Part shown: piece after piece, positions 1 to 64,000 of the stretch
Layout: each line of letters opens with the position of its first letter
How positions within the stretch are numbered: the first letter of the stretch is position 1
Assembly: GCF_000183135.1 (NCBI RefSeq)
Contig: NC_014734.1
Coordinates: forward strand, 868,001-932,000
Direction: 5' to 3'
Origin: Paludibacter propionicigenes WB4
GTDB taxonomy: Bacteria; Bacteroidota; Bacteroidia; Bacteroidales; Paludibacteraceae
Length of the DNA stretch: 64,000 bases
Program-made: the position numbers and the translations under genes
Notes under the pieces: model-generated
What the model was told of the DNA's origin: nothing
Databases searched by the model: none
What the model saw: the letters and a program-made list of their open reading frames with translations, nothing else

Positions 1-2
1 CT

Positions 3-98
3 TTGATTGAAACAACATATTCGCTTATTGCATTAGCTATCGGACTTTTATTCCTTTTTGGATGCTTAAAAAAATGGACTTTAATACCGAAAAAATAA
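3..98 (+). CDS. C-terminal end of an unidentified membrane protein (cut by window start)
   Basis: An open frame runs in from the window edge and stops at TAA 96-98. It encodes about 31 residues: a hydrophobic stretch (roughly residues 7-22, rich in L, I, A, F and G) followed by a basic tail ending IPKK. This looks like the last transmembrane helix of a membrane protein with a short positively charged cytoplasmic end. The family cannot be identified from this fragment. It could also be a chance frame, though the helix-plus-lysine pattern argues against that. Confidence 0.4.
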   Translation: MIETTYSLIALAIGLLFLFGCLKKWTLIPKK

Positions 99-250
99 CG
101 ACCTCATTTTCTTTGGCCGACTGGCGTGCATTCCGGCAGCTTTGCTCCTTCCGCAGACAAGCCCGTAACTAACTGTCACGACAAACGGGAGTAAATTGGC
201 AAAAAGGTCGTAGCATAGGGAGTTAAAGGTAATTTTAGAAGAAAAAAACA

Positions 251-871
251 ATGAGAATAACAATTTGTATTTTACTGGTTTTAGTCATAAGCTCGACTTA
301 TGGTCAAACTCAAAAAGATTCTTTATTTAAAAAGGATATTGTTCCTTTGGTTGAAGAAATGGAATTTATGTACGGATATGATCAAGCAATGCGTGAATAT
401 ACAATATATCAGACTTTTGATAAAAACGTAACAGACAAAATTGAAAACCTTACAGATAGCTTAAAGGAAAAAGAGATTGACAAAAGAAAATTTGCTTCAG
501 ATAGTCTTGCCTATTTTATTTTTAAAAATTACATAAACCCAAAAGATGCTGTGCATACAGCAAGAATTATAGAGATTACAAAAAAATATGGATTTCCTAG
601 CTTGGAAAGAATCAGAAAATACTATAAAAAAGATTTTATAGATCCAGAGTTTAACCCATATATACTTTTAGTTCATGCTCCAAAAGCATATTGGATTGAA
701 TTGAAAGAATTAACAAAAAAGGAATTAGTTGAAGGACGAATAAGTCGTTGTGTTTATGGTCACATGTTATGGCATTTTAATGGACGTAAAAACATGAAAG
801 ATTTACTAGAAAATGGGTTTGAAATGATTAAAGAAAATGGGTTGACTAAATTAAAGTCAACTTGTGAATAA
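251..871 (+). CDS. Exported DUF6624-like protein of unknown function
   Basis: 206 residues beginning with a short signal peptide (charged MRI, hydrophobic core to about residue 17, cleavage near TYGQ). The rest is charged and helical. The segment with KKYGFPS at about 117-123, followed by an LLVHAP...YW..L motif, resembles the DUF6624 family of Bacteroidota. That assignment is by motif recognition and not by a search. No enzymatic function is known. The gene stands alone between two unusual intergenic stretches, and its codon use is more AT-rich than the housekeeping genes further right. Single transferred accessory genes often look like this. Confidence 0.6.
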   Translation: MRITICILLVLVISSTYGQTQKDSLFKKDIVPLVEEMEFMYGYDQAMREYTIYQTFDKNVTDKIENLTDSLKEKEIDKRKFASDSLAYFIFKNYINPKDAVHTARIIEITKKYGFPSLERIRKYYKKDFIDPEFNPYILLVHAPKAYWIELKELTKKELVEGRISRCVYGHMLWHFNGRKNMKDLLENGFEMIKENGLTKLKSTCE

Positions 872-1211
872 AAAAACGAACGCCTAATACACGCTCATAT
901 GTTCATTGGCTGGCTAACGTGCATTCACTTGGTTGAATATTGTCTGAACTTGGATTCAGCTGATTAATCAGATAAAAAAGAACGCTCTGAAATCTGATTC
1001 ATCACTTAATCTGATAAAATCGTGGTTCAGACGGTGATAGATCAGTTTGGCGAAATCTCCAAACATCGTCGTGCTAAAAGCAAGACTCTTGCCTTGCATA
1101 TCATAAATAGAATATGGAAAGCAGGAGCATTTCTCTTAGCGAAGAAGAAACCTTCGCCAAATTCTCGGACGAGAAATGAAAATTAATTCAACAATCAAAT
1201 AGAAAACAAGA
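872..1211. other. Intergenic region with palindromic element and a short open remnant
   Basis: 340 bases without a convincing gene. They contain the inverted repeat at 942-1032. A start-less frame is open from 1010 to a TAA near 1186 (about 58 codons, many K and R) and contains a second inverted repeat, TTTGGCGAA at 1046-1054 and TTCGCCAAA at 1153-1161. The frame has only a GTG at 1022 as a possible start, and I do not recognise the peptide. It may be a gene remnant or part of a repeat element. Confidence 0.4.
942..1032. repeat. Imperfect palindromic element bounded by GTCTGAAC/GTTCAGAC
   Basis: GTCTGAAC at 942-949 is matched by its exact reverse complement GTTCAGAC at 1025-1032. Inside, TGATTAATCAGAT and a second TCTGATT...AATCTGAT run extend an imperfect stem. 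Similar GTCTGAACCACGATT-type palindromes occur in intergenic regions of Bacteroidota genomes. That parallel is from memory and would need a genome-wide count. Confidence 0.45.
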
Positions 1212-1733
1212 ATGATTATACGTAAAACAATACTTACTGAAAGGCTTATACTAAAGCCAACTATAGAAGAAGATGCAGAATTTATATTCGAACTCTTAAA
1301 CACACCCAAATGGCTGAAATTTATAGGTGATAGAAACGTAAATTCATCTATAGATGCAGCAGAATACATTAAAACCAGAATGCTTCCACAACTCGAAAGG
1401 CTTGGATATGGTAATTATACGGTCGTAAGGACATCGGACAACGTAAAAATTGGAACCTGTGGACTCTTCGACAGAGAAGGATTAGAGGGTATAGACATAG
1501 GATTCGCATTCCTCCCCGGATACGAAGGGCAAGGTTATGGTTTTGAATCGGCCAATAAGTTGAAAGAGGTGGCGTTTGAAGAGTTTGGGATAAAAGAGAT
1601 GAATGCCATCACAAGTAAAGAAAATATCAACTGCCAAAAACTGTTAGAGAAGCTGGGATTGAAATTAAAAGGGACAACAATACTCCCAAATGAAAAGGAG
1701 GAACTTTTGCTTTACGGTATAAAGAATGAATAA
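1212..1733 (+). CDS. GNAT-family N-acetyltransferase (RimJ/RimL type)
   Basis: 173 residues with the layout of the Acetyltransf_3/RimJ-RimL group. The N-terminal TERLILKP is the standard opening. An acceptor-binding region follows, then the acetyl-CoA site GYEGQGYGFESANKL (about 97-111, Q/RxxGxG type), and a C-terminal SKENINCQKLLEKLGLK segment typical of this group. It is expected to transfer an acetyl group from acetyl-CoA to an amine, either on a small molecule or a protein N-terminus. The substrate cannot be told from sequence. It is a monocistronic accessory gene, and its ATG follows an A-rich leader. Confidence 0.85.
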   Translation: MIIRKTILTERLILKPTIEEDAEFIFELLNTPKWLKFIGDRNVNSSIDAAEYIKTRMLPQLERLGYGNYTVVRTSDNVKIGTCGLFDREGLEGIDIGFAFLPGYEGQGYGFESANKLKEVAFEEFGIKEMNAITSKENINCQKLLEKLGLKLKGTTILPNEKEELLLYGIKNE

Positions 1734-1776
1734 AACAAGAAGCAGTTAGATTTTTACCGGAAATACAAGTAAAAAA

Positions 1777-1817
1777 AGTCGGGGGTATTTACAAATAAAC
1801 TGTAAATACCCCCGACT
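1777..1817 (-). terminator. Rho-independent terminator of the downstream esterase gene
   Basis: Perfect 16-bp stem with a 9-base loop. Read on the minus strand it is followed by a T7 run (A 1771-1777). It lies just after the stop of the minus-strand esterase at 1841. A nearly identical hairpin sits behind the second esterase at 2995-3031. It may also stop the plus-strand acetyltransferase. Confidence 0.85.
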
Positions 1818-1840
1818 ATTATTTCAATAAAATATATCGC

Positions 1841-2734
1841 TTAGAAACGCATAAAGAAATCCCAGGTTTCTTTGGCAATCCAATTGACAGAAGACCCCGG
1901 ATCTTTAACGTCATTGGTGTGCCCCCCTACGAATGAACCGAACAAGACAGGATATTCAGTAGGAAGTCCTTTAATTTCAGTGGTGATATGAGTAGAAGTT
2001 GTGGCTAATGGTAATTCCGGCAATTGTTTTAATCCATTATCTTCAATGTGTGTTAATACACAATACTTACCACCTTGCTTTAGTGCATCTGAGTTGACAT
2101 ACTTACAAAGATCGTCCTGAGTACCTGTTGTGCTAAAATATGCTATCGGTTTGTGTTTATTTTCCGGAAGATAAATATTCCAGTTGGCCGGAGAATAACA
2201 AGCCACCGCCCGAAGATCACTTTGAAATTCCAATGATAACGAGTAGGTAAACATGGCACCAAAGCTAAAGCCACAGCAAAATACGCGAGTGCTGTCTACG
2301 CTCAATTTCTCTTTAAACAATTTAAGCATATCGGCAAAGAAGATATGATCTTTGTTATCACCTCCACGCCAGGGAGAACCATCGGTGTATCCCTGAGGTG
2401 CAACGAAAATAACGGGAACATTATCTCTGTCTGCATACGTTTTAAGACCATAATAGTTTTGATCAACCATTGTTTGCATACTTCCCCCCATCATGTGCAT
2501 AGCGAAAATTAAACGATACTTTTTGCTTTTGTCGTAGTTTTTAGGGATATCAATGATATATTGGCGGGTAAGTCCTGCACTGGTGATGGTATACGTCCCA
2601 CTCTTCAAATCTGTAGGTTCTTTAGTAGAACCGGTAGTGGGAGTTGTAGTACTGGCAACATCAACCGGATTATCTGATTTATTGCACGAAAAAAATGAAA
2701 CTAAAAGGAGAAAGATGACGAGTGTTTTTTTCAT
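1841..2734 (-). CDS. Alpha/beta-hydrolase esterase lipoprotein (PHB depolymerase/LpqC-like)
   Basis: 297 residues. The N-terminus is a lipoprotein signal with Cys17 (FFSC), so the mature protein should be membrane-anchored. The catalytic domain shows an MHMMGGS oxyanion region at about 79-85, the VAPQGY strand at 111-116, nucleophile Ser157 in GFSFG, a candidate acid at Asp207/208 and His272 in GGHTN. This is the esterase_phb/LpqC (CE1-like) arrangement, typical of secreted acetyl-xylan, feruloyl or polyester esterases. The substrate is unknown. The gene at 3054 is a close paralogue with an ordinary, non-lipoprotein signal. The pair arose by tandem duplication including the terminator. A proline/threonine linker (about 28-40) separates the lipobox from the fold. 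Confidence 0.8.
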   Translation of the reverse strand: MKKTLVIFLLLVSFFSCNKSDNPVDVASTTTPTTGSTKEPTDLKSGTYTITSAGLTRQYIIDIPKNYDKSKKYRLIFAMHMMGGSMQTMVDQNYYGLKTYADRDNVPVIFVAPQGYTDGSPWRGGDNKDHIFFADMLKLFKEKLSVDSTRVFCCGFSFGAMFTYSLSLEFQSDLRAVACYSPANWNIYLPENKHKPIAYFSTTGTQDDLCKYVNSDALKQGGKYCVLTHIEDNGLKQLPELPLATTSTHITTEIKGLPTEYPVLFGSFVGGHTNDVKDPGSSVNWIAKETWDFFMRF

Positions 2735-2785
2735 TATTCAATATTTATAAAAGATTTCGGGTTACTTATTTCCATTTTTACAGGG

Positions 2786-2793
2786 CAAAGATA
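2786..2793 (-). promoter_or_regulatory. Minus-strand -7 promoter element TATCTTTG of esterase 1
   Basis: The plus strand reads CAAAGATA, giving the Bacteroidota -7 consensus TAnnTTTG on the minus strand about 52 bases before the ATG at 2734. The surrounding 40 bases, including a CAAAAAC further upstream, resemble those at 4196 before the paralogue, so the promoter was duplicated with the gene. Confidence 0.6.
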
Positions 2794-2893
2794 CTACTAT
2801 TTCGGTGTAAGTATATACCAAAAACATTGTAAATAGACGTTGTCGTGGCCTATTTCTTTCGTCTAAACTAATGTCAACATATGATAAGTAACT

Positions 2894-2920
2894 CACGGGG
2901 TGTATTAAAGTCACCCCGTG
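2894..2920. other. Strong GC-rich hairpin without T tract
   Basis: CACGGGGTG (2894-2902) and CACCCCGTG (2912-2920) form a perfect 9-bp stem with a 9-base loop between the two esterase genes. It lacks a T tract on either strand, so it is not an obvious terminator. It lies upstream of the esterase 1 promoter and could be an operator or a repeat remnant. Confidence 0.4.
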
Positions 2921-2994
2921 GATATAGGTAAAGAAATTCGCACCAACAAGAGAAACTGTTGTTTTTTTTAGAAATATGAGTTTAAAGAAAACAA

Positions 2995-3031
2995 TCGGGG
3001 GTATTTACAAATAAACTGTAAATACCCCCGA
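2995..3031 (-). terminator. Terminator of second esterase (duplicate of 1777-1817)
   Basis: 14-bp perfect stem, TCGGGGGTATTTAC (2995-3008) with GTAAATACCCCCGA (3018-3031), with the same loop sequence as the terminator at 1777. On the minus strand it is followed by a T-rich stretch. The near identity shows the duplication unit included the terminator. Confidence 0.8.
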
Positions 3032-3053
3032 CGATTATTTTAAATAAAATGTA

Positions 3054-3962
3054 CTAGAAGCGCATAAAGAAATCCCATGTTTCTTTTGCTATCCAGTTGA
3101 CATCAGATCCGGGATCTTTAGCTTCATTGGTATGACCGCCTACGAATGAACCAAACATTACAGGATATTCAGCAGGAAGTCCTTTAAGTTCAGTAGTGAC
3201 ATGAGTAGGAGTTGTAGCTAATGGTAATTCCGGCAATTGTTTTAATCCGTTATCTTCGGCATGAGTCAAAACACAGTACTTACCACCTTGCTTTTTCTCA
3301 TCAGAGTTGACATATTTACAAAGACCGTCCTGAGTACCTGTTGTGCTAAAGTAAGCCAGCGGTTTGTGTTTGTTTTCAGGAAGATAAATGTTCCAGTTAG
3401 CCGGAGCATAACAAGCCACAGCACGAAGATCGCTCTGAAATTCTAATGATAGCGAGTAGGTAAACATCGCACCAAAGCTAAATCCACAGCAAAATATGCG
3501 AGAGGTGTCAATGCTTAGTTTATCTTTAAAGAATTTAAGCATATCGGTAAAGTAGATATGGTCTTTGTCATCGCGTGTACGCCATGGTGAACCGTCGGTA
3601 TATCCCTGAGGTGCAACGAAAATAACAGGAACATTCTCTTTTTCGGCATACGTTTTAAGACCATAATAGTTATTATCAACCATTGTTTTCATACTTCCGC
3701 CCATCATGTGCATGGTGAAAATCAAACGGTAAGTTTTGTTTTTGTCGTAGTTTTTGGGGATGTCAATGGTGTATTGACGTTCAAGTCCAGCACTGGTCAT
3801 GGTATAAATACCACTTTTAAAATCTCCAAGTTCTTTACCGTAACCGATACTACGAACTGGAGCATTTTTTAATTTACGGGCAACTTCGACTGATTTCCCT
3901 GATTGCGCATTGAGCGCAAAAAATGAAGCTAAAAGGAAAAAGATGGCAATTGTTTTTCTCAT
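3054..3962 (-). CDS. Secreted alpha/beta-hydrolase esterase, paralogue of 1841-2734
   Basis: 302 residues, very similar to the neighbouring esterase from about residue 50 to the identical C-terminus WDFFMRF. It has a signal-peptidase I type leader (cleavage near ALNA-Q, residue 19-20) in place of a lipobox, so this copy should be released while the other is anchored. Catalytic motifs are Ser162 in GFSFG, Asp212 and His277 in GGHTN. The N-terminal 20-50 linker differs completely between the two. The family is LpqC/PHB-depolymerase-like (CE1-like). The substrate is unknown, but plant polysaccharide esters are plausible. Confidence 0.8.
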   Translation of the reverse strand: MRKTIAIFFLLASFFALNAQSGKSVEVARKLKNAPVRSIGYGKELGDFKSGIYTMTSAGLERQYTIDIPKNYDKNKTYRLIFTMHMMGGSMKTMVDNNYYGLKTYAEKENVPVIFVAPQGYTDGSPWRTRDDKDHIYFTDMLKFFKDKLSIDTSRIFCCGFSFGAMFTYSLSLEFQSDLRAVACYAPANWNIYLPENKHKPLAYFSTTGTQDGLCKYVNSDEKKQGGKYCVLTHAEDNGLKQLPELPLATTPTHVTTELKGLPAEYPVMFGSFVGGHTNEAKDPGSDVNWIAKETWDFFMRF

Positions 3963-4195
3963 TGTTGAATATTTTTAAATGTTTTCTGGTTATGTATTGT
4001 TACTTTCTATGCGTTAGACAACTGATGTCGGCATAAGTTTAATCCACTACCTTTATTTGGAATGGAAACAGGTTAAGCTGCATGTTTAGACTAAGCAACA
4101 TCGGTTTTCTATACAAATTTTGATGTATCCGGCAGTTGTTTTACAGTGGATGAATTACGCGGGCCTTTGCACGGCATTTTCTATATTCTGCAGCA

Positions 4196-4203
4196 CAAAG
4201 ATA
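4196..4203 (-). promoter_or_regulatory. Minus-strand -7 element TATCTTTG of esterase 2
   Basis: CAAAGATA on the plus strand. Its flanks match those of the esterase 1 promoter at 2786. The predicted leader to the ATG at 3962 is about 230 nt, unusually long. No gene was found in this leader. Confidence 0.55.
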
Positions 4204-4350
4204 CATATATTTCTGCTTGGTTTATATCAAAAACACTTTATAATCGCTGAATACAACACCTACGAGGGGAAATTTATACCATTCTAAAGCAGATGACAAA
4301 TCTATTAAAAATAAATCAAATCACATCTCGTTAATTATAGAAATAGTTCC

Positions 4351-4358
4351 TATCTTTG
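4351..4358 (+). promoter_or_regulatory. -7 promoter element upstream of phzF-like gene
   Basis: TATCTTTG fits TAnnTTTG, but no good -33 TTG is present. It lies about 130 bases before the ATG at 4488. The whole 3963-4487 gap holds only this and the divergent esterase promoter. I see no other gene. Confidence 0.45.
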
Positions 4359-4487
4359 GAATTCAAAAAGATAAAACGATTTAGAAAACAGGAGCACAGT
4401 AGATAAATGCGATATATGTTCAGTTGGTTGGGTATAAATATTCTCAACTAAGCATATATACGTGTTAGATCAAATTAAAGAAAAGAT

Positions 4488-5282
4488 ATGAAAACATACA
4501 TTGTAGATGCTTTTACTAAAATTCCATATTCTGGAAATCCAGCAGGAGTTTGTATTTTAGATTACGAATTACCAGATAATTTAATGGCAAAGATTGCGAG
4601 GGAAATAAATCATTCTGAGACAGCATTCCTACATAAAATAGATAATGTATATAGATTGAGATGGTTCACGCCAAAAACTGAGGTTAGTTTGTGCGGACAC
4701 GCAACTCTTGCTACTGCACACATTTTATATGAGAAAGGATTTCTAAAGAGTAATGAACAGATAAAGTTTGATACCAAAAGCGGGATTTTGACGGCAAGGA
4801 TTACTAATGATATGATTGAATTAGATTTTCCTCAGATGTTTGTCGACAACTGTGAAAGTAACGAGATTATTGAAAAGGCATTTGATATTAAACCCGTTTA
4901 CGTAGGAAAAAATGACAAAAGATATTTGATTGAAATAGACAGTATAGAAAGACTAAAGACAATAAAACCAGACTTTCAGTTGTTGCAAAAGTCAGATAGA
5001 GGAGGGTTTATAATAACAGCAAAATCAGATGACAATTATGATTTTTATTCAAGATTTTTTGCTCCAGGTGTTGGAATAAACGAAGATCCAGTAACTGGTT
5101 CTGCTCACTGTTATCTTGCTCCATATTGGTCAAAGAGATTAAATAAATCAAAGATGTTAGCATTTCAGGCTTCAGAAAGAACAGGGATAATGGAATGTGA
5201 GCTTTTAGATAATAACCGTGTTTTATTACGAGGACAAGCTATTACGGTTAATGAAATGACAATGGATTGGAAAAACAATTAA
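4488..5282 (+). CDS. PhzF family isomerase/epimerase-like protein
   Basis: 264 residues. The diagnostic PhzF features are present: VDAFT..P.SGNPAGV at 6-21, the active-site glutamate Glu44 in HSETAF, RWFTP..EVSLCGHATLATAH at about 58-78, and EDPVTGSAHC near 203-212 in the second half of the pseudo-symmetric diaminopimelate-epimerase fold. Family members include the phenazine-synthesis isomerase PhzF and many orthologues of unknown substrate. No phenazine genes are nearby, so a phenazine role is unlikely. It is a stand-alone gene, lower in G+C than the aminopeptidase gene that follows, and flanked by odd intergenic sequence. This suggests horizontal acquisition. Confidence 0.85.
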   Translation: MKTYIVDAFTKIPYSGNPAGVCILDYELPDNLMAKIAREINHSETAFLHKIDNVYRLRWFTPKTEVSLCGHATLATAHILYEKGFLKSNEQIKFDTKSGILTARITNDMIELDFPQMFVDNCESNEIIEKAFDIKPVYVGKNDKRYLIEIDSIERLKTIKPDFQLLQKSDRGGFIITAKSDDNYDFYSRFFAPGVGINEDPVTGSAHCYLAPYWSKRLNKSKMLAFQASERTGIMECELLDNNRVLLRGQAITVNEMTMDWKNN

Positions 5283-5482
5283 CTAGCTGTAATACAAGCT
5301 CTTTTAGTTATGCACCGAAATTAGAATTTTGAGAGGTGAGCTTGATTGCTATACTTTTATTTATTAAAATAATCATTTCCAAAATCTAAACAGCCTATTA
5401 TTTGTTTTAGAGGTCTACAGTCGATCTTATACAAGAGTTATTGGAAGCTCTTTATTAAGACCAAATTAAAAATGGAAACAAC

Positions 5483-6247
5483 ATGTCGATAACCAAAGAA
5501 GAAGAATTAATTGGAATAAAAAAAGCAAGCGAAGCAGTAGCCTATACGCTCCGGGAAATGAGAAACTATGCCAAACCGGGCATGACTACCAAAGAGTTGG
5601 ATGATTTTGGAGGAAAGCTATTAATGGAGCTGGGTGCCAAATCGGCACCTTTTGTAAGTTATGGTTTCCCGGGCTGGACTTGCATAAGTTTAAATCATGA
5701 GTTTTGCCACGGCATCCCGTCGAACAGCAGGGTATTGGCAGAAGGTGATTTGATTAACATAGATGTTTCGGCCGAGTTGGATAGATTTTTTTCGGATAAC
5801 GGCGGATCATTTGTATTGGGTGATGACAAATACCGGTATCAGCAACTGGTTGATGCTTCAAAAGATATTCTTCATAAGGCCATTTATAATATAAAAGGTG
5901 GAGTACGCATTTCGGATATCGGTTTTATCATCGAAACCGAAGCGAAAAAGCGAGGCTACAAGGTAATCAAAAACCTTACTGGTCACGGCGTAGGTAGAAA
6001 ACTGCATGAAGCACCGGATGAAATCCCTAACTTTAAGGACAAATGGAATACCGCGCGGTTTCGTAAGAACTCGGTAGTTGCTATCGAAACTTTTATTTCT
6101 ACAACTTCGACTTATGCTCAAACACTGGGCGATGGTTGGACTATGGTTGGGAATAAAGGCGGGATTATGGCTCAGCACGAACATACTATTCTGGTGACCG
6201 ATGGAAAACCGATTATACTCACCGAAATGAACGAAATCTGGAACTAA
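5483..6247 (+). CDS. map: Type I methionine aminopeptidase
   Basis: 254 residues, the normal length for type I MAP. It removes the initiator methionine from nascent proteins in the cytoplasm using a dinuclear metal centre. All five ligands are visible with the standard spacing: Asp94, Asp105, His168 (TGHGVG), Glu202 and Glu233 (QHEHT). The catalytic His76 is in NHEFCHGIP. It is not in the ribosomal-protein/secY context where one map copy usually lies, so it may be a second, accessory MAP. The start ATG at 5483 is supported by the family N-terminus (I..EEL.GI.KAS). The other upstream ATG at 5472 is out of frame. Confidence 0.92.
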   Translation: MSITKEEELIGIKKASEAVAYTLREMRNYAKPGMTTKELDDFGGKLLMELGAKSAPFVSYGFPGWTCISLNHEFCHGIPSNSRVLAEGDLINIDVSAELDRFFSDNGGSFVLGDDKYRYQQLVDASKDILHKAIYNIKGGVRISDIGFIIETEAKKRGYKVIKNLTGHGVGRKLHEAPDEIPNFKDKWNTARFRKNSVVAIETFISTTSTYAQTLGDGWTMVGNKGGIMAQHEHTILVTDGKPIILTEMNEIWN

Positions 6248-6336
6248 CCCATAAAATATCTGTGCGTAAGTATCTGATTTATTTATAACTTGACTTAGTT
6301 ACCCGATAAAACTTTGATTTATAAATTTGATGAAAT

Positions 6337-6912
6337 ATGAAAAAGGTATTACTGCTATTGGCCGACGGATTTGAGACTTTTGAAGCTAGTGTTTTTATTG
6401 ATGTTATCGGTTGGAATATGGAGGAAGGCGATGGTTCTACTCAATTGTTTACCTGCGGGCTGAAAAAGGAAATAAAAAGCTCATTTAATCAGCGATTTAT
6501 AGTGGATTACGTGGCAGATGAAATTGACGTCAACCAATTTGATGCTTTAGCTATTCCAGGTGGTTTTGAGGTATACGGTTTTTATAACGATGCGTATGCC
6601 GACAAATTTCTGGATATAATCCGGAGTTTTAAAGCTCAGAATAAGATTATTGCATCGATATGCGTAGGTGCTTTGCCTGTTGGAAAAAGCGGTATATTGA
6701 AAGGGCTACAAGCCACTACCTACAATAGCGATATCAGACGAAAAGCCTTGGCAGAATTTGGTGTTCAGGTAATACATCAACCGATTGTGGAAGATAACAA
6801 TATAATTACCTCCTGGAATCCGTCCACAGCTGTGGATGTAGCATTACTATTGCTGGAACACCTGACAACAAAAAGTAATGCCGACTCTGTTCGTAAATTA
6901 ATGGGCTTTTAA
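6337..6912 (+). CDS. DJ-1/PfpI family protein (YajL/ThiJ-like)
   Basis: 191 residues, the usual length for bacterial DJ-1/YajL proteins. The conserved Glu13 (DGFE) and nucleophilic Cys109 (SICVGALP) form the typical pair, and the PGG loop is at 74-76. Family members are proposed protein/nucleotide deglycases, chaperones or glyoxalases, and the assignment is disputed. A cytoplasmic stress role is likely. It lies 90 bases after map on the same strand and may be cotranscribed, but the gap has room for its own promoter. Confidence 0.88.
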   Translation: MKKVLLLLADGFETFEASVFIDVIGWNMEEGDGSTQLFTCGLKKEIKSSFNQRFIVDYVADEIDVNQFDALAIPGGFEVYGFYNDAYADKFLDIIRSFKAQNKIIASICVGALPVGKSGILKGLQATTYNSDIRRKALAEFGVQVIHQPIVEDNNIITSWNPSTAVDVALLLLEHLTTKSNADSVRKLMGF

Positions 6913-6949
6913 AATTTTATCTCTCAATAACATTCAGGTGAAATATAAT

Positions 6950-9091
6950 CTATAACAGTTTCAATTGAACACGTTTACGAACAGCATCTACTTCCAAAAC
7001 CCGTACTTTCACATGCTGGTGAACCGACACTACATCGGCCGGATTAGAAATAAATTTGTCAGACATATTAGAGATATGTACCAACCCGTTTTCTTTAATA
7101 CCGATATCTACAAAAGCTCCAAAGTTCGTGATATTGGTAACGATTCCGGGTAATTCCATGCCAATTCGCAAATCGGAAATGTTTTTTACATTGGCATCAA
7201 ACTCGAAAACCTGAATGGCACTACGTGGGTCACGTCCGGGTTTTTCCAACTCATACAAAATATCATTCAGTGTGGGCAATCCTACTTTAGGACTAATATA
7301 TTTCTGTAAATCAATAGTTTTCCGGAGTTCTTTTTGTTGGATTAATTCTTTTACATCCACTTTCAAGTCCTTGGCCATTGCCTCAACAATACCGTAACTC
7401 TCAGGGTGTACAGCCGAATTGTCCAGCAAATGTTCCGCATCGGGTATCCGTAGAAAGCCTGCACACTGTTCAAAGGTTTTTGCACCCATCTTGGGCACTT
7501 TCATCAACTGTTTACGACTTTTAAAAGCTCCGTTTTCGGCTCTGAAGTCCACAATATTTTGAGCGAGTTGCGGCCCAAGCCCCGAAACATAGGTCAATAA
7601 ATGCTTGCTGGCAGTATTGAGGTTCACTCCTACCCGATTCACTGCATTTTCCACCGTTTGATCCAGCGCTTTTTTTAATTGGCTTTGATCTACATCGTGC
7701 TGATACTGACCTACTCCAATTGATTTTGGGTCAATTTTTACCAGTTCAGCTAACGGGTCCATCAATCTACGTCCTATCGAAACTGCTCCACGTACCGTTA
7801 CATCATACTCGGGAAACTCATCCCGGGCAATTTTGGAAGCCGAATAAATGGATGCTCCGTTTTCACTCACCACAAAGAGCTTTACTTCCCTGTCAAATCG
7901 GGTGTTTTGAATAAATTGCTCGGTTTCGCGTCCAGCCGTTCCGTTACCAATGGCAATCGCTTGAATATTATAGGCTTCTACCATTTTCTGTACCTTGCGC
8001 ATGGCTTGCGAAGTTTCATTCACAGGTGGATGGGGGTAAATGGTTTCGTTGTGCAGTAAATTCCCCTGAGCATCAAGACAAACTACTTTACAACCGGTAC
8101 GAAAACCGGGATCGATACCGAGTACCCGTTTCTGTCCCAAAGGCGGTGCTAACAATAACTGCTGAAGATTTTCGGCAAAAACACGTATAGCTTCTGTGTC
8201 GGCTTTCGTTTTACTTTCAGCAGCAAATTCGGTTTCAATGCTGGGTTTTAATAATCGTTTGTAAGCATCGGTAACAGCATCAGCCACTTGCTGCGATGAT
8301 TCTGTTTCTCCTTTTACAAAAATACGATCCAATCTTTCCAAGCACTTATCGTCATCGGGCGAAATACCCACACGTAAAAAACCTTCAGCCTCACCCCTAC
8401 GCATAGCCAGTAACCTGTGCGACGAACAACGTGCCAGTTTTTCGGTCATATCAAAATAATCACGGTATTTCTGAGCTTCCTCATCCTTTCCTTTAATCAA
8501 TTTTGAAGTTATCACAGCTTCGCGGGCAAATATCTGACGTATAGCATTTCGGGCAGCTTCACTTTCGTTTATCCACTCGGCCATAATATCGCGGGCACCT
8601 CCCAAGGCTTCTTCCACATTTTCAACCTTATCCTTGACAAACGGTTGCGCCAAACGGTCCACATCGTTGGATTGCTGTTTCATCATCATCTTGGCCAAAG
8701 GTTCCAAACCCTTCTCACGGGCAATCTCAGCTCTTGTACGGCGTTTGGGTTTGTAAGGCAGATAAATGTCTTCCAGCTCGTTTATATTCCAGCAGTTGTC
8801 AATTCTGGCCTTAAGCTCTTCTGTCAGCTTATCTTGTTCATCTATCGATTTCAGGACAGCCAGTTTCCGTTTGGCCAGTTCGCACAATTTATCGTATTGC
8901 TCACTGATATTGGCTATTTGTACTTCATCCAATCCGTCGGTCATTTCTTTACGGTAACGACTGATAAAAGGTATGGTAGCACCTTCGTTGAGCAACTGAA
9001 TGGTATTTCGAATTTGTTTTTCAGCGAGTTGAAGCGAATTAGCTATAAGTGATATAAATTTAGCCGGAATTTGAGTCGTTTCGGTTGACAT
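6950..9091 (-). CDS. tex: Tex-family transcription accessory protein (S1 RNA-binding)
   Basis: 713 residues. Layout is classic Tex: helical N-terminal domain with PFISRYRKE (about 40-48) and DIYLPYKPKRRTRAEIAREKG, the YqgF/RNase H-like fold starting at VLGIDPGFRTGCK (about 323), helix-hairpin-helix motifs (YVSGLGPQLAQNIV; KVPKMGAKTFEQCAGF), and a C-terminal S1 domain (GIVTNITNFGAFVDIGIKENGLVHIS). Tex binds nucleic acid and affects transcription and virulence-gene expression in other bacteria. It is slightly shorter than E. coli YhgF. The gene is monocistronic or leads nothing, since it converges with the DJ-1 gene. Confidence 0.95.
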   Translation of the reverse strand: MSTETTQIPAKFISLIANSLQLAEKQIRNTIQLLNEGATIPFISRYRKEMTDGLDEVQIANISEQYDKLCELAKRKLAVLKSIDEQDKLTEELKARIDNCWNINELEDIYLPYKPKRRTRAEIAREKGLEPLAKMMMKQQSNDVDRLAQPFVKDKVENVEEALGGARDIMAEWINESEAARNAIRQIFAREAVITSKLIKGKDEEAQKYRDYFDMTEKLARCSSHRLLAMRRGEAEGFLRVGISPDDDKCLERLDRIFVKGETESSQQVADAVTDAYKRLLKPSIETEFAAESKTKADTEAIRVFAENLQQLLLAPPLGQKRVLGIDPGFRTGCKVVCLDAQGNLLHNETIYPHPPVNETSQAMRKVQKMVEAYNIQAIAIGNGTAGRETEQFIQNTRFDREVKLFVVSENGASIYSASKIARDEFPEYDVTVRGAVSIGRRLMDPLAELVKIDPKSIGVGQYQHDVDQSQLKKALDQTVENAVNRVGVNLNTASKHLLTYVSGLGPQLAQNIVDFRAENGAFKSRKQLMKVPKMGAKTFEQCAGFLRIPDAEHLLDNSAVHPESYGIVEAMAKDLKVDVKELIQQKELRKTIDLQKYISPKVGLPTLNDILYELEKPGRDPRSAIQVFEFDANVKNISDLRIGMELPGIVTNITNFGAFVDIGIKENGLVHISNMSDKFISNPADVVSVHQHVKVRVLEVDAVRKRVQLKLL

Positions 9092-9155
9092 TGGAAATGA
9101 ATTTGTAAAGTTGAAAGTTTATAAAGTTTGAGCTCCTTTAGGCGTTAGGGTCATC

Positions 9156-10172
9156 TCAATGCAGAATTTTGAAAACCAGCTCTTTCATCAAGTCGCCTTC
9201 GTCGGTACTTGGATTATCAATCCCTTTGTACCTTGCATCCGTATCGCGAATCCATGATATGATATTCATGGTTTTCCAGGCTCCAAAGCTCTGAGCTGCT
9301 TTTTGATAATCTTTTACGAAATAGGGATTTATCCTCAGTTCAGAAGCCACTGCACCTTGACTTTTATCTGATAGATAATGATATATCATCAAATCGCTAA
9401 AAAATTTAAATAGCTGCGACAACACCATTACCATCGGGTTAGCTTTTTTATTTTCAGCAAAATAGCGTATTATACGGTTCACCTTCACCACATCTTTATT
9501 AATCAGTGCTGCCTGTAATTCAAACACATTGAAATCTTTGCTTATTCCAATATTCTTTTCTACCAGTTCGGGAGTTAACCGTTGCATATCAGCTGGTTTT
9601 GTCAACAAGAGTTTATCAAGTTCGTTCACCAACTTGCTCAAATCAGTCCCTAGAAACTCAGCAATCATTGCTACTGCTTTTTCGTCAATAGCCACATTTT
9701 TCGATTTGCAATACTTTGTAATCCAGCTCCCAACTTCATAATCACGTAATTTGGCTGATTCATATACTGTGGCAACCTTCAGAACTTCCTGAAACCATTT
9801 CTTACGCTTATCGGGCATACCGTATTTATAACACAGAACTAATATTGTAGATTTTAGCGGATTAGACAAATAGTGAACAAAATTATCCCAATCCTTAATC
9901 AGTTGAGCTTCTTTTATAATCAATACCTGATAAGCTCCCATCATGGGGTAGCGTTTAGCCGCATTTATCACCGTCGTGATATCAATATCCTTTCCATATA
10001 AAATGGTCATATCAAACTCTCTCTCTGTCTCATCAAGCACGTTTTTCTGAATAAAATCAGATATTACATCAATATAATAAGGTTCTTCTCCCATCAGGAA
10101 GTAAACCGGACTATACTCTTTCTTACGGAGATCTGTCAGAATTTGATCGTATGTTGTTTCTTGTTTAGCCAC
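9156..10172 (-). CDS. holA: DNA polymerase III subunit delta
   Basis: 338 residues. PVYFLMGEEPYYID at the N-terminus is the degenerate P-loop region of HolA, the clamp-loader subunit that opens the beta sliding clamp. It continues with the DLSKLVNELDKL motif near 175-186 and a C-terminal collar domain. It lies between tex and the AMP nucleosidase gene, all on the minus strand. As I recall, holA/amn/HsdR_N neighbourhoods are common in Bacteroidales. The ATG start gives the expected MAKQETTYDQI N-terminus. Confidence 0.93.
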   Translation of the reverse strand: MAKQETTYDQILTDLRKKEYSPVYFLMGEEPYYIDVISDFIQKNVLDETEREFDMTILYGKDIDITTVINAAKRYPMMGAYQVLIIKEAQLIKDWDNFVHYLSNPLKSTILVLCYKYGMPDKRKKWFQEVLKVATVYESAKLRDYEVGSWITKYCKSKNVAIDEKAVAMIAEFLGTDLSKLVNELDKLLLTKPADMQRLTPELVEKNIGISKDFNVFELQAALINKDVVKVNRIIRYFAENKKANPMVMVLSQLFKFFSDLMIYHYLSDKSQGAVASELRINPYFVKDYQKAAQSFGAWKTMNIISWIRDTDARYKGIDNPSTDEGDLMKELVFKILH

Positions 10173-10211
10173 TTTTTGGTTGTTGGAAAAGTATTTTTCT
10201 GAGATAAAAAA

Positions 10212-10985
10212 CTATTCAAATCTCAAATGCTTGATAGTTCTACTGTTATTAATCAATGAAGATAAGGACTTTACTCCTATTTTTATATGTTCTTCCACAA
10301 AGTTGACAGTTACTTTCTTATCGCTTTCACTGGTTTTAATTCCATCTTCCTGCAAAGGCATATCCGAAACCAAAAGTAAAGCTCCAATAGGTATACTGTT
10401 ATAAAAACCAACCGAAAACAAAGTTGCAGTTTCCATATCCACAGCCAATGCATGTGTCTGACGCAGATAGTCTTTAAAGCTTTCATCATGTTCCCACACA
10501 CGTCGGTTGGTGGTATAGACTGTACCGGTCCAGTAATCTTTCCCAAAGTCACGAATATTCGAAGACACAGCACGTTGCAAGCTGAAAGCCGGAAGAGCCG
10601 GTATCTCTGGTGGGAAATAGTCATTGGATGTTCCTTCGCCTCGTATGGCAGCACTCGGTAAAATATAGTCTCCCAACTTGTTTTTATCCTTGAGTCCTCC
10701 GCATTTACCCAGAAACAGAACCGCTTTTGGGTTAACTGCCGATAAAATATCCATGATTATGGCCGCATTTGGACTTCCCATACCAAAATTAATGATCGTA
10801 ATTCCATTTGCCGAAGCATTTGGCATATTGCCATCTCTCCCCACAACCGGCACATTATACCATTCTGCAAATAATTCTACGTAATTATTAAAGTTGGTAA
10901 GTAATATATAATCAGTGAATTCATTCAGTGGACGTTTGGTATAACGAGGTAACCAATTTTCAACTATTTCTTTTTTTGTTTTCAT
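10212..10985 (-). CDS. amn: AMP nucleosidase
   Basis: 257 residues of the nucleoside phosphorylase (PNP_UDP_1) superfamily. Motifs: TIINFGMGSPNAAIIMD at about 65-81, AVLFLGKCGGL at about 89-99, VDMETATLF at about 182-190 (the purine/ribose-binding Met-Glu), and LVSDMPL near 205-211. It matches the short Bacteroidales-type AMP nucleosidase, which hydrolyses AMP to adenine and ribose 5-phosphate, and lacks the long N-terminal domain of E. coli Amn. The gene is about 40 bases upstream of holA and probably cotranscribed. Another nucleoside phosphorylase specificity is possible but less likely. Confidence 0.85.
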   Translation of the reverse strand: MKTKKEIVENWLPRYTKRPLNEFTDYILLTNFNNYVELFAEWYNVPVVGRDGNMPNASANGITIINFGMGSPNAAIIMDILSAVNPKAVLFLGKCGGLKDKNKLGDYILPSAAIRGEGTSNDYFPPEIPALPAFSLQRAVSSNIRDFGKDYWTGTVYTTNRRVWEHDESFKDYLRQTHALAVDMETATLFSVGFYNSIPIGALLLVSDMPLQEDGIKTSESDKKVTVNFVEEHIKIGVKSLSSLINNSRTIKHLRFE

Positions 10986-11144
10986 AACCTACAATATTAT
11001 AGTTTGTTTTTGTAATTTCGCACAATTACCAGCATACAATACATCATCATAGCTGAAAAACACTATTTTATAAGAAGTTGACTTCAAAAAATAAGCGCTA
11101 TTTGCACGTAATAATTAATAATTGGAAACAAAAATACTGAAAAA

Positions 11145-11603
11145 ATGTGGCAACTAAACCTACCTGAGTATAATTTTCGAATAAAAAAACAAGACGAAAA
11201 ACTTCTAATTTTTGATGCTCAACGTAAAAGATACGTCTCACTCACCCCCGAAGAATGGGTACGCCAGCATTTCATTCGTTTTCTTATCGAAGAGAAAGGA
11301 TATCCTGCCGCATATCTTGCCATAGAAAAGCAGTTGGTGGTAAATGGTATGAAAAAACGATGCGATGCCATATTATATAATAGCCTGGCTGCCCCCATCA
11401 TGATTATTGAATTTAAAGCTCCAAACGTACCCATTTCCCAATCCACCTTCGATCAGGTAGCTGTGTATAACAGCAAATTAAACGTGGATTTGTTTATTGT
11501 CAGCAACGGAATTGAGCACTTTTGCTGCAAAGTAAACACCAAAACAGCACAATATGAGTATTTTTCCCAAATTCCGGACTATTTTGCTATTAAAGGTTGT
11601 TAG
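11145..11603 (+). CDS. HsdR N-terminal-domain nuclease-like protein (stand-alone)
   Basis: 152 residues. EEWVRQHFIRFLIEEKGYP is followed by a catalytic PD-(D/E)xK-like core: RCDAILYN (Asp76) and IMIIEFKAP with Glu-x-Lys near 87-89. This is the HSDR_N domain of type I restriction subunits, but no ATPase/translocase domain and no hsdM or hsdS gene is present, so this is not a restriction system. Stand-alone copies next to holA/amn are a conserved feature of Bacteroidales, and their role (possibly DNA repair) is unknown. The 3' third of the gene lies within the left arm of the inverted duplication, and a truncated copy is at 24821-25001. Confidence 0.8.
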   Translation: MWQLNLPEYNFRIKKQDEKLLIFDAQRKRYVSLTPEEWVRQHFIRFLIEEKGYPAAYLAIEKQLVVNGMKKRCDAILYNSLAAPIMIIEFKAPNVPISQSTFDQVAVYNSKLNVDLFIVSNGIEHFCCKVNTKTAQYEYFSQIPDYFAIKGC

Positions 11604-11729
11604 ATTTTAATATTTTTATATTGCTGATAATCAGTTGTAATAAATAAAAACATGTTGTATAACAGTTAAATATGTATGGCAGAATAAAGATTTAACGCGA
11701 AAGATGCTGATTTTATGTTGTAAAACATA

Positions 11730-11737
11730 TAATTTTG
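11730..11737 (+). promoter_or_regulatory. -7 promoter element of small secreted-protein operon
   Basis: TAATTTTG (TAnnTTTG) about 100 bases before the ATG at 11837, conserved in the inverted copy at 24687-24694 within a block of identical sequence. No clear -33 TTG at ideal spacing. Confidence 0.55.
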
Positions 11738-11836
11738 CATCGTCAATCAGAGAAGATTTGATAAGACGTATTTAATCTTTATTTTTCGTTTAATAGGTAT
11801 AGGTATAAAAGAAGATTGTTATTTAAATTCCATGTT

Positions 11837-12199
11837 ATGAAAAAGATTTTAATGTTAGTTTTGGTATTAGTTGCAACTTCAGCTAGTACGTTCGCTCTCA
11901 ATCCTAAGGATTACTCAGTGTTTTATTCGCTAAACAATAAATCAACTTTCAGCGGTATAGTAAAGTATTTAGAAGCAGATAAAGAACAGGCTGATTTTCT
12001 CAAACAAATATTCGATGAAACAACTAAAGAATTGGATAACGCTACAAAAAGCAACAACGAGAAATTAGCAGAAAGTGTAATGAAATACAACTTGTACAAT
12101 GCCAAATGTATTTTGTCGCAAGATCAATACGAAAGATATTTGAAAATGCTCAATACATTTTCGTACAACGAAAAATCAGTGTTAGTTGCTCAAAAATAA
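11837..12199 (+). CDS. Small secreted protein, Bacteroidales family (left-arm copy 1)
   Basis: 120 residues starting at the MKKILML methionine. An upstream in-frame ATG at 11816 would spoil the signal peptide. A clear signal peptide (cleavage near TFA-LN, about residue 20) is followed by about 100 mostly helical residues: SLNNKSTFSGIVKYLEADKEQADFL and then ILSQDQYERYLKMLN. This pattern, residues before a helix that senses load and an LSxxQYxxYLxMLN end, recalls small secreted proteins widespread in Bacteroides whose function is unknown. The product is probably periplasmic. It is a paralogue of the next gene, with about one amino-acid difference (Ile/Val) from the inverted copy at 24223. Confidence 0.75.
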   Translation: MKKILMLVLVLVATSASTFALNPKDYSVFYSLNNKSTFSGIVKYLEADKEQADFLKQIFDETTKELDNATKSNNEKLAESVMKYNLYNAKCILSQDQYERYLKMLNTFSYNEKSVLVAQK

Positions 12200-12290
12200 G
12201 CAGCTAACCATTCAAAAAAGACGTTTTTTTATTAGGTATTATATTTTTATTATAGGTATTTTAAATTGTATAATTTATTTTTTTAAGGTT

Positions 12291-12656
12291 ATGAAAAAGA
12301 TTCTTAGTTTAATAGTTATCCTGGTAGCATTTGGCGCCAGTGTATCAGCAGTAAATCCACGTGATTACAGTATTTTCTACAAACTTAATAACGCAAGCAC
12401 TTTTAGCTCAATAGTTCGTTATTTGGATGCAGACAAAGAACAAGCGGATCAACTTAAATATGTGTTTTCACTTACTGAAAACAAGTTGAACTCATCATTA
12501 AAAGCCGACAACGAAAACTCAGCTCAAAAAGCATTGATGTTCAATCTGGCTAACGCTAAAGCTATTCTTTCCGAATCGCAATACAGAAAATATCTGACTA
12601 TGCTCAATGTATCTGTTTACAATGAAAAAGTAACGTTACTTGCTATCAACGAATAA
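12291..12656 (+). CDS. Small secreted protein, Bacteroidales family (left-arm copy 2)
   Basis: 121 residues from ATG 12291, which is chosen because MKKILSLIVILVAFGASVSA is a proper signal peptide. A longer frame opens at 12186 but reads through the intergenic region. The mature part NPRDYSIFYKLNNASTFSSIVRYLDADKEQ..., ending SESQYRKYLTMLN, is homologous to the preceding gene. The two are about 90 bases apart and share one terminator, so they form an operon. It differs from the inverted copy at 23765 by two residues (Arg/Ser and Ser/Gly). No function is known. Confidence 0.75.
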   Translation: MKKILSLIVILVAFGASVSAVNPRDYSIFYKLNNASTFSSIVRYLDADKEQADQLKYVFSLTENKLNSSLKADNENSAQKALMFNLANAKAILSESQYRKYLTMLNVSVYNEKVTLLAINE

Positions 12657-12680
12657 GCAAGAACCAACTCATAAACTATT

Positions 12681-12720
12681 GAGGGTGTATCAACTAGATT
12701 GATACACCCTCATTTTTTTT
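12681..12720 (+). terminator. Terminator of small secreted-protein operon
   Basis: 13-bp perfect stem GAGGGTGTATCAA/TTGATACACCCTC (12681-12693, 12699-12711) with a 5-base loop and T8-9. It also lies at the convergent end of the AlkD-like gene. It is repeated in the other arm. Confidence 0.92.
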
Positions 12721-12730
12721 TGATGAAAAC

Positions 12731-13423
12731 TTATTTCCGATGCTTTTCTATATAATCAATTACTTTCTGACTTCTCAGTTCCCGCAATGCATCAGTCGCA
12801 ATCCAACGAGCTGACTTAGAATTCTGATTCAAAATTGCTTCTGCGGATTCTATAGCTTTTAACCGCAAGAATTCATTGCGCTTGCCTATTTGTCGTAAAG
12901 CCCAATTTACAGCTTTTCGCACAAAATTTCGTTCATCCCAGGCTTCACGTTCGATGATTTTCAAAAAATAGCAGAATTGATCGTCCTCCATTTTCTTATG
13001 ATGTACAGCATACTGACACATCAAAACAAAAGCCGTCCTTTTTACAAACTCCTCAGTACGAACAGAATAATCATCTACTTTCTGAAGGGCTAACGGACTA
13101 TCTCCCAATAATCCACAGCATTGATCACACATATCCCATGAATCAAAATCATTAACCCAGCTATCAAACTGATTATCAGTAATCAATTCAGGCAGCTCAA
13201 TCATTGAAGCCAGCAGACGCGCTTCATGCACATCGGTATCCCAAAGTGCTAAAGCCAATTCGTGATTCTTCCCAATCTTCTTTGCAAATTGCCTCAGCAA
13301 CGGTATCTTAACACCGTAAGCTTTAGTTGCATTAATGCCAAAATGTGAGAGTTTAGCATAATGATCAGCGGTTACCAACAACTTCAATTCGTCAAGAATC
13401 TCATTTACAGTTGATTTCATCAT
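12731..13423 (-). CDS. DNA alkylation repair (AlkD-like) HEAT-repeat protein
   Basis: 230 residues with the AlkD/DNA_alkylation pattern: GVKIPLLRQFAKKIGKNHELALALW, an E..L.AS.....L, a DSWDMCDQCC turn near 115-124, RNFVRKAVNWALRQIGKRN near 170-188, and RWIATDALREL near the end. AlkD enzymes flip alkylated bases out and excise N3- or N7-alkylpurines. Many homologues are unstudied. The stop codon lies within the last bases of the left inverted arm. Its start codon abuts the stop of the CapA-like gene upstream (no gap), so the two are probably cotranscribed. Confidence 0.85.
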   Translation of the reverse strand: MMKSTVNEILDELKLLVTADHYAKLSHFGINATKAYGVKIPLLRQFAKKIGKNHELALALWDTDVHEARLLASMIELPELITDNQFDSWVNDFDSWDMCDQCCGLLGDSPLALQKVDDYSVRTEEFVKRTAFVLMCQYAVHHKKMEDDQFCYFLKIIEREAWDERNFVRKAVNWALRQIGKRNEFLRLKAIESAEAILNQNSKSARWIATDALRELRSQKVIDYIEKHRK

Positions 13424-14527
13424 CTATTGAATTAATTTGATATTGGATAATCTATCACGCGTTTTTATATCAAACTGTATCAAAGAAGCACTATCCTCTT
13501 TGTTTAATGCAAATGCAGAAGGATTTTTCTCAAAATCGATTGTTGGAATCAAATGAAACTGAAAATCACCATTCAACCTCCCGCGATGAACATAAACAGG
13601 CAAATACGAAACACTGGTGATTTTTTTGGAATGAGAATTAATATCAACCTTCAACATTAAACCACCTTTATTATTAGATTCTCGTTGATTGGATATGAAA
13701 TTTCCCAGCGAATAAAACACCGGAACCTGTTTTCCATCCTTATTTCTCATAATTTCAGCATTTTGTATAACATGCGGATGTGAACCTACAACTAAATTAA
13801 TACCATGATTTACAAAGAATTTTGCCAGGCTCCGTTGGACAACATTAGCCTTTAATTCATTCTCATTGCCCCAGTGAACAGTCATTATCCGCACATCAGC
13901 ACCAAGTTTATTCGCTTTTTCAATATCCTCTATAATCTCCAGCGTATCAATATAATTGATAAGATTTGGTTTAACCACTCTTATGCTATTTGTGCCATAA
14001 GTGCAATTAAAAAAAGCCAGCTTCAATCCGTTAGATTCCAAAATAAGTGGGTAAGTTTTATTTCGTTGATTACCATCAATATAGCTCCCAATAGAATGTA
14101 ATTTTCTTCTATCAATCTGCACCAGAGTTCGTTCTAATCCAATCTTACCTCTGTCTAAAATATGATTATTAGCTGTTTGCAGGATATCAAATCCTGATTT
14201 TTTGATTGCATCAAGCAATTCATCGGGGCTGGAAAAATAAGGAAAACCACTATATGGCTTGCCGGCAATTGGGACTTCCAAATTAGCAACAGCAAAATTT
14301 GCCGATTGAATATAGCGCTTAACCTGCTGAAAACAAACATCGTAGTTATATGTATTAGTGTTTTCGTTATAGGCAGCGTGAAATTGGGGAGAATGGCCCA
14401 TAATATCTCCAACAAATATTAGCGAAACCAACTCTTTCTTATTTGAAAAAAGCCGAACATTGCTATAATTATGCAGCAAATTGATGTATAAAAATAAAAA
14501 TGCAAACAATAGAAAGTATTTCTTCAT
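13424..14527 (-). CDS. CapA/PgsA-family metallophosphatase-like exported protein
   Basis: 367 residues. An N-terminal hydrophobic segment (5-18) is a signal or anchor. It continues with the CapA fold: FVGDIMGHSPQ at about 39-49, NLEVPIAGKPYSGFP, DILQTANNHILDRG, and MTVHWGNE....VVGSHPHVIQ near 240-250. CapA/PgsA proteins are linked to poly-gamma-glutamate capsule synthesis or act as cell-surface phosphoesterases. No capB or capC neighbour is visible, so capsule synthesis is unproven. It is translated just before the AlkD-like gene. Confidence 0.85.
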   Translation of the reverse strand: MKKYFLLFAFLFLYINLLHNYSNVRLFSNKKELVSLIFVGDIMGHSPQFHAAYNENTNTYNYDVCFQQVKRYIQSANFAVANLEVPIAGKPYSGFPYFSSPDELLDAIKKSGFDILQTANNHILDRGKIGLERTLVQIDRRKLHSIGSYIDGNQRNKTYPLILESNGLKLAFFNCTYGTNSIRVVKPNLINYIDTLEIIEDIEKANKLGADVRIMTVHWGNENELKANVVQRSLAKFFVNHGINLVVGSHPHVIQNAEIMRNKDGKQVPVFYSLGNFISNQRESNNKGGLMLKVDINSHSKKITSVSYLPVYVHRGRLNGDFQFHLIPTIDFEKNPSAFALNKEDSASLIQFDIKTRDRLSNIKLIQ

Positions 14528-14627
14528 AAAATTCTAAATGAAAGCATTAGACAATATTCAAGTAAGCTATCCGATTAAATCACAGACAATCAAGACTTTT
14601 TATTACTGATTTTCACTAATAATGTGT

Positions 14628-15539
14628 TTAAATTTCCAATGCACCTACGATCTCACTAACTGATTTATATCCATGCCGATCAAGATAATCATTTATCCCA
14701 TCAACAACTTTAATTGAAACTGTAGGATCAATGAAATTTGCAGTACCAATTTGAATTGCAGAAGCCCCGGCAAGCATAAACTCAATAGCATCTGCCGCAT
14801 TCATTATGCCTCCAAGTCCTATCACCGGTATTTTCACCGCCTGTGCCACTTGCCAAACCATACGCAGAGCTATTGGTTTAACCGCAGGACCAGAAAGACC
14901 CCCTGTTATAGTAGATAAAATTGGCTTTCTCTTCTCTGCATTAATAGCCATTCCCAAAAGCGTATTAATAAGAGAAACAGAATCGGCTCCTTCGGCCTCT
15001 ACAGCCAGTGCAATCTCTGAAATATCCGTTACATTTGGCGAAAGCTTTACTATTAATTCGTTTTTATAAGCCCTTCGCACTTCTTTAACTACTTGAGCAG
15101 CAGACAAACAGCTTGTTCCAAAAGCCATTCCGCCTTCTTTTACATTCGGACAAGATATATTTAATTCAATTGCAGGGATTTTTTCTAAAGAATTTAGCAT
15201 TTCAGCCGTTTCTACATAGTCTTCTATCGTAGAACCTGAGACATTCACAATTATATTTGTATCGATGTCTTTTATAGTTGGATAAATATGGTTTATGAAG
15301 TAGTCAGCACCTTTATTTTGCAGTCCCACAGCGTTTAGCATGCCTGACGGAGTTTCAGCCATACGCGGATATGGGTTACCTTGTCTATCCCGAAGAGTTG
15401 TGCCCTTCACAAATATACCGCCTATTCGCGACACATCCATGAAGTCCGAAAACTCAGTTCCATAACCAAATGTCCCAGATGCAGTCATCACTGGGTTTTT
15501 CAATTGTAATTTACCAATATTGATGTTTAAATTTGCCAT
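14628..15539 (-). CDS. pyrD: Dihydroorotate dehydrogenase B, catalytic subunit
   Basis: 303 residues, class 1B PyrD. FMN-binding TASGTFGYG near 19-27 and the catalytic Cys130 in [11 protein letters not shown] identify the NAD-linked class. It continues with [16 protein letters not shown] and [31 protein letters not shown]. It oxidises dihydroorotate to orotate in pyrimidine synthesis, with electrons passing through PyrK to NAD+. It overlaps pyrK by 13 bases, which implies translational coupling of the two subunits. Confidence 0.96.
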
Positions 15540-16303
15540 TTCAGCTTTGTAATATTAAAAACAGGTCCTTCAGTACACACACACAGATGTCCATCTGTTG
15601 TATCGGTCACACAACAAAGACAGGCACCAATACCACAAGCCATGGTATTTTCAAGTGACACCTCGCAATTAGCCCCTATTTTAAGCGCATAGGCAGCCAC
15701 AGCCTTCATCATAGGTGTAGGTCCACAAGTATAAATATAATCGAAATTAGAGTTGTTTAAAGCAGAATGCTGGGTCACAAAACCTCGTTCTCCATGAGTT
15801 CCATCTTCTGTTGTGGTATACACATTCCCGAATCGCTCATATTCACAAAGCTGCAATAAATCGGTCTTAGAGCGGGCGCCTAGTAGAAAATTAACTTCAA
15901 AACCTGCATTTTTCAAGTGAGCACCCAGATATAACAAAGGAGCCACGCCACAGCCTCCACCAACTAAAAGCACTTTAGCATCTTTTCTTTCAGGAAAGTT
16001 GAAACTGTTTCCCAGTGGTATAAGCATATTTAATGATTCTCCCACATTCATTTCAGCCATTCTTTTCGTTCCATCACCCACAATTTGAATCAATATCCAC
16101 AACTCATTAAGCTTATAATCAACATAATGAATAGATATTGGACGACGTAAAAAAGTAGTTGGAGAACCATCAACACGCACTTCTGCAAATTGTCCTGGTA
16201 ATATTTCTGGTAGTTTATCTGGTGAAGTAAGAATAAGGAGTGAATATTGATTGCTTAATTGCTTGTTTTCCTTTATAATCAAGTCAAGCATGTATTTCTT
16301 CAT
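15527..16303 (-). CDS. pyrK: Dihydroorotate dehydrogenase B, electron-transfer subunit
   Basis: 258 residues from the ATG at 16303 ([10 protein letters not shown]). An in-frame ATG at 16363 adds 20 hydrophobic residues atypical of the family and lies close to the promoter. The features are an FAD-binding [11 protein letters not shown] at about 63-73, an NAD-binding [15 protein letters not shown] near 123-137, and a C-terminal cysteine cluster ([11 protein letters not shown]...LCVC) for a [2Fe-2S] cluster. It passes electrons from PyrD FMN to NAD+. It is first in the operon, and the leader contains a perfect inverted repeat. Confidence 0.95.
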
Positions 16304-16320
16304 CGTTTGTAATATATTAT

Positions 16321-16384
16321 GTATCAATAGAATATAAAAATTGATACAGGTGAGGAAAAACAATTATTATGTAGTACAAAATTA
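16321..16384 (-). promoter_or_regulatory. pyrK leader: GTATCAAT/ATTGATAC palindrome and -7 element
   Basis: TAATTTTG on the minus strand at 16377-16384 is a -7 element. The predicted transcript then passes GTATCAAT (16321-16328) and ATTGATAC (16340-16347), a perfect 8-bp inverted repeat with 11 bases between, ending 18 bases from the pyrK ATG. It could be an operator or a translation-controlling hairpin of the pyrimidine operon. Confidence 0.5.
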
Positions 16385-16452
16385 CATAATTTTCCTGACA
16401 CGGCAGTCAAATATAGCACTTAAAGGTTCAAATGTTTGAAATTATTTCAAAT

Positions 16453-16941
16453 TCACTTTGAGTCAAATTCCTGAAATGTATTATCAGTATAATACACAAT
16501 AATTTTTTTGACAGACTTGGAGACAGATTCCACAGAAGGATAATTAACAGGAATTGTTGGCTCCTGCGGAATTTCGGACACAGTTTCTGCAACAGGAGAG
16601 TTTTTTTGCTGGATGAATAAAGATTGTGATGCTTTTTTTTCATCCGTTTTTAAGTCTAAATCACCTGATTTATAGACATTTTCATCAATAGAATCGAATA
16701 ATGTGGGCGCCTGAGATTGCTTTTCTGAGCGATACATTGATCCAACACCCAAAATAAGCCAATCTGAGCTAATCGTACGGAAGCGATTCAGAATTTTTTT
16801 TAGTACATCTAAACTTGGATTATTTCTTCCATTTAAAATATGGGATAGAGTAGAGCCTTGAATACCTATTTCGGCGGCAAATACAGCAGAGTTCATTTCT
16901 TCCTGCTGCATAATCTTTTCAATTCTTTCTTTTTCATCCAT
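16453..16941 (-). CDS. XRE-family helix-turn-helix regulator
   Basis: 162 residues from ATG 16941 (MDEKERIEKIM); an upstream in-frame ATG at 16971 adds a hydrophobic tail foreign to the family. The N-terminal HTH at about 17-55 (FAAEIGIQGSTLSHILNGRNNPSLDVLKKILNRF) and the following DWLILGVGSMY match the Bacteroidales group of XRE proteins with an N-terminal DNA-binding domain and a long acidic, proline-containing low-complexity middle (70-140). Its target is unknown. The leader upstream is a long AT-rich region, and pyrK lies downstream, about 150 bases away. It may act locally. Confidence 0.8.
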   Translation of the reverse strand: MDEKERIEKIMQQEEMNSAVFAAEIGIQGSTLSHILNGRNNPSLDVLKKILNRFRTISSDWLILGVGSMYRSEKQSQAPTLFDSIDENVYKSGDLDLKTDEKKASQSLFIQQKNSPVAETVSEIPQEPTIPVNYPSVESVSKSVKKIIVYYTDNTFQEFDSK

Positions 16942-16971
16942 AATAAAGCAATATATGTGTGAAGTGTACAA

Positions 16972-17818
16972 TTATAATTACTTTACAAAGATATGTGAAT
17001 TGACTCACATATGCAAATTAATCACAGTTGTAATATGTTACTTTTGTAATTACACAAATGTATATACGCATAGTACCTTGTACTTTGTATATAATATATG
17101 TTTATACTCTTTATTTAAAGCATATATTCATATTATTTTAAGTATGAATTTAATTAAATCATAAAATCAGATATATAAGCTTATATATATTGATTATCAA
17201 TTAATTGATTACATATATATGTCTTAAATGACTAAATATGACAACTATATTACTTTAGTGAACATACAGATGAATTATAAATATAGAAATTAAGTGTATA
17301 ATAATGATTATAAGTATATTATATGACTATTTTTCTTATGTTTATTTACTTCATATCTATACATTCATTTTTGTATATATAATTACATGTATGAATTTAT
17401 CGACGTTACATGCGTAATTTAGTACATACATTTTTAAAAATTATTTTTGTGAAGTCTCAAATATATTTGTGAACTCGATCAAATAATACATATGTGAATC
17501 AAATAAATTTATGAAGATTATTTTATTGAGGAGAAACTAGTAATTATTGTCATCAGTTATAGCAAGAAAGAAAACTGTAATGTTTGATATGAGAAGTAGA
17601 ATGAAAAATAGAGAGGAGAAACTAAAAATATGACCCTCAACCCTAGTCTTCCAGGAAATTTATTGATTTTATACAGAATGATCAACCAACAACAATTAAA
17701 AAAGCTGATTAAAATATTTTTAATCAGCACTTTACAGCAATAATTAATCAATGAGAATCGAATAATTAAAAACGACTGTACAAATGACGGGATAATTAAA
17801 TTCTCAGACAAAAAAAAA
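16972..17818. other. AT-rich intergenic region without recognisable gene
   Basis: About 850 bases, visibly much richer in A and T than the rest, with many TATATA runs. The frames present are shadows of low-complexity sequence. It contains the element GAGGAGAAACTA twice (about 17529 and 17614) and the hairpin at 17703-17727. No tRNA, 6S or tmRNA signature was recognised. A small RNA cannot be excluded. Confidence 0.5.
17703..17727 (-). terminator. Orphan terminator-like hairpin
   Basis: GCTGATTAAAA/TTTTAATCAGC, 11-bp perfect stem with a 3-base loop. On the minus strand it is followed by a six-T run (A 17697-17702). The zinc-ribbon gene has its own terminator 90 bases earlier, so this second one is unexplained and may end a small transcript starting in 17730-17818. 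Confidence 0.5.
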
Positions 17819-17844
17819 GAGCCTGAAAATAAATTTTCAGGCTC
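17819..17844 (-). terminator. Terminator of zinc-ribbon gene
   Basis: GAGCCTGAAAAT/ATTTTCAGGCTC, 12-bp stem with a 2-base loop. A nine- to ten-base T run follows on the minus strand. It lies 28 bases after the stop at 17873. Confidence 0.9.
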
Positions 17845-17872
17845 TCTCTCTCTAAAATATGTAAGTTTATGC

Positions 17873-18649
17873 TTAATCTTCCGAAACAGGAACAACAATA
17901 CCTGCCAGTTCCTGATCTACCAAAATACGACCACAATATTCGCAAACAATAATTTTTTTGCGTAGACGTATGTCTAGCTGACGTTGAGCTGGAATCTTAT
18001 TAAAACATCCCCCACAAGCATCACGCTGAACATATACTACTGCTAACCCATTTCTTGCATTTTTACGAATACGTTTAAATGCAGTTAACAGACGTGGCTC
18101 AATTAAAAATTCAATTTCTTTTGCATGCTCACGAAGTCTTTCTTCTTCTTGCTTTGTTTCAGAAACAATTTCGTTTAGCTCACCTTTCTTTTGTTCCAGG
18201 TCAAGCTTACGTTCTGCTAAATGCTCAGCCGTGATTTTTTGTTCAGACGACTTTGTTTCTTGTGCTGCTGTAAATTCACGTATACGTTTCTCACAAAGTT
18301 CAATTTCCAACGATTGAAATTCAATCTCTTTGGATAAATTATCGTATTCACGGTTATTTCGTACATTGTCTTGTTGCTCTTTGTATTTAGCAATTTTCAT
18401 TCGAGATTCTTCAATCTCAATTTTTTTACTGGCAATAGTAGCAACAATTTCAGCTATTTCTGTTTCAAAATTTTCCAAACGGGTATTTAAACCAATAATT
18501 TCGTCTTCTAAATCCTGCACCTCCAATGGGAGTTCGCCGCGCAAAATTTTAATTTCGTCTATTTGGGAAACCGCTTTCTGAAGCTCAAAAAGTGCTTTAA
18601 GCTTTTCTTCAACGGTAATTTCTTTTTCTGTTTTTAATTCTGTAGCCAT
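17873..18649 (-). CDS. Coiled-coil C4 zinc-ribbon protein (DUF164/CdsZ-like)
   Basis: 258 residues. Residues 10-185 are almost continuous heptad coiled coil. The C-terminus holds a zinc ribbon with Cys212, Cys215, Cys236 and Cys239 (ACGGCF...VCEYCGRIL). This is the conserved zf-RING_7/DUF164 family that commonly sits beside Nif3-like genes, as here (5 bases apart, so cotranscribed). Related proteins bind nucleic acid or act in flagellar or RNA functions, but no role is established in Bacteroidota. Confidence 0.88.
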   Translation of the reverse strand: MATELKTEKEITVEEKLKALFELQKAVSQIDEIKILRGELPLEVQDLEDEIIGLNTRLENFETEIAEIVATIASKKIEIEESRMKIAKYKEQQDNVRNNREYDNLSKEIEFQSLEIELCEKRIREFTAAQETKSSEQKITAEHLAERKLDLEQKKGELNEIVSETKQEEERLREHAKEIEFLIEPRLLTAFKRIRKNARNGLAVVYVQRDACGGCFNKIPAQRQLDIRLRKKIIVCEYCGRILVDQELAGIVVPVSED

Positions 18650-18654
18650 ATTGA

Positions 18655-19749
18655 TTACAAATAATTTATGGGGTTGGTTTTACTGTCTGAAATTTGGACT
18701 GCAAATGTAGGCATTTTTTTTGTAATTATCTCAAAAAAAATGTCTTTTGTGAACTGTTCGCTTTCGAAATGTCCGATATCGGCTATCAAAATTTGCTTTT
18801 GATAGTCGAAAAATTCATGATATTTAAAATCACCGGAAATGTATACATCGGCTTTGGCTTGAATAGCGTCGGGTAAAAATGAGCTCCCGGCACCTCCGCA
18901 TAAAGCAACTCTCTTAATCTTTTTTTCGAAAAGATTGGTGTGGCGAATGGACTGCACATTGAATACCTGCTTCAATCGGTTTAAGAAGAAGCTTTCATCC
19001 TCCGGATCAGCCAACTCTCCTACTATCCCTGCTCCTACCTGATTCCAGGCATTTTGCAAAGCAATAAAATCATACGCAGGCTCTTCATACGGATGCACTT
19101 TTAGCAAACTCTCAAGTACTTTATACTTTTGATATTCAGGCAGAATAACTTCTAAACGAATCTCCGACTCTGTATGCAAATTATTGATACTACCTACAAA
19201 TGGATTAGCTTTTTCATTGGCTCGAAAAGTTCCGCTACCTTCAACACTGAAACTACAAGAGTCATAATTACCTATCACTCCGGCTCCCGCTTGAAACAAG
19301 GCTTGTTTTACTTCTGAAACATGACTGTTAGGAACATAGGTAACTAATTTGAGCAATAAATTTTGTTTCGGTTGCAGAATTTGAAGGTTCGTAAGTCCCA
19401 GTTTTTCAGCCATTTTTCCACTTACACCAGATAAAACATTATCAAGATTGGTATGAGCAGCATATATGCAGATATCATGTTTGATAGCTTTTATTACGCA
19501 ACGTTGTACCAGATTTTGACCTGTTATTCTCTTCAAACCTGTAAAAATAAGCGGATGATGAGAAATTATCAGATTGCATTTCTTTTGGATGGCTTCTTCA
19601 ATTACTTCTTCAGTTATATCAATACAAACCAATACTGCTGTAACTTCCATTTGTGGGTCACCAACAAGCAATCCTGCATTATCATAACTTTCCTGCAATG
19701 ATAGTGGAGCAACCTCTTCAATAAGTTCACAAACAGACTTTACAATCAT
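18655..19749 (-). CDS. Nif3-like dinuclear metal-centre protein (DUF34, YqfO type)
   Basis: 364 residues, the long form with an inserted PII-like domain (about 125-225) as in Bacillus YqfO. Metal-binding motifs are visible: LIISHHPLIFTGLKR at about 60-74, AAHTNLDN near 97-104, ALCGGAGSSFLP near 290, and DIGHFESEQF near 334-343. It is often annotated GTP cyclohydrolase I type 2, but that activity is not firmly established and the name should be treated with caution. The zinc-ribbon gene follows 5 bases later. Confidence 0.9.
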   Translation of the reverse strand: MIVKSVCELIEEVAPLSLQESYDNAGLLVGDPQMEVTAVLVCIDITEEVIEEAIQKKCNLIISHHPLIFTGLKRITGQNLVQRCVIKAIKHDICIYAAHTNLDNVLSGVSGKMAEKLGLTNLQILQPKQNLLLKLVTYVPNSHVSEVKQALFQAGAGVIGNYDSCSFSVEGSGTFRANEKANPFVGSINNLHTESEIRLEVILPEYQKYKVLESLLKVHPYEEPAYDFIALQNAWNQVGAGIVGELADPEDESFFLNRLKQVFNVQSIRHTNLFEKKIKRVALCGGAGSSFLPDAIQAKADVYISGDFKYHEFFDYQKQILIADIGHFESEQFTKDIFFEIITKKMPTFAVQISDSKTNPINYL

Positions 19750-19787
19750 ATAGCTTTGTTTTTCAATCGATTAATCACGCACAAAAA

Positions 19788-20207
19788 TTATTTCGCCGCA
19801 ACCTCTTCTTCTTTTTCTTCTGCAACAAATTCTGTAACTTGAGCATTAATAAGAATATTATACCATGATAACAATTTACGAATATCACTAGGATATACAC
19901 GATCCCGATCATAGTCAGGAAGGACTTCGAGCATATATTTACGAAGCTTATCGTTATCAGATTTTGGATCGATAGAACAAACCGCACCGTTTTCTTTTGC
20001 TTTTAAACTTTCGAGCACCTGTCCTAAGGGAACTTCAGCAGTTTCTGTAAAAATAGCAATATCTCCCAATGATACAACTTTGTCTTTTGAGTAAGCCGGA
20101 AAACGTTTACCATCAATTAATGACTCAACAATCAACATATTTTTACCTTGTGATACAAGTTTGAAAAGTCCGGGTTTACCGGTTACGGATAAAATTTCTT
20201 TCAACAT
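19788..20207 (-). CDS. DUF5606 domain-containing protein
   Basis: 139 residues, cytoplasmic, beginning MLKEILSVTGKPGLFKLVSQGKNMLIVESLxDGKRFPAY and continuing with a sequence rich in beta-strand, then DRVYPSDIRKLLSWYNIL. This matches DUF5606, conserved among Bacteroidota and found near Nif3-like or translation genes. Function is unknown. A glutamate/alanine-rich tail ends the protein. A small SH3-like domain for binding is possible but is inference only. Confidence 0.85.
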   Translation of the reverse strand: MLKEILSVTGKPGLFKLVSQGKNMLIVESLIDGKRFPAYSKDKVVSLGDIAIFTETAEVPLGQVLESLKAKENGAVCSIDPKSDNDKLRKYMLEVLPDYDRDRVYPSDIRKLLSWYNILINAQVTEFVAEEKEEEVAAK

Positions 20208-20353
20208 AATTTTTTTAATTCATAATTCACAAATACAATACAAAAATAAAATCTGAATCAATTCACGCTGAATCAATATTCTGAGTGCAAATTTACAAGA
20301 TTCTTTTCTGAACTGACAAATATACTACATATTGTCTACTTATCGGCTTCAAA

Positions 20354-21085
20354 TTATTGATTTTTAATTAGAAAGCGAGTAAGTTCATTTAGTTTAATTC
20401 TTCCTTCGTATATAGCTTTACCGGTTATTACTGCCGGAACTTCAGCTTCCTGAAGTAGTTCGATATCATGCAGCGAACTTACTCCTCCACTGGCTATTAA
20501 ATACATCTCGGGTTTTTCGGATAGCATCTTTTTGTAAAGATCTATAGCCGGTCCTTGAAGCATGCCATCTTTACTTATATCTGTACAAATCACCTTATTA
20601 ACTCCCTTTGACATGTAGTTCGCGACAAAAGGCATCAAATCAATTTCAGTGGTTTCGAGCCACCCTCCTACAGCAATTTTCTCGTTTTTTACATCTGCTC
20701 CCAAAATGATTTTATCACCACCAAATCGGCTAATCCAAGAGCCAAAAACTTCCGGGTTCTTTACCGCTATGCTTCCACCTGTAATCATACTTGCTCCACA
20801 CTCAAAAGCTATTCTCAAATCGTCATCCGACTTTAGTCCACCTCCAAAATCTACAATCAAGTTAGTACCTGAAGTAATCTTTTCAAGCACTTTATGATTT
20901 ACTATATGATGAGCCTTAGCACCATCTAAATCAACTAAATGCAAACGACGAATACCTGCATCAGCAAACATTTTTGCAACTTCCAACGGGTTTTCGTTGT
21001 ATACGATTTTTTGTGCATAATCGCCTTGCGAAAGGCGAACACATTTTCCATCAATCAAATCAATGGCAGGAATTATTTCAATCAC
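20354..21085 (-). CDS. hisA: Phosphoribosylformimino-5-aminoimidazole carboxamide ribotide isomerase
   Basis: 243 residues, (beta/alpha)8 barrel, the fourth enzyme of histidine synthesis. Family hallmarks are [20 protein letters not shown] at 3-22 with the catalytic Asp8, DLDGAK near 52-57, [10 protein letters not shown] near 76-85, and [12 protein letters not shown] with the second catalytic Asp near 168-179. The start codon is GTG at 21085; the family N-terminus MIEIIPAID fixes it. It is separated from the rest of the his operon, which is not in the window. Confidence 0.95.
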
Positions 21086-21291
21086 AGAGTTATAAAGTTA
21101 CAGATTTGATGTTCAAAGTCAATCAATAGAACGACTTTAAACTGTTATGAAAAGCTTTACAAAAGTACTAAAAAATGAAAGATAAAGCAAACTGAATTAT
21201 GTACAGAAGATATCAAAAGATGAATTTAGAGAATCTTCATTATATTTCAGTAATAAAACTCAATTTCACAAAATTGTTAACTATTATTGAA

Positions 21292-21299
21292 TATATTTG
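21292..21299 (+). promoter_or_regulatory. -7 element of the site-2 protease gene
   Basis: TATATTTG, 16 bases before ATG 21315. It overlaps the TTG at 21297, so translation is more likely to begin at 21315 or 21330. The leader is very short. Confidence 0.6.
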
Positions 21300-21314
21300 C
21301 AGACAATAGAAAAC

Positions 21315-21965
21315 ATGATAATTATCAATATGGCATTAGATTTAGCTGATATTTTAAAAATTGCACCTGCAGCAGTCATCGGACTCACAGTGCATGAATT
21401 CTCTCATGCCTATGCCGCTTATAAACTGGGTGATAACACTGCCAAAGAAGAAGGCCGACTGACATTAAATCCCTTGAAACATATCGATTGGCTAGGATTC
21501 TTTCTGATTATCATTGCCGGCTTTGGCTGGGCTAAACCGGTTAGCTTTAATCCGAATAATTTGAAAAACAAGCATCGTGATGAAATTATTATATCCATTG
21601 CCGGACCAATATCTAACTTTTTACTGGCCATTTTATTTTTTGTTATTGCTCGGGTTTTATATTCGACGAGCTACTTTCAAACATCGAATTTAGAAATTAT
21701 TAACCTGATCATGACCTGGGGAATAATCAACTTTAGTTTATTTGTTTTTAATCTGATTCCAATTCCTCCGTTGGATGGATCTCATATATACCTGACATTT
21801 TTAAAAGAGATTAATCCTAAACTCATGACAAATATGTATAAATGGGGAACCTTAGGTTTAATACTTATAATCGTTGCTGAAAATAAACTGGGAATCAATA
21901 TCTTGCATATTTCTGATATGGTAAGTGGTCTGAGTAAGTTTTTTATAGACCTGATGAGTTTTTGA
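21315..21965 (+). CDS. Site-2 protease family membrane metalloprotease (M50)
   Basis: 216 residues from ATG 21315; ATG 21330 is an equally possible start, five codons in. The zinc motif HEFSH (residues 27-31) lies in the first transmembrane segment, followed by DNTAKEEGRLTLNPLKHIDWLGF. The family's third ligand region is NLIPIPPLDGSHI near 155-167 in a later helix. It fits the short M50B subfamily (YwhC/FtsH-independent) of membrane proteases of unknown substrate, found alone in many bacteria. There is no PDZ domain. Confidence 0.9.
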   Translation: MIIINMALDLADILKIAPAAVIGLTVHEFSHAYAAYKLGDNTAKEEGRLTLNPLKHIDWLGFFLIIIAGFGWAKPVSFNPNNLKNKHRDEIIISIAGPISNFLLAILFFVIARVLYSTSYFQTSNLEIINLIMTWGIINFSLFVFNLIPIPPLDGSHIYLTFLKEINPKLMTNMYKWGTLGLILIIVAENKLGINILHISDMVSGLSKFFIDLMSF

Positions 21966-22028
21966 TTCTAAAAACATATTAATCACGAAATTGTTGATAA
22001 ATAATAATGATTAAATAGCTTATTTATT

Positions 22029-22415
22029 ATGGAAACAGACAAGATTCAGGCAAAAAACATAGATGAATATATTGCTAACTTTCCAACTGATATCCAGAAA
22101 ATGCTTGACTTGATAAGACAAACTATCATAAATAATGCTCCAGAAGCAAGCGAAATTATCAGTTATGGTATGCCAGCATTCAAATTTCACGGTATGTTAG
22201 TTTATTTTGCTGCATATAAAAATCATATTGGTTTTTACCCCGGAGCTTCTGGCATAGAAGCCTTTAAAGAAGATATCAAAGCATTTAAAAATGCAAAAGG
22301 AACTGTTCAGTTTCCAATAGACAAACCACTCCCATTAGATTTAATTTCCAAGATAGTACAGTTTAGAGTAACCGAGAATACTGAAAAAGCTGTTGCAAAA
22401 AAGAATAAAAGATGA
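22029..22415 (+). CDS. DUF1801 (YdhG/YdeI-like) protein
   Basis: 128 residues. Family hallmarks are NIDEYIANFPTDIQKMLDLIRQTI, the ISYGMPAFKFHG turn at about 44-55, IGFYPGASGIEAFK, and GTVQFPIDKPLPLDLI near 91-106. Homologues are often called iron chaperone-like because of weak frataxin-fold similarity, and the function is unproven. The stop overlaps the ABC gene start by 4 bases (ATGA), so both are translationally coupled. Confidence 0.88.
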   Translation: METDKIQAKNIDEYIANFPTDIQKMLDLIRQTIINNAPEASEIISYGMPAFKFHGMLVYFAAYKNHIGFYPGASGIEAFKEDIKAFKNAKGTVQFPIDKPLPLDLISKIVQFRVTENTEKAVAKKNKR

Positions 22416-23656
22416 CAATACATTCAATTGGGCTTTACCTCTCAAATGCTTCGAATAAAAACCTGATTTTGGAGCAAATAATATCTAACAAGTATCTTAA
22501 AGATCATATTAACCTGGAATCGCTAAAAGGCTTATTACATTCCACTCTAACAATTAACCGATTTATTGAAGACGAAATTCGGCATGATAAGTTTCCGATA
22601 TACACTTCTGAAAATAAAAGTCTTGGTTCAATGTCCAGCGGCCAGCAAAAGAAAGCTCTGCTAGATTACCTGATACTGCAAAGACCAGATTACATTGTAC
22701 TTGACGATGTATATAGTAATATAGATAAAGCAACACAAGAATCTATAACCAACACATTGAGTCAATTGGCAGAAAACACCCTATTGATCCAACTTTTCTT
22801 CAGAAAAAGAGATATGTTGCCCTGCATTAAAACTGTTTACACAGTAGATGAAAATAATGCAATAATTGACGTTCAGGATGCTGAAGTATTTAAGACTAAA
22901 CAAACTATTTCGTCAACCAATCAACTGACATTGAATTTTCCACAAGGCTACGACGAAACCCACGCCGACATTAACCCTCTTGTTCAGCTTAATTCTGTTT
23001 CAGTTGAGTACATTGAAAAACCTGTTTTAAACAAGATCAGCTGGACTATTCAAAAAGGAGAATTCTGGCAACTGGTTGGTCCAAATGGTTCGGGTAAAAG
23101 TACTTTACTATCAATTATTATCGGAGACAACCCCCGTGGGTATGGTCAAGACATGGTTTTATTTGGAAAGAAGAAAGGTTCAGGTGAATCTATTTGGGAT
23201 ATCAAACGACAAATCGGATATTTTACACCAGCTATGATTCAGCAGTTTACACGGGACGATACAGTAGAAAATATGATTATATCCGGACTTATGGACTCTG
23301 TAGGACTATATTGTAAACCCACTGATATACAAAAAGATATTGCTAAAAAATGGATTTTAATGCTAAGTGCATCGTATTGCAACAAGTCGTTCCAAAGTTT
23401 ATCCATTGGACAACAGCGAATGGTAATGGTGGTACGCGCACTGGTAAAACATCCTCCATTATTAATTTTAGATGAACCTACAATTGAGCTGGATGATGAA
23501 AATAGCCTTTTGTTTATCGACATGATAAACGCAATTGCTAAAGAAAAAAAGATTACAATTCTTTATGTGTCCCATCGTGATGAGCCCGGATTGAAACCAG
23601 ATATGGTTTATGAATTAATTCCGGGTAAAAATGGCTCCACAGGAATAGTTAGATAA
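22412..23656 (+). CDS. Tandem ABC ATPase (ModF-like) with degenerate N-terminal half
   Basis: 414 residues with two ABC modules and no membrane segment. The C-terminal module is intact: Walker A GPNGSGKST near 224-232, signature SIGQQRMV near 330-337, Walker B LLILDEPT, and a switch His near 389. The N-terminal module lacks a Walker A and begins past it. It retains SSGQQKKALLDYLILQRPDYIVLDDVYSNID (signature and Walker B region). This asymmetry is like the E. coli ModF family, whose function is poorly known. The substrate is unclear. A truncated N-terminus of the gene is possible but no better upstream frame exists. Confidence 0.8.
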   Translation: MTIHSIGLYLSNASNKNLILEQIISNKYLKDHINLESLKGLLHSTLTINRFIEDEIRHDKFPIYTSENKSLGSMSSGQQKKALLDYLILQRPDYIVLDDVYSNIDKATQESITNTLSQLAENTLLIQLFFRKRDMLPCIKTVYTVDENNAIIDVQDAEVFKTKQTISSTNQLTLNFPQGYDETHADINPLVQLNSVSVEYIEKPVLNKISWTIQKGEFWQLVGPNGSGKSTLLSIIIGDNPRGYGQDMVLFGKKKGSGESIWDIKRQIGYFTPAMIQQFTRDDTVENMIISGLMDSVGLYCKPTDIQKDIAKKWILMLSASYCNKSFQSLSIGQQRMVMVVRALVKHPPLLILDEPTIELDDENSLLFIDMINAIAKEKKITILYVSHRDEPGLKPDMVYELIPGKNGSTGIVR

Positions 23657-23710
23657 CAATTCCAAGCATCATAGTGAATTTGACAAAAATAAGTTTTTAT
23701 CAAAAAAAAT

Positions 23711-23741
23711 GAGGGTGTATCAATCTAGTTGATACACCCTC
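23711..23741. terminator. Bidirectional terminator
   Basis: Copy of the 12681 hairpin (13-bp stem) with A8 on the left and T6 on the right. It serves the plus-strand ABC gene ending at 23656 and the minus-strand secreted-protein gene ending at 23765. Confidence 0.9.
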
Positions 23742-23764
23742 ATTTTTTATGAGTTAGTTCTTGC

Positions 23765-24130
23765 TTATTCGTTGATAGCAAGTAACGTTACTTTTTCATT
23801 GTAAACAGATACATTGAGCATAGTCAGATATTTTCTGTATTGCGATTCGGAAAGAATAGCTTTAGCGTTAGCCAGATTGAACATCAATGCTTTTTGAGCT
23901 GAGTTTTCGTTGTCGGCTTTCAATGACGAGTTCAACTTGTTTTCAGTAAGTGAAAACACATATTTAAGTTGATCTGCTTGTTCTTTGTCTGCATCCAAAT
24001 AACGAACTATCGAGCTGAAAGTGCCTGCGTTATTAAGTTTGTAGAAAATACTGTAATCACTTGGATTTACTGCTGAGACACTGGCGCCAAATGCTACCAG
24101 GATAACTATTAAACTAAGAATCTTTTTCAT
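23765..24130 (-). CDS. Small secreted protein (right-arm copy 2)
   Basis: 121 residues with the same signal peptide and helical mature part as the gene at 12291. It differs at two positions: SDYS for RDYS and NAGTF for NASTF. It is second in the minus-strand operon and shares the right-arm terminator. The near identity indicates a recent duplication or gene conversion between arms. Family and function are as for the left copy, with no known role. Confidence 0.75.
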   Translation of the reverse strand: MKKILSLIVILVAFGASVSAVNPSDYSIFYKLNNAGTFSSIVRYLDADKEQADQLKYVFSLTENKLNSSLKADNENSAQKALMFNLANAKAILSESQYRKYLTMLNVSVYNEKVTLLAINE

Positions 24131-24222
24131 AACCTTAAAAAATTAAATTATACAATTTAAAATACCTTTAATAAAAATATAATACCTAATAAAAAAACGT
24201 CTTTTTTGAATGGTTAGCCTGC

Positions 24223-24585
24223 TTATTTTTGAGCAACTAACACTGATTTTTCGTTGTACGAAAATGTATTGAGCATTTTCAAATATCTTTCGTATTGATC
24301 TTGCGACAAAACACATTTGGCATTGTACAAGTTGTATTTCATTACGCTTTCTGCTAATTTCTCGTTGTTGCTTTTTGTAGCGTTATCCAATTCTTTAGTT
24401 GTTTCATCGAATATTTGTTTGAGAAAATCAGCTTGTTCTTTATCTGCTTCTAAATACTTTACTATACCGCTGAAAGTTGATTTATTGTTTAGCGAATAAA
24501 ACACTGAGTAATCCTTAGGATTGAGAGCGAACGTACTAGCTGAAGTTGCAACTAATACCAAAACTAACATTAAAATCTTTTTCAT
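24223..24585 (-). CDS. Small secreted protein (right-arm copy 1)
   Basis: 120 residues, matching the gene at 11837 except for Val in place of Ile in NAKCVLS. I count about two nucleotide differences in the whole gene. It has a signal peptide at its N-terminus and a 92-base gap to the next gene. The promoter element at 24687 is retained, so this copy should be expressed. Confidence 0.75.
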   Translation of the reverse strand: MKKILMLVLVLVATSASTFALNPKDYSVFYSLNNKSTFSGIVKYLEADKEQADFLKQIFDETTKELDNATKSNNEKLAESVMKYNLYNAKCVLSQDQYERYLKMLNTFSYNEKSVLVAQK

Positions 24586-24686
24586 AACCTGGAAATTTAA
24601 ATAACAATCTTCTTTTATACCTATACCTATTAAACGAAAAAATAAAGATTAAATACGTCTTATCAAATCTTCTCTGATTGACGATG

Positions 24687-24694
24687 CAAAATTA
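24687..24694 (-). promoter_or_regulatory. -7 element of right-arm secreted-protein operon
   Basis: CAAAATTA on the plus strand, that is TAATTTTG on the minus strand, in the block conserved with 11730-11737. Confidence 0.55.
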
Positions 24695-24820
24695 TATGTT
24701 TTACAACATAAAATAAGCACGTTTCGAGTTAAATCTTCGTTCGACCACGCATATTTAACTGTTATATAACATGTTTTTATTAATTACATCTGATTATCAG
24801 ATAGATATAAATGATAAAAT

Positions 24821-25001
24821 CTAACAACCTTTAATGGCGGAATAGTCCGGAATTTGGGAAAAATACTCATATTGTGCTGTTTTGGTGTTTACTTTACAGC
24901 AAAAGTGCTCAATTCCGTTGCTGACAATAAACAAATCCACGTTTAATTTGCTGTTATACACAGCTACCTGATCAAAGGTGGATTGAGATATGGGTACGTT
25001 T
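24821..25001 (-). pseudogene. Truncated 3' end of HsdR_N-domain gene
   Basis: About 60 codons identical or nearly so to the C-terminal end of the gene at 11145 (VPISQSTFDQVAVYN onward to IKGC). One residue differs near the end (Ser for Phe in the PDYxAIKGC segment). The N-terminal half with the catalytic core is missing. A frame continues upstream to 25051 but is unrelated sequence. It is a by-product of the inverted duplication and not a functional nuclease. Confidence 0.9.
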
Positions 25002-25073
25002 CTAATAAAACTCCGGCAAAAAGTAAAAATAATTAATATTTTTTGACCCATAAATACTGTGGAACATTAGGTT

Positions 25074-25098
25074 AAAGATAAAATAGTTTTTATCTTTG
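25074..25098 (+). promoter_or_regulatory. galM promoter with overlapping palindrome
   Basis: -7 element TATCTTTG at 25091-25098 with TTAG at 25067-25070 as a weak -33. AAAGATAAAA (25074-25083) and TTTTATCTTT (25088-25097) form a 10-bp inverted repeat overlapping the -7 element. The leader to the ATG at 25252 is about 150 nt. Confidence 0.55.
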
Positions 25099-25251
25099 AC
25101 GTTGAAATAAACAGAAAGCTATAAAAAGCTCGTACCGGATAAAATCACAATCTATAAGTCTCTATCCAAGTTTATTATTTAAAAATAAATTTATACAGCT
25201 GCTAAAAAATTCACAATTAAACAAACACAATCTTAAATATAATATTTCAAC

Positions 25252-26364
25252 ATGAAAAACATCAAATTAATTATTGCGGCACTTCTAATATGCGTCGCTA
25301 GTTTCGGTCAGCAACTAAAAGTCAATAAAGAAGTACTGGGCAACTACAAAGACAAGGAAGTAATTCTTTATACACTTACGAATAAAGCCGGCAATGTATT
25401 AAAAGTAACAAATTATGGAGCCAAGATTGTGCAAATCAACGTTCCTGATAAAAATGGGAATATTGACAATGTGACCATTGGTTCAGATAAATTTGACGGA
25501 ATTGTAAAAGGAGACCCGTTTGGAGGAGCTACTATAGGACGTTTTGCCAACAGAATTGCTAACGGAAAGTTTACGCTAGACGGAGTAGAATATAATTTAC
25601 CTATAAACAACAGACCTAACACGCTGCATGGAGGTCCTAACGGTTGGTACACAAAAGTTTGGAATACCGAAACCGTAAAAAGTAAATCACCAGCAGTCAA
25701 ATTCTCATACACTAGCCCTGATATGGAAGAAGGATTTCCGGGAACTGTTCAAGTATCAGTTACTTATACATGGACAGACAAAAATGAAATTATCATTGAT
25801 TATGCTGCAACAACTGATAAAAAAACAGTTATAAACTTGACTAATCACGCCTATTTTAATTTGCATGGAGCAGGCAAAGGTTATATATTTGATCACATAC
25901 TCACCCTAAAATCTTCTGCCTATACTCCCCTAAATTCTACAAAAATACCAACTGGCGAAATCAAACAGGTAAAAGGAACGCCCTACGACTTCACCACCCC
26001 ACATACAATTGGTTATAAAATAGGAGAAACATACGAGAGTTCTACATTTCAGGGATATGACGATAATTATGTGCTCGACAACAAAGAAAAAGTAGATGCT
26101 ACAGTATACGACCCTGAAAGCGGACGAGTAATGGAAGTTATAACAGATGAACCGGGATTACAATTCTATTCTGGCAATAGCATGCAATGGAAACGAGCAA
26201 TAGAGAATGGAACAAAAGGCGTTAATACTCGCTCAGGATTTGCACTTGAAACACAACACTTTCCAGATAGCCCAAATCAATCCACCTTTCCAACTACTGT
26301 TTTAAACCCCGGAGTAAAAATGAAATCAAGAACAATTTATAAATTTTCAATACGAAAAGAATAG
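25252..26364 (+). CDS. galM: Aldose 1-epimerase (galactose mutarotase), exported
   Basis: 370 residues with a signal peptide (MKNIKLIIAALLICVASFGQ, cleaved near residue 19-20), so periplasmic or secreted as in many Bacteroidota. GalM signatures are ITNYGAKIV.INVPDKNG near 45-60, FGGATIGRFANRIANGKF near 84-101, NNRPNTLHGGP, and a catalytic NLTNHAYFNLHG near 194-205 with Glu in the C-terminal half (FALETQHFPDSPNQ near 323-335). It interconverts alpha and beta anomers of hexoses released by glycosidases such as the neighbouring GH95. It is 61 bases upstream of the GH95 gene. Confidence 0.92.
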   Translation: MKNIKLIIAALLICVASFGQQLKVNKEVLGNYKDKEVILYTLTNKAGNVLKVTNYGAKIVQINVPDKNGNIDNVTIGSDKFDGIVKGDPFGGATIGRFANRIANGKFTLDGVEYNLPINNRPNTLHGGPNGWYTKVWNTETVKSKSPAVKFSYTSPDMEEGFPGTVQVSVTYTWTDKNEIIIDYAATTDKKTVINLTNHAYFNLHGAGKGYIFDHILTLKSSAYTPLNSTKIPTGEIKQVKGTPYDFTTPHTIGYKIGETYESSTFQGYDDNYVLDNKEKVDATVYDPESGRVMEVITDEPGLQFYSGNSMQWKRAIENGTKGVNTRSGFALETQHFPDSPNQSTFPTTVLNPGVKMKSRTIYKFSIRKE

Positions 26365-26425
26365 ACAAGTCCCATCTTGAATTCAGTTTAATCCAATCAA
26401 ACAATCAGAAAAACTAATCGCAAGA

Positions 26426-28894
26426 ATGAAATTAGGGTTAATCAGATTTACACTTTTACTATTTGCTATTCATATAGCGACCAACAACTTACAAGCCATA
26501 AAAAAGGTTCGGGTATGGTACGATAAGCCTGCAGCTGCTCTAAACTCTGACATAAGAAACAGTTGGAAGAATGACAACGAATGGCTAAATGCACTACCTA
26601 TTGGAAATGGTTTTCTGGGTGCCATGGTATATGGTAATGTAAATCAGGAATTGATTCAATTGAACGAAAAGACTTTGTGGTCAGGTAGTCCGGACGACAA
26701 CAACAATCCCCAAGCTGCCGAGGCTTTGAGTCAGATTAGGAATTTTCTCTTCGAAGGAAAATACAAAGAAGCCAATGAACTAACCAACAAGACCCAGATT
26801 TGCAAAGGAGTGGGCTCTGGAACAGGAAGCGGAACTAATGTTCCGTATGGATCGTACCAGACATTGGGCAATCTTTTTTTTGATTTTGGCAAAACAGCTC
26901 CTTTTGAAAATTATGTTCGAGAACTTGATCTGAATCGGGGTGTAGTTACGGTTTCTTACTCGCAGAATGGAGTCAGGTACAAGCGGGAGATATTTGCCAG
27001 CTACCCTGATCGTGCATTGATCATACACCTTACTGCTGATAAGAAAGGAGCACTGAGCTTTACAACCGAACTCACTCGTCCCGAGCGATTTGAAACACGT
27101 GTTGAGAACGATCATTTACTGATGACCGGAGCGCTAACTAATGGCCAAGGTGGTGATGGTATGAAATATGCTGCCCGACTAAAAGCAACGACGAGAGGTG
27201 GAAAGCTGAATTACAAAAACAACGAAATTCGTGTGGAAGGAGCCGATGAAGTGATTATGATACTAACTGCTTCGACTAACTACAAGCAAGAATATCCAAG
27301 CTTTGTTGGCGATGACCCACGATTAACGACTCAGAATCAACTTTCTAAAGCCTCATCTAAACCCTATCCTACTCTTTTGAAAAATCACACGGTAGATTAT
27401 GCCGCTCTTTTTGGGAAAGTCAGTCTCAATTTATCTGATAATGATCCAGATACTATCCCAACGGACAGAAGATTACGCAATCAGACAAAAAATCCTGATG
27501 ATCTTCATTTACAAGAAGTTTATTTCCAGTTTGGTCGGTACTTGCTAATATCCTCTTCCCGAGAAGGCTCACTTCCTGCCAATTTGCAAGGCATATGGTG
27601 CAACAAAATTCAGGCGCCATGGAATTGCGACTATCATTCGAACATCAACGTACAAATGAATTATTGGGGTGCAGATATTGTAAACCTCAGTGAATGTTTT
27701 AGTCCTTTATCTCGCCTGATTGAATCTCTCGTAAAGCCTGGAGAAATATCGGCTGCCGTTCAATACAACGCTTCGGGTTGGTGCGTACAACCAATCACCA
27801 ATGTTTGGGGATATACATCTCCTGGTGAAGGAATAAACTGGGGTTTGTATGTAGCCGGAGGCGGCTGGCTTTGCCGTCATCTTTGGGATCATTACACGTT
27901 TACACTTGATAGAAATTATCTACAAAGAGTTTATCCTGTCATGCTAAATGCCGCTCGATTCTATCTCGATTGGCTGGTTACCGATCCTAAAACAGGTAAA
28001 TTGGTTTCAGGTCCCTCCACTTCTCCTGAAAATTCGTTTATAGCACCGGATGGCTCAAGGGGCTCTATTTGCATGGGACCATCTCACGATCAGGAAATTA
28101 TACATGAGCTATTTACTAACGTGCTGACTGCTTCTAAAGTTTTAAAAAACACAGATCCATTGTTGGCCAAGATTGATATAGCTTTACGAAATCTGGCAAC
28201 TCCAAAAATAGGTTCCGATGGACGACTTATGGAATGGAGCGAAGAATTTAAAGAAACAGAAATAAATCACAGACACGTTTCGCACTTGTATATGCTCTAT
28301 CCCGGCTCTCAGATAGACCCGAATAGAACACCTGAACTGGCTGCAGCTGCCCGAAAAAGTTTGGATGTAAGAACAGATATTGGTACAGGTTGGTCGTTGG
28401 CGTGGAAGGTAAACCTTTGGGCACGCCTAAAAGATGGCAATCGCGCTTATCAGTTATTGAAAAACCTGCTAAAATCTACCGACAATGCCGATCTAAACAT
28501 GTCCAACGGAGGCGGCACCTATCCCAATCTGTTTTGCGCCCACCCACCATTCCAAATTGACGGAAATTTTGGTGGTACTGCCGGCATTGCAGAGATGTTA
28601 TTACAAAGTCACAACGGCTATATTGAACTACTTCCGGCTCTTCCGGATGTTTGGAAAAGTGGGGAAGTAAAAGGTCTGGTTGCCCGCGGTGGTTTTGTTC
28701 TGGATATTGAGTGGAGAAACGGAAAGCCTCAAAAAATCGTGGTTAAGCCAAACTTGACTAGCAAATGTGTTATACGTTCTACTTCTGCATTAAAAATAAA
28801 CGGATTACCTATAAAATCAACTAAAAATAATAGTTTTTACACGCTAGAATTCCCTGCTGTAAAAGGGAAAATCTATGAGCTATTGCCTCTTTAA
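26426..28894 (+). CDS. GH95 alpha-L-fucosidase/galactosidase
   Basis: 822 residues with an N-terminal signal peptide (cleavage near LQA). Layout is GH95: an N-terminal beta domain ([35 protein letters not shown]) and an (alpha/alpha)6 barrel. Catalytic residues, matched by pattern with the characterised bifidobacterial AfcA, are Asn406 and Asn408 in NINVQMNYW and Glu603 in [10 protein letters not shown]. The family hydrolyses alpha-1,2-L-fucosidic or related L-galactosidic bonds by inversion. It is probably exported, acting on host or plant glycans with the upstream GalM, probably in one operon. There is no SusC/SusD pair nearby, so it is not in a classical utilisation locus. Confidence 0.93.
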
Positions 28895-28914
28895 TCCTAA
28901 TAATATTTTAGCGT

Positions 28915-29714
28915 ATGTTATATGAAAAGATAACAAAAGTAGATTTAGATGAAATACGAGAATTGCAACCTTCAGATTGGGATGACATAATCCCCGATAT
29001 TGAATTTTACATTAACTCACCATTCTGCGAACCAATAAAAGCTACAATTGACAATACAATAGTTGGAATAGGAACAAAAATTGTTTTCGAAAATACAGCA
29101 TGGATAGCACACATCATTGTTAGAAGCGAATATAGAAACAACGGCATAGGATTTCAAATAGTGAATCATTTGTTGGATACATTAAAAAAACAGCATATTC
29201 AAACATGCTCACTTATTGCTACAAGCTTAGGAAAACCTATATACGCTAAGTCTGGATTTAAGATTGCATCAGAATATATTTTTTTCAAACGAGAGAAACC
29301 TTGGATAGAATCTGATTTTTCAAATAAGATAATTCCTTTTGACGAGAAATACAGAAACGCTATATACGACTTAGATAGAGAAATTTCCGGCGAAAATAGA
29401 AAATATTACTTGAAGTATTCGCAAAAAAATCTATTTTGTATGTTAGCAACAATATTGTTGAAGGATATTACTTGCCTGGTTTGAAAGAAGGATTAATCTT
29501 TGCCATTAATGATGAAGCTGGATTAGAACTAATGAAGCTTAAATACTCCAGAACAGATAAAGCTGTGCTTCCATCTGAGAATATTGGTGGACGTGAGTTT
29601 TTACTGAATAATGGTTTCGTAGAGGCATCTATTGGTACAAGAATGATTATGGGAAAAGATATTGATTACAAGCTAGATAGAATGTACAGTCGTATTGGCG
29701 GAAATTTTGGCTGA
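28915..29714 (+). pseudogene. Frameshifted GNAT-family acetyltransferase
   Basis: Two overlapping frames together encode one GNAT protein of about 266 residues. Frame one (28915 on) has the acetyl-CoA site VRSEYRNNGIGFQIVNHLL near 64-82. The second frame (from about 29436) continues with NNIVEGYYLPGLKEGLIFAINDEAG to GGREFLLNNGF and a C-terminal end at 29714. A one-base deletion in the A7 run at 29423-29429 restores a single frame if one A is added. This may be a real mutation, a sequencing error, or programmed -1 frameshifting at that A-rich run. Family members of this two-part type are acetyltransferases of unknown substrate. Confidence 0.75.
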
Positions 29715-29785
29715 TTAGCATTGTATAAAAAGAGAAGCGTTGAAAAGATAATTATCTCTCTTTATGAGAGAAAAAACATCCTTAC

Positions 29786-31141
29786 ATGAAGAAGAAAATA
29801 CTTATATTACTCATTTTTCTAACGCCAATAGTTATTGTTCAGGATTGGTGCGATCTGCCAGCCCGCATTAAACCGACTACCGTATCTCAATCAAATTCCA
29901 GTCCTGGAGTACAGATTAATGCCGAAGCTCTTAAACGTATTGACTCTATTGTAAAGAGCGGTATTCAGTCTAAAGCCTTTCCAGGCTGTCAGATATTGGT
30001 TATAAAAGACGGTAAAACTCTTTACGACAAATGCTTTGGAACCTACACCTACGAGAGCCCGCAAAAAGTCACTAGCGCAACCATGTATGATCTGGCATCG
30101 TTATCAAAAACTACCGGAACGTTACTTGCGATTATGAAACTTTATGACGAAGGTAAACTCAAACTAACAGATAAAGCATCCAAATACCTTGAATTTCTAA
30201 AAGGAACAGACAAAGAAAGTATTACTATTTCCGAATTATTGTTCCACGAAAGTGGATTACCTGCAGGGCTTCCATTTTATAAGTTGGTGGTTGAAAAAAA
30301 ACTCAATCCTGTTTTGAATTCAGCTAATAAACTATCTGAACCTGTCAAGCTGAATAGTAAAACAATGAAATATAAATACGACTGGGTATCAAATATTCCT
30401 ACTAATGAATTTACTCTGCAAGTTTCCGACAGTTTCTATTTACATAATCATTTTCATCAGGCTGCTATGCAAATGATTGCCAATACTCGCTTAAAAAGTA
30501 AAACCTATGTTTATAGTTGTATAAATTTTATTCTTCTGAAAGAAATTGTTGAAGCCATTAAAGCAATACCATTGGATGCCTATCTCGACAAAGAATTTTA
30601 TATTCCAATGAAATTAAACAACATAGCATATCTTCCTCTCCGAAAGTTTAAAAGAGAAAATATTGCTCCAACTTTAAAAAAAGATTTCTTGAGAAATGGA
30701 ATTATACAGGGCTTTGTACATGATCCGGATGCAGCACTTTTAGGGGGTGTATCGGGTAATGCCGGTTTATTTGCCAATTCGAGAGATGTAGCAAGGGTAT
30801 ATCAGATGTTACTTAATCAAGGAGAACTGGATGGTAAACGCTATTTAAGCAAAGAGACTTGCTATCTTTTCACTACAAGTACCTCGGCAAATAAAAGGCG
30901 CGGTCTTGGTTTTGACAAGCCCACGCCTCATATGCTTAATAGTCCTTGTTGTGAATCTGCTCCGGAAACTGTTTACGGACACACAGGTTATACAGGAACC
31001 TGCTGTTGGGTCGATCCCACGAACAAACTAATTTACGTTTTTTTGAGTAACAGAACTTATCCCTCAGATGGAACTAATAAATTAGCCAGAATGGGAATAA
31101 GAACTAAAATACAAGAAGTTGTTTATCAATCATTGAAGTGA
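29786..31141 (+). CDS. Serine beta-lactamase-like hydrolase (class C/EstB fold)
   Basis: 451 residues, exported, with an N-terminal hydrophobic segment that could be a signal or lipoprotein leader. Class C-type motifs are the SxxK tetrad Ser105-Leu-Ser-Lys108 (YDLASLSKTTGTLL), a second-domain tyrosine near the YSCINF segment (standing for the Y-x-N motif), and GHTGYTGT near 394-401 (KTG-like). Such proteins, often fused to GH3 in Bacteroidota, are D-alanyl-D-alanine or cell-wall-remodelling esterases rather than resistance enzymes. Cotranscription with upstream genes is possible. Its 3' end overlaps the convergent gene at 31130 by 12 bases. Confidence 0.82.
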   Translation: MKKKILILLIFLTPIVIVQDWCDLPARIKPTTVSQSNSSPGVQINAEALKRIDSIVKSGIQSKAFPGCQILVIKDGKTLYDKCFGTYTYESPQKVTSATMYDLASLSKTTGTLLAIMKLYDEGKLKLTDKASKYLEFLKGTDKESITISELLFHESGLPAGLPFYKLVVEKKLNPVLNSANKLSEPVKLNSKTMKYKYDWVSNIPTNEFTLQVSDSFYLHNHFHQAAMQMIANTRLKSKTYVYSCINFILLKEIVEAIKAIPLDAYLDKEFYIPMKLNNIAYLPLRKFKRENIAPTLKKDFLRNGIIQGFVHDPDAALLGGVSGNAGLFANSRDVARVYQMLLNQGELDGKRYLSKETCYLFTTSTSANKRRGLGFDKPTPHMLNSPCCESAPETVYGHTGYTGTCCWVDPTNKLIYVFLSNRTYPSDGTNKLARMGIRTKIQEVVYQSLK

Positions 31142-31795
31142 ATAACAATATATCAGCAGATCCTTGACATCTTTAAGTGAATCGAAATCAACTTTGTGTG
31201 AATCTAGGTAAGCCTGTACATCTAGCTTCTGTTTAGAAAATATTCTCAATGCCTGATTTTTTGAACTAATTTTAGAAAATTTATTTCCTTGTTTAACCCA
31301 ATAAGTATAACTCATTTTGGCTCTATACTGAACATTTCCTGTTAAATGAGTCAAAGGTTGTCCGCCATCACCATCAGAAGAAAATGAATTAACTGATTTC
31401 GTATTAGAGACTTGAGAAAAACCTCCATAACCAGCTTCTCTTCCATCAATTACCATCGTGGAATTTGTTTGTATATAAAGAGATTCTTTACCTGCTGTTA
31501 TCTTCTCAAAAAACTCAACGTTCTCATAGAAAACAAAAACTCTACCGGCAATAACAACTGAGTCTGTTGTTTCTGGCAATCCTAAAGATAAAATCTGATC
31601 ATTCTGTTTAAAAAGCATTTGTTTAGAAATCATTTCATAATTCAATAAAGCCTCAACAACTTGCTTGTTTTTGAAATAAACTTTGCCTTTTTGATATTCC
31701 GGAAAAATAAAACCATTTGTAGTTATTTCTTCAGACATTGCACAAAGCGACATAGATAATGCAATAAAGGCTAAAAAGATTGTTGTTTTTCTCAT
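31130..31795 (-). CDS. Secreted protein of unknown function
   Basis: 221 residues with a signal peptide (MRKTTIFLAFIALSMSLCAMS). The mature protein is beta-rich (KGKVYFKNKQVVEALLNYEMISKQMLFKQND, then VIAGRVFVFYENVEFFEKI). The region near 165-180 has an amphipathic YRAKMSYTYWVKQGNKF. I do not recognise the family, but the pattern resembles a group of Bacteroidota cell-envelope proteins of unknown function. It overlaps the serine hydrolase 3' end, convergent. Its promoter element is at 31868-31875. Confidence 0.65.
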   Translation of the reverse strand: MRKTTIFLAFIALSMSLCAMSEEITTNGFIFPEYQKGKVYFKNKQVVEALLNYEMISKQMLFKQNDQILSLGLPETTDSVVIAGRVFVFYENVEFFEKITAGKESLYIQTNSTMVIDGREAGYGGFSQVSNTKSVNSFSSDGDGGQPLTHLTGNVQYRAKMSYTYWVKQGNKFSKISSKNQALRIFSKQKLDVQAYLDSHKVDFDSLKDVKDLLIYCYSLQ

Positions 31796-31867
31796 AATAT
31801 TACATCTTAATTTTGTTATGTTTTTATACTCAGAGTAATAGTCTCATTTATACATTTTTAATAATAA

Positions 31868-31875
31868 CAAAGATA
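31868..31875 (-). promoter_or_regulatory. -7 element of the 31130-31795 gene
   Basis: CAAAGATA on the plus strand is TATCTTTG on the minus strand, 72 bases from the ATG at 31795. A -33 element cannot be assigned. Confidence 0.55.
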
Positions 31876-32067
31876 CTCATTTATTGGTAAGACAGGCTAA
31901 TTATTGATATATTTTATCAAAAAAAAGGTGTCTCCAGCTCTAGATTTTTATTTGAATATTAACTTTTAATGTACATATTTATCTAATATTCTACACTCCA
32001 CCACGTTAAAATTGTAGCAAAAAATCCAATTGCATTTAATAATTGATTATAATTTCAAAAAAATCTG

Positions 32068-32075
32068 TAACTTTG
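32068..32075 (+). promoter_or_regulatory. Candidate -7 element before the metallo-beta-lactamase gene
   Basis: TAACTTTG with TTG at 32043-32045 (22-base spacing, rather long). It would give a leader of about 270 nt to the ATG at 32344. The rest of the 31796-32343 gap is AT-rich without a gene. Confidence 0.4.
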
Positions 32076-32343
32076 AGTTTTATTTATGATAATATACAGA
32101 TAGCATATGTTGATAATTTGTATAAATTGAAAATATACTTTGAAACTCCAATAAAGAAATAACTTAACGAATGATAAGTTTTATTATTGATTTATTCTTA
32201 TAAATCAAATTATTGCTTCCCATTCTCAATATTCTATACCGTGCGTATTAGGAGTTAAATTATCACAAATAATGCCTAAAGAGAGTCGTTTCAAAAAGCT
32301 GTTTTTAGTTTTTTCTAAAATATCCATTTAATCTAATATAGTC

Positions 32344-33096
32344 ATGAAACCAAAAATCCATCTAACTCTCTTTGTTTTCTTATTGTCTCTTACAAATTTA
32401 TTCGCTCAAACAAATTATCAGCTAACAAAAAATAAGGCAGATCAGCTTGACAGAAACTTTGCTATAACCCAACTCACAAACAATGCATTTTTGATTCAAT
32501 CGTCTTTCGCTGCAAATGGTCAATTGGATTGCAATCACTTACTAATTATTGATACAAAGGATCTTGTATTAGTTAACACTCCTGTGAATGACTCTTTAAC
32601 TTCAGTTCTTCTCGCTTGTATTGAAAAGAAGTTTAAAAGAAAAGTGACGAAAGTAATTGTATCTCATTTTCATGAAGATAGTTCAGGTGGTTTACGCCAA
32701 ATCTGTAAGCTTGGCATAAACTCATTTGGACTTAGCAAAACTGCGAGCTTATTAAAATCACAAAACAAACATATTGATTTTCTTTTTACCAGTTTTTTTG
32801 CCCTTGATTTACAAACCCTACATCTTGAGTTATTCTATCCCGGAGCCGGCCATTCCATTGATAATATAGTGATATGGCTACCAGAAGACAAAATTTTATT
32901 TGGTGGTTGCCTACTAAAATCGTTGGAAGCAAAAGACAAAGGAAATATAAAAGATGCTGATTTGAAAGCATGGCCTGTAAGTGTGGAACTCATAAAAAAG
33001 AAATACCAGGATGCTATAATTGTAATACCCGGACATGGAGAAATAGGCAATACATCAGTATTTGAACATACATTAAAGCTATTAGCCAATAATTAA
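32344..33096 (+). CDS. Subclass B1 metallo-beta-lactamase
   Basis: 250 residues with a signal peptide (cleavage near NLFAQ), so periplasmic. All six subclass B1 zinc ligands are visible: His108, His110 and Asp112 in SHFHEDSSGGL, His170 in GAGHSIDN, Cys189 in LFGGCLLKS, and His231 in PGHGEIG. Lys192 (LLK, BBL 224) and Asn201 (GNIKDAD, BBL 233) are also present. The closest known pattern is CcrA of Bacteroides fragilis. The strand usually reading LLDTP is LVNTP here, with Asn at 78 replacing the conserved Asp (BBL 84). Family members hydrolyse penicillins, cephalosporins and carbapenems. The activity and level of this enzyme are not shown. Confidence 0.88.
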   Translation: MKPKIHLTLFVFLLSLTNLFAQTNYQLTKNKADQLDRNFAITQLTNNAFLIQSSFAANGQLDCNHLLIIDTKDLVLVNTPVNDSLTSVLLACIEKKFKRKVTKVIVSHFHEDSSGGLRQICKLGINSFGLSKTASLLKSQNKHIDFLFTSFFALDLQTLHLELFYPGAGHSIDNIVIWLPEDKILFGGCLLKSLEAKDKGNIKDADLKAWPVSVELIKKKYQDAIIVIPGHGEIGNTSVFEHTLKLLANN

Positions 33097-33117
33097 ATAA
33101 AGCAAAGCTATTGATTA

Positions 33118-33975
33118 TTATCCCATCAAACCTTCACTGTTAAATTCAACTGCTTGCCAACTGCCAGATATATATTGGTGCATGGCTTTAAATTCGGCTT
33201 GTTCTAATTTTCTGTAAGTAAGCTCAAAACCATCAATCACGTTAGTTGGATAATGACAATCTGAATTTACCACAATTGGGATATTTAACTCATTGACAAG
33301 TTGGTAAAACTCCTGTTGAGGAAAAGTAACTCCTTTTTGCGCAATAGATTTCGTGTTAATTTCTAAGACTAAGCCCTTATTTTTAATCAATTGAAGAACA
33401 TCACCAATCAGATTTTTATACCAGCCGGACGATGTATCAAAATCTCTGTAATTGACTCCATGAAGAGTTATTTTATCCAAATGTCCTACAATATCAAACC
33501 CTCCTTGCTGAATCATTTTAGACGTAACATCATAAAACCGTTTCGTTGCCAATTTTATATCACCGCCAAAAAGCTTATTTAATCCTTTGTCAAATTCAGA
33601 AAAATCACCATCGATTGTCCAGTAGTTATTCTCGGAGAGTTCATCCAGATAATGAATGGATCCAATAGAATAATCGAGAAATTTATCGCGGAAAAACTCA
33701 TTATTTATGCTCGAACAGTTATCTATATAATCAACTTCCAACGCTATATACAATTCGATACATTCGCTATATTTATCTTTCAATCTATAAAATTCGGATT
33801 GATAATCAGCAAAATCATCCTCAAGCATAGTCCATTTAGTCAGAAAAGGAAGTGGTGCATGCGAAGAGAACCCATATCTTCTGATTCCTTTAGCAATAGC
33901 AAATTTGACGAATTCCTCCATCGGACTTCGCCCATCACAAAACGTGCAGTGACTATGATAGTTTGACCAGTACAT
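33118..33975 (-). CDS. Histidinol-phosphatase, PHP family
   Basis: 285 residues of the PHP domain HisJ/HisK type. Metal-binding motifs are NYHSHCTFCDG (His7 and His9), EVDYIDN, IGSIHYLD, DIVGHLDKI, and C-terminal VNSDCHYPTNV. It dephosphorylates L-histidinol phosphate in the penultimate part of histidine synthesis. The gene stands apart from hisA at 20354 in the same window, so histidine genes are scattered. It converges with the metallo-beta-lactamase 21 bases away. The start ATG 33975 gives MYWSNYHSHC, consistent with the family. Confidence 0.9.
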   Translation of the reverse strand: MYWSNYHSHCTFCDGRSPMEEFVKFAIAKGIRRYGFSSHAPLPFLTKWTMLEDDFADYQSEFYRLKDKYSECIELYIALEVDYIDNCSSINNEFFRDKFLDYSIGSIHYLDELSENNYWTIDGDFSEFDKGLNKLFGGDIKLATKRFYDVTSKMIQQGGFDIVGHLDKITLHGVNYRDFDTSSGWYKNLIGDVLQLIKNKGLVLEINTKSIAQKGVTFPQQEFYQLVNELNIPIVVNSDCHYPTNVIDGFELTYRKLEQAEFKAMHQYISGSWQAVEFNSEGLMG

Positions 33976-34081
33976 TTATTCTGTTGATAATTGACGAATG
34001 ATAGTTAACGCCCTATATTTCGTCTACAAAAATAAGAAAAAGAGGAGAAACAATCACAATAAAAATGAGAGCCAAAACTAT

Positions 34082-34112
34082 TTTGCAGCAAATAAGGTTA
34101 TAAGTATCTTTG
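34082..34112 (+). promoter_or_regulatory. Textbook Bacteroidota promoter of the radical SAM gene
   Basis: TTTG at 34082-34085, a 19-base spacer, and TATCTTTG at 34105-34112. The transcription start should be near 34119, which excludes translation from the earlier in-frame TTG at about 34110 and supports ATG 34131. Confidence 0.8.
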
Positions 34113-34130
34113 CAAACAGAACAAGTGGAA

Positions 34131-35087
34131 ATGACAGAAATAAAACCGATACAACTCCCCGACCAGCAACGCTACCTAAATTACAATCAGGTAATGAAAT
34201 CAGAATTTGCTGAGCGAATTCAAAAAATATCCATCAACGCAGGATTTACCTGCCCCAATCGAGATGGAAGTAAAGGACGTGGAGGCTGCACCTATTGCAA
34301 TAACCAAAGTTTTAGTCCAGAATACTGTAAACCGATAAAAACAGTTAGCCAGCAAGTAGAAGAGGGCATCAATTTCTTTAAACACAAATACGAAAACCAG
34401 TTTTATCTGGCTTACTTTCAATCCTACACAAATACTTACGACTCGCTGGATAAGCTGAAGGCAATTTACGAAGAAGCCCTCTCCCACCCGCAGGTAAAAG
34501 GAATTGTAGTAGGAACCCGACCCGATTGCGTAAACGATGAACTGCTCGACTATTTTGAGGAACTGTCGAAAAGCGTTTATGTAATGATTGAATATGGCAT
34601 TGAGTCAACCAACGACGAAACGCTGGAGTTTATCAACCGTGGACACAATTATGCTTGTGCTGAGGAAGCCATACGTTCCACCGCAAAACGAGGTATCAAA
34701 ACCGGGGCACATCTTATCCTTGGACTTCCCCGAGAAGATAGTGAAACAGTCTTGAGCCATGCCGACAAAATATCGAAATTACCGCTGACAGCTATCAAGT
34801 TACATCAACTTCAATTGATACGCAAAACGGTTATGGCAAAACAGTATATAGAACATCCTGAGTGGTTTAACTTGTATACAGCCAATGAATACATCGATTT
34901 GCTGATTGATTTTATTGAAAGATTAAATCCTGAGATTGCCATCGAACGCTTTATTTCTCAGTCACCTCCAAGCCTTATCATTGCTCCTGAATGGGGTTTA
35001 AAAAACTTTGAGTTTGCGGTGAAGATTGAAAAAAGATTAATTGAGCGTGACACATGGCAGGGAAAGCACTTCGTAAAAAAGGAATGA
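34131..35087 (+). CDS. TIGR01212-family radical SAM protein (YhcC-like)
   Basis: 318 residues. The start at 34131 (MTEIKPIQLPDQQRYLNY) is fixed by the promoter. The [4Fe-4S] motif Cys41-x11-Cys53-x2-Cys56 (TCPNRDGSKGRGGCTYC) has the unusual long spacing of TIGR01212, followed by the core barrel and GIESTNDETLEFINRGH. No substrate is known for this family; tRNA or metabolite modification has been suggested. Bcp follows 98 bases later in the same direction. Confidence 0.9.
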   Translation: MTEIKPIQLPDQQRYLNYNQVMKSEFAERIQKISINAGFTCPNRDGSKGRGGCTYCNNQSFSPEYCKPIKTVSQQVEEGINFFKHKYENQFYLAYFQSYTNTYDSLDKLKAIYEEALSHPQVKGIVVGTRPDCVNDELLDYFEELSKSVYVMIEYGIESTNDETLEFINRGHNYACAEEAIRSTAKRGIKTGAHLILGLPREDSETVLSHADKISKLPLTAIKLHQLQLIRKTVMAKQYIEHPEWFNLYTANEYIDLLIDFIERLNPEIAIERFISQSPPSLIIAPEWGLKNFEFAVKIEKRLIERDTWQGKHFVKKE

Positions 35088-35185
35088 TGTAAACTTAGAC
35101 AGTTTATTAATTTCCAATAAACAATTTTTAGACTAAACCGTTAAAGATATAAAGAACTTAATTATTACACATTAAATAATTTATT

Positions 35186-35638
35186 ATGGCATTACAAGTA
35201 GGCGATAAAGCACCAGCCGTATTAGGAATAAACCAGGATGGCAAAGAAATTAAGCTATCAGATTTTGCAGGTAAAAAAGTGGTTCTATACTTCTACCCCA
35301 AAGATAATACACCAGGTTGCACTGCACAGGCTTGCAGCTTACGCGATAATTATGACGATTTACAAAAAGCAGGTTATGAGGTGATTGGCGTAAGTACGGA
35401 CAGTGCTGCTTCGCATCTGAAATTTATTGCAAAACAAAATCTTCCATTTCAACTAATTGCCGATACCGACAAGAAACTATCCGAAATTTTCGGAACATGG
35501 GGCGAAAAATCACTTTACGGCAAACAATACATGGGAACATTCCGTACAACATTTATTATCGACGAAACCGGTACTATTACACGCATTATGCTACCCAAAG
35601 AGGTAAATACAAAAACACACGCCTCTCAAATTCTATAA
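35186..35638 (+). CDS. bcp: Thioredoxin-dependent thiol peroxidase, Bcp/PrxQ
   Basis: 150 residues. Peroxidatic Cys45 and resolving Cys50 in NTPGCTAQACSLRD define an atypical two-cysteine peroxiredoxin. It removes hydrogen peroxide and organic peroxides in the cytoplasm using thioredoxin. The rest (VIGVSTDSAASHLKF, LISDTD-like LIADTDKKLSEIFG, and RTTFIIDE) is typical. A strong terminator follows at 35660. Confidence 0.95.
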   Translation: MALQVGDKAPAVLGINQDGKEIKLSDFAGKKVVLYFYPKDNTPGCTAQACSLRDNYDDLQKAGYEVIGVSTDSAASHLKFIAKQNLPFQLIADTDKKLSEIFGTWGEKSLYGKQYMGTFRTTFIIDETGTITRIMLPKEVNTKTHASQIL

Positions 35639-35659
35639 ATAACGAATTAGAAAAAATGA

Positions 35660-35690
35660 AGTCTTGCCTGAATTGCAAGACTCTTTTTTT
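35660..35690 (+). terminator. Terminator of bcp
   Basis: AGTCTTGC/GCAAGACT, 8-bp stem with a 7-base loop followed by C and T7. It ends the bcp transcript. Confidence 0.88.
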
Positions 35691-35714
35691 ACTCCGGAAA
35701 ATAGAATAATTCCG

Positions 35715-35722
35715 TACCTTTG
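35715..35722 (+). promoter_or_regulatory. -7 element of the methyltransferase gene
   Basis: TACCTTTG, 14 bases before ATG 35736. The leader is extremely short. The frame open upstream from 35664 runs through the bcp terminator and promoter, so the later ATG is preferred. Confidence 0.65.
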
Positions 35723-35735
35723 CAAAAAAAAGAAA

Positions 35736-36908
35736 ATGCAGAACAGCCAGATAACAACTTTCTTCGAAAAACTTCAACTACATATCGACAATAAAGAGTT
35801 AGTAAAATTGACACTGGCCGGAAAACGAGATAAGAATTCTGATCTCAAAAAACTAATTGTAAGTCCTGTAGAATTGAAAAAAGGTTATTATCTGAATTTC
35901 GTTTATCGACATAACACAAAAGATATTACAAAGAATTTTGAAATTACCGAAGGTATTGATCTGCTGCTAAAATTGTTAGAAAATGATTTTCTAAATGCCG
36001 ATTTGTTTTCAGCAAAAGAGAACATTAATTTGTCTACTCTACCCAATGGTAAAACATTGTTGAAATTCAACAAACCAACAATGACAACAAACCTCACATT
36101 TACTCACGATAAACCTAAAGAACGTCTGATTGACACGAAAGACAACATTTACCTGCGTGAATTGGGTATTACAAATATTAATGGAGATGTTCGTCGCGAG
36201 ATGAGCGATAAGTTTAAACAAATAAACCAGTATATAGAGCTTCTTTCCCCCTATTTGAATGAACTTGAACTGACTGATGAGTTCCACATTGCCGATATGG
36301 GTTCCGGTAAAGGTTATTTAACATTTACCCTTTATGATTATGTAACTAACAGACTGAAAGTGAACATTAAAACTACCGGAGTTGAGTTTCGTCAGGAATT
36401 AGTAGATACTTGCAATAATATTGCACAAAAAGCCGATTTATCGGGTCTTAGTTTCACGAAAGGAACAATTGAACAAGCTGAACTCCATAAAATAGATATA
36501 CTCATTGCGCTGCATGCCTGCGATACTGCCACCGACGATGCTATTTTCAGAGGTATCAAATCGGAAGCCGAATTAATTGTTTGTGCCCCTTGTTGCCATA
36601 AACAGATTCGAAAAGCTATGCATGTACAGAATGAACTTGCAAATGTCACCCGATTTGGTATACTTAAAGAAAGACAGGCTGAAATCATAACCGACACATT
36701 GCGAGCAATGATTTTAGAAGCATATGGTTATAAAACCAATGTTTTTGAGTTCATTTCATTGGAACACACACCTAAAAATGTTATGATCGTAGGTCGTAAA
36801 ACCAAAGGGTTTCCACGGAACAAACAAGATATTTTTAAAAATATTAGTGCAATAAAAGAACTTTATGGTATTGAAAAACATTATCTTGAAAAGCTTCTTG
36901 AAATTTAG
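35736..36908 (+). CDS. SAM-dependent methyltransferase (METTL25/Methyltransf_32-like)
   Basis: 390 residues from ATG 35736. The N-terminal 170 residues form a helical/beta unit with DTKDNIYLRELGITN. The methyltransferase domain starts at HIADMGSGKGYLTF (184-197, motif I) and has TGVEFRQELVDTCN, ALHACDTATDDAI, and CAPCCHKQIRKAM (about 288-300). The last is a cysteine-rich motif typical of Methyltransf_32 proteins, which include tRNA/rRNA-linked homologues of METTL25. Substrate is unknown. Confidence 0.85.
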   Translation: MQNSQITTFFEKLQLHIDNKELVKLTLAGKRDKNSDLKKLIVSPVELKKGYYLNFVYRHNTKDITKNFEITEGIDLLLKLLENDFLNADLFSAKENINLSTLPNGKTLLKFNKPTMTTNLTFTHDKPKERLIDTKDNIYLRELGITNINGDVRREMSDKFKQINQYIELLSPYLNELELTDEFHIADMGSGKGYLTFTLYDYVTNRLKVNIKTTGVEFRQELVDTCNNIAQKADLSGLSFTKGTIEQAELHKIDILIALHACDTATDDAIFRGIKSEAELIVCAPCCHKQIRKAMHVQNELANVTRFGILKERQAEIITDTLRAMILEAYGYKTNVFEFISLEHTPKNVMIVGRKTKGFPRNKQDIFKNISAIKELYGIEKHYLEKLLEI

Positions 36909-37017
36909 ACCTAAATAAAGAGTAAACTGATTATTTCAATTATAATTACAAAGAAAGCGCAGAAAAATATGTATAAAAATAAATTGTACTTTCAGTTCGT
37001 AAGTAAGTTTTATTTTT

Positions 37018-37025
37018 TACTTTTG
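37018..37025 (+). promoter_or_regulatory. -7 element of ppa
   Basis: TACTTTTG, with TTCG at 36996-36999 as a near-consensus -33 (18-base spacing). The leader is about 45 nt to ATG 37076. Confidence 0.65.
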
Positions 37026-37075
37026 CACGCTCAAAAAACACAAAATTTAAATCATAACTAAAAAAGCAAATCTAA

Positions 37076-37642
37076 ATGCGTAATAATTTTAATCCCTGGC
37101 ATCAGGTTACTCCTCATACTGATGCAAATGATGTTGTAAAAGGTATTATTGAAATTCCCAAAGGTAACCGGGCTAAATACGAACTCGATAAAGAAAGTGG
37201 TCTTCTTCGTTTAGACAGAGTATTGTTTTCATCCATGTATTATCCTCATAATTACGGATTTATACCACAAAGTTATTGCGATGACCATGACCCGCTGGAT
37301 ATCCTTATTCTTTCACAAATAGAAGTGGTGCCTTTATGTATAGTCGAAGCCAAAGTGATTGGTGTAATGAGAATGTTGGATAACGGCGAAGCTGATGATA
37401 AAATTATTGCTGTAGCAGCCGGCGACCCAAGTGTCACTCACTACAATGACATATCCGAGCTCCCACCTCACATGACAACTGAAATAATGAGCTTTTTTGA
37501 AGACTATACTAAGTTGGAAAACAAAACTGTTGTAGTTGAAAAATTCTTTGATAAAGAGACGGCAATGGAAATTTTAAATAATAGTTATAAAATGTACCAA
37601 CAACATTACGGAGAATTACATAAGTGGTTCTTTGGAAAATAA
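37076..37642 (+). CDS. ppa: Inorganic pyrophosphatase, family I
   Basis: 188 residues. It hydrolyses PPi to phosphate and drives biosynthetic reactions. Family I features are [45 protein letters not shown] (catalytic aspartates in D-x-D-P-L-D) and [12 protein letters not shown]. In the signature the second position is His rather than the usual S/G/D/N, a minor departure. It is a stand-alone gene with its own promoter and terminator. Confidence 0.95.
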
Positions 37643-37664
37643 CTATCAGAAAGAAATTCAAACA

Positions 37665-37700
37665 AATCCCCTTAAATTGATCAATCAACTTAAGGGGATT
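37665..37700. terminator. Hairpin between convergent ppa and dus
   Basis: AATCCCCTTAA/TTAAGGGGATT, 11-bp stem with a 14-base loop. The T tract is weak (GTGGTTTT). It probably ends ppa and may also serve dus. Confidence 0.65.
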
Positions 37701-37719
37701 GTGGTTTTAATCAGGAACA

Positions 37720-38700
37720 CTACATTTTTTCAATTATGTTCAAGGCTTCCCCACAATTTTTACAATGCATTAATTGATCGCGCCATTGAGCGGCTCCATC
37801 GAAACCATTGAGATAAATTTTGAAGAAACGCTTCAGCACATTGAAATTCCCTTTCTCTTTCCATGTTGTATCATAAAGCTGTATGTGCTTTACAACTAAA
37901 TCAATACGCATTTGTCTGCTTATTTCTTTGTCAACAGCATTGAACATCCATGGATTTTTAAAAACACCTCTACCCACCATCACTCCATCCACTCCAAAGT
38001 CTCGAACCTTGGCTAAAGCGGTAGCATGACTATCTACATCGCCATTCCCCAGTATCAGAGTAGAACTTTTTGACTGATTTCGAAGCTGAACGGCTTTGCC
38101 AATCTCGTCCCACAACGCTAAACCGTTTGACATCATAGATCGCGTTCGGCCATGAATAGTAATGGCTGCCGGATGCACTTCGAGCAACTGCCCTATCCAT
38201 TCTTCGGTAACTATAGAACTAAATCCAATACGGGTTTTTACACTCACAGGCAAGTTAGTCCCTTCGCGAGTAGCTACGACGATTTGTTTTGCCATTTCGG
38301 GATGATTAATCAAATCGGAACAGCTATGGTTTTTCACAACCTTTTTCACCGGGCAGCCCATGTTTATATCAATGCCATCAAACAGTCCCATAGCGGAAAT
38401 CAACTTTGCACTTTCGTGAAATTTCACCGGATCGGATCCCCAAATCTGAGCAACGAGTTTAGTGTTTGTAGCTTTGAGCAACTCACGTTCTGTTTCGCTC
38501 ACATGCAGTCTGGTAGCTACAAACTCCCGTCCTTTCTCATTGCAAAGCCCATCGGCGGAAGTAAACTCCGTAAACATCACATGCAACGCATCCGATTCAG
38601 AGACCGAACGGATCACCTCTCTGAAAACGGTATCAGTCACATCCTCCATAGGTGCCAGCGCAATGATGGGTTTTTGGAGAGATTGCCAGAAATTCAACAT
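37720..38700 (-). CDS. dus: tRNA-dihydrouridine synthase
   Basis: 326 residues. FMN-binding LAPMEDVTD near 15-23, the catalytic Cys116 in DINMGCPVKKVVKN, KTRIGF near 158-163, TIHGRTRS near 182-189, and GNGDVDS then GVMVGRGVFKNPW follow the Dus family. It reduces uridines in the tRNA D-loop. The exact Dus subtype (A, B or C) cannot be set. Confidence 0.9.
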   Translation of the reverse strand: MLNFWQSLQKPIIALAPMEDVTDTVFREVIRSVSESDALHVMFTEFTSADGLCNEKGREFVATRLHVSETERELLKATNTKLVAQIWGSDPVKFHESAKLISAMGLFDGIDINMGCPVKKVVKNHSCSDLINHPEMAKQIVVATREGTNLPVSVKTRIGFSSIVTEEWIGQLLEVHPAAITIHGRTRSMMSNGLALWDEIGKAVQLRNQSKSSTLILGNGDVDSHATALAKVRDFGVDGVMVGRGVFKNPWMFNAVDKEISRQMRIDLVVKHIQLYDTTWKEKGNFNVLKRFFKIYLNGFDGAAQWRDQLMHCKNCGEALNIIEKM

Positions 38701-38768
38701 ATTTACAATTCTATTTATTATTTTCGAAGCAAATATCGCGAACGAAGTGAGTAAATATCAGCTACAGG

Positions 38769-39803
38769 CTAAATATCTGCCTTTAATTTGGGGCGCAATC
38801 TGCTTTTAAAAATCTTGCTATCAGCGTATTTTTGATGATGCTGAACGCGCAATTTCTTACGGTCTTCGAGTGGAAGTTGAATAACCGTTTTGCAATCGTC
38901 GCAACAGCAACCTTCATATTTCGTTTTGCAGTCATCGCACTGGATAAAAAGCAAATGACAATCATCATTGGCACAATTGGTATGTGTATCAGCAGGTTTT
39001 CCGCATTGGTGACAATGAGAAATCACTTGACCATCTACAGATTCCCCCAATCTTTGATCGAAAACAAAATTCTTTCCATAAAATTTCGATTCAATGCCGA
39101 GCTTTTTTATTTGCTGTGCATATTCGATAATGCCTCCATAGAGTTGCGACACATTTTCAAAACCGTTGTTAATCAGGAATGAACTTGCCTTTTCGCAACG
39201 GATACCCCCAGTGCAATACAATAAAAAAGGCTTGTCTTTCTCATCCTTATATTTTTCCAGCACCATCAGAATTTCTTCGCGAAAAGTATCTGCATCAGGG
39301 CAAAAAGCATTTTTAAAATGCCCGATTTCACTTTCGTAATGGTTACGCATATCTACAACAATCGCTTCCGGCTCTTCGATGGCTTCGTGAAACTCAAGTG
39401 CAGTTAGGTGTTTGCCCACTTTTGATAAATCGTAAGTGTTGTCAGGCAACCCGTCTGCTACAATTTTCGGACGCACTTTGATGGTTAGTTTGTAGAATGA
39501 CTTTCCATCATCTTCAATCGCCTGTTTAATTGGCACATTGGTAAGTTGTGGAATGGCGTACAGTTGCTTTAAAAACTCTGCCATATTATCTTCGGGTACA
39601 CTCATTTGAGCATTAATGCCTTCGTGCGCTACATAAATCCGCCCGAAGCAATTCAGTGCAAACCATTGCTCATAAACCTGGTTACGAAATTCAGTAGGAT
39701 TGTTTATCTCAAAATACTTGTAAAATGAAATTGTTTGTCGTTTAAATGACTCGTTATGAAGGTTTTCTTTTAAAATTCGTCTGTCAATTCTATTCTCTAA
39801 CAT
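38769..39803 (-). CDS. trhO: Oxygen-dependent tRNA uridine(34) hydroxylase (rhodanese-like)
   Basis: 344 residues. An N-terminal YceA/UPF0176 acylphosphatase-like domain (GRIYVAHEGINAQMSVPE) is followed by a rhodanese domain with Cys197 in LYCTGGIRCEKAS. A C-terminal cysteine cluster (HCHQCGKPADTHTNC...CDDCKTKYEGCCCDDC) is present, as in longer members. TrhO forms 5-hydroxyuridine at position 34 of tRNA in an O2-dependent way. It is notable in an otherwise anaerobe-looking genome. It lies 69 bases upstream of dus on the same strand and may be cotranscribed with it. Confidence 0.9.
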   Translation of the reverse strand: MLENRIDRRILKENLHNESFKRQTISFYKYFEINNPTEFRNQVYEQWFALNCFGRIYVAHEGINAQMSVPEDNMAEFLKQLYAIPQLTNVPIKQAIEDDGKSFYKLTIKVRPKIVADGLPDNTYDLSKVGKHLTALEFHEAIEEPEAIVVDMRNHYESEIGHFKNAFCPDADTFREEILMVLEKYKDEKDKPFLLYCTGGIRCEKASSFLINNGFENVSQLYGGIIEYAQQIKKLGIESKFYGKNFVFDQRLGESVDGQVISHCHQCGKPADTHTNCANDDCHLLFIQCDDCKTKYEGCCCDDCKTVIQLPLEDRKKLRVQHHQKYADSKIFKSRLRPKLKADI

Positions 39804-39901
39804 TTGCCCGTTCTACTTTTTATTAATTCAATTTGAGTAGAACATAACAACCGATTCTTGTTATTTGTTTTATTCTGCCTAAAAAAGTGTGAGCGTAAAA
39901 C

Positions 39902-41056
39902 TTAGCTGAATAAATTTTTATAGTTGACAATGCGGTGTTCTTTGATAGTCATTTCGTCACTACCGGCATAAACCAAATTCGATTTGCCTACCCGATCGGG
40001 TACAATCTTTTTTAAATAATCCAACCCTTTTAGAAAATGAGGTGTAAACGTTTCAGCTGATTTTATTTCAAATAAATTCAATTGATAACCGGCTTCCTGC
40101 ATAATATCAACTTCATTACCGTGATTATCGCGATAGAAATATAGATTGTTATCTAATCCTGAATTATACCGCTTTTTAAGTAATTCGAGCGTTACCATAT
40201 TTTCAAACAGCGAACCTCGCAACGGATGCGTCTCAACATGCGAGGTGTTTTCAATTCCCAACAGATAAGCCGCCAACCCCACGTCGTAGAAATAAAGCTT
40301 AGGAGTCTTAACCAACCGTTTACTGATATTAGCCGACCAGGGTTGCACTAAAAAAACAATATAAGTTGCCTGCAAAGCCGAAAGCCACGCTTGAATAGTC
40401 ATAGATGAAACACCAACTTCTGTCGCTAAATTATTTGCATTAAAAAGTTGCCCCACACGACCGGCGCACAATTTCATAAATTTTTGAAATAGTGAAACAT
40501 CCTTTACCTGCAAAATTTGACGAATGTCTCTTTCAACGTAGGTTTCATAATAATTCCGATAAGCTTTCGTAGGATTCAGATTATCTGCATACACCCGTGG
40601 ATAAAAGCCATTCAATAGATAATCATTAACCGAATAATTTTTCCCAAAAGCATCAAGTTCAGCTATAGAGAATGGAAGCAACTTCAACAATGCCACTCTA
40701 CCCGCCAAACTTTGAGTCACTTTACTCAACATGGAAACATTATTACTTCCCGTTAAAATAAATTGACCATTTTGCTTCTTTTCGTCTACAATTCCTTGTA
40801 TATACGAGAGTATTTCGGGATAACGCTGAAATTCATCTATAATGGCTCCATCAGGATTGGCTGTAAAAAAAGCACGAGGATCGGATAAAATTTGTTGACG
40901 CACGTCAGGATTTTCGAAAGAATAATAAGGCTTATCCGGAAAAACCTGACGAGCCAATGAAGTTTTACCAGCCTGACGAGGTCCGGTTATCATTACCACC
41001 GGATAGTGCAAAGCCAAATCAACTAATTCTGTTTTTATTTCTCTGTCTACCCACAT
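39902..41056 (-). CDS. AAA ATPase with DUF4143 domain
   Basis: 384 residues from ATG 41056 (MWVDREIKTEL); an upstream in-frame TTG at 41065 is not preferred. It has Walker A GPRQAGKTSLA (25-35), Walker B AIIDEFQRYPE near 74-84, a winged-helix segment (ANNLATEVGVSSMTIQAWLSAL), and DUF4143 C-terminal part with NHGNEVDIMQE and a nuclease-like FEIKSAETF motif. The protein family is common in prokaryotes, with unknown function. It may be a mobile-element-related toxin or defence ATPase. Upstream lies a perfect inverted repeat covering its promoter. Confidence 0.88.
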   Translation of the reverse strand: MWVDREIKTELVDLALHYPVVMITGPRQAGKTSLARQVFPDKPYYSFENPDVRQQILSDPRAFFTANPDGAIIDEFQRYPEILSYIQGIVDEKKQNGQFILTGSNNVSMLSKVTQSLAGRVALLKLLPFSIAELDAFGKNYSVNDYLLNGFYPRVYADNLNPTKAYRNYYETYVERDIRQILQVKDVSLFQKFMKLCAGRVGQLFNANNLATEVGVSSMTIQAWLSALQATYIVFLVQPWSANISKRLVKTPKLYFYDVGLAAYLLGIENTSHVETHPLRGSLFENMVTLELLKKRYNSGLDNNLYFYRDNHGNEVDIMQEAGYQLNLFEIKSAETFTPHFLKGLDYLKKIVPDRVGKSNLVYAGSDEMTIKEHRIVNYKNLFS

Positions 41057-41058
41057 TC

Positions 41059-41120
41059 TGTACAATTTTAAAATACAACTTTAATATTGTACAAATGTAG
41101 TATATATTTTTGATATACAA
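41059..41120 (-). promoter_or_regulatory. Promoter and palindromic operator of the DUF4143 ATPase gene
   Basis: Minus-strand TACATTTG (plus strand CAAATGTA at 41092-41099) and TTG (CAA at 41118-41120) with an 18-base spacer form a promoter. TGTACAAT (41059-41066) and ATTGTACA (41086-41093) form an 8-bp perfect inverted repeat across the start region. The arrangement suggests autoregulation or another repressor, by inference. Confidence 0.5.
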
Positions 41121-41339
41121 GATATTTACTTATAAAAAAATGCAATATTTCAAAGAATTACTTCTATTTTTAGAGCTACAGACTCAAAAAAACTACATTT
41201 ACCCATCATTTGAATCAAACAAAAAGCTCCATTTTTACACTAAAATCAAACGATAAGATTCATAATTTCAACGGTTGTTATTTTCCATTACCAACTACTT
41301 TTTAGTCAATAATGTATTTCAGAAACCGCATAAAAAGAC

Positions 41340-41347
41340 TATCTTTG
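41340..41347 (+). promoter_or_regulatory. -7 element of purL
   Basis: TATCTTTG, with TTTC at 41317-41320 as a weak -33 (19-base spacer). The leader to ATG 41443 is about 90 nt. I saw no purine riboswitch. The rest of the 41121-41442 gap has nothing else recognisable. Confidence 0.6.
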
Positions 41348-41442
41348 CGTTCGAATTGGAGAAAGATTCAAACGCATCACAAGCACTTATGAATCTGTCA
41401 TTTAAAGTCAACAAGAAACTTCTATAACTTCAAAATAAAACA

Positions 41443-44400
41443 ATGATTCAATTTTTCCGAACTCCCGCCCAACATCTTTACGCAGTACAATCCAGTCATC
41501 CTATAGCGGCTGACGATGTACGAAAGTTAGAATGGCTTTTTGGTGAAGCTAAGTTGCTCGAAACCGAAACTGTCGAAGGAAATTACGTCGGTCCGCGCCG
41601 CGAAATGATTACCCCATGGAGTACGAATGCCGTTGAAATCACCCAAAATATGGGAATTTCCGGCATTATTCGTATAGAAGAGTATAGTCTGGTTCCAAGT
41701 ACCCCATCTGCTAAAGGAGGTCTTGAATATGATCCTATGCTTCAGCGGATATACACAGGTCTGGACCAAGAAATTTTTACTGTAAATAAGCAGCCTGATG
41801 CTATTATTTACATCGATGATATTGCTGCTTATAATGCGCAAGAAGGATTGGCATTAAGTCCGGATGAAATTGAATATCTAAACGGAATTGCCGAAAAAAT
41901 TGGAAGAAAACTGACTGACAGTGAGGTTTTCGGATTTTCGCAGGTAAACTCGGAACACTGCCGTCATAAAATCTTCAACGGACAGTTTGTTATCGATGGC
42001 GAAGAAAAAGAACTGAGCCTGTTCAAAATGATTCGCAAAACATCAGAAGAAAATCCAAATAAACTGGTTTCGGCCTACAAAGACAACGTGGCTTTCAACG
42101 CCGGTCCTAAAATTGAGCAATTTGCTCCGGCAAGCGGTGACAAACCAGATTATTTCCAAATCAAAGAAATTGAATCGGTTATTTCATTGAAAGCCGAAAC
42201 ACATAACTTCCCTACGACCGTTGAACCTTTCAACGGTGCAGCTACCGGAGCCGGTGGTGAAATTCGCGACCGCCTCGGTGGTGGAAAAGCCAGTTTGCCA
42301 ATTGCCGGAACAGCGGTTTACATGACTTCATACGCTCGCAACGACAATTCGCGCAGCTGGGAAAATGCTATCAATCCACGCAAATGGTTGTACCAAACAC
42401 CTGAACAAATTCTTATCAAGGCTTCGAACGGAGCTTCGGATTTCGGAAATAAATTTGGTCAACCGCTTATTTGTGGTTCGTTGCTGACTTTTGAGCACGA
42501 AGAAAACAACAAGAAATTCGGTTACGACAAAGTAATTATGTTGGCCGGTGGTGTTGGTTTCGGGACCATGCGCGATGCTTTGAAAGGCGAAGTAGAAGCT
42601 GGCGAAAAAGTGGTGGTAATGGGTGGTGACAACTACCGCATTGGTATGGGAGGTGCTGCTGTATCGTCTGTTCAGACAGGCGAATACGACAACGCCATTG
42701 AGTTAAATGCCGTACAACGTGCCAACCCGGAAATGCAGAAACGCGTTTCGAACGTAATTCGTACATTGGCTGAAGCCGACACAAACCCTATCGTTTCTAT
42801 CCACGACCACGGTGCAGGCGGACACCTGAACTGTTTATCAGAATTGGTAGAATCGACCGGAGGTAAAATTGATTTATCTGCACTTCCTGTCGGTGACCCA
42901 ACCTTGAGTGCCAAAGAAATTGTGGGTAATGAAAGTCAGGAGCGTATGGGATTTGTACTTCCTGAATCGGCTATCGAATCGGTGAAGCGAATTGCCGAAC
43001 GCGAACGTGCTCCGATGTATGTAGTGGGTGAAACTACCGGCGATATGAAATTTGTATTCGAACAAGCCGATGGCGAAAAACCTATCGACCTGCGTCTGGA
43101 TTATATGATTGGTAAACCGCCACGTACGATTATGACCGACAGCACCATTGAAGAAAAATTTGCTCCGGTTGAAATCAGCGAAGAAAAATTACAGGAATAT
43201 ATTCAAAACGTATTGCAGGTAGAATCGGTAGCTTGTAAAGACTGGTTGACAAATAAAGTAGACCGCTCTATTACAGGTAAAATTGCCCGCCAACAAACTG
43301 CAGGCGAAATTCAATTGCCATTGAGTGACCTTGGAGTTGTAGCACTTGATTATCGTGGTAATGCAGGTATAGCTACTTCTATCGGCCATGCACCGCTGGC
43401 AGCTATGGTAGATCCTGAAGCAGGTTCGTTACTGGCTGTAGCTGAAGCATTGACCAATATCGTTTGGGCACCATTGACCGACGGACTGGACAGCGTATCG
43501 TTGAGTGCCAACTGGATGTGGCCTTGTAACAATCCCGGCGAGGATGCCCGTCTTTACAAAGCCGTTGAAGCTTGTAGCGATTTCTGCTGCTCATTGGGCA
43601 TCAATATCCCTACCGGAAAAGACTCACTTTCGATGACTCAAAAATATGGCGACGACAAAGTATTCTCACCCGGAACGGTGATTATCTCGGCCGGCGCTGA
43701 AGTATCGGACGTAAAGAAAACTGTAAGTCAGGTAGTGGTAAACGACCCTAAATCGGCAATTTATTACGTTGACTTCTCTTTTGACAACCATAAACTTGGT
43801 GGTTCGGTATTGGGACAAACACTTAACAAGTTAGGCGACGAAGTACCCACTGTGCAAGATGCGGAATACTTCAAGGCAGCTTTTGACAGCATTCAGGAAT
43901 TAATCAACAAAGGTTTGATTCTGGCAGGACACGATATTTCGGAAGGTGGTATGATTACCGCATTGCTCGAAATGTGTTTTGCTAATGCAAATGGTGGTTT
44001 AAGTGTAAACCTCGAAGGAATCGCCGAAACATCGTTGGTAAACATTTTGTTTGCTGAAAATCCGGGTGTATTGATTCAGGTAAAAGATCGCAAAGTAGTA
44101 GAGAAAGTGCTTGAAGAAAATGGAGTTGGTTATGCCCGTATAGCTACTCCTATTGCCGAACGTCGTTTGGAAATCAAGAAGAAATCAGCTTCCTATTCAT
44201 TCTCCATCAACGAACTGCGCGATATCTGGTTCCGCTCGTCTTACTTGCTTGATCGCAAACAAAGTGGCGAAATCTGCGCTTCGGCTCGTTTCAACAACTA
44301 CAAAAATCAACCGTTGGAATTTGCATTTACCGATAGTTTCAAAGGCAAATTCTCGCAATTCAACATATCACAAGATCGCAAACCTAGTGGCGTGAAAGCA

Positions 44401-45153
44401 GCCATTATCCGCGAAAAAGGAACAAACGGTGACCGCGAAATGGCTTATGCACTTTACCTTGCAGGTTTCGACGTAAAAGACGTTCACATGACCGACCTTG
44501 CAACAGGTCGTGAAACGCTGGAAGACGTAAATATGATTGTGTTCTGTGGTGGATTCTCTAACTCCGACGTTCTTGGTTCAGCCAAAGGTTGGGCAGGTGG
44601 TTTCCTTTTCAACGAAAAAGCAAAATCAGCATTGGATAAATTCTACAGCCGACAAGACACCCTGAGTTTGGGTATTTGTAACGGTTGTCAGTTGATGATA
44701 GAACTTGGATTGGTAAATCAGGAACACGATGTGAAACCACGCATGTTGCACAATGATTCTCATAAATTTGAATCTGCATTCGTGGGCTTAACTATTCCAG
44801 AAAACAATTCGGTAATGCTGGGTTCATTATCCAACAGCAAACTCGGTGTTTGGGTGGCTCACGGTGAAGGAAAATTCTACCTTCCAAAACCGGAAAGCGA
44901 ATACAACATCATTGCTAAATACTCGTATGCAAGCTATCCAGCTAACCCGAATGGTTCTGACTACGGTGTAGCCGGTATTTGTTCTGCAGATGGTCGTCAC
45001 CTGGCTATGATGCCACACCCTGAACGTGCCGTGTTCCCTTGGCAATGGGCTCATTACCCTGCCGACCGCAAAAACAACGACCAGATCACTCCATGGGTGG
45101 AAGCGTTTGTAAATGCCCGGAAATGGGTAGAAAAGACGATTGCTAGTAAGTAG
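41443..45153 (+). CDS. purL: Phosphoribosylformylglycinamidine synthase (single-chain)
   Basis: 1236 residues, long single-chain PurL. Layout: N-terminal linker domain, then FGAM synthase domains with SEVFGFSQVNSEHCRHKIF near 160-178, AETHNFPTTVEPFNGAATGAGGEIRD near 250-275, and a second catalytic half (ANWMWPCNNPGEDARLY and PTGKDSLSM). The C-terminal glutaminase has nucleophile Cys1079 in GICNGCQLM and PHPERAVFPW near 1191-1200. It converts FGAR, glutamine and ATP to FGAM, the fourth step of purine synthesis. Other pur genes are not in the window. Confidence 0.97.
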   Translation: MIQFFRTPAQHLYAVQSSHPIAADDVRKLEWLFGEAKLLETETVEGNYVGPRREMITPWSTNAVEITQNMGISGIIRIEEYSLVPSTPSAKGGLEYDPMLQRIYTGLDQEIFTVNKQPDAIIYIDDIAAYNAQEGLALSPDEIEYLNGIAEKIGRKLTDSEVFGFSQVNSEHCRHKIFNGQFVIDGEEKELSLFKMIRKTSEENPNKLVSAYKDNVAFNAGPKIEQFAPASGDKPDYFQIKEIESVISLKAETHNFPTTVEPFNGAATGAGGEIRDRLGGGKASLPIAGTAVYMTSYARNDNSRSWENAINPRKWLYQTPEQILIKASNGASDFGNKFGQPLICGSLLTFEHEENNKKFGYDKVIMLAGGVGFGTMRDALKGEVEAGEKVVVMGGDNYRIGMGGAAVSSVQTGEYDNAIELNAVQRANPEMQKRVSNVIRTLAEADTNPIVSIHDHGAGGHLNCLSELVESTGGKIDLSALPVGDPTLSAKEIVGNESQERMGFVLPESAIESVKRIAERERAPMYVVGETTGDMKFVFEQADGEKPIDLRLDYMIGKPPRTIMTDSTIEEKFAPVEISEEKLQEYIQNVLQVESVACKDWLTNKVDRSITGKIARQQTAGEIQLPLSDLGVVALDYRGNAGIATSIGHAPLAAMVDPEAGSLLAVAEALTNIVWAPLTDGLDSVSLSANWMWPCNNPGEDARLYKAVEACSDFCCSLGINIPTGKDSLSMTQKYGDDKVFSPGTVIISAGAEVSDVKKTVSQVVVNDPKSAIYYVDFSFDNHKLGGSVLGQTLNKLGDEVPTVQDAEYFKAAFDSIQELINKGLILAGHDISEGGMITALLEMCFANANGGLSVNLEGIAETSLVNILFAENPGVLIQVKDRKVVEKVLEENGVGYARIATPIAERRLEIKKKSASYSFSINELRDIWFRSSYLLDRKQSGEICASARFNNYKNQPLEFAFTDSFKGKFSQFNISQDRKPSGVKAAIIREKGTNGDREMAYALYLAGFDVKDVHMTDLATGRETLEDVNMIVFCGGFSNSDVLGSAKGWAGGFLFNEKAKSALDKFYSRQDTLSLGICNGCQLMIELGLVNQEHDVKPRMLHNDSHKFESAFVGLTIPENNSVMLGSLSNSKLGVWVAHGEGKFYLPKPESEYNIIAKYSYASYPANPNGSDYGVAGICSADGRHLAMMPHPERAVFPWQWAHYPADRKNNDQITPWVEAFVNARKWVEKTIASK

Positions 45154-45175
45154 TAGGTAGTCCTTAATTATAGAA

Positions 45176-45210
45176 TCACGGCTTCACATAAGTGAGGCCG
45201 TGACTTTTTT
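45176..45210 (+). terminator. Terminator of purL
   Basis: TCACGGCTTCAC (45176-45187) with GTGAGGCCGTGA (45192-45203) has one mismatch and a 4-base loop, then C and T7. It also lies close to the stop of the convergent HxlR gene. Confidence 0.88.
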
Positions 45211-45224
45211 TATACAAACTCAAA

Positions 45225-45548
45225 TCAGCTTGCCAAAACATTTTCCAATCCCCATTTTTCCAATTCATTAATTACCGGCGAAAGGCTTCTGCCCATATCG
45301 GTAAGTGAATATTCTACACGTGGAGGTATTTCCTTGAATTGCTCCCTTAGAATAAGTCCATCTTCTTCCAATTCTTTAAGCTGTTCGGTGAGAACCTTGC
45401 GGGATATATCGGGAATACGAACGGCTATTTCACCAAACCGTTTTGTGCCGTTGGAAAGTGAGTACAATATGATGGTTTTCCACCTTCCACCTATCAGTTG
45501 AAGTGTTGCAGTTACCGGACAGAGAGTCTTTTCTTTTAATCTTGCCAT
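45225..45548 (-). CDS. HxlR-family winged-helix regulator
   Basis: 107 residues. The characteristic N-terminal Cys (EKTLCPVTATLQLIGGRWKTIILYSLSNG), the winged-helix core (RFGEIAVRIPDISRKVLTEQLKELEEDGLILREQF) and VEYSLTDMGRSLSPVI match HxlR. Such regulators sense redox or electrophile stress. It is divergent from the quinone-oxidoreductase-like gene at 45796, and the intergenic region contains a set of GTTAC/GTAAC repeats likely to be its operators. This is a typical QorR/QorB-like unit, here inferred by context. Confidence 0.92.
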   Translation of the reverse strand: MARLKEKTLCPVTATLQLIGGRWKTIILYSLSNGTKRFGEIAVRIPDISRKVLTEQLKELEEDGLILREQFKEIPPRVEYSLTDMGRSLSPVINELEKWGLENVLAS

Positions 45549-45552
45549 ATTA

Positions 45553-45637
45553 GTTACTTGTAGGTTACTACTATTTTATTGGTTACAAGAAAGTAACCTG
45601 TTTCTTATATAAACTATTATTAGTTACTTTGCGTAAC
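45553..45637. promoter_or_regulatory. GTTAC/GTAAC operator array between hxlR-like and qor-like genes
   Basis: GTTAC occurs at 45553, 45564, 45582 and 45623, GTAAC at 45593 and 45633. Two palindromes stand out: GGTTAC-N6-GTAACC (45581-45598) and GTTAC-N5-GTAAC (45623-45637). They are placed in the divergent intergenic region. HxlR proteins bind palindromes of this sort, so these are probable operator sites. Confidence 0.6.
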
Positions 45638-45795
45638 AAAAGTAAGAATAATATCAATAGCGTGTTTCGATAAATTAAATATCATTCAATATTTAATCAT
45701 TTCAAATCAATCAAAATACGCTATATTTTGTTTTATACTTTGAGTTTGGAAATTAATATACAAATCGGTTATAATAAAGAAAGGAAACAAAAAAA

Positions 45796-46641
45796 ATGAA
45801 AATTGGAGTAACAGGTGCGACAGGTCAATTAGGTCGCTTAGTGATTGAAGGTTTGAAACAAAAAGTAGCTGCCGAAACAATAGTAGCTTTAGTTCGGAAC
45901 CCGGCAAAAGCCGCTGATTTAGGGGTGGAAACACGTGCATTTGACTATTCACAAGCAGAAACCTTGGCAGCTTCGTTGCAAGGAGTTGATAAATTGTTAC
46001 TGATTTCGGGTAACGAAATCGGACAACGTTTACCGCAACACAAAGCTGTGATTGCCGCTGCCAAACAAGCGGGCGTGAAACAAATTGTGTATACAAGCCT
46101 TTTACATGCCGACAGCTCGCCGCTTTCGTTGACAGTAGAGCATTTAGGAACCGAAGTTGCCCTAAAAGAATCAGGACTAACTTACACCATTCTTCGTAAT
46201 GGCTGGTACACCGAAAACTATACCGGCTCAGCCAAAGGTGCCATTAGTGCCGGAGCATTCATTGGAAATGCCGGTGATGGTAAAATTGCTTCTGCAGCAC
46301 GTGCAGACTATGCCGAAGCGGCAGTTGTGGTATTGGCGGGTGAAGGTCACGAAAACAAAACCTACGAACTGGCCGGTGACGAAGCCTATACGCTCACAGA
46401 ACTGGCAGCAGAAATATCGAAGCAAACCGGAAAAACCGTTCCTTACAACAATCTGACCGAAGCGCAATATACAGATATTCTGAAAAGCTTTGGTTTGCCC
46501 GAAGGCTTAGCCAAAATGTTGGCCGATTCGGACACAGGCGCATCGAAAGGTGGATTGTTTGACGATTCGCATGTACTTTCAAAACTTATTGGTCGCCCTA
46601 CAACACCGTTGGCAGAAGTTGTTGCTAAAGCAATAGCTTAA
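45796..46641 (+). CDS. NAD(P)H:quinone oxidoreductase-like protein (QOR2/YtfG type)
   Basis: 281 residues of the NmrA-like short-chain dehydrogenase group: dinucleotide motif GATGQLGRLV near 6-15, SLLHADSSPLSLTVEHLGTEVALKESGLTYTILRNGWYTENY, and GDGKIASAARADYAEAAVVVL in the middle. It matches the E. coli YtfG/QorB type that reduces quinones with NADPH. Regulated by the divergent HxlR-family gene, probably as a detoxification unit. Confidence 0.9.
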   Translation: MKIGVTGATGQLGRLVIEGLKQKVAAETIVALVRNPAKAADLGVETRAFDYSQAETLAASLQGVDKLLLISGNEIGQRLPQHKAVIAAAKQAGVKQIVYTSLLHADSSPLSLTVEHLGTEVALKESGLTYTILRNGWYTENYTGSAKGAISAGAFIGNAGDGKIASAARADYAEAAVVVLAGEGHENKTYELAGDEAYTLTELAAEISKQTGKTVPYNNLTEAQYTDILKSFGLPEGLAKMLADSDTGASKGGLFDDSHVLSKLIGRPTTPLAEVVAKAIA

Positions 46642-46708
46642 TACAGCTATTTTCTTGAGGCTACAGGTAAAAATATTTTAAGGTTCATCCTTAAGCATAT
46701 AAATTATC

Positions 46709-46885
46709 CGAAAAAAATATATCGGTGCGCTGCACCTCAGGATTCAATAATCATTACGTTTCTACAAATAGTTCGGGACTCTGTCCCTTTGAATGCTCCG
46801 AAATGTAAGGTGCAGAGCACCAAACTCTTTGTAGAATATTGTTGAAAAGAAATAAAATAGGTGCAGCTCACCGACATATATTCGT
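46709..46885. repeat. Nested palindromic intergenic repeat
   Basis: Outer arms CGGTGCGCTGCACCT (46723-46737) and AGGTGCAGCTCACCG (46859-46873) pair imperfectly, extended by ATATAT/ATATAT. Inner arms TTCTACAAATAGTTCGG (46760-46776) and CCAAACTCTTTGTAGAA (46820-46836) pair with a few mismatches, with GGGAC/GTCCC inside. The whole is about 175 bases. Similar GGTGCAGAGCACC-type elements recur in Bacteroidota intergenic regions, from memory. It accounts for most of the 311-base gap. Confidence 0.7.
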
Positions 46886-46918
46886 CTTAAATCATGAATA
46901 GACAGCAAAAAACATGTA

Positions 46919-46955
46919 ATCACGACTCAGCTTAAGCAGGGTCGTGATTTTTTTA
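46919..46955. terminator. Terminator of qor-like gene (also convergent LysR)
   Basis: ATCACGAC (46919-46926) pairs with GTCGTGAT (46941-46948), with an inner CTTAAG and then T7. The same hairpin type occurs at 49166 after the transporter gene. Confidence 0.8.
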
Positions 46956-47831
46956 TCCTTTCAGATTCTTCAATAACATTTGTGAGAACTCGGTAACTGC
47001 TTTTTTCTGATAATTATCCTTGAGCCACATAAGAGCAGCCCGCATATTCAAACCCTTTTCGGCTATAGGTACAGCTTTCAATTCTTTTTCATTGATAATC
47101 GTCGACTTTGGTAAAATAGTAACCCAATGCTTGGTTTTGACGAGCTGAAACATGATATTGATATCGTTCAACTCCAACTGTGGTTCCACCTTCTGTTTGT
47201 TCGCCAGCAAGAAATTATCGAAAATAGCCCGGGCATGCATCTCTTTGATGGTAAGTGCCAATGGATAATCGTTCAATTTCACCAAGGGTATTTCTTTCAA
47301 AGCAGCCAACGGATGATACTGATGCATAATTACACACATGGGGGAATCAAACAAATACTCGCTTTCAACCGATTCAAACGGCAGTGGTGATTCAAAACAA
47401 AGTGCCAAATCCAGTTTATGATCTTTCAGGTGCTCCAATAGTTTGTTGGCCGTCTGACATTCTACCGAAACTTTTATGTTGGGATATTTCTGGGAGAATT
47501 TCAACAACGTATCCGTCAGTAATGAGCAGAGACTGAACGTACCGCCAATACGCAACGTTCCGGTATGCAGGTTCTGCAAATCTTTCATCCGTTGTATCGC
47601 ATCCTCCGACCCCGCCACTGTTCTTCGGGCATACGGCAGCAACATTTCACCGGCCTCGGTCAGTTCAATGCGCTTTTTTATCCTCTTAAACAACAATATA
47701 TCCAGCTCTATCTCCAATTGTTTAATTTGCTGTGAAAGTGTGCTTTCTGCAATATTAGAAGCCTTTGCTGCTTCCGTAAAATTCAACAATTCTGCCGATT
47801 TTATAAAATATTTCAATTGTCTTATTTCCAT
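46953..47831 (-). CDS. LysR-family transcriptional regulator
   Basis: 292 residues. N-terminal HTH (MEIRQLKYFIKSAELLNFTEAAKASNIAESTLSQQIKQLE, about 1-40) is followed by the periplasmic-binding-like effector domain (LRIGGTFSLCSLLTDTLL; DLALCFESPLP). It is divergent to the BASS transporter gene, and a T-N11-A type palindrome lies in the shared intergenic region. It probably controls that transporter. The effector is unknown. Confidence 0.93.
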   Translation of the reverse strand: MEIRQLKYFIKSAELLNFTEAAKASNIAESTLSQQIKQLEIELDILLFKRIKKRIELTEAGEMLLPYARRTVAGSEDAIQRMKDLQNLHTGTLRIGGTFSLCSLLTDTLLKFSQKYPNIKVSVECQTANKLLEHLKDHKLDLALCFESPLPFESVESEYLFDSPMCVIMHQYHPLAALKEIPLVKLNDYPLALTIKEMHARAIFDNFLLANKQKVEPQLELNDINIMFQLVKTKHWVTILPKSTIINEKELKAVPIAEKGLNMRAALMWLKDNYQKKAVTEFSQMLLKNLKG

Positions 47832-47914
47832 ATACAGGGATTTATTTCACAAAGATACGGCATTCATCTTGAGGCTGAAAACACAATCGAAACTTTTTAG
47901 TTAGCACATATTAC

Positions 47915-47935
47915 AATCGATAGGTAATACCGATT
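47915..47935. promoter_or_regulatory. LysR-type operator AATCG-N11-CGATT
   Basis: AATCG at 47915-47919 and CGATT at 47931-47935 are exact complements 11 bases apart, which is the T-N11-A LysR box architecture. A -7 element TAACTTTG for the transporter gene is at 47989-47996. Further AATCG half-sites occur at 47885 and 47966. Confidence 0.65.
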
Positions 47936-48099
47936 AATTCATAGATTTTATCCCTAATAAAAATAAGAATCGGTTGAAATGAACACACTAACTTTGCACC
48001 CGAAACAAGAAACAATAGGAAACCATCAAGAGTCAAAGTATAACAACGATACTAAAACTATGAGAAGTTTGCCTGCAACTAAAAAACATTTATTTACAC

Positions 48100-49101
48100 A
48101 TGCAACTGATAAGATTTATCAAGAACTGGACGCTTCCGCTATCCATGATCACCGGTGCGCTTGCCTACTTCATTTTTGTGAACATTCCGATGTTGGCACC
48201 CGTTAAACCATTTGCCAACGAATTTATCAACCTCGCGCAACCTACGTTGATTTTTCTGATGCTTTTCGTCACCTTTTGTAAGGTCAATCCGCGTGATTTG
48301 CATCCCACCCGCATGCATTTGTGGATGTTGCTTATTCAGGTAGGTGCCTTTTGTCTATTGGGCTTACCGCTCGTTTTCTTTCCCGACACCGAATATCGTG
48401 TTGTACTCGAAGGAGCCATGATTTGTATGATTACTCCCACCGCCACTGCCGCAGCCGTCATTACAGGCAAACTGGGCGGAAATACGCAATCGCTGGTAAG
48501 TTACACCATCATTATCAACATGGTTTCTGCCATTGTCATACCGTTGGCATTACCCATGGTGCATCCCAATCCATCATTGAGTTTTTTTCCATCGTTCCTG
48601 CTTATCCTGCGCAGAGTGTTTCCATTGCTTATGCTTCCGTTCGTAGCTGCTTGGGGAGTTCGTGTATATTTACCTAAACTACACGCGAAACTGCTTACTT
48701 TCAAAGATCTGGCATTCTACTTATGGGCTGTAGCTTTGGCCATAGCTGTAGGAGTTACTGTACGAAGCATTGTTCACACTGATGTAGCTATTACTTTACT
48801 CGTTGGTATTGCCGTGGCTTCACTTATCACTTGTATAGTTCAGTTTGCCCTTGGACAAAAAATCGGATTACAATACGATGACCGAATTGGAGGTGGACAA
48901 AGTCTTGGACAGAAAAGCACCGTTTTCTCCATTTGGTTAGGTGCCACTTTTATGAGTCCGGTGACTTCTATGGCCGGTGGTTTTTATAGTATCTGGCACA
49001 ATGTGTACAACTCGTATCAGCTCTACCAAAACCGTAAAGAGACTGAAACTGATTGCGAACAAATCAAAAAAGACGCATCACCTGCTTGTGCAGCTCTGTA
49101 G
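48100..49101 (+). CDS. BASS-family (bile acid:Na+ symporter-like) transporter
   Basis: 333 residues with about nine to ten hydrophobic segments. The start ATG 48100 gives MQLIRFIKNWTLPLSMITGALAYF. A TPTATAAAVITGKLGG motif lies near 115-130 and GQSLGQKSTVFSIWLGATFMSPV near 270-292, resembling the crossover regions of the BASS fold. A substrate cannot be given; family members move organic anions such as bile acids, pantothenate or pyruvate. Probably controlled by the divergent LysR. A frame at 47979 upstream is not a separate gene. Confidence 0.85.
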   Translation: MQLIRFIKNWTLPLSMITGALAYFIFVNIPMLAPVKPFANEFINLAQPTLIFLMLFVTFCKVNPRDLHPTRMHLWMLLIQVGAFCLLGLPLVFFPDTEYRVVLEGAMICMITPTATAAAVITGKLGGNTQSLVSYTIIINMVSAIVIPLALPMVHPNPSLSFFPSFLLILRRVFPLLMLPFVAAWGVRVYLPKLHAKLLTFKDLAFYLWAVALAIAVGVTVRSIVHTDVAITLLVGIAVASLITCIVQFALGQKIGLQYDDRIGGGQSLGQKSTVFSIWLGATFMSPVTSMAGGFYSIWHNVYNSYQLYQNRKETETDCEQIKKDASPACAAL

Positions 49102-49165
49102 CCTGCACTTATAAGATGAATTCGAAATAAGCAATAAATTAAACTTACGACACAAAACATGCAAT

Positions 49166-49198
49166 CACGACTCTGCTTATGCAGGGTCGTGTTTTTTT
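49166..49198 (+). terminator. Terminator of transporter gene
   Basis: CACGAC (49166-49171) pairs with GTCGTG (49186-49191), extended by TGC/GCA, followed by T7. It is nearly the same hairpin as at 46919. Confidence 0.85.
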
Positions 49199-49278
49199 AT
49201 TATTCAGCGATTGAATTAAAATGTCCTTTTTTTACACGCTTCAAACGAAACAATATCTTTATTTTTGCATAACTAAAG

Positions 49279-50112
49279 ATGGATAAGTTTCAAATCATAC
49301 AACCTTCCGCGTTGCTTGCACCTTATGTTAAGCAATATTGGTTTTTATGGGTGGATAGCGTTGCGAACGGATCGCAACGTGCTATTCCATGCGGAAGCAT
49401 GGGACTTGTTTTTAATCGTGGAGACAAAATATACTCATCATTCGAAAAAGGTTTTCAGCCCAGATCACATCTCTTTGGACAATCAACAACTTATGCTGAT
49501 ATGTATTTTGAAAAGCTTGATCTGATTATAGTTGTATTTCAACCTATTGGAGCTAAAGTATTTTTTAGCATGCCAATGGACGAATTGAGAGGACAGAATG
49601 TAGAGATTGATGCTTTGAGCGACTCTCAAATTATGGAATTGGAAGATCGCTTAATGGCTATTGCAGACAATCAAACTTGCGTCCATCAGATTGAACGGTT
49701 CTTGTTGAATCGTCTTTATCGGTTTGAAGCTTACAACTATAAACGACTTACATCGGCTATCGGAACTATCAATTATAGCGGAAATAATGTTTCCACACTG
49801 GCACATGAGGCTTGCTTGAGCCAAAAACAATTCAAACGCATTTTTACAGACTATGTCGGCTTAAACCCGAAGGAGTTCTTACAAATCGCCCGTTTTTCAA
49901 AAACCACTCACACACTTCAAACCCAACCGCTAATTAGTTTAGATGACTTAGCTTACAAACAGGGGTATTATGATCGGTCTCATTTAATCAAAGATTTCAA
50001 AACATTCTCAGGATATAAACCAACAGAGTTTATCGCCAATTGCGATCCTTACTCCGACTACATGTCGTTATTTCAAACATTTTTCATCGATACAAAGTAT
50101 CAATTAAAGTAG
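49279..50112 (+). CDS. AraC-family transcriptional regulator
   Basis: 277 residues. The N-terminal domain (IQPSALLAPYVKQYWFLWVDS...FQPRSHLFGQ) resembles the DUF6597/AraC_N sensor of Bacteroidota, and the C-terminus holds two helix-turn-helices (NVSTLAHEACLSQKQFKRIFTDYVGLNPKEFLQIARF; ISLDDLAYKQGYYDRSHLIKDFKTFSGYKPTEF). It is a sensor-plus-DNA-binding regulator whose ligand is unknown. A -7 element TATTTTTG lies at 49260-49267. It could control the downstream ketopantoate reductase-like gene, but the 292-base repeat-bearing gap between them argues against cotranscription. Confidence 0.92.
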   Translation: MDKFQIIQPSALLAPYVKQYWFLWVDSVANGSQRAIPCGSMGLVFNRGDKIYSSFEKGFQPRSHLFGQSTTYADMYFEKLDLIIVVFQPIGAKVFFSMPMDELRGQNVEIDALSDSQIMELEDRLMAIADNQTCVHQIERFLLNRLYRFEAYNYKRLTSAIGTINYSGNNVSTLAHEACLSQKQFKRIFTDYVGLNPKEFLQIARFSKTTHTLQTQPLISLDDLAYKQGYYDRSHLIKDFKTFSGYKPTEFIANCDPYSDYMSLFQTFFIDTKYQLK

Positions 50113-50217
50113 ATTTAGTATGAAGATAAAGCTAGTTTTAAAAGGGCTTCGCCCCTAAACCCCACTTCATTTTTTGGCTTGAACCAAAAAACGAAGCAAA
50201 AAAGTTCAAGACTGCGC

Positions 50218-50331
50218 CCAGTTCACTCGAAAAACGGACGTTCGATGGCTAAAATCTTCCAAACTCACTCCTTCGTCGCTCAAGCAAGGAAGATTTTCAA
50301 CGCCATCTTCACTTGTTTTTCGGCTCACTGG
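50218..50331. repeat. Long imperfect palindrome (about 114 bp)
   Basis: The left arm CCAGTTCACTCGAAAAAC (50218-50235) pairs with GTTTTTCGGCTCACTGG (50315-50331). Further in, GATGGCTAAAATCTTCC pairs with GGAAGATTTTCAACGCCATC, leaving a central loop of about 25 bases. The preceding 50140-50217 (AAAGGGCTTCGCCCCT..., GAACCAAAAAACGAAGC) belongs to a widely seen Bacteroidota intergenic element type. No protein is encoded. It covers most of the gap between the AraC and ketopantoate reductase-like genes. Confidence 0.75.
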
Positions 50332-50404
50332 ACGAGGTCGGTCATTAGCAATCTTAGCTATATCAATTAGATATTACGAAGGATAATCATTAAATTTATT
50401 CAGT

Positions 50405-51358
50405 ATGAAGATTTTAATTTACGGTGCAGGAATAGTTGGTTGTACCTACGGTTGGCAGCTATCCGAAGCCGGTCATGATGTAACTGTTTTAGTGCGGAAA
50501 GAAAAGAAAGAGCAAGCAGATAAAGATGGGATTGCTATACATTGTGCCGATTTCAGAGGGGGTCAGAAACAGATAAAACAAATCATTTTCCGCCCCAATG
50601 TGATTGAGGAACTATCCTCGCAAAATGATTTTGAATACATTATCGTATCGACCAATAACCTTTGTTTAAGGGAAATATTACCAGTATTAAGTCAATCGGC
50701 AGGGAAAGCACATATTCTATTCTTCCAAAATATGTGGAACGATTTTGACGAAATAGCCAACTATCTTTCTCCAGAACAATACTTCTTTGGTTTTCCTTTT
50801 ATGGTCGGAGGAGGTCGGGATAGCAAAAGTATTTGCAGCGCAATTTCCGGTTTAAAATACTCTCACACTCCACTCGGAGAATTGAACGGAAAAACGACAG
50901 CTCGTGTACATAAAATGGCGAAAGCATTGGAAGAAGCAAATCTTAAGCCTGTAATTTCAACTCAAATCAAGGTTTGGCTTATTACTCATTATGCCATTGC
51001 AGCAGGTCTGTCGGCCGGAATAATAAAAGCAGGAGGTAGTAAAGCTTTTGCCGGTAATTCAAAAATTATCAGAGAAACAATAAAATCTATCCGCGAAGGA
51101 CTTGAGGTTTGTTTAAAAAGAGGAATTAACCCTAAAACAGAAAAAGCGAACAAACTATATTATTTGCCCCTGTTTATTAGTGTGTCTATTGCTAAAAAGA
51201 TTTACGCTAATGAAGCATTGTCCATTATGTTTGATGGACATACCAAGCATTCTCCCACTGAAATGAAAAAAATGCTTGAAGACATAATTGAGTGTGGAGA
51301 AAAACTGCATGTTGATATGCCTTTTTTGAAGGAGTTTAATGAAAGTACAATTGAATAG
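50405..51358 (+). CDS. Ketopantoate reductase-like (ApbA/PanE family) oxidoreductase
   Basis: 317 residues. Rossmann motif GAGIVGCTYGWQLSEAGHDVTVLVRK at 7-32, then a middle segment with a GFPFMVGGGRDSKS motif and a C-terminal helical domain. This is the ApbA fold that reduces 2-dehydropantoate or related 2-keto acids with NADPH. No pan neighbours are present, so pantothenate synthesis is not proven. It follows an AraC regulator. Confidence 0.85.
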   Translation: MKILIYGAGIVGCTYGWQLSEAGHDVTVLVRKEKKEQADKDGIAIHCADFRGGQKQIKQIIFRPNVIEELSSQNDFEYIIVSTNNLCLREILPVLSQSAGKAHILFFQNMWNDFDEIANYLSPEQYFFGFPFMVGGGRDSKSICSAISGLKYSHTPLGELNGKTTARVHKMAKALEEANLKPVISTQIKVWLITHYAIAAGLSAGIIKAGGSKAFAGNSKIIRETIKSIREGLEVCLKRGINPKTEKANKLYYLPLFISVSIAKKIYANEALSIMFDGHTKHSPTEMKKMLEDIIECGEKLHVDMPFLKEFNESTIE

Positions 51359-51512
51359 ATAGCATACTCAGATCGTTCGATTATGAAAGCCTCGTTTCAG
51401 ACACACCGAAAGCCTCGGTATTGACAGGCTGAAAACCTAAGCCCCGATACACAGTGCACAAAACAACCACAAACATCAGCAAATCAGAGTCATAAGTCTA
51501 TTCCATAAAAAG

Positions 51513-51545
51513 AAACACCTCTGCCGGTTTAGGGCAAAGGTGTTT
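51513..51545. terminator. Bidirectional terminator
   Basis: AAACACCT (51513-51520) pairs with AGGTGTTT (51538-51545), with GCC/GGGC inside. It separates the ketopantoate reductase-like gene from the convergent PepSY gene. Confidence 0.8.
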
Positions 51546-51570
51546 TCGTTTAATTAAGGTTTGGTAAAAA

Positions 51571-52128
51571 CTAAATACTACTAAGTACAAACATAAACAA
51601 AAGAGGAAATAACAATCCGGAAATGGCTAATAACCAGATTTTCTTTTTCACGGCAGGCGACGGCGATTTCATCATCAAACCCGTGACTGCTATAATTATA
51701 AGCGACAGACCAAAAATATCAGAGTAATAAATCCACCATTGGGAGATATTTTTGTGCAAATCCATGATGTGCCCAATAACGGGCGTTTTTATGAATTCGG
51801 TAATCTCGCCTTTGCCTGTTTTAAGGTCTATATCAATATCACAGTTTGTGCAGGATATTCTCAACTCGCCTTTGCGAACATTGTGTCTTTTTACCTTGTC
51901 GTCTATGCCTTGTTTCTTGACCAATTCCGCCACAAAGTCTTCATTGATGGCCGATTCTTCGATAGGCTGAGCAAGCATAATTTCCTTTTTAGCAGTGGTG
52001 TATTTGTCGGGATGCCACGACTGCCGGTGGTTCATAAATATACCCGACAGGGCAAAAGAAATGATTAGCCCGACATAAAAGTAGCCCAGATTGGCATGGA
52101 GATTTCTGATTTTCTTTCTGTTGATCAT
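51571..52128 (-). CDS. PepSY-associated transmembrane protein
   Basis: 185 residues with three hydrophobic segments (about 12-32, 132-152 and 160-183). The N-terminal NLHANLGYFYVGLIISFALSGIFMNHR is typical of PepSY_TM proteins, with histidines that may bind haem. The loop (50-130) carries CTNCDID and a GHIMDLHKNISQWW motif. It is predicted to be a membrane oxidoreductase for ferric siderophores or haem. It is translationally coupled to the receptor gene at 52128 (TAATG overlap), so it probably works with that receptor in iron uptake. Confidence 0.88.
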   Translation of the reverse strand: MINRKKIRNLHANLGYFYVGLIISFALSGIFMNHRQSWHPDKYTTAKKEIMLAQPIEESAINEDFVAELVKKQGIDDKVKRHNVRKGELRISCTNCDIDIDLKTGKGEITEFIKTPVIGHIMDLHKNISQWWIYYSDIFGLSLIIIAVTGLMMKSPSPAVKKKIWLLAISGLLFPLLFMFVLSSI

Positions 52129-54311
52129 TAGTTGAAATTGTATTGAGCATTAATACTAAAGTTGAACGGAGCAATCGGATTCAGACTATTGTCATCGTGC
52201 ACGTTATAACTGAGCGTATTGGTTATATTGCTGAACTTGGCTTTGAAGTTCCATCTATTTACATCGTAGCCCAGGGTAATATCGTGTGTGAAATAAGCCG
52301 AAAGCGGAATAAGCTTATAAGCATCGTTCTGAACGGTTACCCGGGTAGATCGTCCGGCAAAGCGCTCGCCCACATAAGAAGAAATAAACCCTAACTGCAG
52401 ATTTTTTAATGCGCCTTTATCAAATGTGTAAGTTGCACTCAGGTTGGCTGTGTTTTTAGGATTGTATTTCAACTCACTACCCACTACGTAGGTATTACTT
52501 TTTGTGTAAGTGGTCTTTGTAAAGCTGTATCCTCCCATTATTCTCAGATTATTAAACGGCAGATATTCCATGTCCAGTTCCGCACCCTGTGTTTTGGTAG
52601 CTCCGGCCAGCTCCTTTACGTTGCTGTTGGTATTACCGTTTTCGAGCGAAGTCTGTGCCAGATTACTGTTGTTTATTTGATAAACAGTAGCATTGACCGA
52701 AAGTTTACTGTTCAACAGTTTATTTTTAATTCCAATTTCATATTGGTCTATAATTGAAGGATCCAGCGCATTACCGTTGATGTCTACTCCGGTGTTCAAA
52801 GCAAAAGAGTTTGAGTAAGAAGCAAACAATGATTGTTGTCTGGTGGGTTGCAGCGTTAAACCTATTTTAGGCGAAAATACGTTATCGTTGGATTTTGTTT
52901 CCGTTGTTTTTTGAGTAGAATAGGTATAAACATTGCTTGTCGATTTGATATTTGAGTACCTACCACCCAACAATAATTTGACATATTTCTGCAAACTAAT
53001 CAAATCCTGTGCATAAATTCCATAGCGGTCGAGAGGATTCTTAGTCAGCGTATTTTCAGTAAGTGTAGGAATGGTGGGCTCCAACGAAGGATTGTATTCA
53101 TTGAAGATATTAATCTGATCGTAGTTTGTAAACGGATTATAAGCGGTGGTGCGTGTTTCAGACGATTCAATATCAAATCCTACCAACGCCTGATGTCTTA
53201 CAGCTCCTGTTTTGAAATTGGCATTCAGGTCTATTTGTTCAATAAAATAATTGTCGTCCACCGCACTACGCTGAATATTTCTTTTCCAGTCACCGTTTTG
53301 AGCTATCGTACTTCCGCTGGTGTTCGGACGGGCATTGCTAAACAGGTCGGTATTATAATATCTCAATCCGGTCAGCGACGAGAGGCTTAATTTATCGTTG
53401 AACTCATGGGTAATTTTTGCAGACATAAACGATTGCTCGGCCTTATATTTCCCCCACGACACGCCTGTAAACCTGTCTCTGGGTATATCTACCAGTTGGT
53501 AATTGACAATGCCTGTTCCAAAGTCGGGAGTAGTTTTGTTATTGGTATAATCGCCTTCAAGCAAAATGGTTGTTTTAGGAGTTAGTTGAAAAATCAACGA
53601 CGGATTTATGTAATACGTTTTCGATTCTACGAATTTCCTGAAACTGTTGGCTTGTTCGTACGAACCATCCAATCTGAATGCTATCGTCTTTTGCTTGTTC
53701 AACGAACCATAAATGTCGAACTGAGGTTTGAAACGATCGAAGCTTCCGTAAGTCATTGCAACATTGCCGCCAAAGTCGAATTTTGGTTTTTTAGTAACCA
53801 GATTCAGAACACCGCCTGCAGCTACATTACCAAACAGCAAAGCAGAATTTCCTTTCAGAATTTCGGCTTTCTCAACACCACTCATTTCAGTTTTCATACC
53901 TCCGTAATAGCGAATTCCGTTTTTAAAGGTGTTGCTGGTGGTCAGGTTTGTTCCGCGCGAAGCTATTTCTTCCTGATATCCTCCGGTAGTACCCATTATG
54001 TACATACCGTTTACGTTTTTCAGCAAATCAGTTATATTGTTTATTTGTTGAACCTTCAGGGCATTTTCGTCTATCACTGTCAGAGCCTGTGGTAAATCCA
54101 TCTCGTTGACATTCATTTTACCTACCGCAAGATTCTTTTTACTTTTCGCAATAACGGCAACCTCGTTCAGCTCGTAGGAACTGAGAGAATCACCCATCGA
54201 AAATTTACGCTCACCAATAGCCGGAGTATTGTTTTCGGCGTGTAGAGTAAAAGCATTCAGCGTGGATAGAAATAATCCACTTATCAAAACAACTGTTTGT
54301 ATCTTTTTCAT
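52128..54311 (-). CDS. TonB-dependent siderophore receptor
   Basis: 727 residues with a signal peptide (cleavage near LHA). The plug domain begins near residue 65 (MNEMDLPQALTVIDENALKVQQINNITDLLKNVNGMYIM) and includes the conserved QEEIASRGTNL. A 22-strand barrel follows, with DISTRDRF-type segments such as RDRFTGVSWGKYKAEQSFM and the C-terminal NFKAKFSNITNTLSYNVHD. It takes up ferric siderophores across the outer membrane, driven by TonB. The last residue is Asn after INAQYNF, not the usual aromatic. The PepSY protein follows by coupled translation. Confidence 0.93.
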   Translation of the reverse strand: MKKIQTVVLISGLFLSTLNAFTLHAENNTPAIGERKFSMGDSLSSYELNEVAVIAKSKKNLAVGKMNVNEMDLPQALTVIDENALKVQQINNITDLLKNVNGMYIMGTTGGYQEEIASRGTNLTTSNTFKNGIRYYGGMKTEMSGVEKAEILKGNSALLFGNVAAGGVLNLVTKKPKFDFGGNVAMTYGSFDRFKPQFDIYGSLNKQKTIAFRLDGSYEQANSFRKFVESKTYYINPSLIFQLTPKTTILLEGDYTNNKTTPDFGTGIVNYQLVDIPRDRFTGVSWGKYKAEQSFMSAKITHEFNDKLSLSSLTGLRYYNTDLFSNARPNTSGSTIAQNGDWKRNIQRSAVDDNYFIEQIDLNANFKTGAVRHQALVGFDIESSETRTTAYNPFTNYDQINIFNEYNPSLEPTIPTLTENTLTKNPLDRYGIYAQDLISLQKYVKLLLGGRYSNIKSTSNVYTYSTQKTTETKSNDNVFSPKIGLTLQPTRQQSLFASYSNSFALNTGVDINGNALDPSIIDQYEIGIKNKLLNSKLSVNATVYQINNSNLAQTSLENGNTNSNVKELAGATKTQGAELDMEYLPFNNLRIMGGYSFTKTTYTKSNTYVVGSELKYNPKNTANLSATYTFDKGALKNLQLGFISSYVGERFAGRSTRVTVQNDAYKLIPLSAYFTHDITLGYDVNRWNFKAKFSNITNTLSYNVHDDNSLNPIAPFNFSINAQYNFN

Positions 54312-54339
54312 TTTGTAGAGTTATTATAAATTTGTGCTG

Positions 54340-54370
54340 CAAAGGTAGGTGTGCAAAAAAGTGACTACAA
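54340..54370 (-). promoter_or_regulatory. Promoter of the siderophore receptor operon
   Basis: Minus-strand TACCTTTG (54340-54347 as CAAAGGTA) and TTG (54368-54370 as CAA) with a 20-base spacer. I saw no clear Fur box. The remaining gap to 54654 shows nothing else recognisable. Confidence 0.65.
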
Positions 54371-54654
54371 CCGCAGAAAGTAGGTAAAATTTAGGGCTGG
54401 ACTCATTACAAATGGGGATAAAATATAGCAAACCCATTCCAGACTCAATATTGCAGGAAGTTACTTTCAGCAATATACTACAGTGCCGAAGACAGAATAA
54501 AAAACTTTATATCAACAAATTACATATTGAGAAATGAACGTTGACGCTGGTATTAGCACTTTAATTAATGATAAGCTACGATAACAGTCAAAAACATTTA
54601 AACACAAGTTTTTGTTATCATTACAATTTTAGGAAAAATCAAAACTACTATTGT

Positions 54655-56508
54655 ATGAGAAAATCACAACTGATTATTGCAGCACTAATCGCAACCGGTC
54701 TTTCTATTTCTGCTCAGGAAATAAAGCTATCGCTGAGCAAAGGTATAATTACTCCAGTAAGCCAATCGGCCGACTCACTCAGTTTCAAACCACAGAATAT
54801 ACTTAAGGCTTCTGTATTCTTTCCACTGGCTACTAAAGAATGGGGTACACGCATTGCTGGTCGGAATATGAACATGGTTTTAGGAGTGAACATCAGTGGA
54901 GGCCTCATTTCGGAGCAAAAAGCAACTTCCAGCGATTTCACCGCCTTCAATATTGCCGAGAGTCCATCTTCCAAACTATTTGTAAGGCATGACGACACCA
55001 GCAAAAAAACAGGCTATAACCTGGAAATTGCGCCTCAACTTAGTTTTCTGTTGGGTGACTTCGAGTTTGCACCCATTGTAGGATTGGGTTATCTGAAAAC
55101 AGTTCAGAAAGCGTATACCGTGGAGCAAAGCATACCTAACGGCACCTATCCTACCTACATTAGAATACTGAACCGACCCGAAACAACCAACAGTGGATTT
55201 ATGCTTAGTCCGAAGTTTAGAGTAAGTTATACGCCCGGCATCATAGGGCTATGGGTAGAAGGCGACTACATAGCTGGACCCGGGATGGTGAGCCGTACAC
55301 TTCAGCTGATCCCTGCGGGAAGAGCCGGTGCAGATGGAATTTACAAGTCGGAACAATTGCTTACCGGCACGGTCAAAGAAACTATCCGAAAAAACAATTA
55401 TGGAGCTTTTGGAGTATATGCAGGTGTATCCGTATCTTTAAACAAAAAGAAAAAAGGAAAACCCTATATGGGTCAGGACGATGACTGCGATGGTTTGGCC
55501 TTGAATAATCAAAACAACGGAAACAGCCAGACTCCATCACAAAGATCAGGTAATAACCCGTTATACAACGGACAATCTCAAAGTGGACAGAATCCAATAT
55601 ACAATGGACTTAACGCAAATAATCCATCGTGCGGACCGGTTACACAAAAAACTATCAGGCCTGAAGGCACTGTAGACGAAATTACCTTCGCCTGCCCGGA
55701 TGATGCCGTTTATTTCAACAAGCAACAAGAAGCTTCCAATGCAGAAAAGAAACAAACGCAAGGAGCTACTTTTGGCGAAAAAGTAAATCAGGGACTTCAT
55801 GCTGCCGGAAGTGCATTGGGTCAGGGTGCATCACTGGTTGGTGGAGCGCTTCCCGGAGGAGCTGTTATCAGTGCCAAACTGAATACAACTAACGGTAGCA
55901 TGCCAAATCGCATTTCGATGAATGTAACCGTAGCCAAACAAACTCAGGGTGCAACTTTTGGAGAGCGGGTACCGGTATCAGGTTCTATACACATCAGTCT
56001 GACTGATGAAGGCTGTGTGGTATTCATGCCTGATAATTCAACTATACTAGTAAATACCCGAAAACAAACATTAACCGAGCTGAATGAAAACGAAGCTACC
56101 GCGCTTAAAGATAAACTAAAAGCCAGACAAACGCTTATTGAAAGTAACCCCAGTGCTTTATTGGGAGCAAATATACCCGGAGGGTCAATAGTTTCAGCAG
56201 CCGTATCGTCAGTCTCAACCCTTGCCGGTTCGGGCGGTGGAGCTGCTTCAGCATCCTATGCCGCCACAGGCAGAGCAGCCGCTCCTACGAACACAAAAAC
56301 TGTAGCCGAACTGCCGGACAATGACTGCGACGGATTGGTTCAACTACCGGATGGCGATTATGAAATAAGCTTCAAAGTGGTGGAAAAAGCTACATCCGGA
56401 TTAAAAGACACGCTGAAAACTCAAGTCAGAATCGGATTCAACCTGAAAGGTAATGTACTGAAAACTAAACACGATACTGCTAAAAACTCTATAAGCAATA
56501 TCCGGTAG
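54655..56508 (+). CDS. Outer-membrane barrel protein with repeat-bearing C-terminal tail, unknown function
   Basis: 617 residues from ATG 54655; an in-frame ATG at 54568 adds 29 residues that disrupt the signal peptide. Signal peptide ends near AQ (20-21). Residues 48-262 read as an eight-strand barrel (KASVFFPLATKEWGT to VYAGVSVSLNK). The tail has DDDCDGL (275-281), Asn/Gln-rich linker (282-325), QTQGATFGE at 367-375 and 429-437, glycine-rich hydrophobic segments (381-405 and 501-535) and DNDCDGL (555-561). Ca2+ binding by the D-rich loops is inference. No family is recognised. Confidence 0.65.
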   Translation: MRKSQLIIAALIATGLSISAQEIKLSLSKGIITPVSQSADSLSFKPQNILKASVFFPLATKEWGTRIAGRNMNMVLGVNISGGLISEQKATSSDFTAFNIAESPSSKLFVRHDDTSKKTGYNLEIAPQLSFLLGDFEFAPIVGLGYLKTVQKAYTVEQSIPNGTYPTYIRILNRPETTNSGFMLSPKFRVSYTPGIIGLWVEGDYIAGPGMVSRTLQLIPAGRAGADGIYKSEQLLTGTVKETIRKNNYGAFGVYAGVSVSLNKKKKGKPYMGQDDDCDGLALNNQNNGNSQTPSQRSGNNPLYNGQSQSGQNPIYNGLNANNPSCGPVTQKTIRPEGTVDEITFACPDDAVYFNKQQEASNAEKKQTQGATFGEKVNQGLHAAGSALGQGASLVGGALPGGAVISAKLNTTNGSMPNRISMNVTVAKQTQGATFGERVPVSGSIHISLTDEGCVVFMPDNSTILVNTRKQTLTELNENEATALKDKLKARQTLIESNPSALLGANIPGGSIVSAAVSSVSTLAGSGGGAASASYAATGRAAAPTNTKTVAELPDNDCDGLVQLPDGDYEISFKVVEKATSGLKDTLKTQVRIGFNLKGNVLKTKHDTAKNSISNIR

Positions 56509-56760
56509 GTAAAGATGACGGGACTACCTGAGTGTTCCGCCCACATTCTAAGACAAGAGAAATGAATAAACAATCGTTTCTCTTGTCTTCATATTTTTGG
56601 GGGATTTACTTTCTGTCAAAGAATAATGGTTATTATTTGACCTATTTATCAACATAATTTTCAAATAAGCTAAATAAGTGGTAATTTTGCAGTGTTTTGT
56701 CAAAAGAGAGGTAGAAACAGGCAAAAGCAAATTGATATTTAGCATAGTTTATGCTCGCAA

Positions 56761-57429
56761 ATGAAAAAAACTTGTAGCTACATAATTCTGATTTTACTGT
56801 TTATAACGCCGGTTTATGCTTACTCTGCCGATTCGATGGTAACAGTGTATAAAGATGGGGAGTTTGTGTCGCGCTACCAGCTATTAATCAGAACCACATC
56901 CGACATAGCGGCATCTGTGGTCAATGATCTGGTCAATGAGTTTCATAATTCTCCTGAAAATCTTTCCAAATGGGCTTTAAAGGATTTAGGATTGCAGGAA
57001 AAAACTGATAATGAACTTATTTTTGTTATAAAGCCTTCTGTCTTTGATAAAAAAACGGGGATAACGCATGGGAATTTCGATATTATCGTTCCGCATATCA
57101 AAACTTTTAAAGACGTAAAAGTTGATGCAATTGTTTCAAAAAGGCAACTGAGAAACGGCGAGACTAAAGCTACTGCTGAAATTATCTATTCGAGCTTGCT
57201 ACTGAAACATGCGCAGGGAAGCGCAACAATCATCCCGCAGAAAAATAACGAACAGCTTCTTATCGCCGATGTGAGCATTAAGTTCGGGTGGTTTTTCAAT
57301 ATTTTCATCACTAAAAAACGTTACAAAAGTATTGTTGAGTGGCGAATAAAGAAATTCAGCGAGAATCTGAAAGCGGAATGCGAGAAAAGACAAAAATCAA
57401 TGAATGCAGCCTCCGGCAAGAATAACTAA
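56761..57429 (+). CDS. Secreted protein, unknown family (paralogue A)
   Basis: 222 residues with a signal peptide (cleavage near YAYSA). The mature protein has VYKDGEFVSRYQLLIRT near 29-45 and a conserved C-terminus IKFGWFFNIFITKKRYKSIVEWRIKKFSENLKAE. The next gene is a paralogue with the same motifs. The aromatic FGWFFNIFI could be a membrane-binding patch. Function unknown, and no homologous family is recognised. Possibly periplasmic or on the outer surface. Confidence 0.65.
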   Translation: MKKTCSYIILILLFITPVYAYSADSMVTVYKDGEFVSRYQLLIRTTSDIAASVVNDLVNEFHNSPENLSKWALKDLGLQEKTDNELIFVIKPSVFDKKTGITHGNFDIIVPHIKTFKDVKVDAIVSKRQLRNGETKATAEIIYSSLLLKHAQGSATIIPQKNNEQLLIADVSIKFGWFFNIFITKKRYKSIVEWRIKKFSENLKAECEKRQKSMNAASGKNN

Positions 57430-57447
57430 TGAAATAATAACTTAAAC

Positions 57448-58113
57448 ATGCTGAGTTACTTCCAGAGAAAACGCAATGTTTTTCTTTTGTTCTTACTTTC
57501 ATTATTTACGCCTGCAAAGGCTTCGCCGAATGATTCCATCTCGACAGTATACAAGGATGGAGTGTTTATTACGTACAGTCAGATTCGGGTTTATGCTTCG
57601 GACAGCATTTCCAATGTGGTGATTAATAAGTTTGTCAATCAAATGTGCTACGACCTGGATGAGCTGTATAAATGGGGCTTAAAAGGAATGCACTTGGACA
57701 ACGAAAAGGACGAACTGCTGGTATTCGATTTCAAAACAACGGTTTTTAATCCGAAAACAAATATACTGAAAGGCGGAGGCGATGTAAAGGTGACGGGCAT
57801 AACCAAGATTCCGAATATCTTTGTATACACCAAACTCAGTGAAAGAACGCATTCCAACGGACGAAAGGATGTACATCTGGATTTAGCTTCGCCCAATGCT
57901 TTGCTGAAAAACCTGAATGGTATTTTTTCATACGTTCCGTATAAGAATAAATCGGGCTATTACACATTGGAAACTCATGTTAAGTTTGGTTGGTTTTTCA
58001 ATATATTTATAACCCAAAACCGCTACAAGAAAATAATGGAGTGGCGCATAAAACAGTTGATAAAGAACCTGAAAGAAGAGTCTGAGAAAAGAGAAAAAGC
58101 ATTGAGACAGTGA
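57448..58113 (+). CDS. Secreted protein, unknown family (paralogue B)
   Basis: 221 residues. Signal peptide (MLSYFQRKRNVFLLFLLSLFTPAKA), then VYKDGVFITYSQIRVYAS and FGWFFNIFITQNRYKKIMEWRIKQLIKNLKEE, matching the preceding gene. It lies 19 bases after it, so the two form an operon. The middle parts have diverged considerably. Together with the barrel protein at 54655 they form a cluster of three exported proteins of unknown role. No enzyme motif is visible. Confidence 0.65.
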   Translation: MLSYFQRKRNVFLLFLLSLFTPAKASPNDSISTVYKDGVFITYSQIRVYASDSISNVVINKFVNQMCYDLDELYKWGLKGMHLDNEKDELLVFDFKTTVFNPKTNILKGGGDVKVTGITKIPNIFVYTKLSERTHSNGRKDVHLDLASPNALLKNLNGIFSYVPYKNKSGYYTLETHVKFGWFFNIFITQNRYKKIMEWRIKQLIKNLKEESEKREKALRQ

Positions 58114-58191
58114 ACAGTGAGCAGTTATCAGTTATTAGTGACATTTTAAACAATTACACAGTAATAAAAAATATACGATTGAACATACAAT

Positions 58192-59277
58192 ATGGCCGAA
58201 AAGACATTATTAGAGAAATTAGAAGGATTACAACACAAGTTCGAAGAGATTTCGACCTTAATCACCGACCCGTCAGTAATAACCGATCAAAAGCGCTTTG
58301 TAAAACTGAACAAAGAATATCACGATCTTGAAATGATTCTTAATGCCAAGAATGAATACGAAATGGCATTGGCTCATTTAGCCGAAGCAAAGGAATTGCT
58401 CGACACCGAATCTGACCCTGAAATGCGCGAAATGGCCAAAGCAGAAGTTGATAGTATAGAGCCTATAATTCCTGAAATGGAGGAAAACATAAAACTGCTA
58501 TTGATTCCTGCCGATCCGGAGGATAACAAGAATGCAATTGTCGAAATCAGAGGGGGAACCGGTGGTGATGAAGCGGCTATCTTTGCCGGAGACTTATTTA
58601 AAATGTACACCAAATACTGCGAAACAAAAGGCTGGCGATTGGAAATAACCAACATCAGCGAAGGTACAGCAGGTGGATACAAGGAAATTATCTTTACCGT
58701 TACGGGCGAAAACGTGTATGGCACATTGAAATACGAATCGGGTGTGCACCGCGTACAACGCGTACCACAAACCGAAACGCAGGGACGTGTTCACACATCG
58801 GCAGCTACTGTGGCTGTTCTACCCGAAATGGAAGAATTTGATTATGAACTGAAGGAGTCGGATGTTCGTGTGGATACATTCTGTTCGTCGGGTGCAGGAG
58901 GACAATCGGTAAACACCACCTACTCGGCTATCCGATTGGTACACATCCCTACAGGAACCACTGTACAATGTCAGGACGAAAAATCGCAACATAAGAATAA
59001 AGCAAAAGCTATGAATGAGTTACGTTCTCGTTTATATGCCATCGAACATCAAAAGTACCTTGACGAGATTGGATCAAAGCGCAAAACCATGGTTTCGACA
59101 GGCGACCGTTCTGCTAAAATTCGTACGTATAACTATCCGCAAGGGCGTATCACCGATCACCGTATCAATTTCACCATATACAACCTTTCGGCCTTTATGG
59201 GTGGGGATATACAAGGAGTTATCGATCAGCTAATCGTAGCAGAAAACGCGGAACGATTGAAAGAAAGCGAATTATAA
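58192..59277 (+). CDS. prfA: Peptide chain release factor 1
   Basis: 361 residues. GGQ motif at 236-238 (GAGGQSVNTT) catalyses peptidyl-tRNA hydrolysis and PQT at 192-194 is the RF1 stop-codon-reading PxT motif. This establishes RF1 (UAA/UAG). The N-terminal helical domain is normal. It is followed after 140 bases by pyrF, as in several Bacteroides genomes. There is a direct repeat in between. Confidence 0.97.
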   Translation: MAEKTLLEKLEGLQHKFEEISTLITDPSVITDQKRFVKLNKEYHDLEMILNAKNEYEMALAHLAEAKELLDTESDPEMREMAKAEVDSIEPIIPEMEENIKLLLIPADPEDNKNAIVEIRGGTGGDEAAIFAGDLFKMYTKYCETKGWRLEITNISEGTAGGYKEIIFTVTGENVYGTLKYESGVHRVQRVPQTETQGRVHTSAATVAVLPEMEEFDYELKESDVRVDTFCSSGAGGQSVNTTYSAIRLVHIPTGTTVQCQDEKSQHKNKAKAMNELRSRLYAIEHQKYLDEIGSKRKTMVSTGDRSAKIRTYNYPQGRITDHRINFTIYNLSAFMGGDIQGVIDQLIVAENAERLKESEL

Positions 59278-59280
59278 ACG

Positions 59281-59356
59281 ATATTTGCTCCCTGCGGTCG
59301 CGTTATTAGACTTCGGCGTTATTAATTGATATTAGCTCCCTGCGGTCGCGATATTA
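59281..59356. repeat. Direct repeat with GCTCCCTGCGGTCGCG
   Basis: The 16-base core is present at 59287-59302 and 59335-59350, each flanked by ATATT and TATTA. The 48-base period includes ACTTCGGCGTTATTA. It lies between prfA and pyrF and is not a terminator. Its role is unknown. Confidence 0.7.
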
Positions 59357-59418
59357 TTTGAACAAAAACATAAATCAAAAACTATTGTCAATAGACCATA
59401 GACTTTAGACAAATTATT

Positions 59419-60258
59419 ATGACTAAACAAGAATTATTTGAAAACATACAACGCAAGAAATCATTTCTTTGCGTGGGATTGGACACTGACGTAAATAAAA
59501 TACCCGAGCATTTGTTTGACGAATCGGACGATCCGATTTTTGCATTCAACAAAGCCATTATCGACGCTACTGCCGATCTTTGCGTGGCCTACAAACCGAA
59601 TCTGGCTTTTTACGAGAGTCTTGGGCTGGAAGGCTGGGAAATACTGGAGCGAACCGTAGAATATATTCGTACCTACTACCCCGATCAGTTTATTATTGCC
59701 GATGCTAAACGCGGTGATATCGGCAATACATCGGCTATGTATGCACGTACTTTCTTTGGTAATATGGATTTCGACTCGGTAACCGTAGCACCTTATATGG
59801 GCGAAGATTCGGTAACACCGTTCCTGACTTACGAAGATAAATGGGTGACTCTGCTTGCGCTAACTTCAAACAAAGGTGCTTTCGACTTCCAATTTATGAA
59901 AGATGCCGAAACAGGGGAACGATTGTTCGAAAAAGTGCTCAAAACATCGCTTAACTGGGGTACCGACGAAAACATGATGTACGTGGTAGGTGCTACCAAA
60001 GCTGAAATGTTGACTGATATACGTGCTATCATACCGGAACATTTCTTATTGGTTCCCGGCGTAGGAGCGCAAGGTGGAAGTCTGGCAGAAGTGGCTAAAT
60101 ACGGGTTAAACAGCACATGCGGTTTGTTGGTCAACTCATCGCGTCAGATTATCTATGCTTCCCAGGATGCCGATTATGCCAAAGCTGCCCGACTGGAAGC
60201 AGAGAAAGTACAACTGGAAATGGAACAAATTCTCTTTGCTGCCGAACTGATTCAATAA
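59419..60258 (+). CDS. pyrF: Orotidine 5'-phosphate decarboxylase (type 2)
   Basis: 279 residues. The family core [19 protein letters not shown] near 94-112 has the catalytic Lys/Asp cluster. [15 protein letters not shown] near 17-31 is the N-terminal motif and [10 protein letters not shown] near 214-223 the phosphate loop. This is the long type 2 form of OMP decarboxylase. It makes UMP from OMP, the last step of pyrimidine synthesis, completing a pathway with pyrK and pyrD in this window. Confidence 0.96.
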
Positions 60259-60360
60259 CGGAAATCCACAGCGAGAATCGTAGTCACATAATAGATGCAA
60301 GTTTCAGAAATGAAACCCGGACATCAATAAAATCAAAAAACTGAGAGACAAGACCTGAGC

Positions 60361-61047
60361 ATGGAAAAAAGAAAGATATTTGTGGTTGGTTCCGGTAAAC
60401 TGGCTAGCGCAGTACTGTCACTCAGCACAACCTATCCATCCGGAGAAGTTCTTAAATGGGACTCGGAATACCTTTCTCTGCCCGAAAAAGTTCTACTGAT
60501 ACATGCCGGTTCAGGTCGTCAACTGAATGAATGTTTCGAGTTTTGCAGCAGAACTAAATCCACGCTGATAGAGCTATCTACCGGATTGGAAACGGAGATT
60601 ATGCAACCCGATTTTCCTTTAATCCTGTGCCCGAATACATCTTTGCTGGTATTAAAAATGATGAGCGTACTCAAAGCTAACGGCCATCATTTTGAAGGCT
60701 TTGACATTTCTATCACCGAATCCCATCAGGCTGCAAAAAAGACCGAACCCGGTACAGCCTATAGCTTTGCCGACTCATTGAAATTGTCGCGGGATAAGGT
60801 TGTTTCGACAAGAGATACGAACATTCAAGAGCATAAAATTGGAATTCCTCCGGCGTATCTGGACAAGCATGCTTACCACAGAATAGAAATAAAAGACGGG
60901 AACGACGAGGTTGTGATTGAAACCAGAGTGCTGGGTCACGACTCCTATGCCAAGGGAGTTAAGGCGATTATCGAGGCCGTATCAAAACAGCCGTTGGAAA
61001 ACCGGAAATACTCCGTTTTAGAATTGATTGACAAACAACTGTTATAA
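60361..61047 (+). CDS. Dihydrodipicolinate reductase-like protein (short)
   Basis: 228 residues. Rossmann motif IFVVGSGKLASAVLSL at 5-20 and the DapB C-terminal signature ESHQAAKKTEPGTA near 119-132, where DapB usually has E-x-H-H-x-x-K-x-D-x-P-S-G-T-A. The His-His pair is His-Gln here and the Ser of PSGTA is missing. VLGHDSYAKGV closes the domain. It may be a divergent DapB in lysine/peptidoglycan synthesis or a related reductase. DapB is usually longer (240-270). No other dap gene is in the window. Confidence 0.65.
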   Translation: MEKRKIFVVGSGKLASAVLSLSTTYPSGEVLKWDSEYLSLPEKVLLIHAGSGRQLNECFEFCSRTKSTLIELSTGLETEIMQPDFPLILCPNTSLLVLKMMSVLKANGHHFEGFDISITESHQAAKKTEPGTAYSFADSLKLSRDKVVSTRDTNIQEHKIGIPPAYLDKHAYHRIEIKDGNDEVVIETRVLGHDSYAKGVKAIIEAVSKQPLENRKYSVLELIDKQLL

Positions 61048-61065
61048 ACAATAAACTATTTGGTT

Positions 61066-61521
61066 ATGAAGAAACTTGAAAAACTATCAGAAAATGCTTA
61101 CTACACTGCGGTTGAATTAGGCGATTTGAACGATTTGAAGAATTATGCTTTGATTCATCCCGTTAATAAGCAAGTAATCGAAGGTAAAGTGTTTTTAAAA
61201 GACGCTACTAAAGCTACAGGAACCGAAATTTCATTTAACGCTCTCCCACCCCGCTCTGAGCAGCCTTATTTTCATATTCACCGCAAGAACGAGGAAACCT
61301 ACATCATTCTAAAAGGTTATGGTTTCTTTCAGGTAGACGATGATTGTTTTTCGATTAAAGAAGGAAGTGTTATCAGAGTTTCGCCGCAAGGCAAACGAGG
61401 CATCCGTAATGAATCTGACGAAAGTATGATTTACATGGTAATCCAATCGAAAGAAAACTCGCTGGAAGAGCATACTACCGCCGATGGTGAAAGAGTTCCG
61501 GTTGAACCAAAATGGAGATAA
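61066..61521 (+). CDS. Cupin-domain protein
   Basis: 151 residues from ATG 61066 (MKKLEKLSENAYYTAVEL); a TTG at 61060 is less likely. The cupin fold is clear: PYFHIHRKNEETYIILKGYGFFQVDDDCFSIKEGSVIRVSPQGKRGIRN near 65-115, with the metal-binding His, His and Glu in the first motif. Substrate unknown. It lies 18 bases after the DapB-like gene and is probably cotranscribed. Confidence 0.88.
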   Translation: MKKLEKLSENAYYTAVELGDLNDLKNYALIHPVNKQVIEGKVFLKDATKATGTEISFNALPPRSEQPYFHIHRKNEETYIILKGYGFFQVDDDCFSIKEGSVIRVSPQGKRGIRNESDESMIYMVIQSKENSLEEHTTADGERVPVEPKWR

Positions 61522-61560
61522 TCAGACGCACGACTCTGAACAAATGATTATAACGCGAAA

Positions 61561-61597
61561 AAGGTCTGAAAGAGCAATTCTTTCCGACCTTTTTTAG
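61561..61597. terminator. Bidirectional terminator
   Basis: GGTCTGAAAGA pairs with TCTTTCCGACC (one mismatch), flanked by AAA and TTTTTT. It separates the cupin gene from the convergent cyclophilin gene. Confidence 0.85.
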
Positions 61598-61621
61598 TGC
61601 TGACGAAGACTGTCAAATCGA

Positions 61622-62056
61622 TTATTCCGACACTTCTATTTTCAAAATCTTATCACCCTGACGAATAGCATCGATCACTTCCAAACCTTCAACCACCTTG
61701 CCGAAACATGTATGATTACGATCCAAGTGAGAGGTGTTATTGCGCGAATGGCAGATAAAAAACTGAGAACCACCTGTATTGCGTCCGGCATGTGCCATCG
61801 ATAATACACCTCTGTCGTGGTATTGATTTCCACCATCCAGTTCACATGGAATAGTGTAGCCGGGACCACCTGCACCGGTTCCTTTAGGGCAGCCACCCTG
61901 AATAACAAAATCAGGTATCACACGGTGGAAAGTCAATCCATCGTAGAATCCACTGGTAACCAGTTTAATAAAGTTTGCCACTGTTCCGGGAGCATCCTGC
62001 TCATAAAACTCAACATGCATGTCACCTTTTTCAGTAATAATTTTCGCTGTTTTCAT
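61622..62056 (-). CDS. Peptidyl-prolyl cis-trans isomerase, cyclophilin type
   Basis: 144 residues. Cyclophilin core [25 protein letters not shown] near 43-67, [18 protein letters not shown] near 84-101, and [15 protein letters not shown]. Short bacterial form with no signal peptide, so cytoplasmic. It assists proline isomerisation in folding. The gene converges with the cupin gene and diverges from the HU-like gene. Confidence 0.95.
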
Positions 62057-62263
62057 TTTTATCTATTTATAATTGTTTTTTAGTTGGGGGTGCAAAGTTC
62101 GTGATGTTTTTCGGCATTTCCAAACATCGGGGATCTTATTCGTTTTATTTAAAGAGTTACATCCACACAAACAGAGCATTAAACAATCAGCAGGATCTAA
62201 TAAAACACCCCGTACCAACTAAATATTTCTTCCATATATATTAATCAAACCAAGATTATCTAT

Positions 62264-62349
62264 TATATTTGTAAACTACAGCATAAACATTTATACTGTA
62301 CAGTATAAATGTTTATGCTGTACAGTTCATTTAGTTGAACTGTACAGCT
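62264..62349 (+). promoter_or_regulatory. Promoter-associated 22-bp tandem palindrome array
   Basis: A -7 element TATATTTG is at 62264-62271. Directly after it, three 22-bp units of form ACAG-N14-CTGT follow at 62278-62299, 62300-62321 and 62322-62343. The first two are exact reverse complements of each other, so 62277-62322 is a perfect 46-bp palindrome. CTGTACAG occurs at 62296, 62318 and 62340, exactly 22 bases apart. It is in the 381-base gap between the cyclophilin and HU-like genes. Confidence 0.7.
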
Positions 62350-62437
62350 CAATTATAAATTATACTGATCGTTTTGCTAATACTACCTTACCGCTTTCAT
62401 AAAACATATTGTCCAATTACATAATTCGTTATCAGTA

Positions 62438-62836
62438 ATGAGCATACAATACAAAATGATGGGGAAAAATGATAATATGAACCCCAAAGAATTAAAGAAA
62501 AAAGGCTACTATCCTGTTGTAGTGCGTAAGCAAACAGTGGATATAAAGGGACTTGCCGAAAAAGCGGCACGACGCTGCAATTTGAGCAACTTTGAAATAG
62601 AAATGGCTATAAAGGTTGCCTTAGAAGCTATACAAGACGAATTGCTGGACAGCAACAATGTTTGCCTGGAAGGCTTTGGAACATTTTCGTTGAAAGCAGA
62701 AAGCCGGGATGTGGAAACTCCCGACGAACTCAGGGCTGAATCCATTTTCGTCAAGAAAATTTCATTTAAACATTCGCCTATCTTGCTTCAAAAAATGAAA
62801 GCAGCCACCTTTGTAAAGTATAAAAACCTCAAATAA
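62438..62836 (+). CDS. HU-related DNA-binding protein
   Basis: 132 residues, of the longer Bacteroidales HU-like group (TIGR01201 type). YYPVVVRKQTVDIKGLAEKAARRCNLSNFEIEMAIKVALEAIQDELLDSNNVCLEGFGTFSLKAES matches the HU fold with an N-terminal extension. The family binds DNA as a dimer and shapes the nucleoid. ATG 62438 is used, though 62456 and 62459 are in-frame alternatives. The unusual palindrome array upstream may control it. Confidence 0.88.
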   Translation: MSIQYKMMGKNDNMNPKELKKKGYYPVVVRKQTVDIKGLAEKAARRCNLSNFEIEMAIKVALEAIQDELLDSNNVCLEGFGTFSLKAESRDVETPDELRAESIFVKKISFKHSPILLQKMKAATFVKYKNLK

Positions 62837-62871
62837 TTGTAAGCAGATCAAGTTGTTTTGGGAAAATCTTA

Positions 62872-62879
62872 TATATTTG
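62872..62879 (+). promoter_or_regulatory. -7 element of the GH125 gene
   Basis: TATATTTG about 43 bases before ATG 62922. TTG at 62853-62855 lies at a short 16-base spacing. Confidence 0.55.
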
Positions 62880-62921
62880 TCTGAAAAATTGAGCCACTTC
62901 CATTACTAAATTTATACTATC

Positions 62922-64000
62922 ATGAACCACAGAATAAACCGCCTGCTCGTAAGCATATTGTTCGCATTAACCGTGATATCCCCTTTCGCTTCATTAGTCA
63001 CAGCTCAGAATTTCCCGAAAGTAAGAGTGGATGCCGACAAGCGTAATTTTGTGAGTCCGGCTATCGAACGGAAAATTACACAGATACAATCGGTCATTAA
63101 AGATCCGGAGCTGGCGTGGATGTTTGGCAATTGCTTTCCCAATACACTCGACCGCACAGTGACTTTTACGCAAAAAAACGGTAAGCCGAATACCTTTGTT
63201 ATCACCGGCGATATTTATGCCATGTGGCTCCGCGACTGTTCGGCACAGGTTTGGCCTTATATGCCTTACATGAAAGAAGATCCTTCACTGCAACAACTTA
63301 TTGCCGGAGTGATTAATCGTCAGGCTGAATCAGTATTGATTGACCCCTATGCCAATGCGTTTAATATGAACAAAGAAGGCGGCATGTGGATGAGCGATAA
63401 TACCCAAATGCGCCCCGAACTGCATGAGCGCAAATGGGAAGTAGACGGTCTGTGTTATGTTATCCGGTTGGGGTACCGTTACTGGAAACTGACCGGTGAT
63501 ACTTCCAGCTTTGACAGCCGCTGGCTGGATGCTATGAAGCTGATTGTAAAAACGTTTAAAGAACAGCAACGCAAAACCAATCAGGGTCCATACAGCTTTA
63601 TGCGTCGGACTGAAAGGGCTATTGATACGCAGTTTGGCAACGGATTCGGCAATCCCGTTCGCCCTACGGGAATGATTTGCTCCGCCTTTCGTCCGTCCGA
63701 CGATGCTACCATCTACGGCTACTTGGTTCCGTCCAACTGTTTCGCCGTAGTATCGCTCCGCCAGCTATCGGAAATGGTGAAAAGCATCAAACAAGATAAA
63801 GCTTTTGCCAATGAATGCACTGCTCTGGCTGCCGAAGTAGATGCAGCTATAAAGAAATACGCCATTGTAAATCACCCGAAATACGGAAAAATATATGCTT
63901 TCGAAGTGGATGGTTACGGCAACTACCTGATGATGGACGATGCCAATGTGCCTTCTTTACTATCGCTGCCTTATCTGGGTTATACGTCCATCAATGATCC
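62922..64000 (+). CDS. GH125 exo-alpha-1,6-mannosidase-like glycosidase (cut by window end)
   Basis: 359 residues are visible, then the window ends. Signal peptide to about TAQ (27-29). The GH125 (DUF1237) motifs are FVITGDIYAMWLRDCSAQVWPYM near 92-114, DPYANAFN, HERKWEVDGLCYVIRLGYRYW, and DDATIYGYLVPSNCFAV near 266-282. The full family length is about 470-500, so about a quarter is missing. GH125 enzymes release alpha-1,6-linked mannose from N-glycans or yeast mannans. It fits with GH95 and GalM as glycan breakdown. Confidence 0.9.
   Translation, partial: MNHRINRLLVSILFALTVISPFASLVTAQNFPKVRVDADKRNFVSPAIERKITQIQSVIKDPELAWMFGNCFPNTLDRTVTFTQKNGKPNTFVITGDIYAMWLRDCSAQVWPYMPYMKEDPSLQQLIAGVINRQAESVLIDPYANAFNMNKEGGMWMSDNTQMRPELHERKWEVDGLCYVIRLGYRYWKLTGDTSSFDSRWLDAMKLIVKTFKEQQRKTNQGPYSFMRRTERAIDTQFGNGFGNPVRPTGMICSAFRPSDDATIYGYLVPSNCFAVVSLRQLSEMVKSIKQDKAFANECTALAAEVDAAIKKYAIVNHPKYGKIYAFEVDGYGNYLMMDDANVPSLLSLPYLGYTSIND

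Follow-up and report, generated by a model that had tools for sequence, protein, structure and literature searches.

Concerted evolution by gene conversion has been described for the tuf genes and the rRNA operons (PMC6053082, PMC8262849, PMC5485169, PMC8022953). In Salmonella, whose tuf genes are inverted, as many as a quarter of the recombination events between them are inversions, and an assay based on an inverted cassette gave inversion in 8% (5/59) (PMC8262849). Recurrent concerted evolution has been reported for 26 prokaryotic genes, the bacterial ones including tuf, nuoL, amo/hao, flagellin and transketolase, and for amo/hao it extends over ~449 million years in eight species (PMC6053082); the term 'Bacteroid' is absent from the main text of that survey.

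We have analyzed a stretch of 64,000 nucleotides of the Paludibacter propionicigenes WB4 chromosome (positions 868,001 to 932,000 of NC_014734.1), referred to below as the window, in which an operon of two small secreted proteins, SP1 and SP2, occurs twice in inverted orientation. Among the papers listed by literature searches, none had this operon as its subject by title or abstract opening.

An operon in two inverted arms

The segment 11423-12736 on the forward strand aligns with the reverse complement of 23687-25001 over 1,317 columns with 96.3% identity, 44 mismatches and 5 gap openings (E = 0). The inverted duplication reported in the initial annotation is thus real, and a repeat scan of the window also recovers it, as five inverted pairs. 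The left and right arms bracket a block of 10.95 kb, for whose genes we keep the names pyrK, pyrD, hisA and Nif3 assigned in that annotation. Just outside the arms the similarity of the flanks is not above that of shuffled sequence (966 and 795 of 1000 shuffles scored equally high). WB4 is a soil bacterium, in which the facing operon copies lie 11 kb apart; its closed genome of 3,685,504 bases is a single contig, a circular chromosome assembled from 454 and Illumina data (PMC3072083).

Each arm holds the complete two-gene operon, as had been read from the list of open reading frames (ORFs). In the left arm SP1 (11837-12199, 120 aa) and SP2 (12291-12656, 121 aa) run on the forward strand. Their counterparts in the right arm, SP1 at 24223-24585 and SP2 at 23765-24130, run on the reverse strand and differ at 1 of 120 and 2 of 121 residues, respectively, in agreement with the earlier count. 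The operon is preceded by a promoter/operator block, ATGTTGTAAAACAT followed by TAnnTTTGCA, at 11715-11739 on the forward strand and at 24685-24709 on the reverse strand. A motif search of the genome at up to two mismatches found three such sites, each preceding SP genes, and the control found 0. Between SP2 and the convergent AlkD-like gene there is a terminator hairpin with a T-tract (12680-12720, forward; -22.2 kcal/mol, z -7.3), and a sequence match places the same terminator in the right arm (23702-23742, reverse), where it faces a ModF-like gene. A genome search finds this palindrome in the two arms only, on which ground a mobile palindrome or dispersed repeat was rejected.

The arms extend into neighboring genes to very different degrees. 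A gene for a stand-alone HSDR_N_2 protein of 152 aa (11145-11603, forward; PF13588, E = 3.9e-38) has its 3′ part inside the left arm. Its last 58 codons and stop are retained in the right arm at 24821-24997 with one residue changed, and together with flanking sequence they form a 76-aa ORF (24821-25051, reverse; PF13588, E = 2.2e-12), which bears out the truncated HsdR_N end described earlier. The tail of the AlkD-like gene that had been assigned to the right arm is present but was overstated; it amounts to ~6 bases, the AlkD stop lying at 12731-12733 and the left arm ending at 12736. The AlkD-like gene itself (12731-13423, reverse; DNA_alkylation, PF08713) is the native convergent neighbor of the left operon. 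At the right arm the convergent neighbor is a ModF-like ABC ATPase (22412-23656, forward), which scores below the NCBIfam ModF cut-off and whose stop is separated from the arm by 30 bases.

SP1 and SP2 have hydrophobic N-termini that by eye resemble signal sequences, and from these an envelope or extracellular location is likely for both proteins. A structure model predicts a helical bundle with a mean pLDDT of 77 (obtained for left SP2) and low values at the termini. No family was matched in a Pfam search, the best E values against PDB sequences were 0.31 and 0.38, and a Foldseek search of the fold gave nothing significant (best E 0.91). SP2 alone matched the SoxAX-binding protein SAXB (NF052674), an assignment that was rejected at 23.4 bits against a cut-off of 95. 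In codon usage the two copies of SP1 and of SP2 score 0.66-0.71, with a window median of 0.63 and values of 0.62-0.78 for a reference of 30 mostly ribosomal ORFs; they rank 4th to 11th of the 60 window ORFs. Such nearness to ribosomal genes is consistent with high expression, and the proteins are probably abundant. Among 149 genomes sampled across the order SP matches occur in seven, WB4 included; of the other six, two are strong (G054 and G180, both from one family; E 5e-38 and 1e-32) and four are weaker (E 5e-12 to 4e-4). The SP family is fast-evolving and found mainly in one genus.

Ancestral position of the operon

At least one SP match is present in 37 of the 48 genomes of the genus, 21 having one and 16 having two or more when fragments are counted. 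HSDR_N, SP, AlkD and pyrD occur in the order and relative strands of the window in 11 other genomes (G032, G007, G005, G021, G016, G031, G022, G018, G066, G071 and G061), with AlkD fragmentary in G016 and distant and in two pieces in G031. The same synteny minus AlkD is found in G068, G069 and G070. A ModF-like match exists in 34 of the 48 genomes, and WB4 is the only one of these in which SP adjoins it (0 of the 33 others, some of whose matches are near contig ends). An empty site for the right arm was sought by eye in 17 relatives, but their 150 bases following ModF contain no counterpart of the right-arm flanks, and galM, which lies to the right of the right arm, has no match in the ModF surroundings of eight relatives.

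Because of the native synteny, and because no SP gene was seen beside ModF elsewhere, these comparisons place the ancestral locus at the left arm, with the right arm seen in the WB4 lineage only. This accords with the initial annotation, which had taken the left arm as the original. The right copy would have arisen as an ectopic inverted duplication in the WB4 lineage, carrying along the terminal part of HSDR_N.

Uneven divergence and its explanations

The two arms do not differ evenly along their length. Recursive segmentation gives an HSDR_N-side segment at 11423-11583 with 4 mismatches in 161 positions (2.5%), a high-divergence segment at 11584-11709 with 22 in 126 (17.5%), and a low-divergence segment at 11710-12736, mirrored at ~23687-24714, with 18 in 1,027 (1.8%). 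The best low-divergence tract, 11710-12664, has 1.47% divergence compared with 8.4% outside it (0/1000 permutations). Identical runs between the arms reach 164 bases, a maximum that by itself is not significant (p = 0.063). At the terminator the low divergence stops because the homology stops there.

We think it likely that the arms are copies of the SP operon, the left one ancestral and the right one an inverted duplicate, that are kept alike by gene conversion and persist probably for dose. The unit would be an operon with its own promoter, SP1, SP2 and its own terminator. Recombination between the copies would hold divergence low all the way from promoter to terminator, whereas the sequence immediately upstream drifts to 17.5%. 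We infer conversion as the process, with a mechanism of the RecA type and a direction between the copies. Selection for a higher dose of the probably abundant SP proteins would be a likely reason for the persistence of two copies, and second copies in general are perhaps kept for dose. The dose effect suggested in the initial annotation would fit, with indirect support from the SP codon usage and from a promoter block that in WB4 precedes SP genes only.

How general is this arrangement in Paludibacter? Three metagenome-assembled genomes (MAGs), G032 (MAG STB_36), G066 (LaCa_MAG_3) and G071 (MAG_BO7), have the native SP copy and one more on another contig; their status as MAGs calls for caution. 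A scan for low-divergence tracts covered the pairs of WB4, G032 and G066, with one genome representing each species. In G032 the tract runs from promoter to terminator (9497-10523) and has 1.95% divergence, compared with 23.6% upstream (0/1000 permutations). In G066 (1175-2174, reverse of L109) the values are 0.50% and 40.7% (0/1000 permutations), the latter coming from one alignment, while local alignment of the stretch with gaps allowed yields 62 identities, 16 mismatches and 7 gaps; 16 consecutive 50-bp windows of the tract are mismatch-free. The upstream stretches are still homologous (0/1000 shuffles for G032 and 1/1000 for G066). Being diverged yet homologous, they indicate that the second copies in both genomes are older than the operon identity suggests, and that the operons have been homogenized. 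Weak similarity also extends over the 100 bases that follow the tract in G066 (27/1000 shuffles).

The two G071 copies show 77% identity across 683 bases. Tandem SP pairs are found in G017 (90%) and G027 (93.5%; an AlkD tail is included), and G008, G009 and G063 have two or more SP matches on different contigs. In a tree of 53 rows and few columns the copies within each of WB4, G032, G066 and G071 pair with each other; for WB4 the support is 100/100 for SP1 and 97/36 for SP2, the second value being weak. Paralogues within a genome are thus closer than orthologues between species, and a sharp-edged tract of low divergence lies within an older homologous stretch, both of which mark concerted evolution. 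The initial annotation had offered recent duplication or gene conversion; the uneven divergence, and its recurrence in G032 and G066, favor conversion over plain recency.

It is unlikely, in our judgment, that a single recent inverted duplication occurred without conversion, with promoter and coding constraint keeping the operon alike while the upstream stretch mutated faster or was replaced. In its favor are the overall identity of 96.3% and the conservation of the SP promoter block between species. The HSDR_N relic also speaks for it. Unneeded in the right arm and expected to drift freely, it is just 2.5% diverged over 161 bases, so that either it has been converted too or neutral divergence is below 17.5%. 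However, SP1 is more divergent than the HSDR_N tail between species, but when the arms are compared it is the less divergent of the two (Fisher p = 0.002, 0.009 and 0.011 against G016, G005 and G071, with the same arm data throughout), a comparison that for SP2 is not significant (p = 0.13 twice). Moreover, divergence falls abruptly from 17.5% to 1.8%, and G032 and G066 repeat the pattern with upstream stretches that are homologous but diverged.

A right arm imported as the allele of a sister strain or species, with later conversion of part of it by the left arm, we consider improbable. No close donor is present among the genomes compared, where the best SP2 match outside WB4 is 60% identical, and the arm DNA has no plasmid match and SP1 no phage match. 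In favor of an import, the divergence at 11584-11709 is high for a young duplication, and of the seven differences in the HSDR_N tail six fall at third codon positions, as they would between functional alleles.

The distribution of SP loci could suggest a mobile cassette, bounded by promoter and terminator and repeatedly copied to face the 3′ end of another gene. Copies lie at unrelated sites in WB4 (two), G032, G066 and G071, and homology stops within ~27 bases past the terminator hairpin. When neighbors are read from ORFs and not from gene annotation, 11 of 13 non-native SP loci face a convergent gene, that in G066 being ~340 bases off; of the other two, the G033 locus is without a convergent gene and the third WB4 copy is ambiguous. 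Against such a cassette, the 5′ ends of the copies differ, and no word of five bases or more that could represent a target-site duplication is common to the 30 bases on either side of the right arm. No transposase is seen in or beside the unit, the arm containing nothing beyond SP1, SP2 and the tail of HSDR_N. The initial annotation had seen none in the window, and a Pfam scan of 18 window proteins likewise gave none; the four Y1_Tnp genes of the genome all lie outside the window. Furthermore, apparently moved copies in G020, G060, G065 and G067 share one or other neighbor, for which ordinary rearrangement would account, and SP jumping in the group of G002, G060, G065, G067 and G020 is weakened by these common neighbors. 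We therefore regard the cassette as very doubtful. Close to the third SP copy lies a gene (L045 8348-8983) reminiscent of REP-associated transposases, but a link to a transposase was rejected on finding no match to Y1_Tnp and none in Pfam at 1e-4. It is a speculative idea that promoter, SP1, SP2 and terminator form a copy-and-paste unit landing behind the stop codons of other genes in Paludibacter, its copies then being overwritten one by another; if that were true, the genus would keep a variable number of homogenized SP operon doses without a transposase.

The initial annotation had stressed flipping of the block between the arms. Inversion by crossover between them is possible in principle, given inverted arms of 1.3 kb with long identical runs, and inverted tuf genes in Salmonella yield inversions alongside conversion (PMC8262849). 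As the main point of the locus flipping is not supported, and an invertible switch in which crossover turns the 10.95-kb block under selection is highly improbable. The left junction is in the ancestral orientation and the relatives share that of the window: in G066, G061, G009, G007 and G005, the five in which hisA, M50 and ModF could all be read, M50 and ModF are on one strand and hisA is on the other, just as in WB4. No recombinase is found among the 18 window proteins scanned with Pfam, and since each arm holds a complete operon a flip would neither break nor fuse a gene. Lastly, although short-read assemblies can misplace repeats of such length, creation of the second arm by misassembly is next to inconceivable for a genome covered 365.7x and completed by directed finishing with the help of a 9-kb paired-end library (PMC3072083), given 44 differing sites between the arms and flanks that differ.

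The SP operon among known systems

Kept alike by conversion, the SP operon would join the bacterial genes that undergo concerted evolution between distant sites, in a genus of free-living Bacteroidales. The pattern is found in three genomes, each time with the second copy at a new site and with the similar part running from promoter to terminator. This offers a natural test of selection for dose, and of the frequency with which inversion accompanies conversion when the copies are inverted. A further point of interest is the uncharacterized and possibly highly expressed protein family itself, which has a promoter block and a leader element of its own.

Inversion switches of the Bacteroidales combine short repeats and a recombinase with promoters or partial genes. 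Like them the WB4 locus has inverted repeats flanking a segment, but the short repeats and the arrangement of promoters or partial genes are not seen here, nor is a recombinase among the 18 window proteins scanned. The closer likeness is to tufA/tufB and the rRNA operons, which are distant, near-identical chromosomal copies homogenized within species; the tuf genes of Salmonella resemble the SP arms further in being inverted, and give occasional inversions. In contrast to these, the SP genes belong to a fast-evolving secreted family of one main genus with no assigned function, the second copies occupy a different site in each lineage, and the case is known from comparison alone. With amo/hao the operon shares the feature that several adjacent genes, hypothetical ones included, are kept alike within genomes, while the SP case is lineage-specific. 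The right arm is thus best read as a second copy, specific to its lineage, of an operon for secreted proteins that conversion keeps like the first, in a pattern recurrent in one genus.

A third, diverged SP gene

The genome of P. propionicigenes WB4 (G000) contains a third gene for a small secreted protein of the SP family, at G000:C1:12304-12834 (9305-9862 in L045, the stretch of this genome around it). Its product is 44% identical to SP1 and 48% to SP2, and the gene carries the same promoter block as the SP operons of the two arms. It has not been homogenised with the arms. Weaker second copies of the operator, with two or three mismatches, lie upstream of the main operator at window 11652 and 24772, and at L061 15669 and L126 9279 in the stretches around two further SP loci.

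Adjoining the third gene is one for a 211-aa protein (L045 8348-8983), which we took to be reminiscent of the REP-associated transposases; that assignment was rejected, as the protein has neither a Y1_Tnp nor any other Pfam match.

A tandem duplication in the window

Window 1772-2770 and 2988-3998 form a tandem duplication of 83% identity. As in the arms, the repeated unit is a gene (here of about 300 aa) plus a terminator-type palindrome. The gene at 3054-3962 has no Pfam match at 1e-4.

A hairpin in the SP leader

In many relatives a hairpin followed by a T-tract, its loop mostly AATCAC, is placed between the promoter and the first SP gene; it is absent from leaders L112, L054, L024 and L049. 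In an alignment (A4) of L045 9384-9455 with 23 other leaders, all 24 selected because the hairpin was visible in them, pairing holds in 97% of the cells, both partners have changed in 5 of the 11 pairs, and covariation is 0.219 vs 0.105 in shuffles. In a model search of G000 the third SP copy alone matched clearly (E 3e-15), the next best hit (E 0.03) being the other strand there. Both arms have lost the 5′ half of the hairpin, and a remnant lies near window 11766-11790. No Rfam family matched the hairpin at gathering score in L045, L044 (another SP locus) or the window. The hairpin resembles an attenuator.
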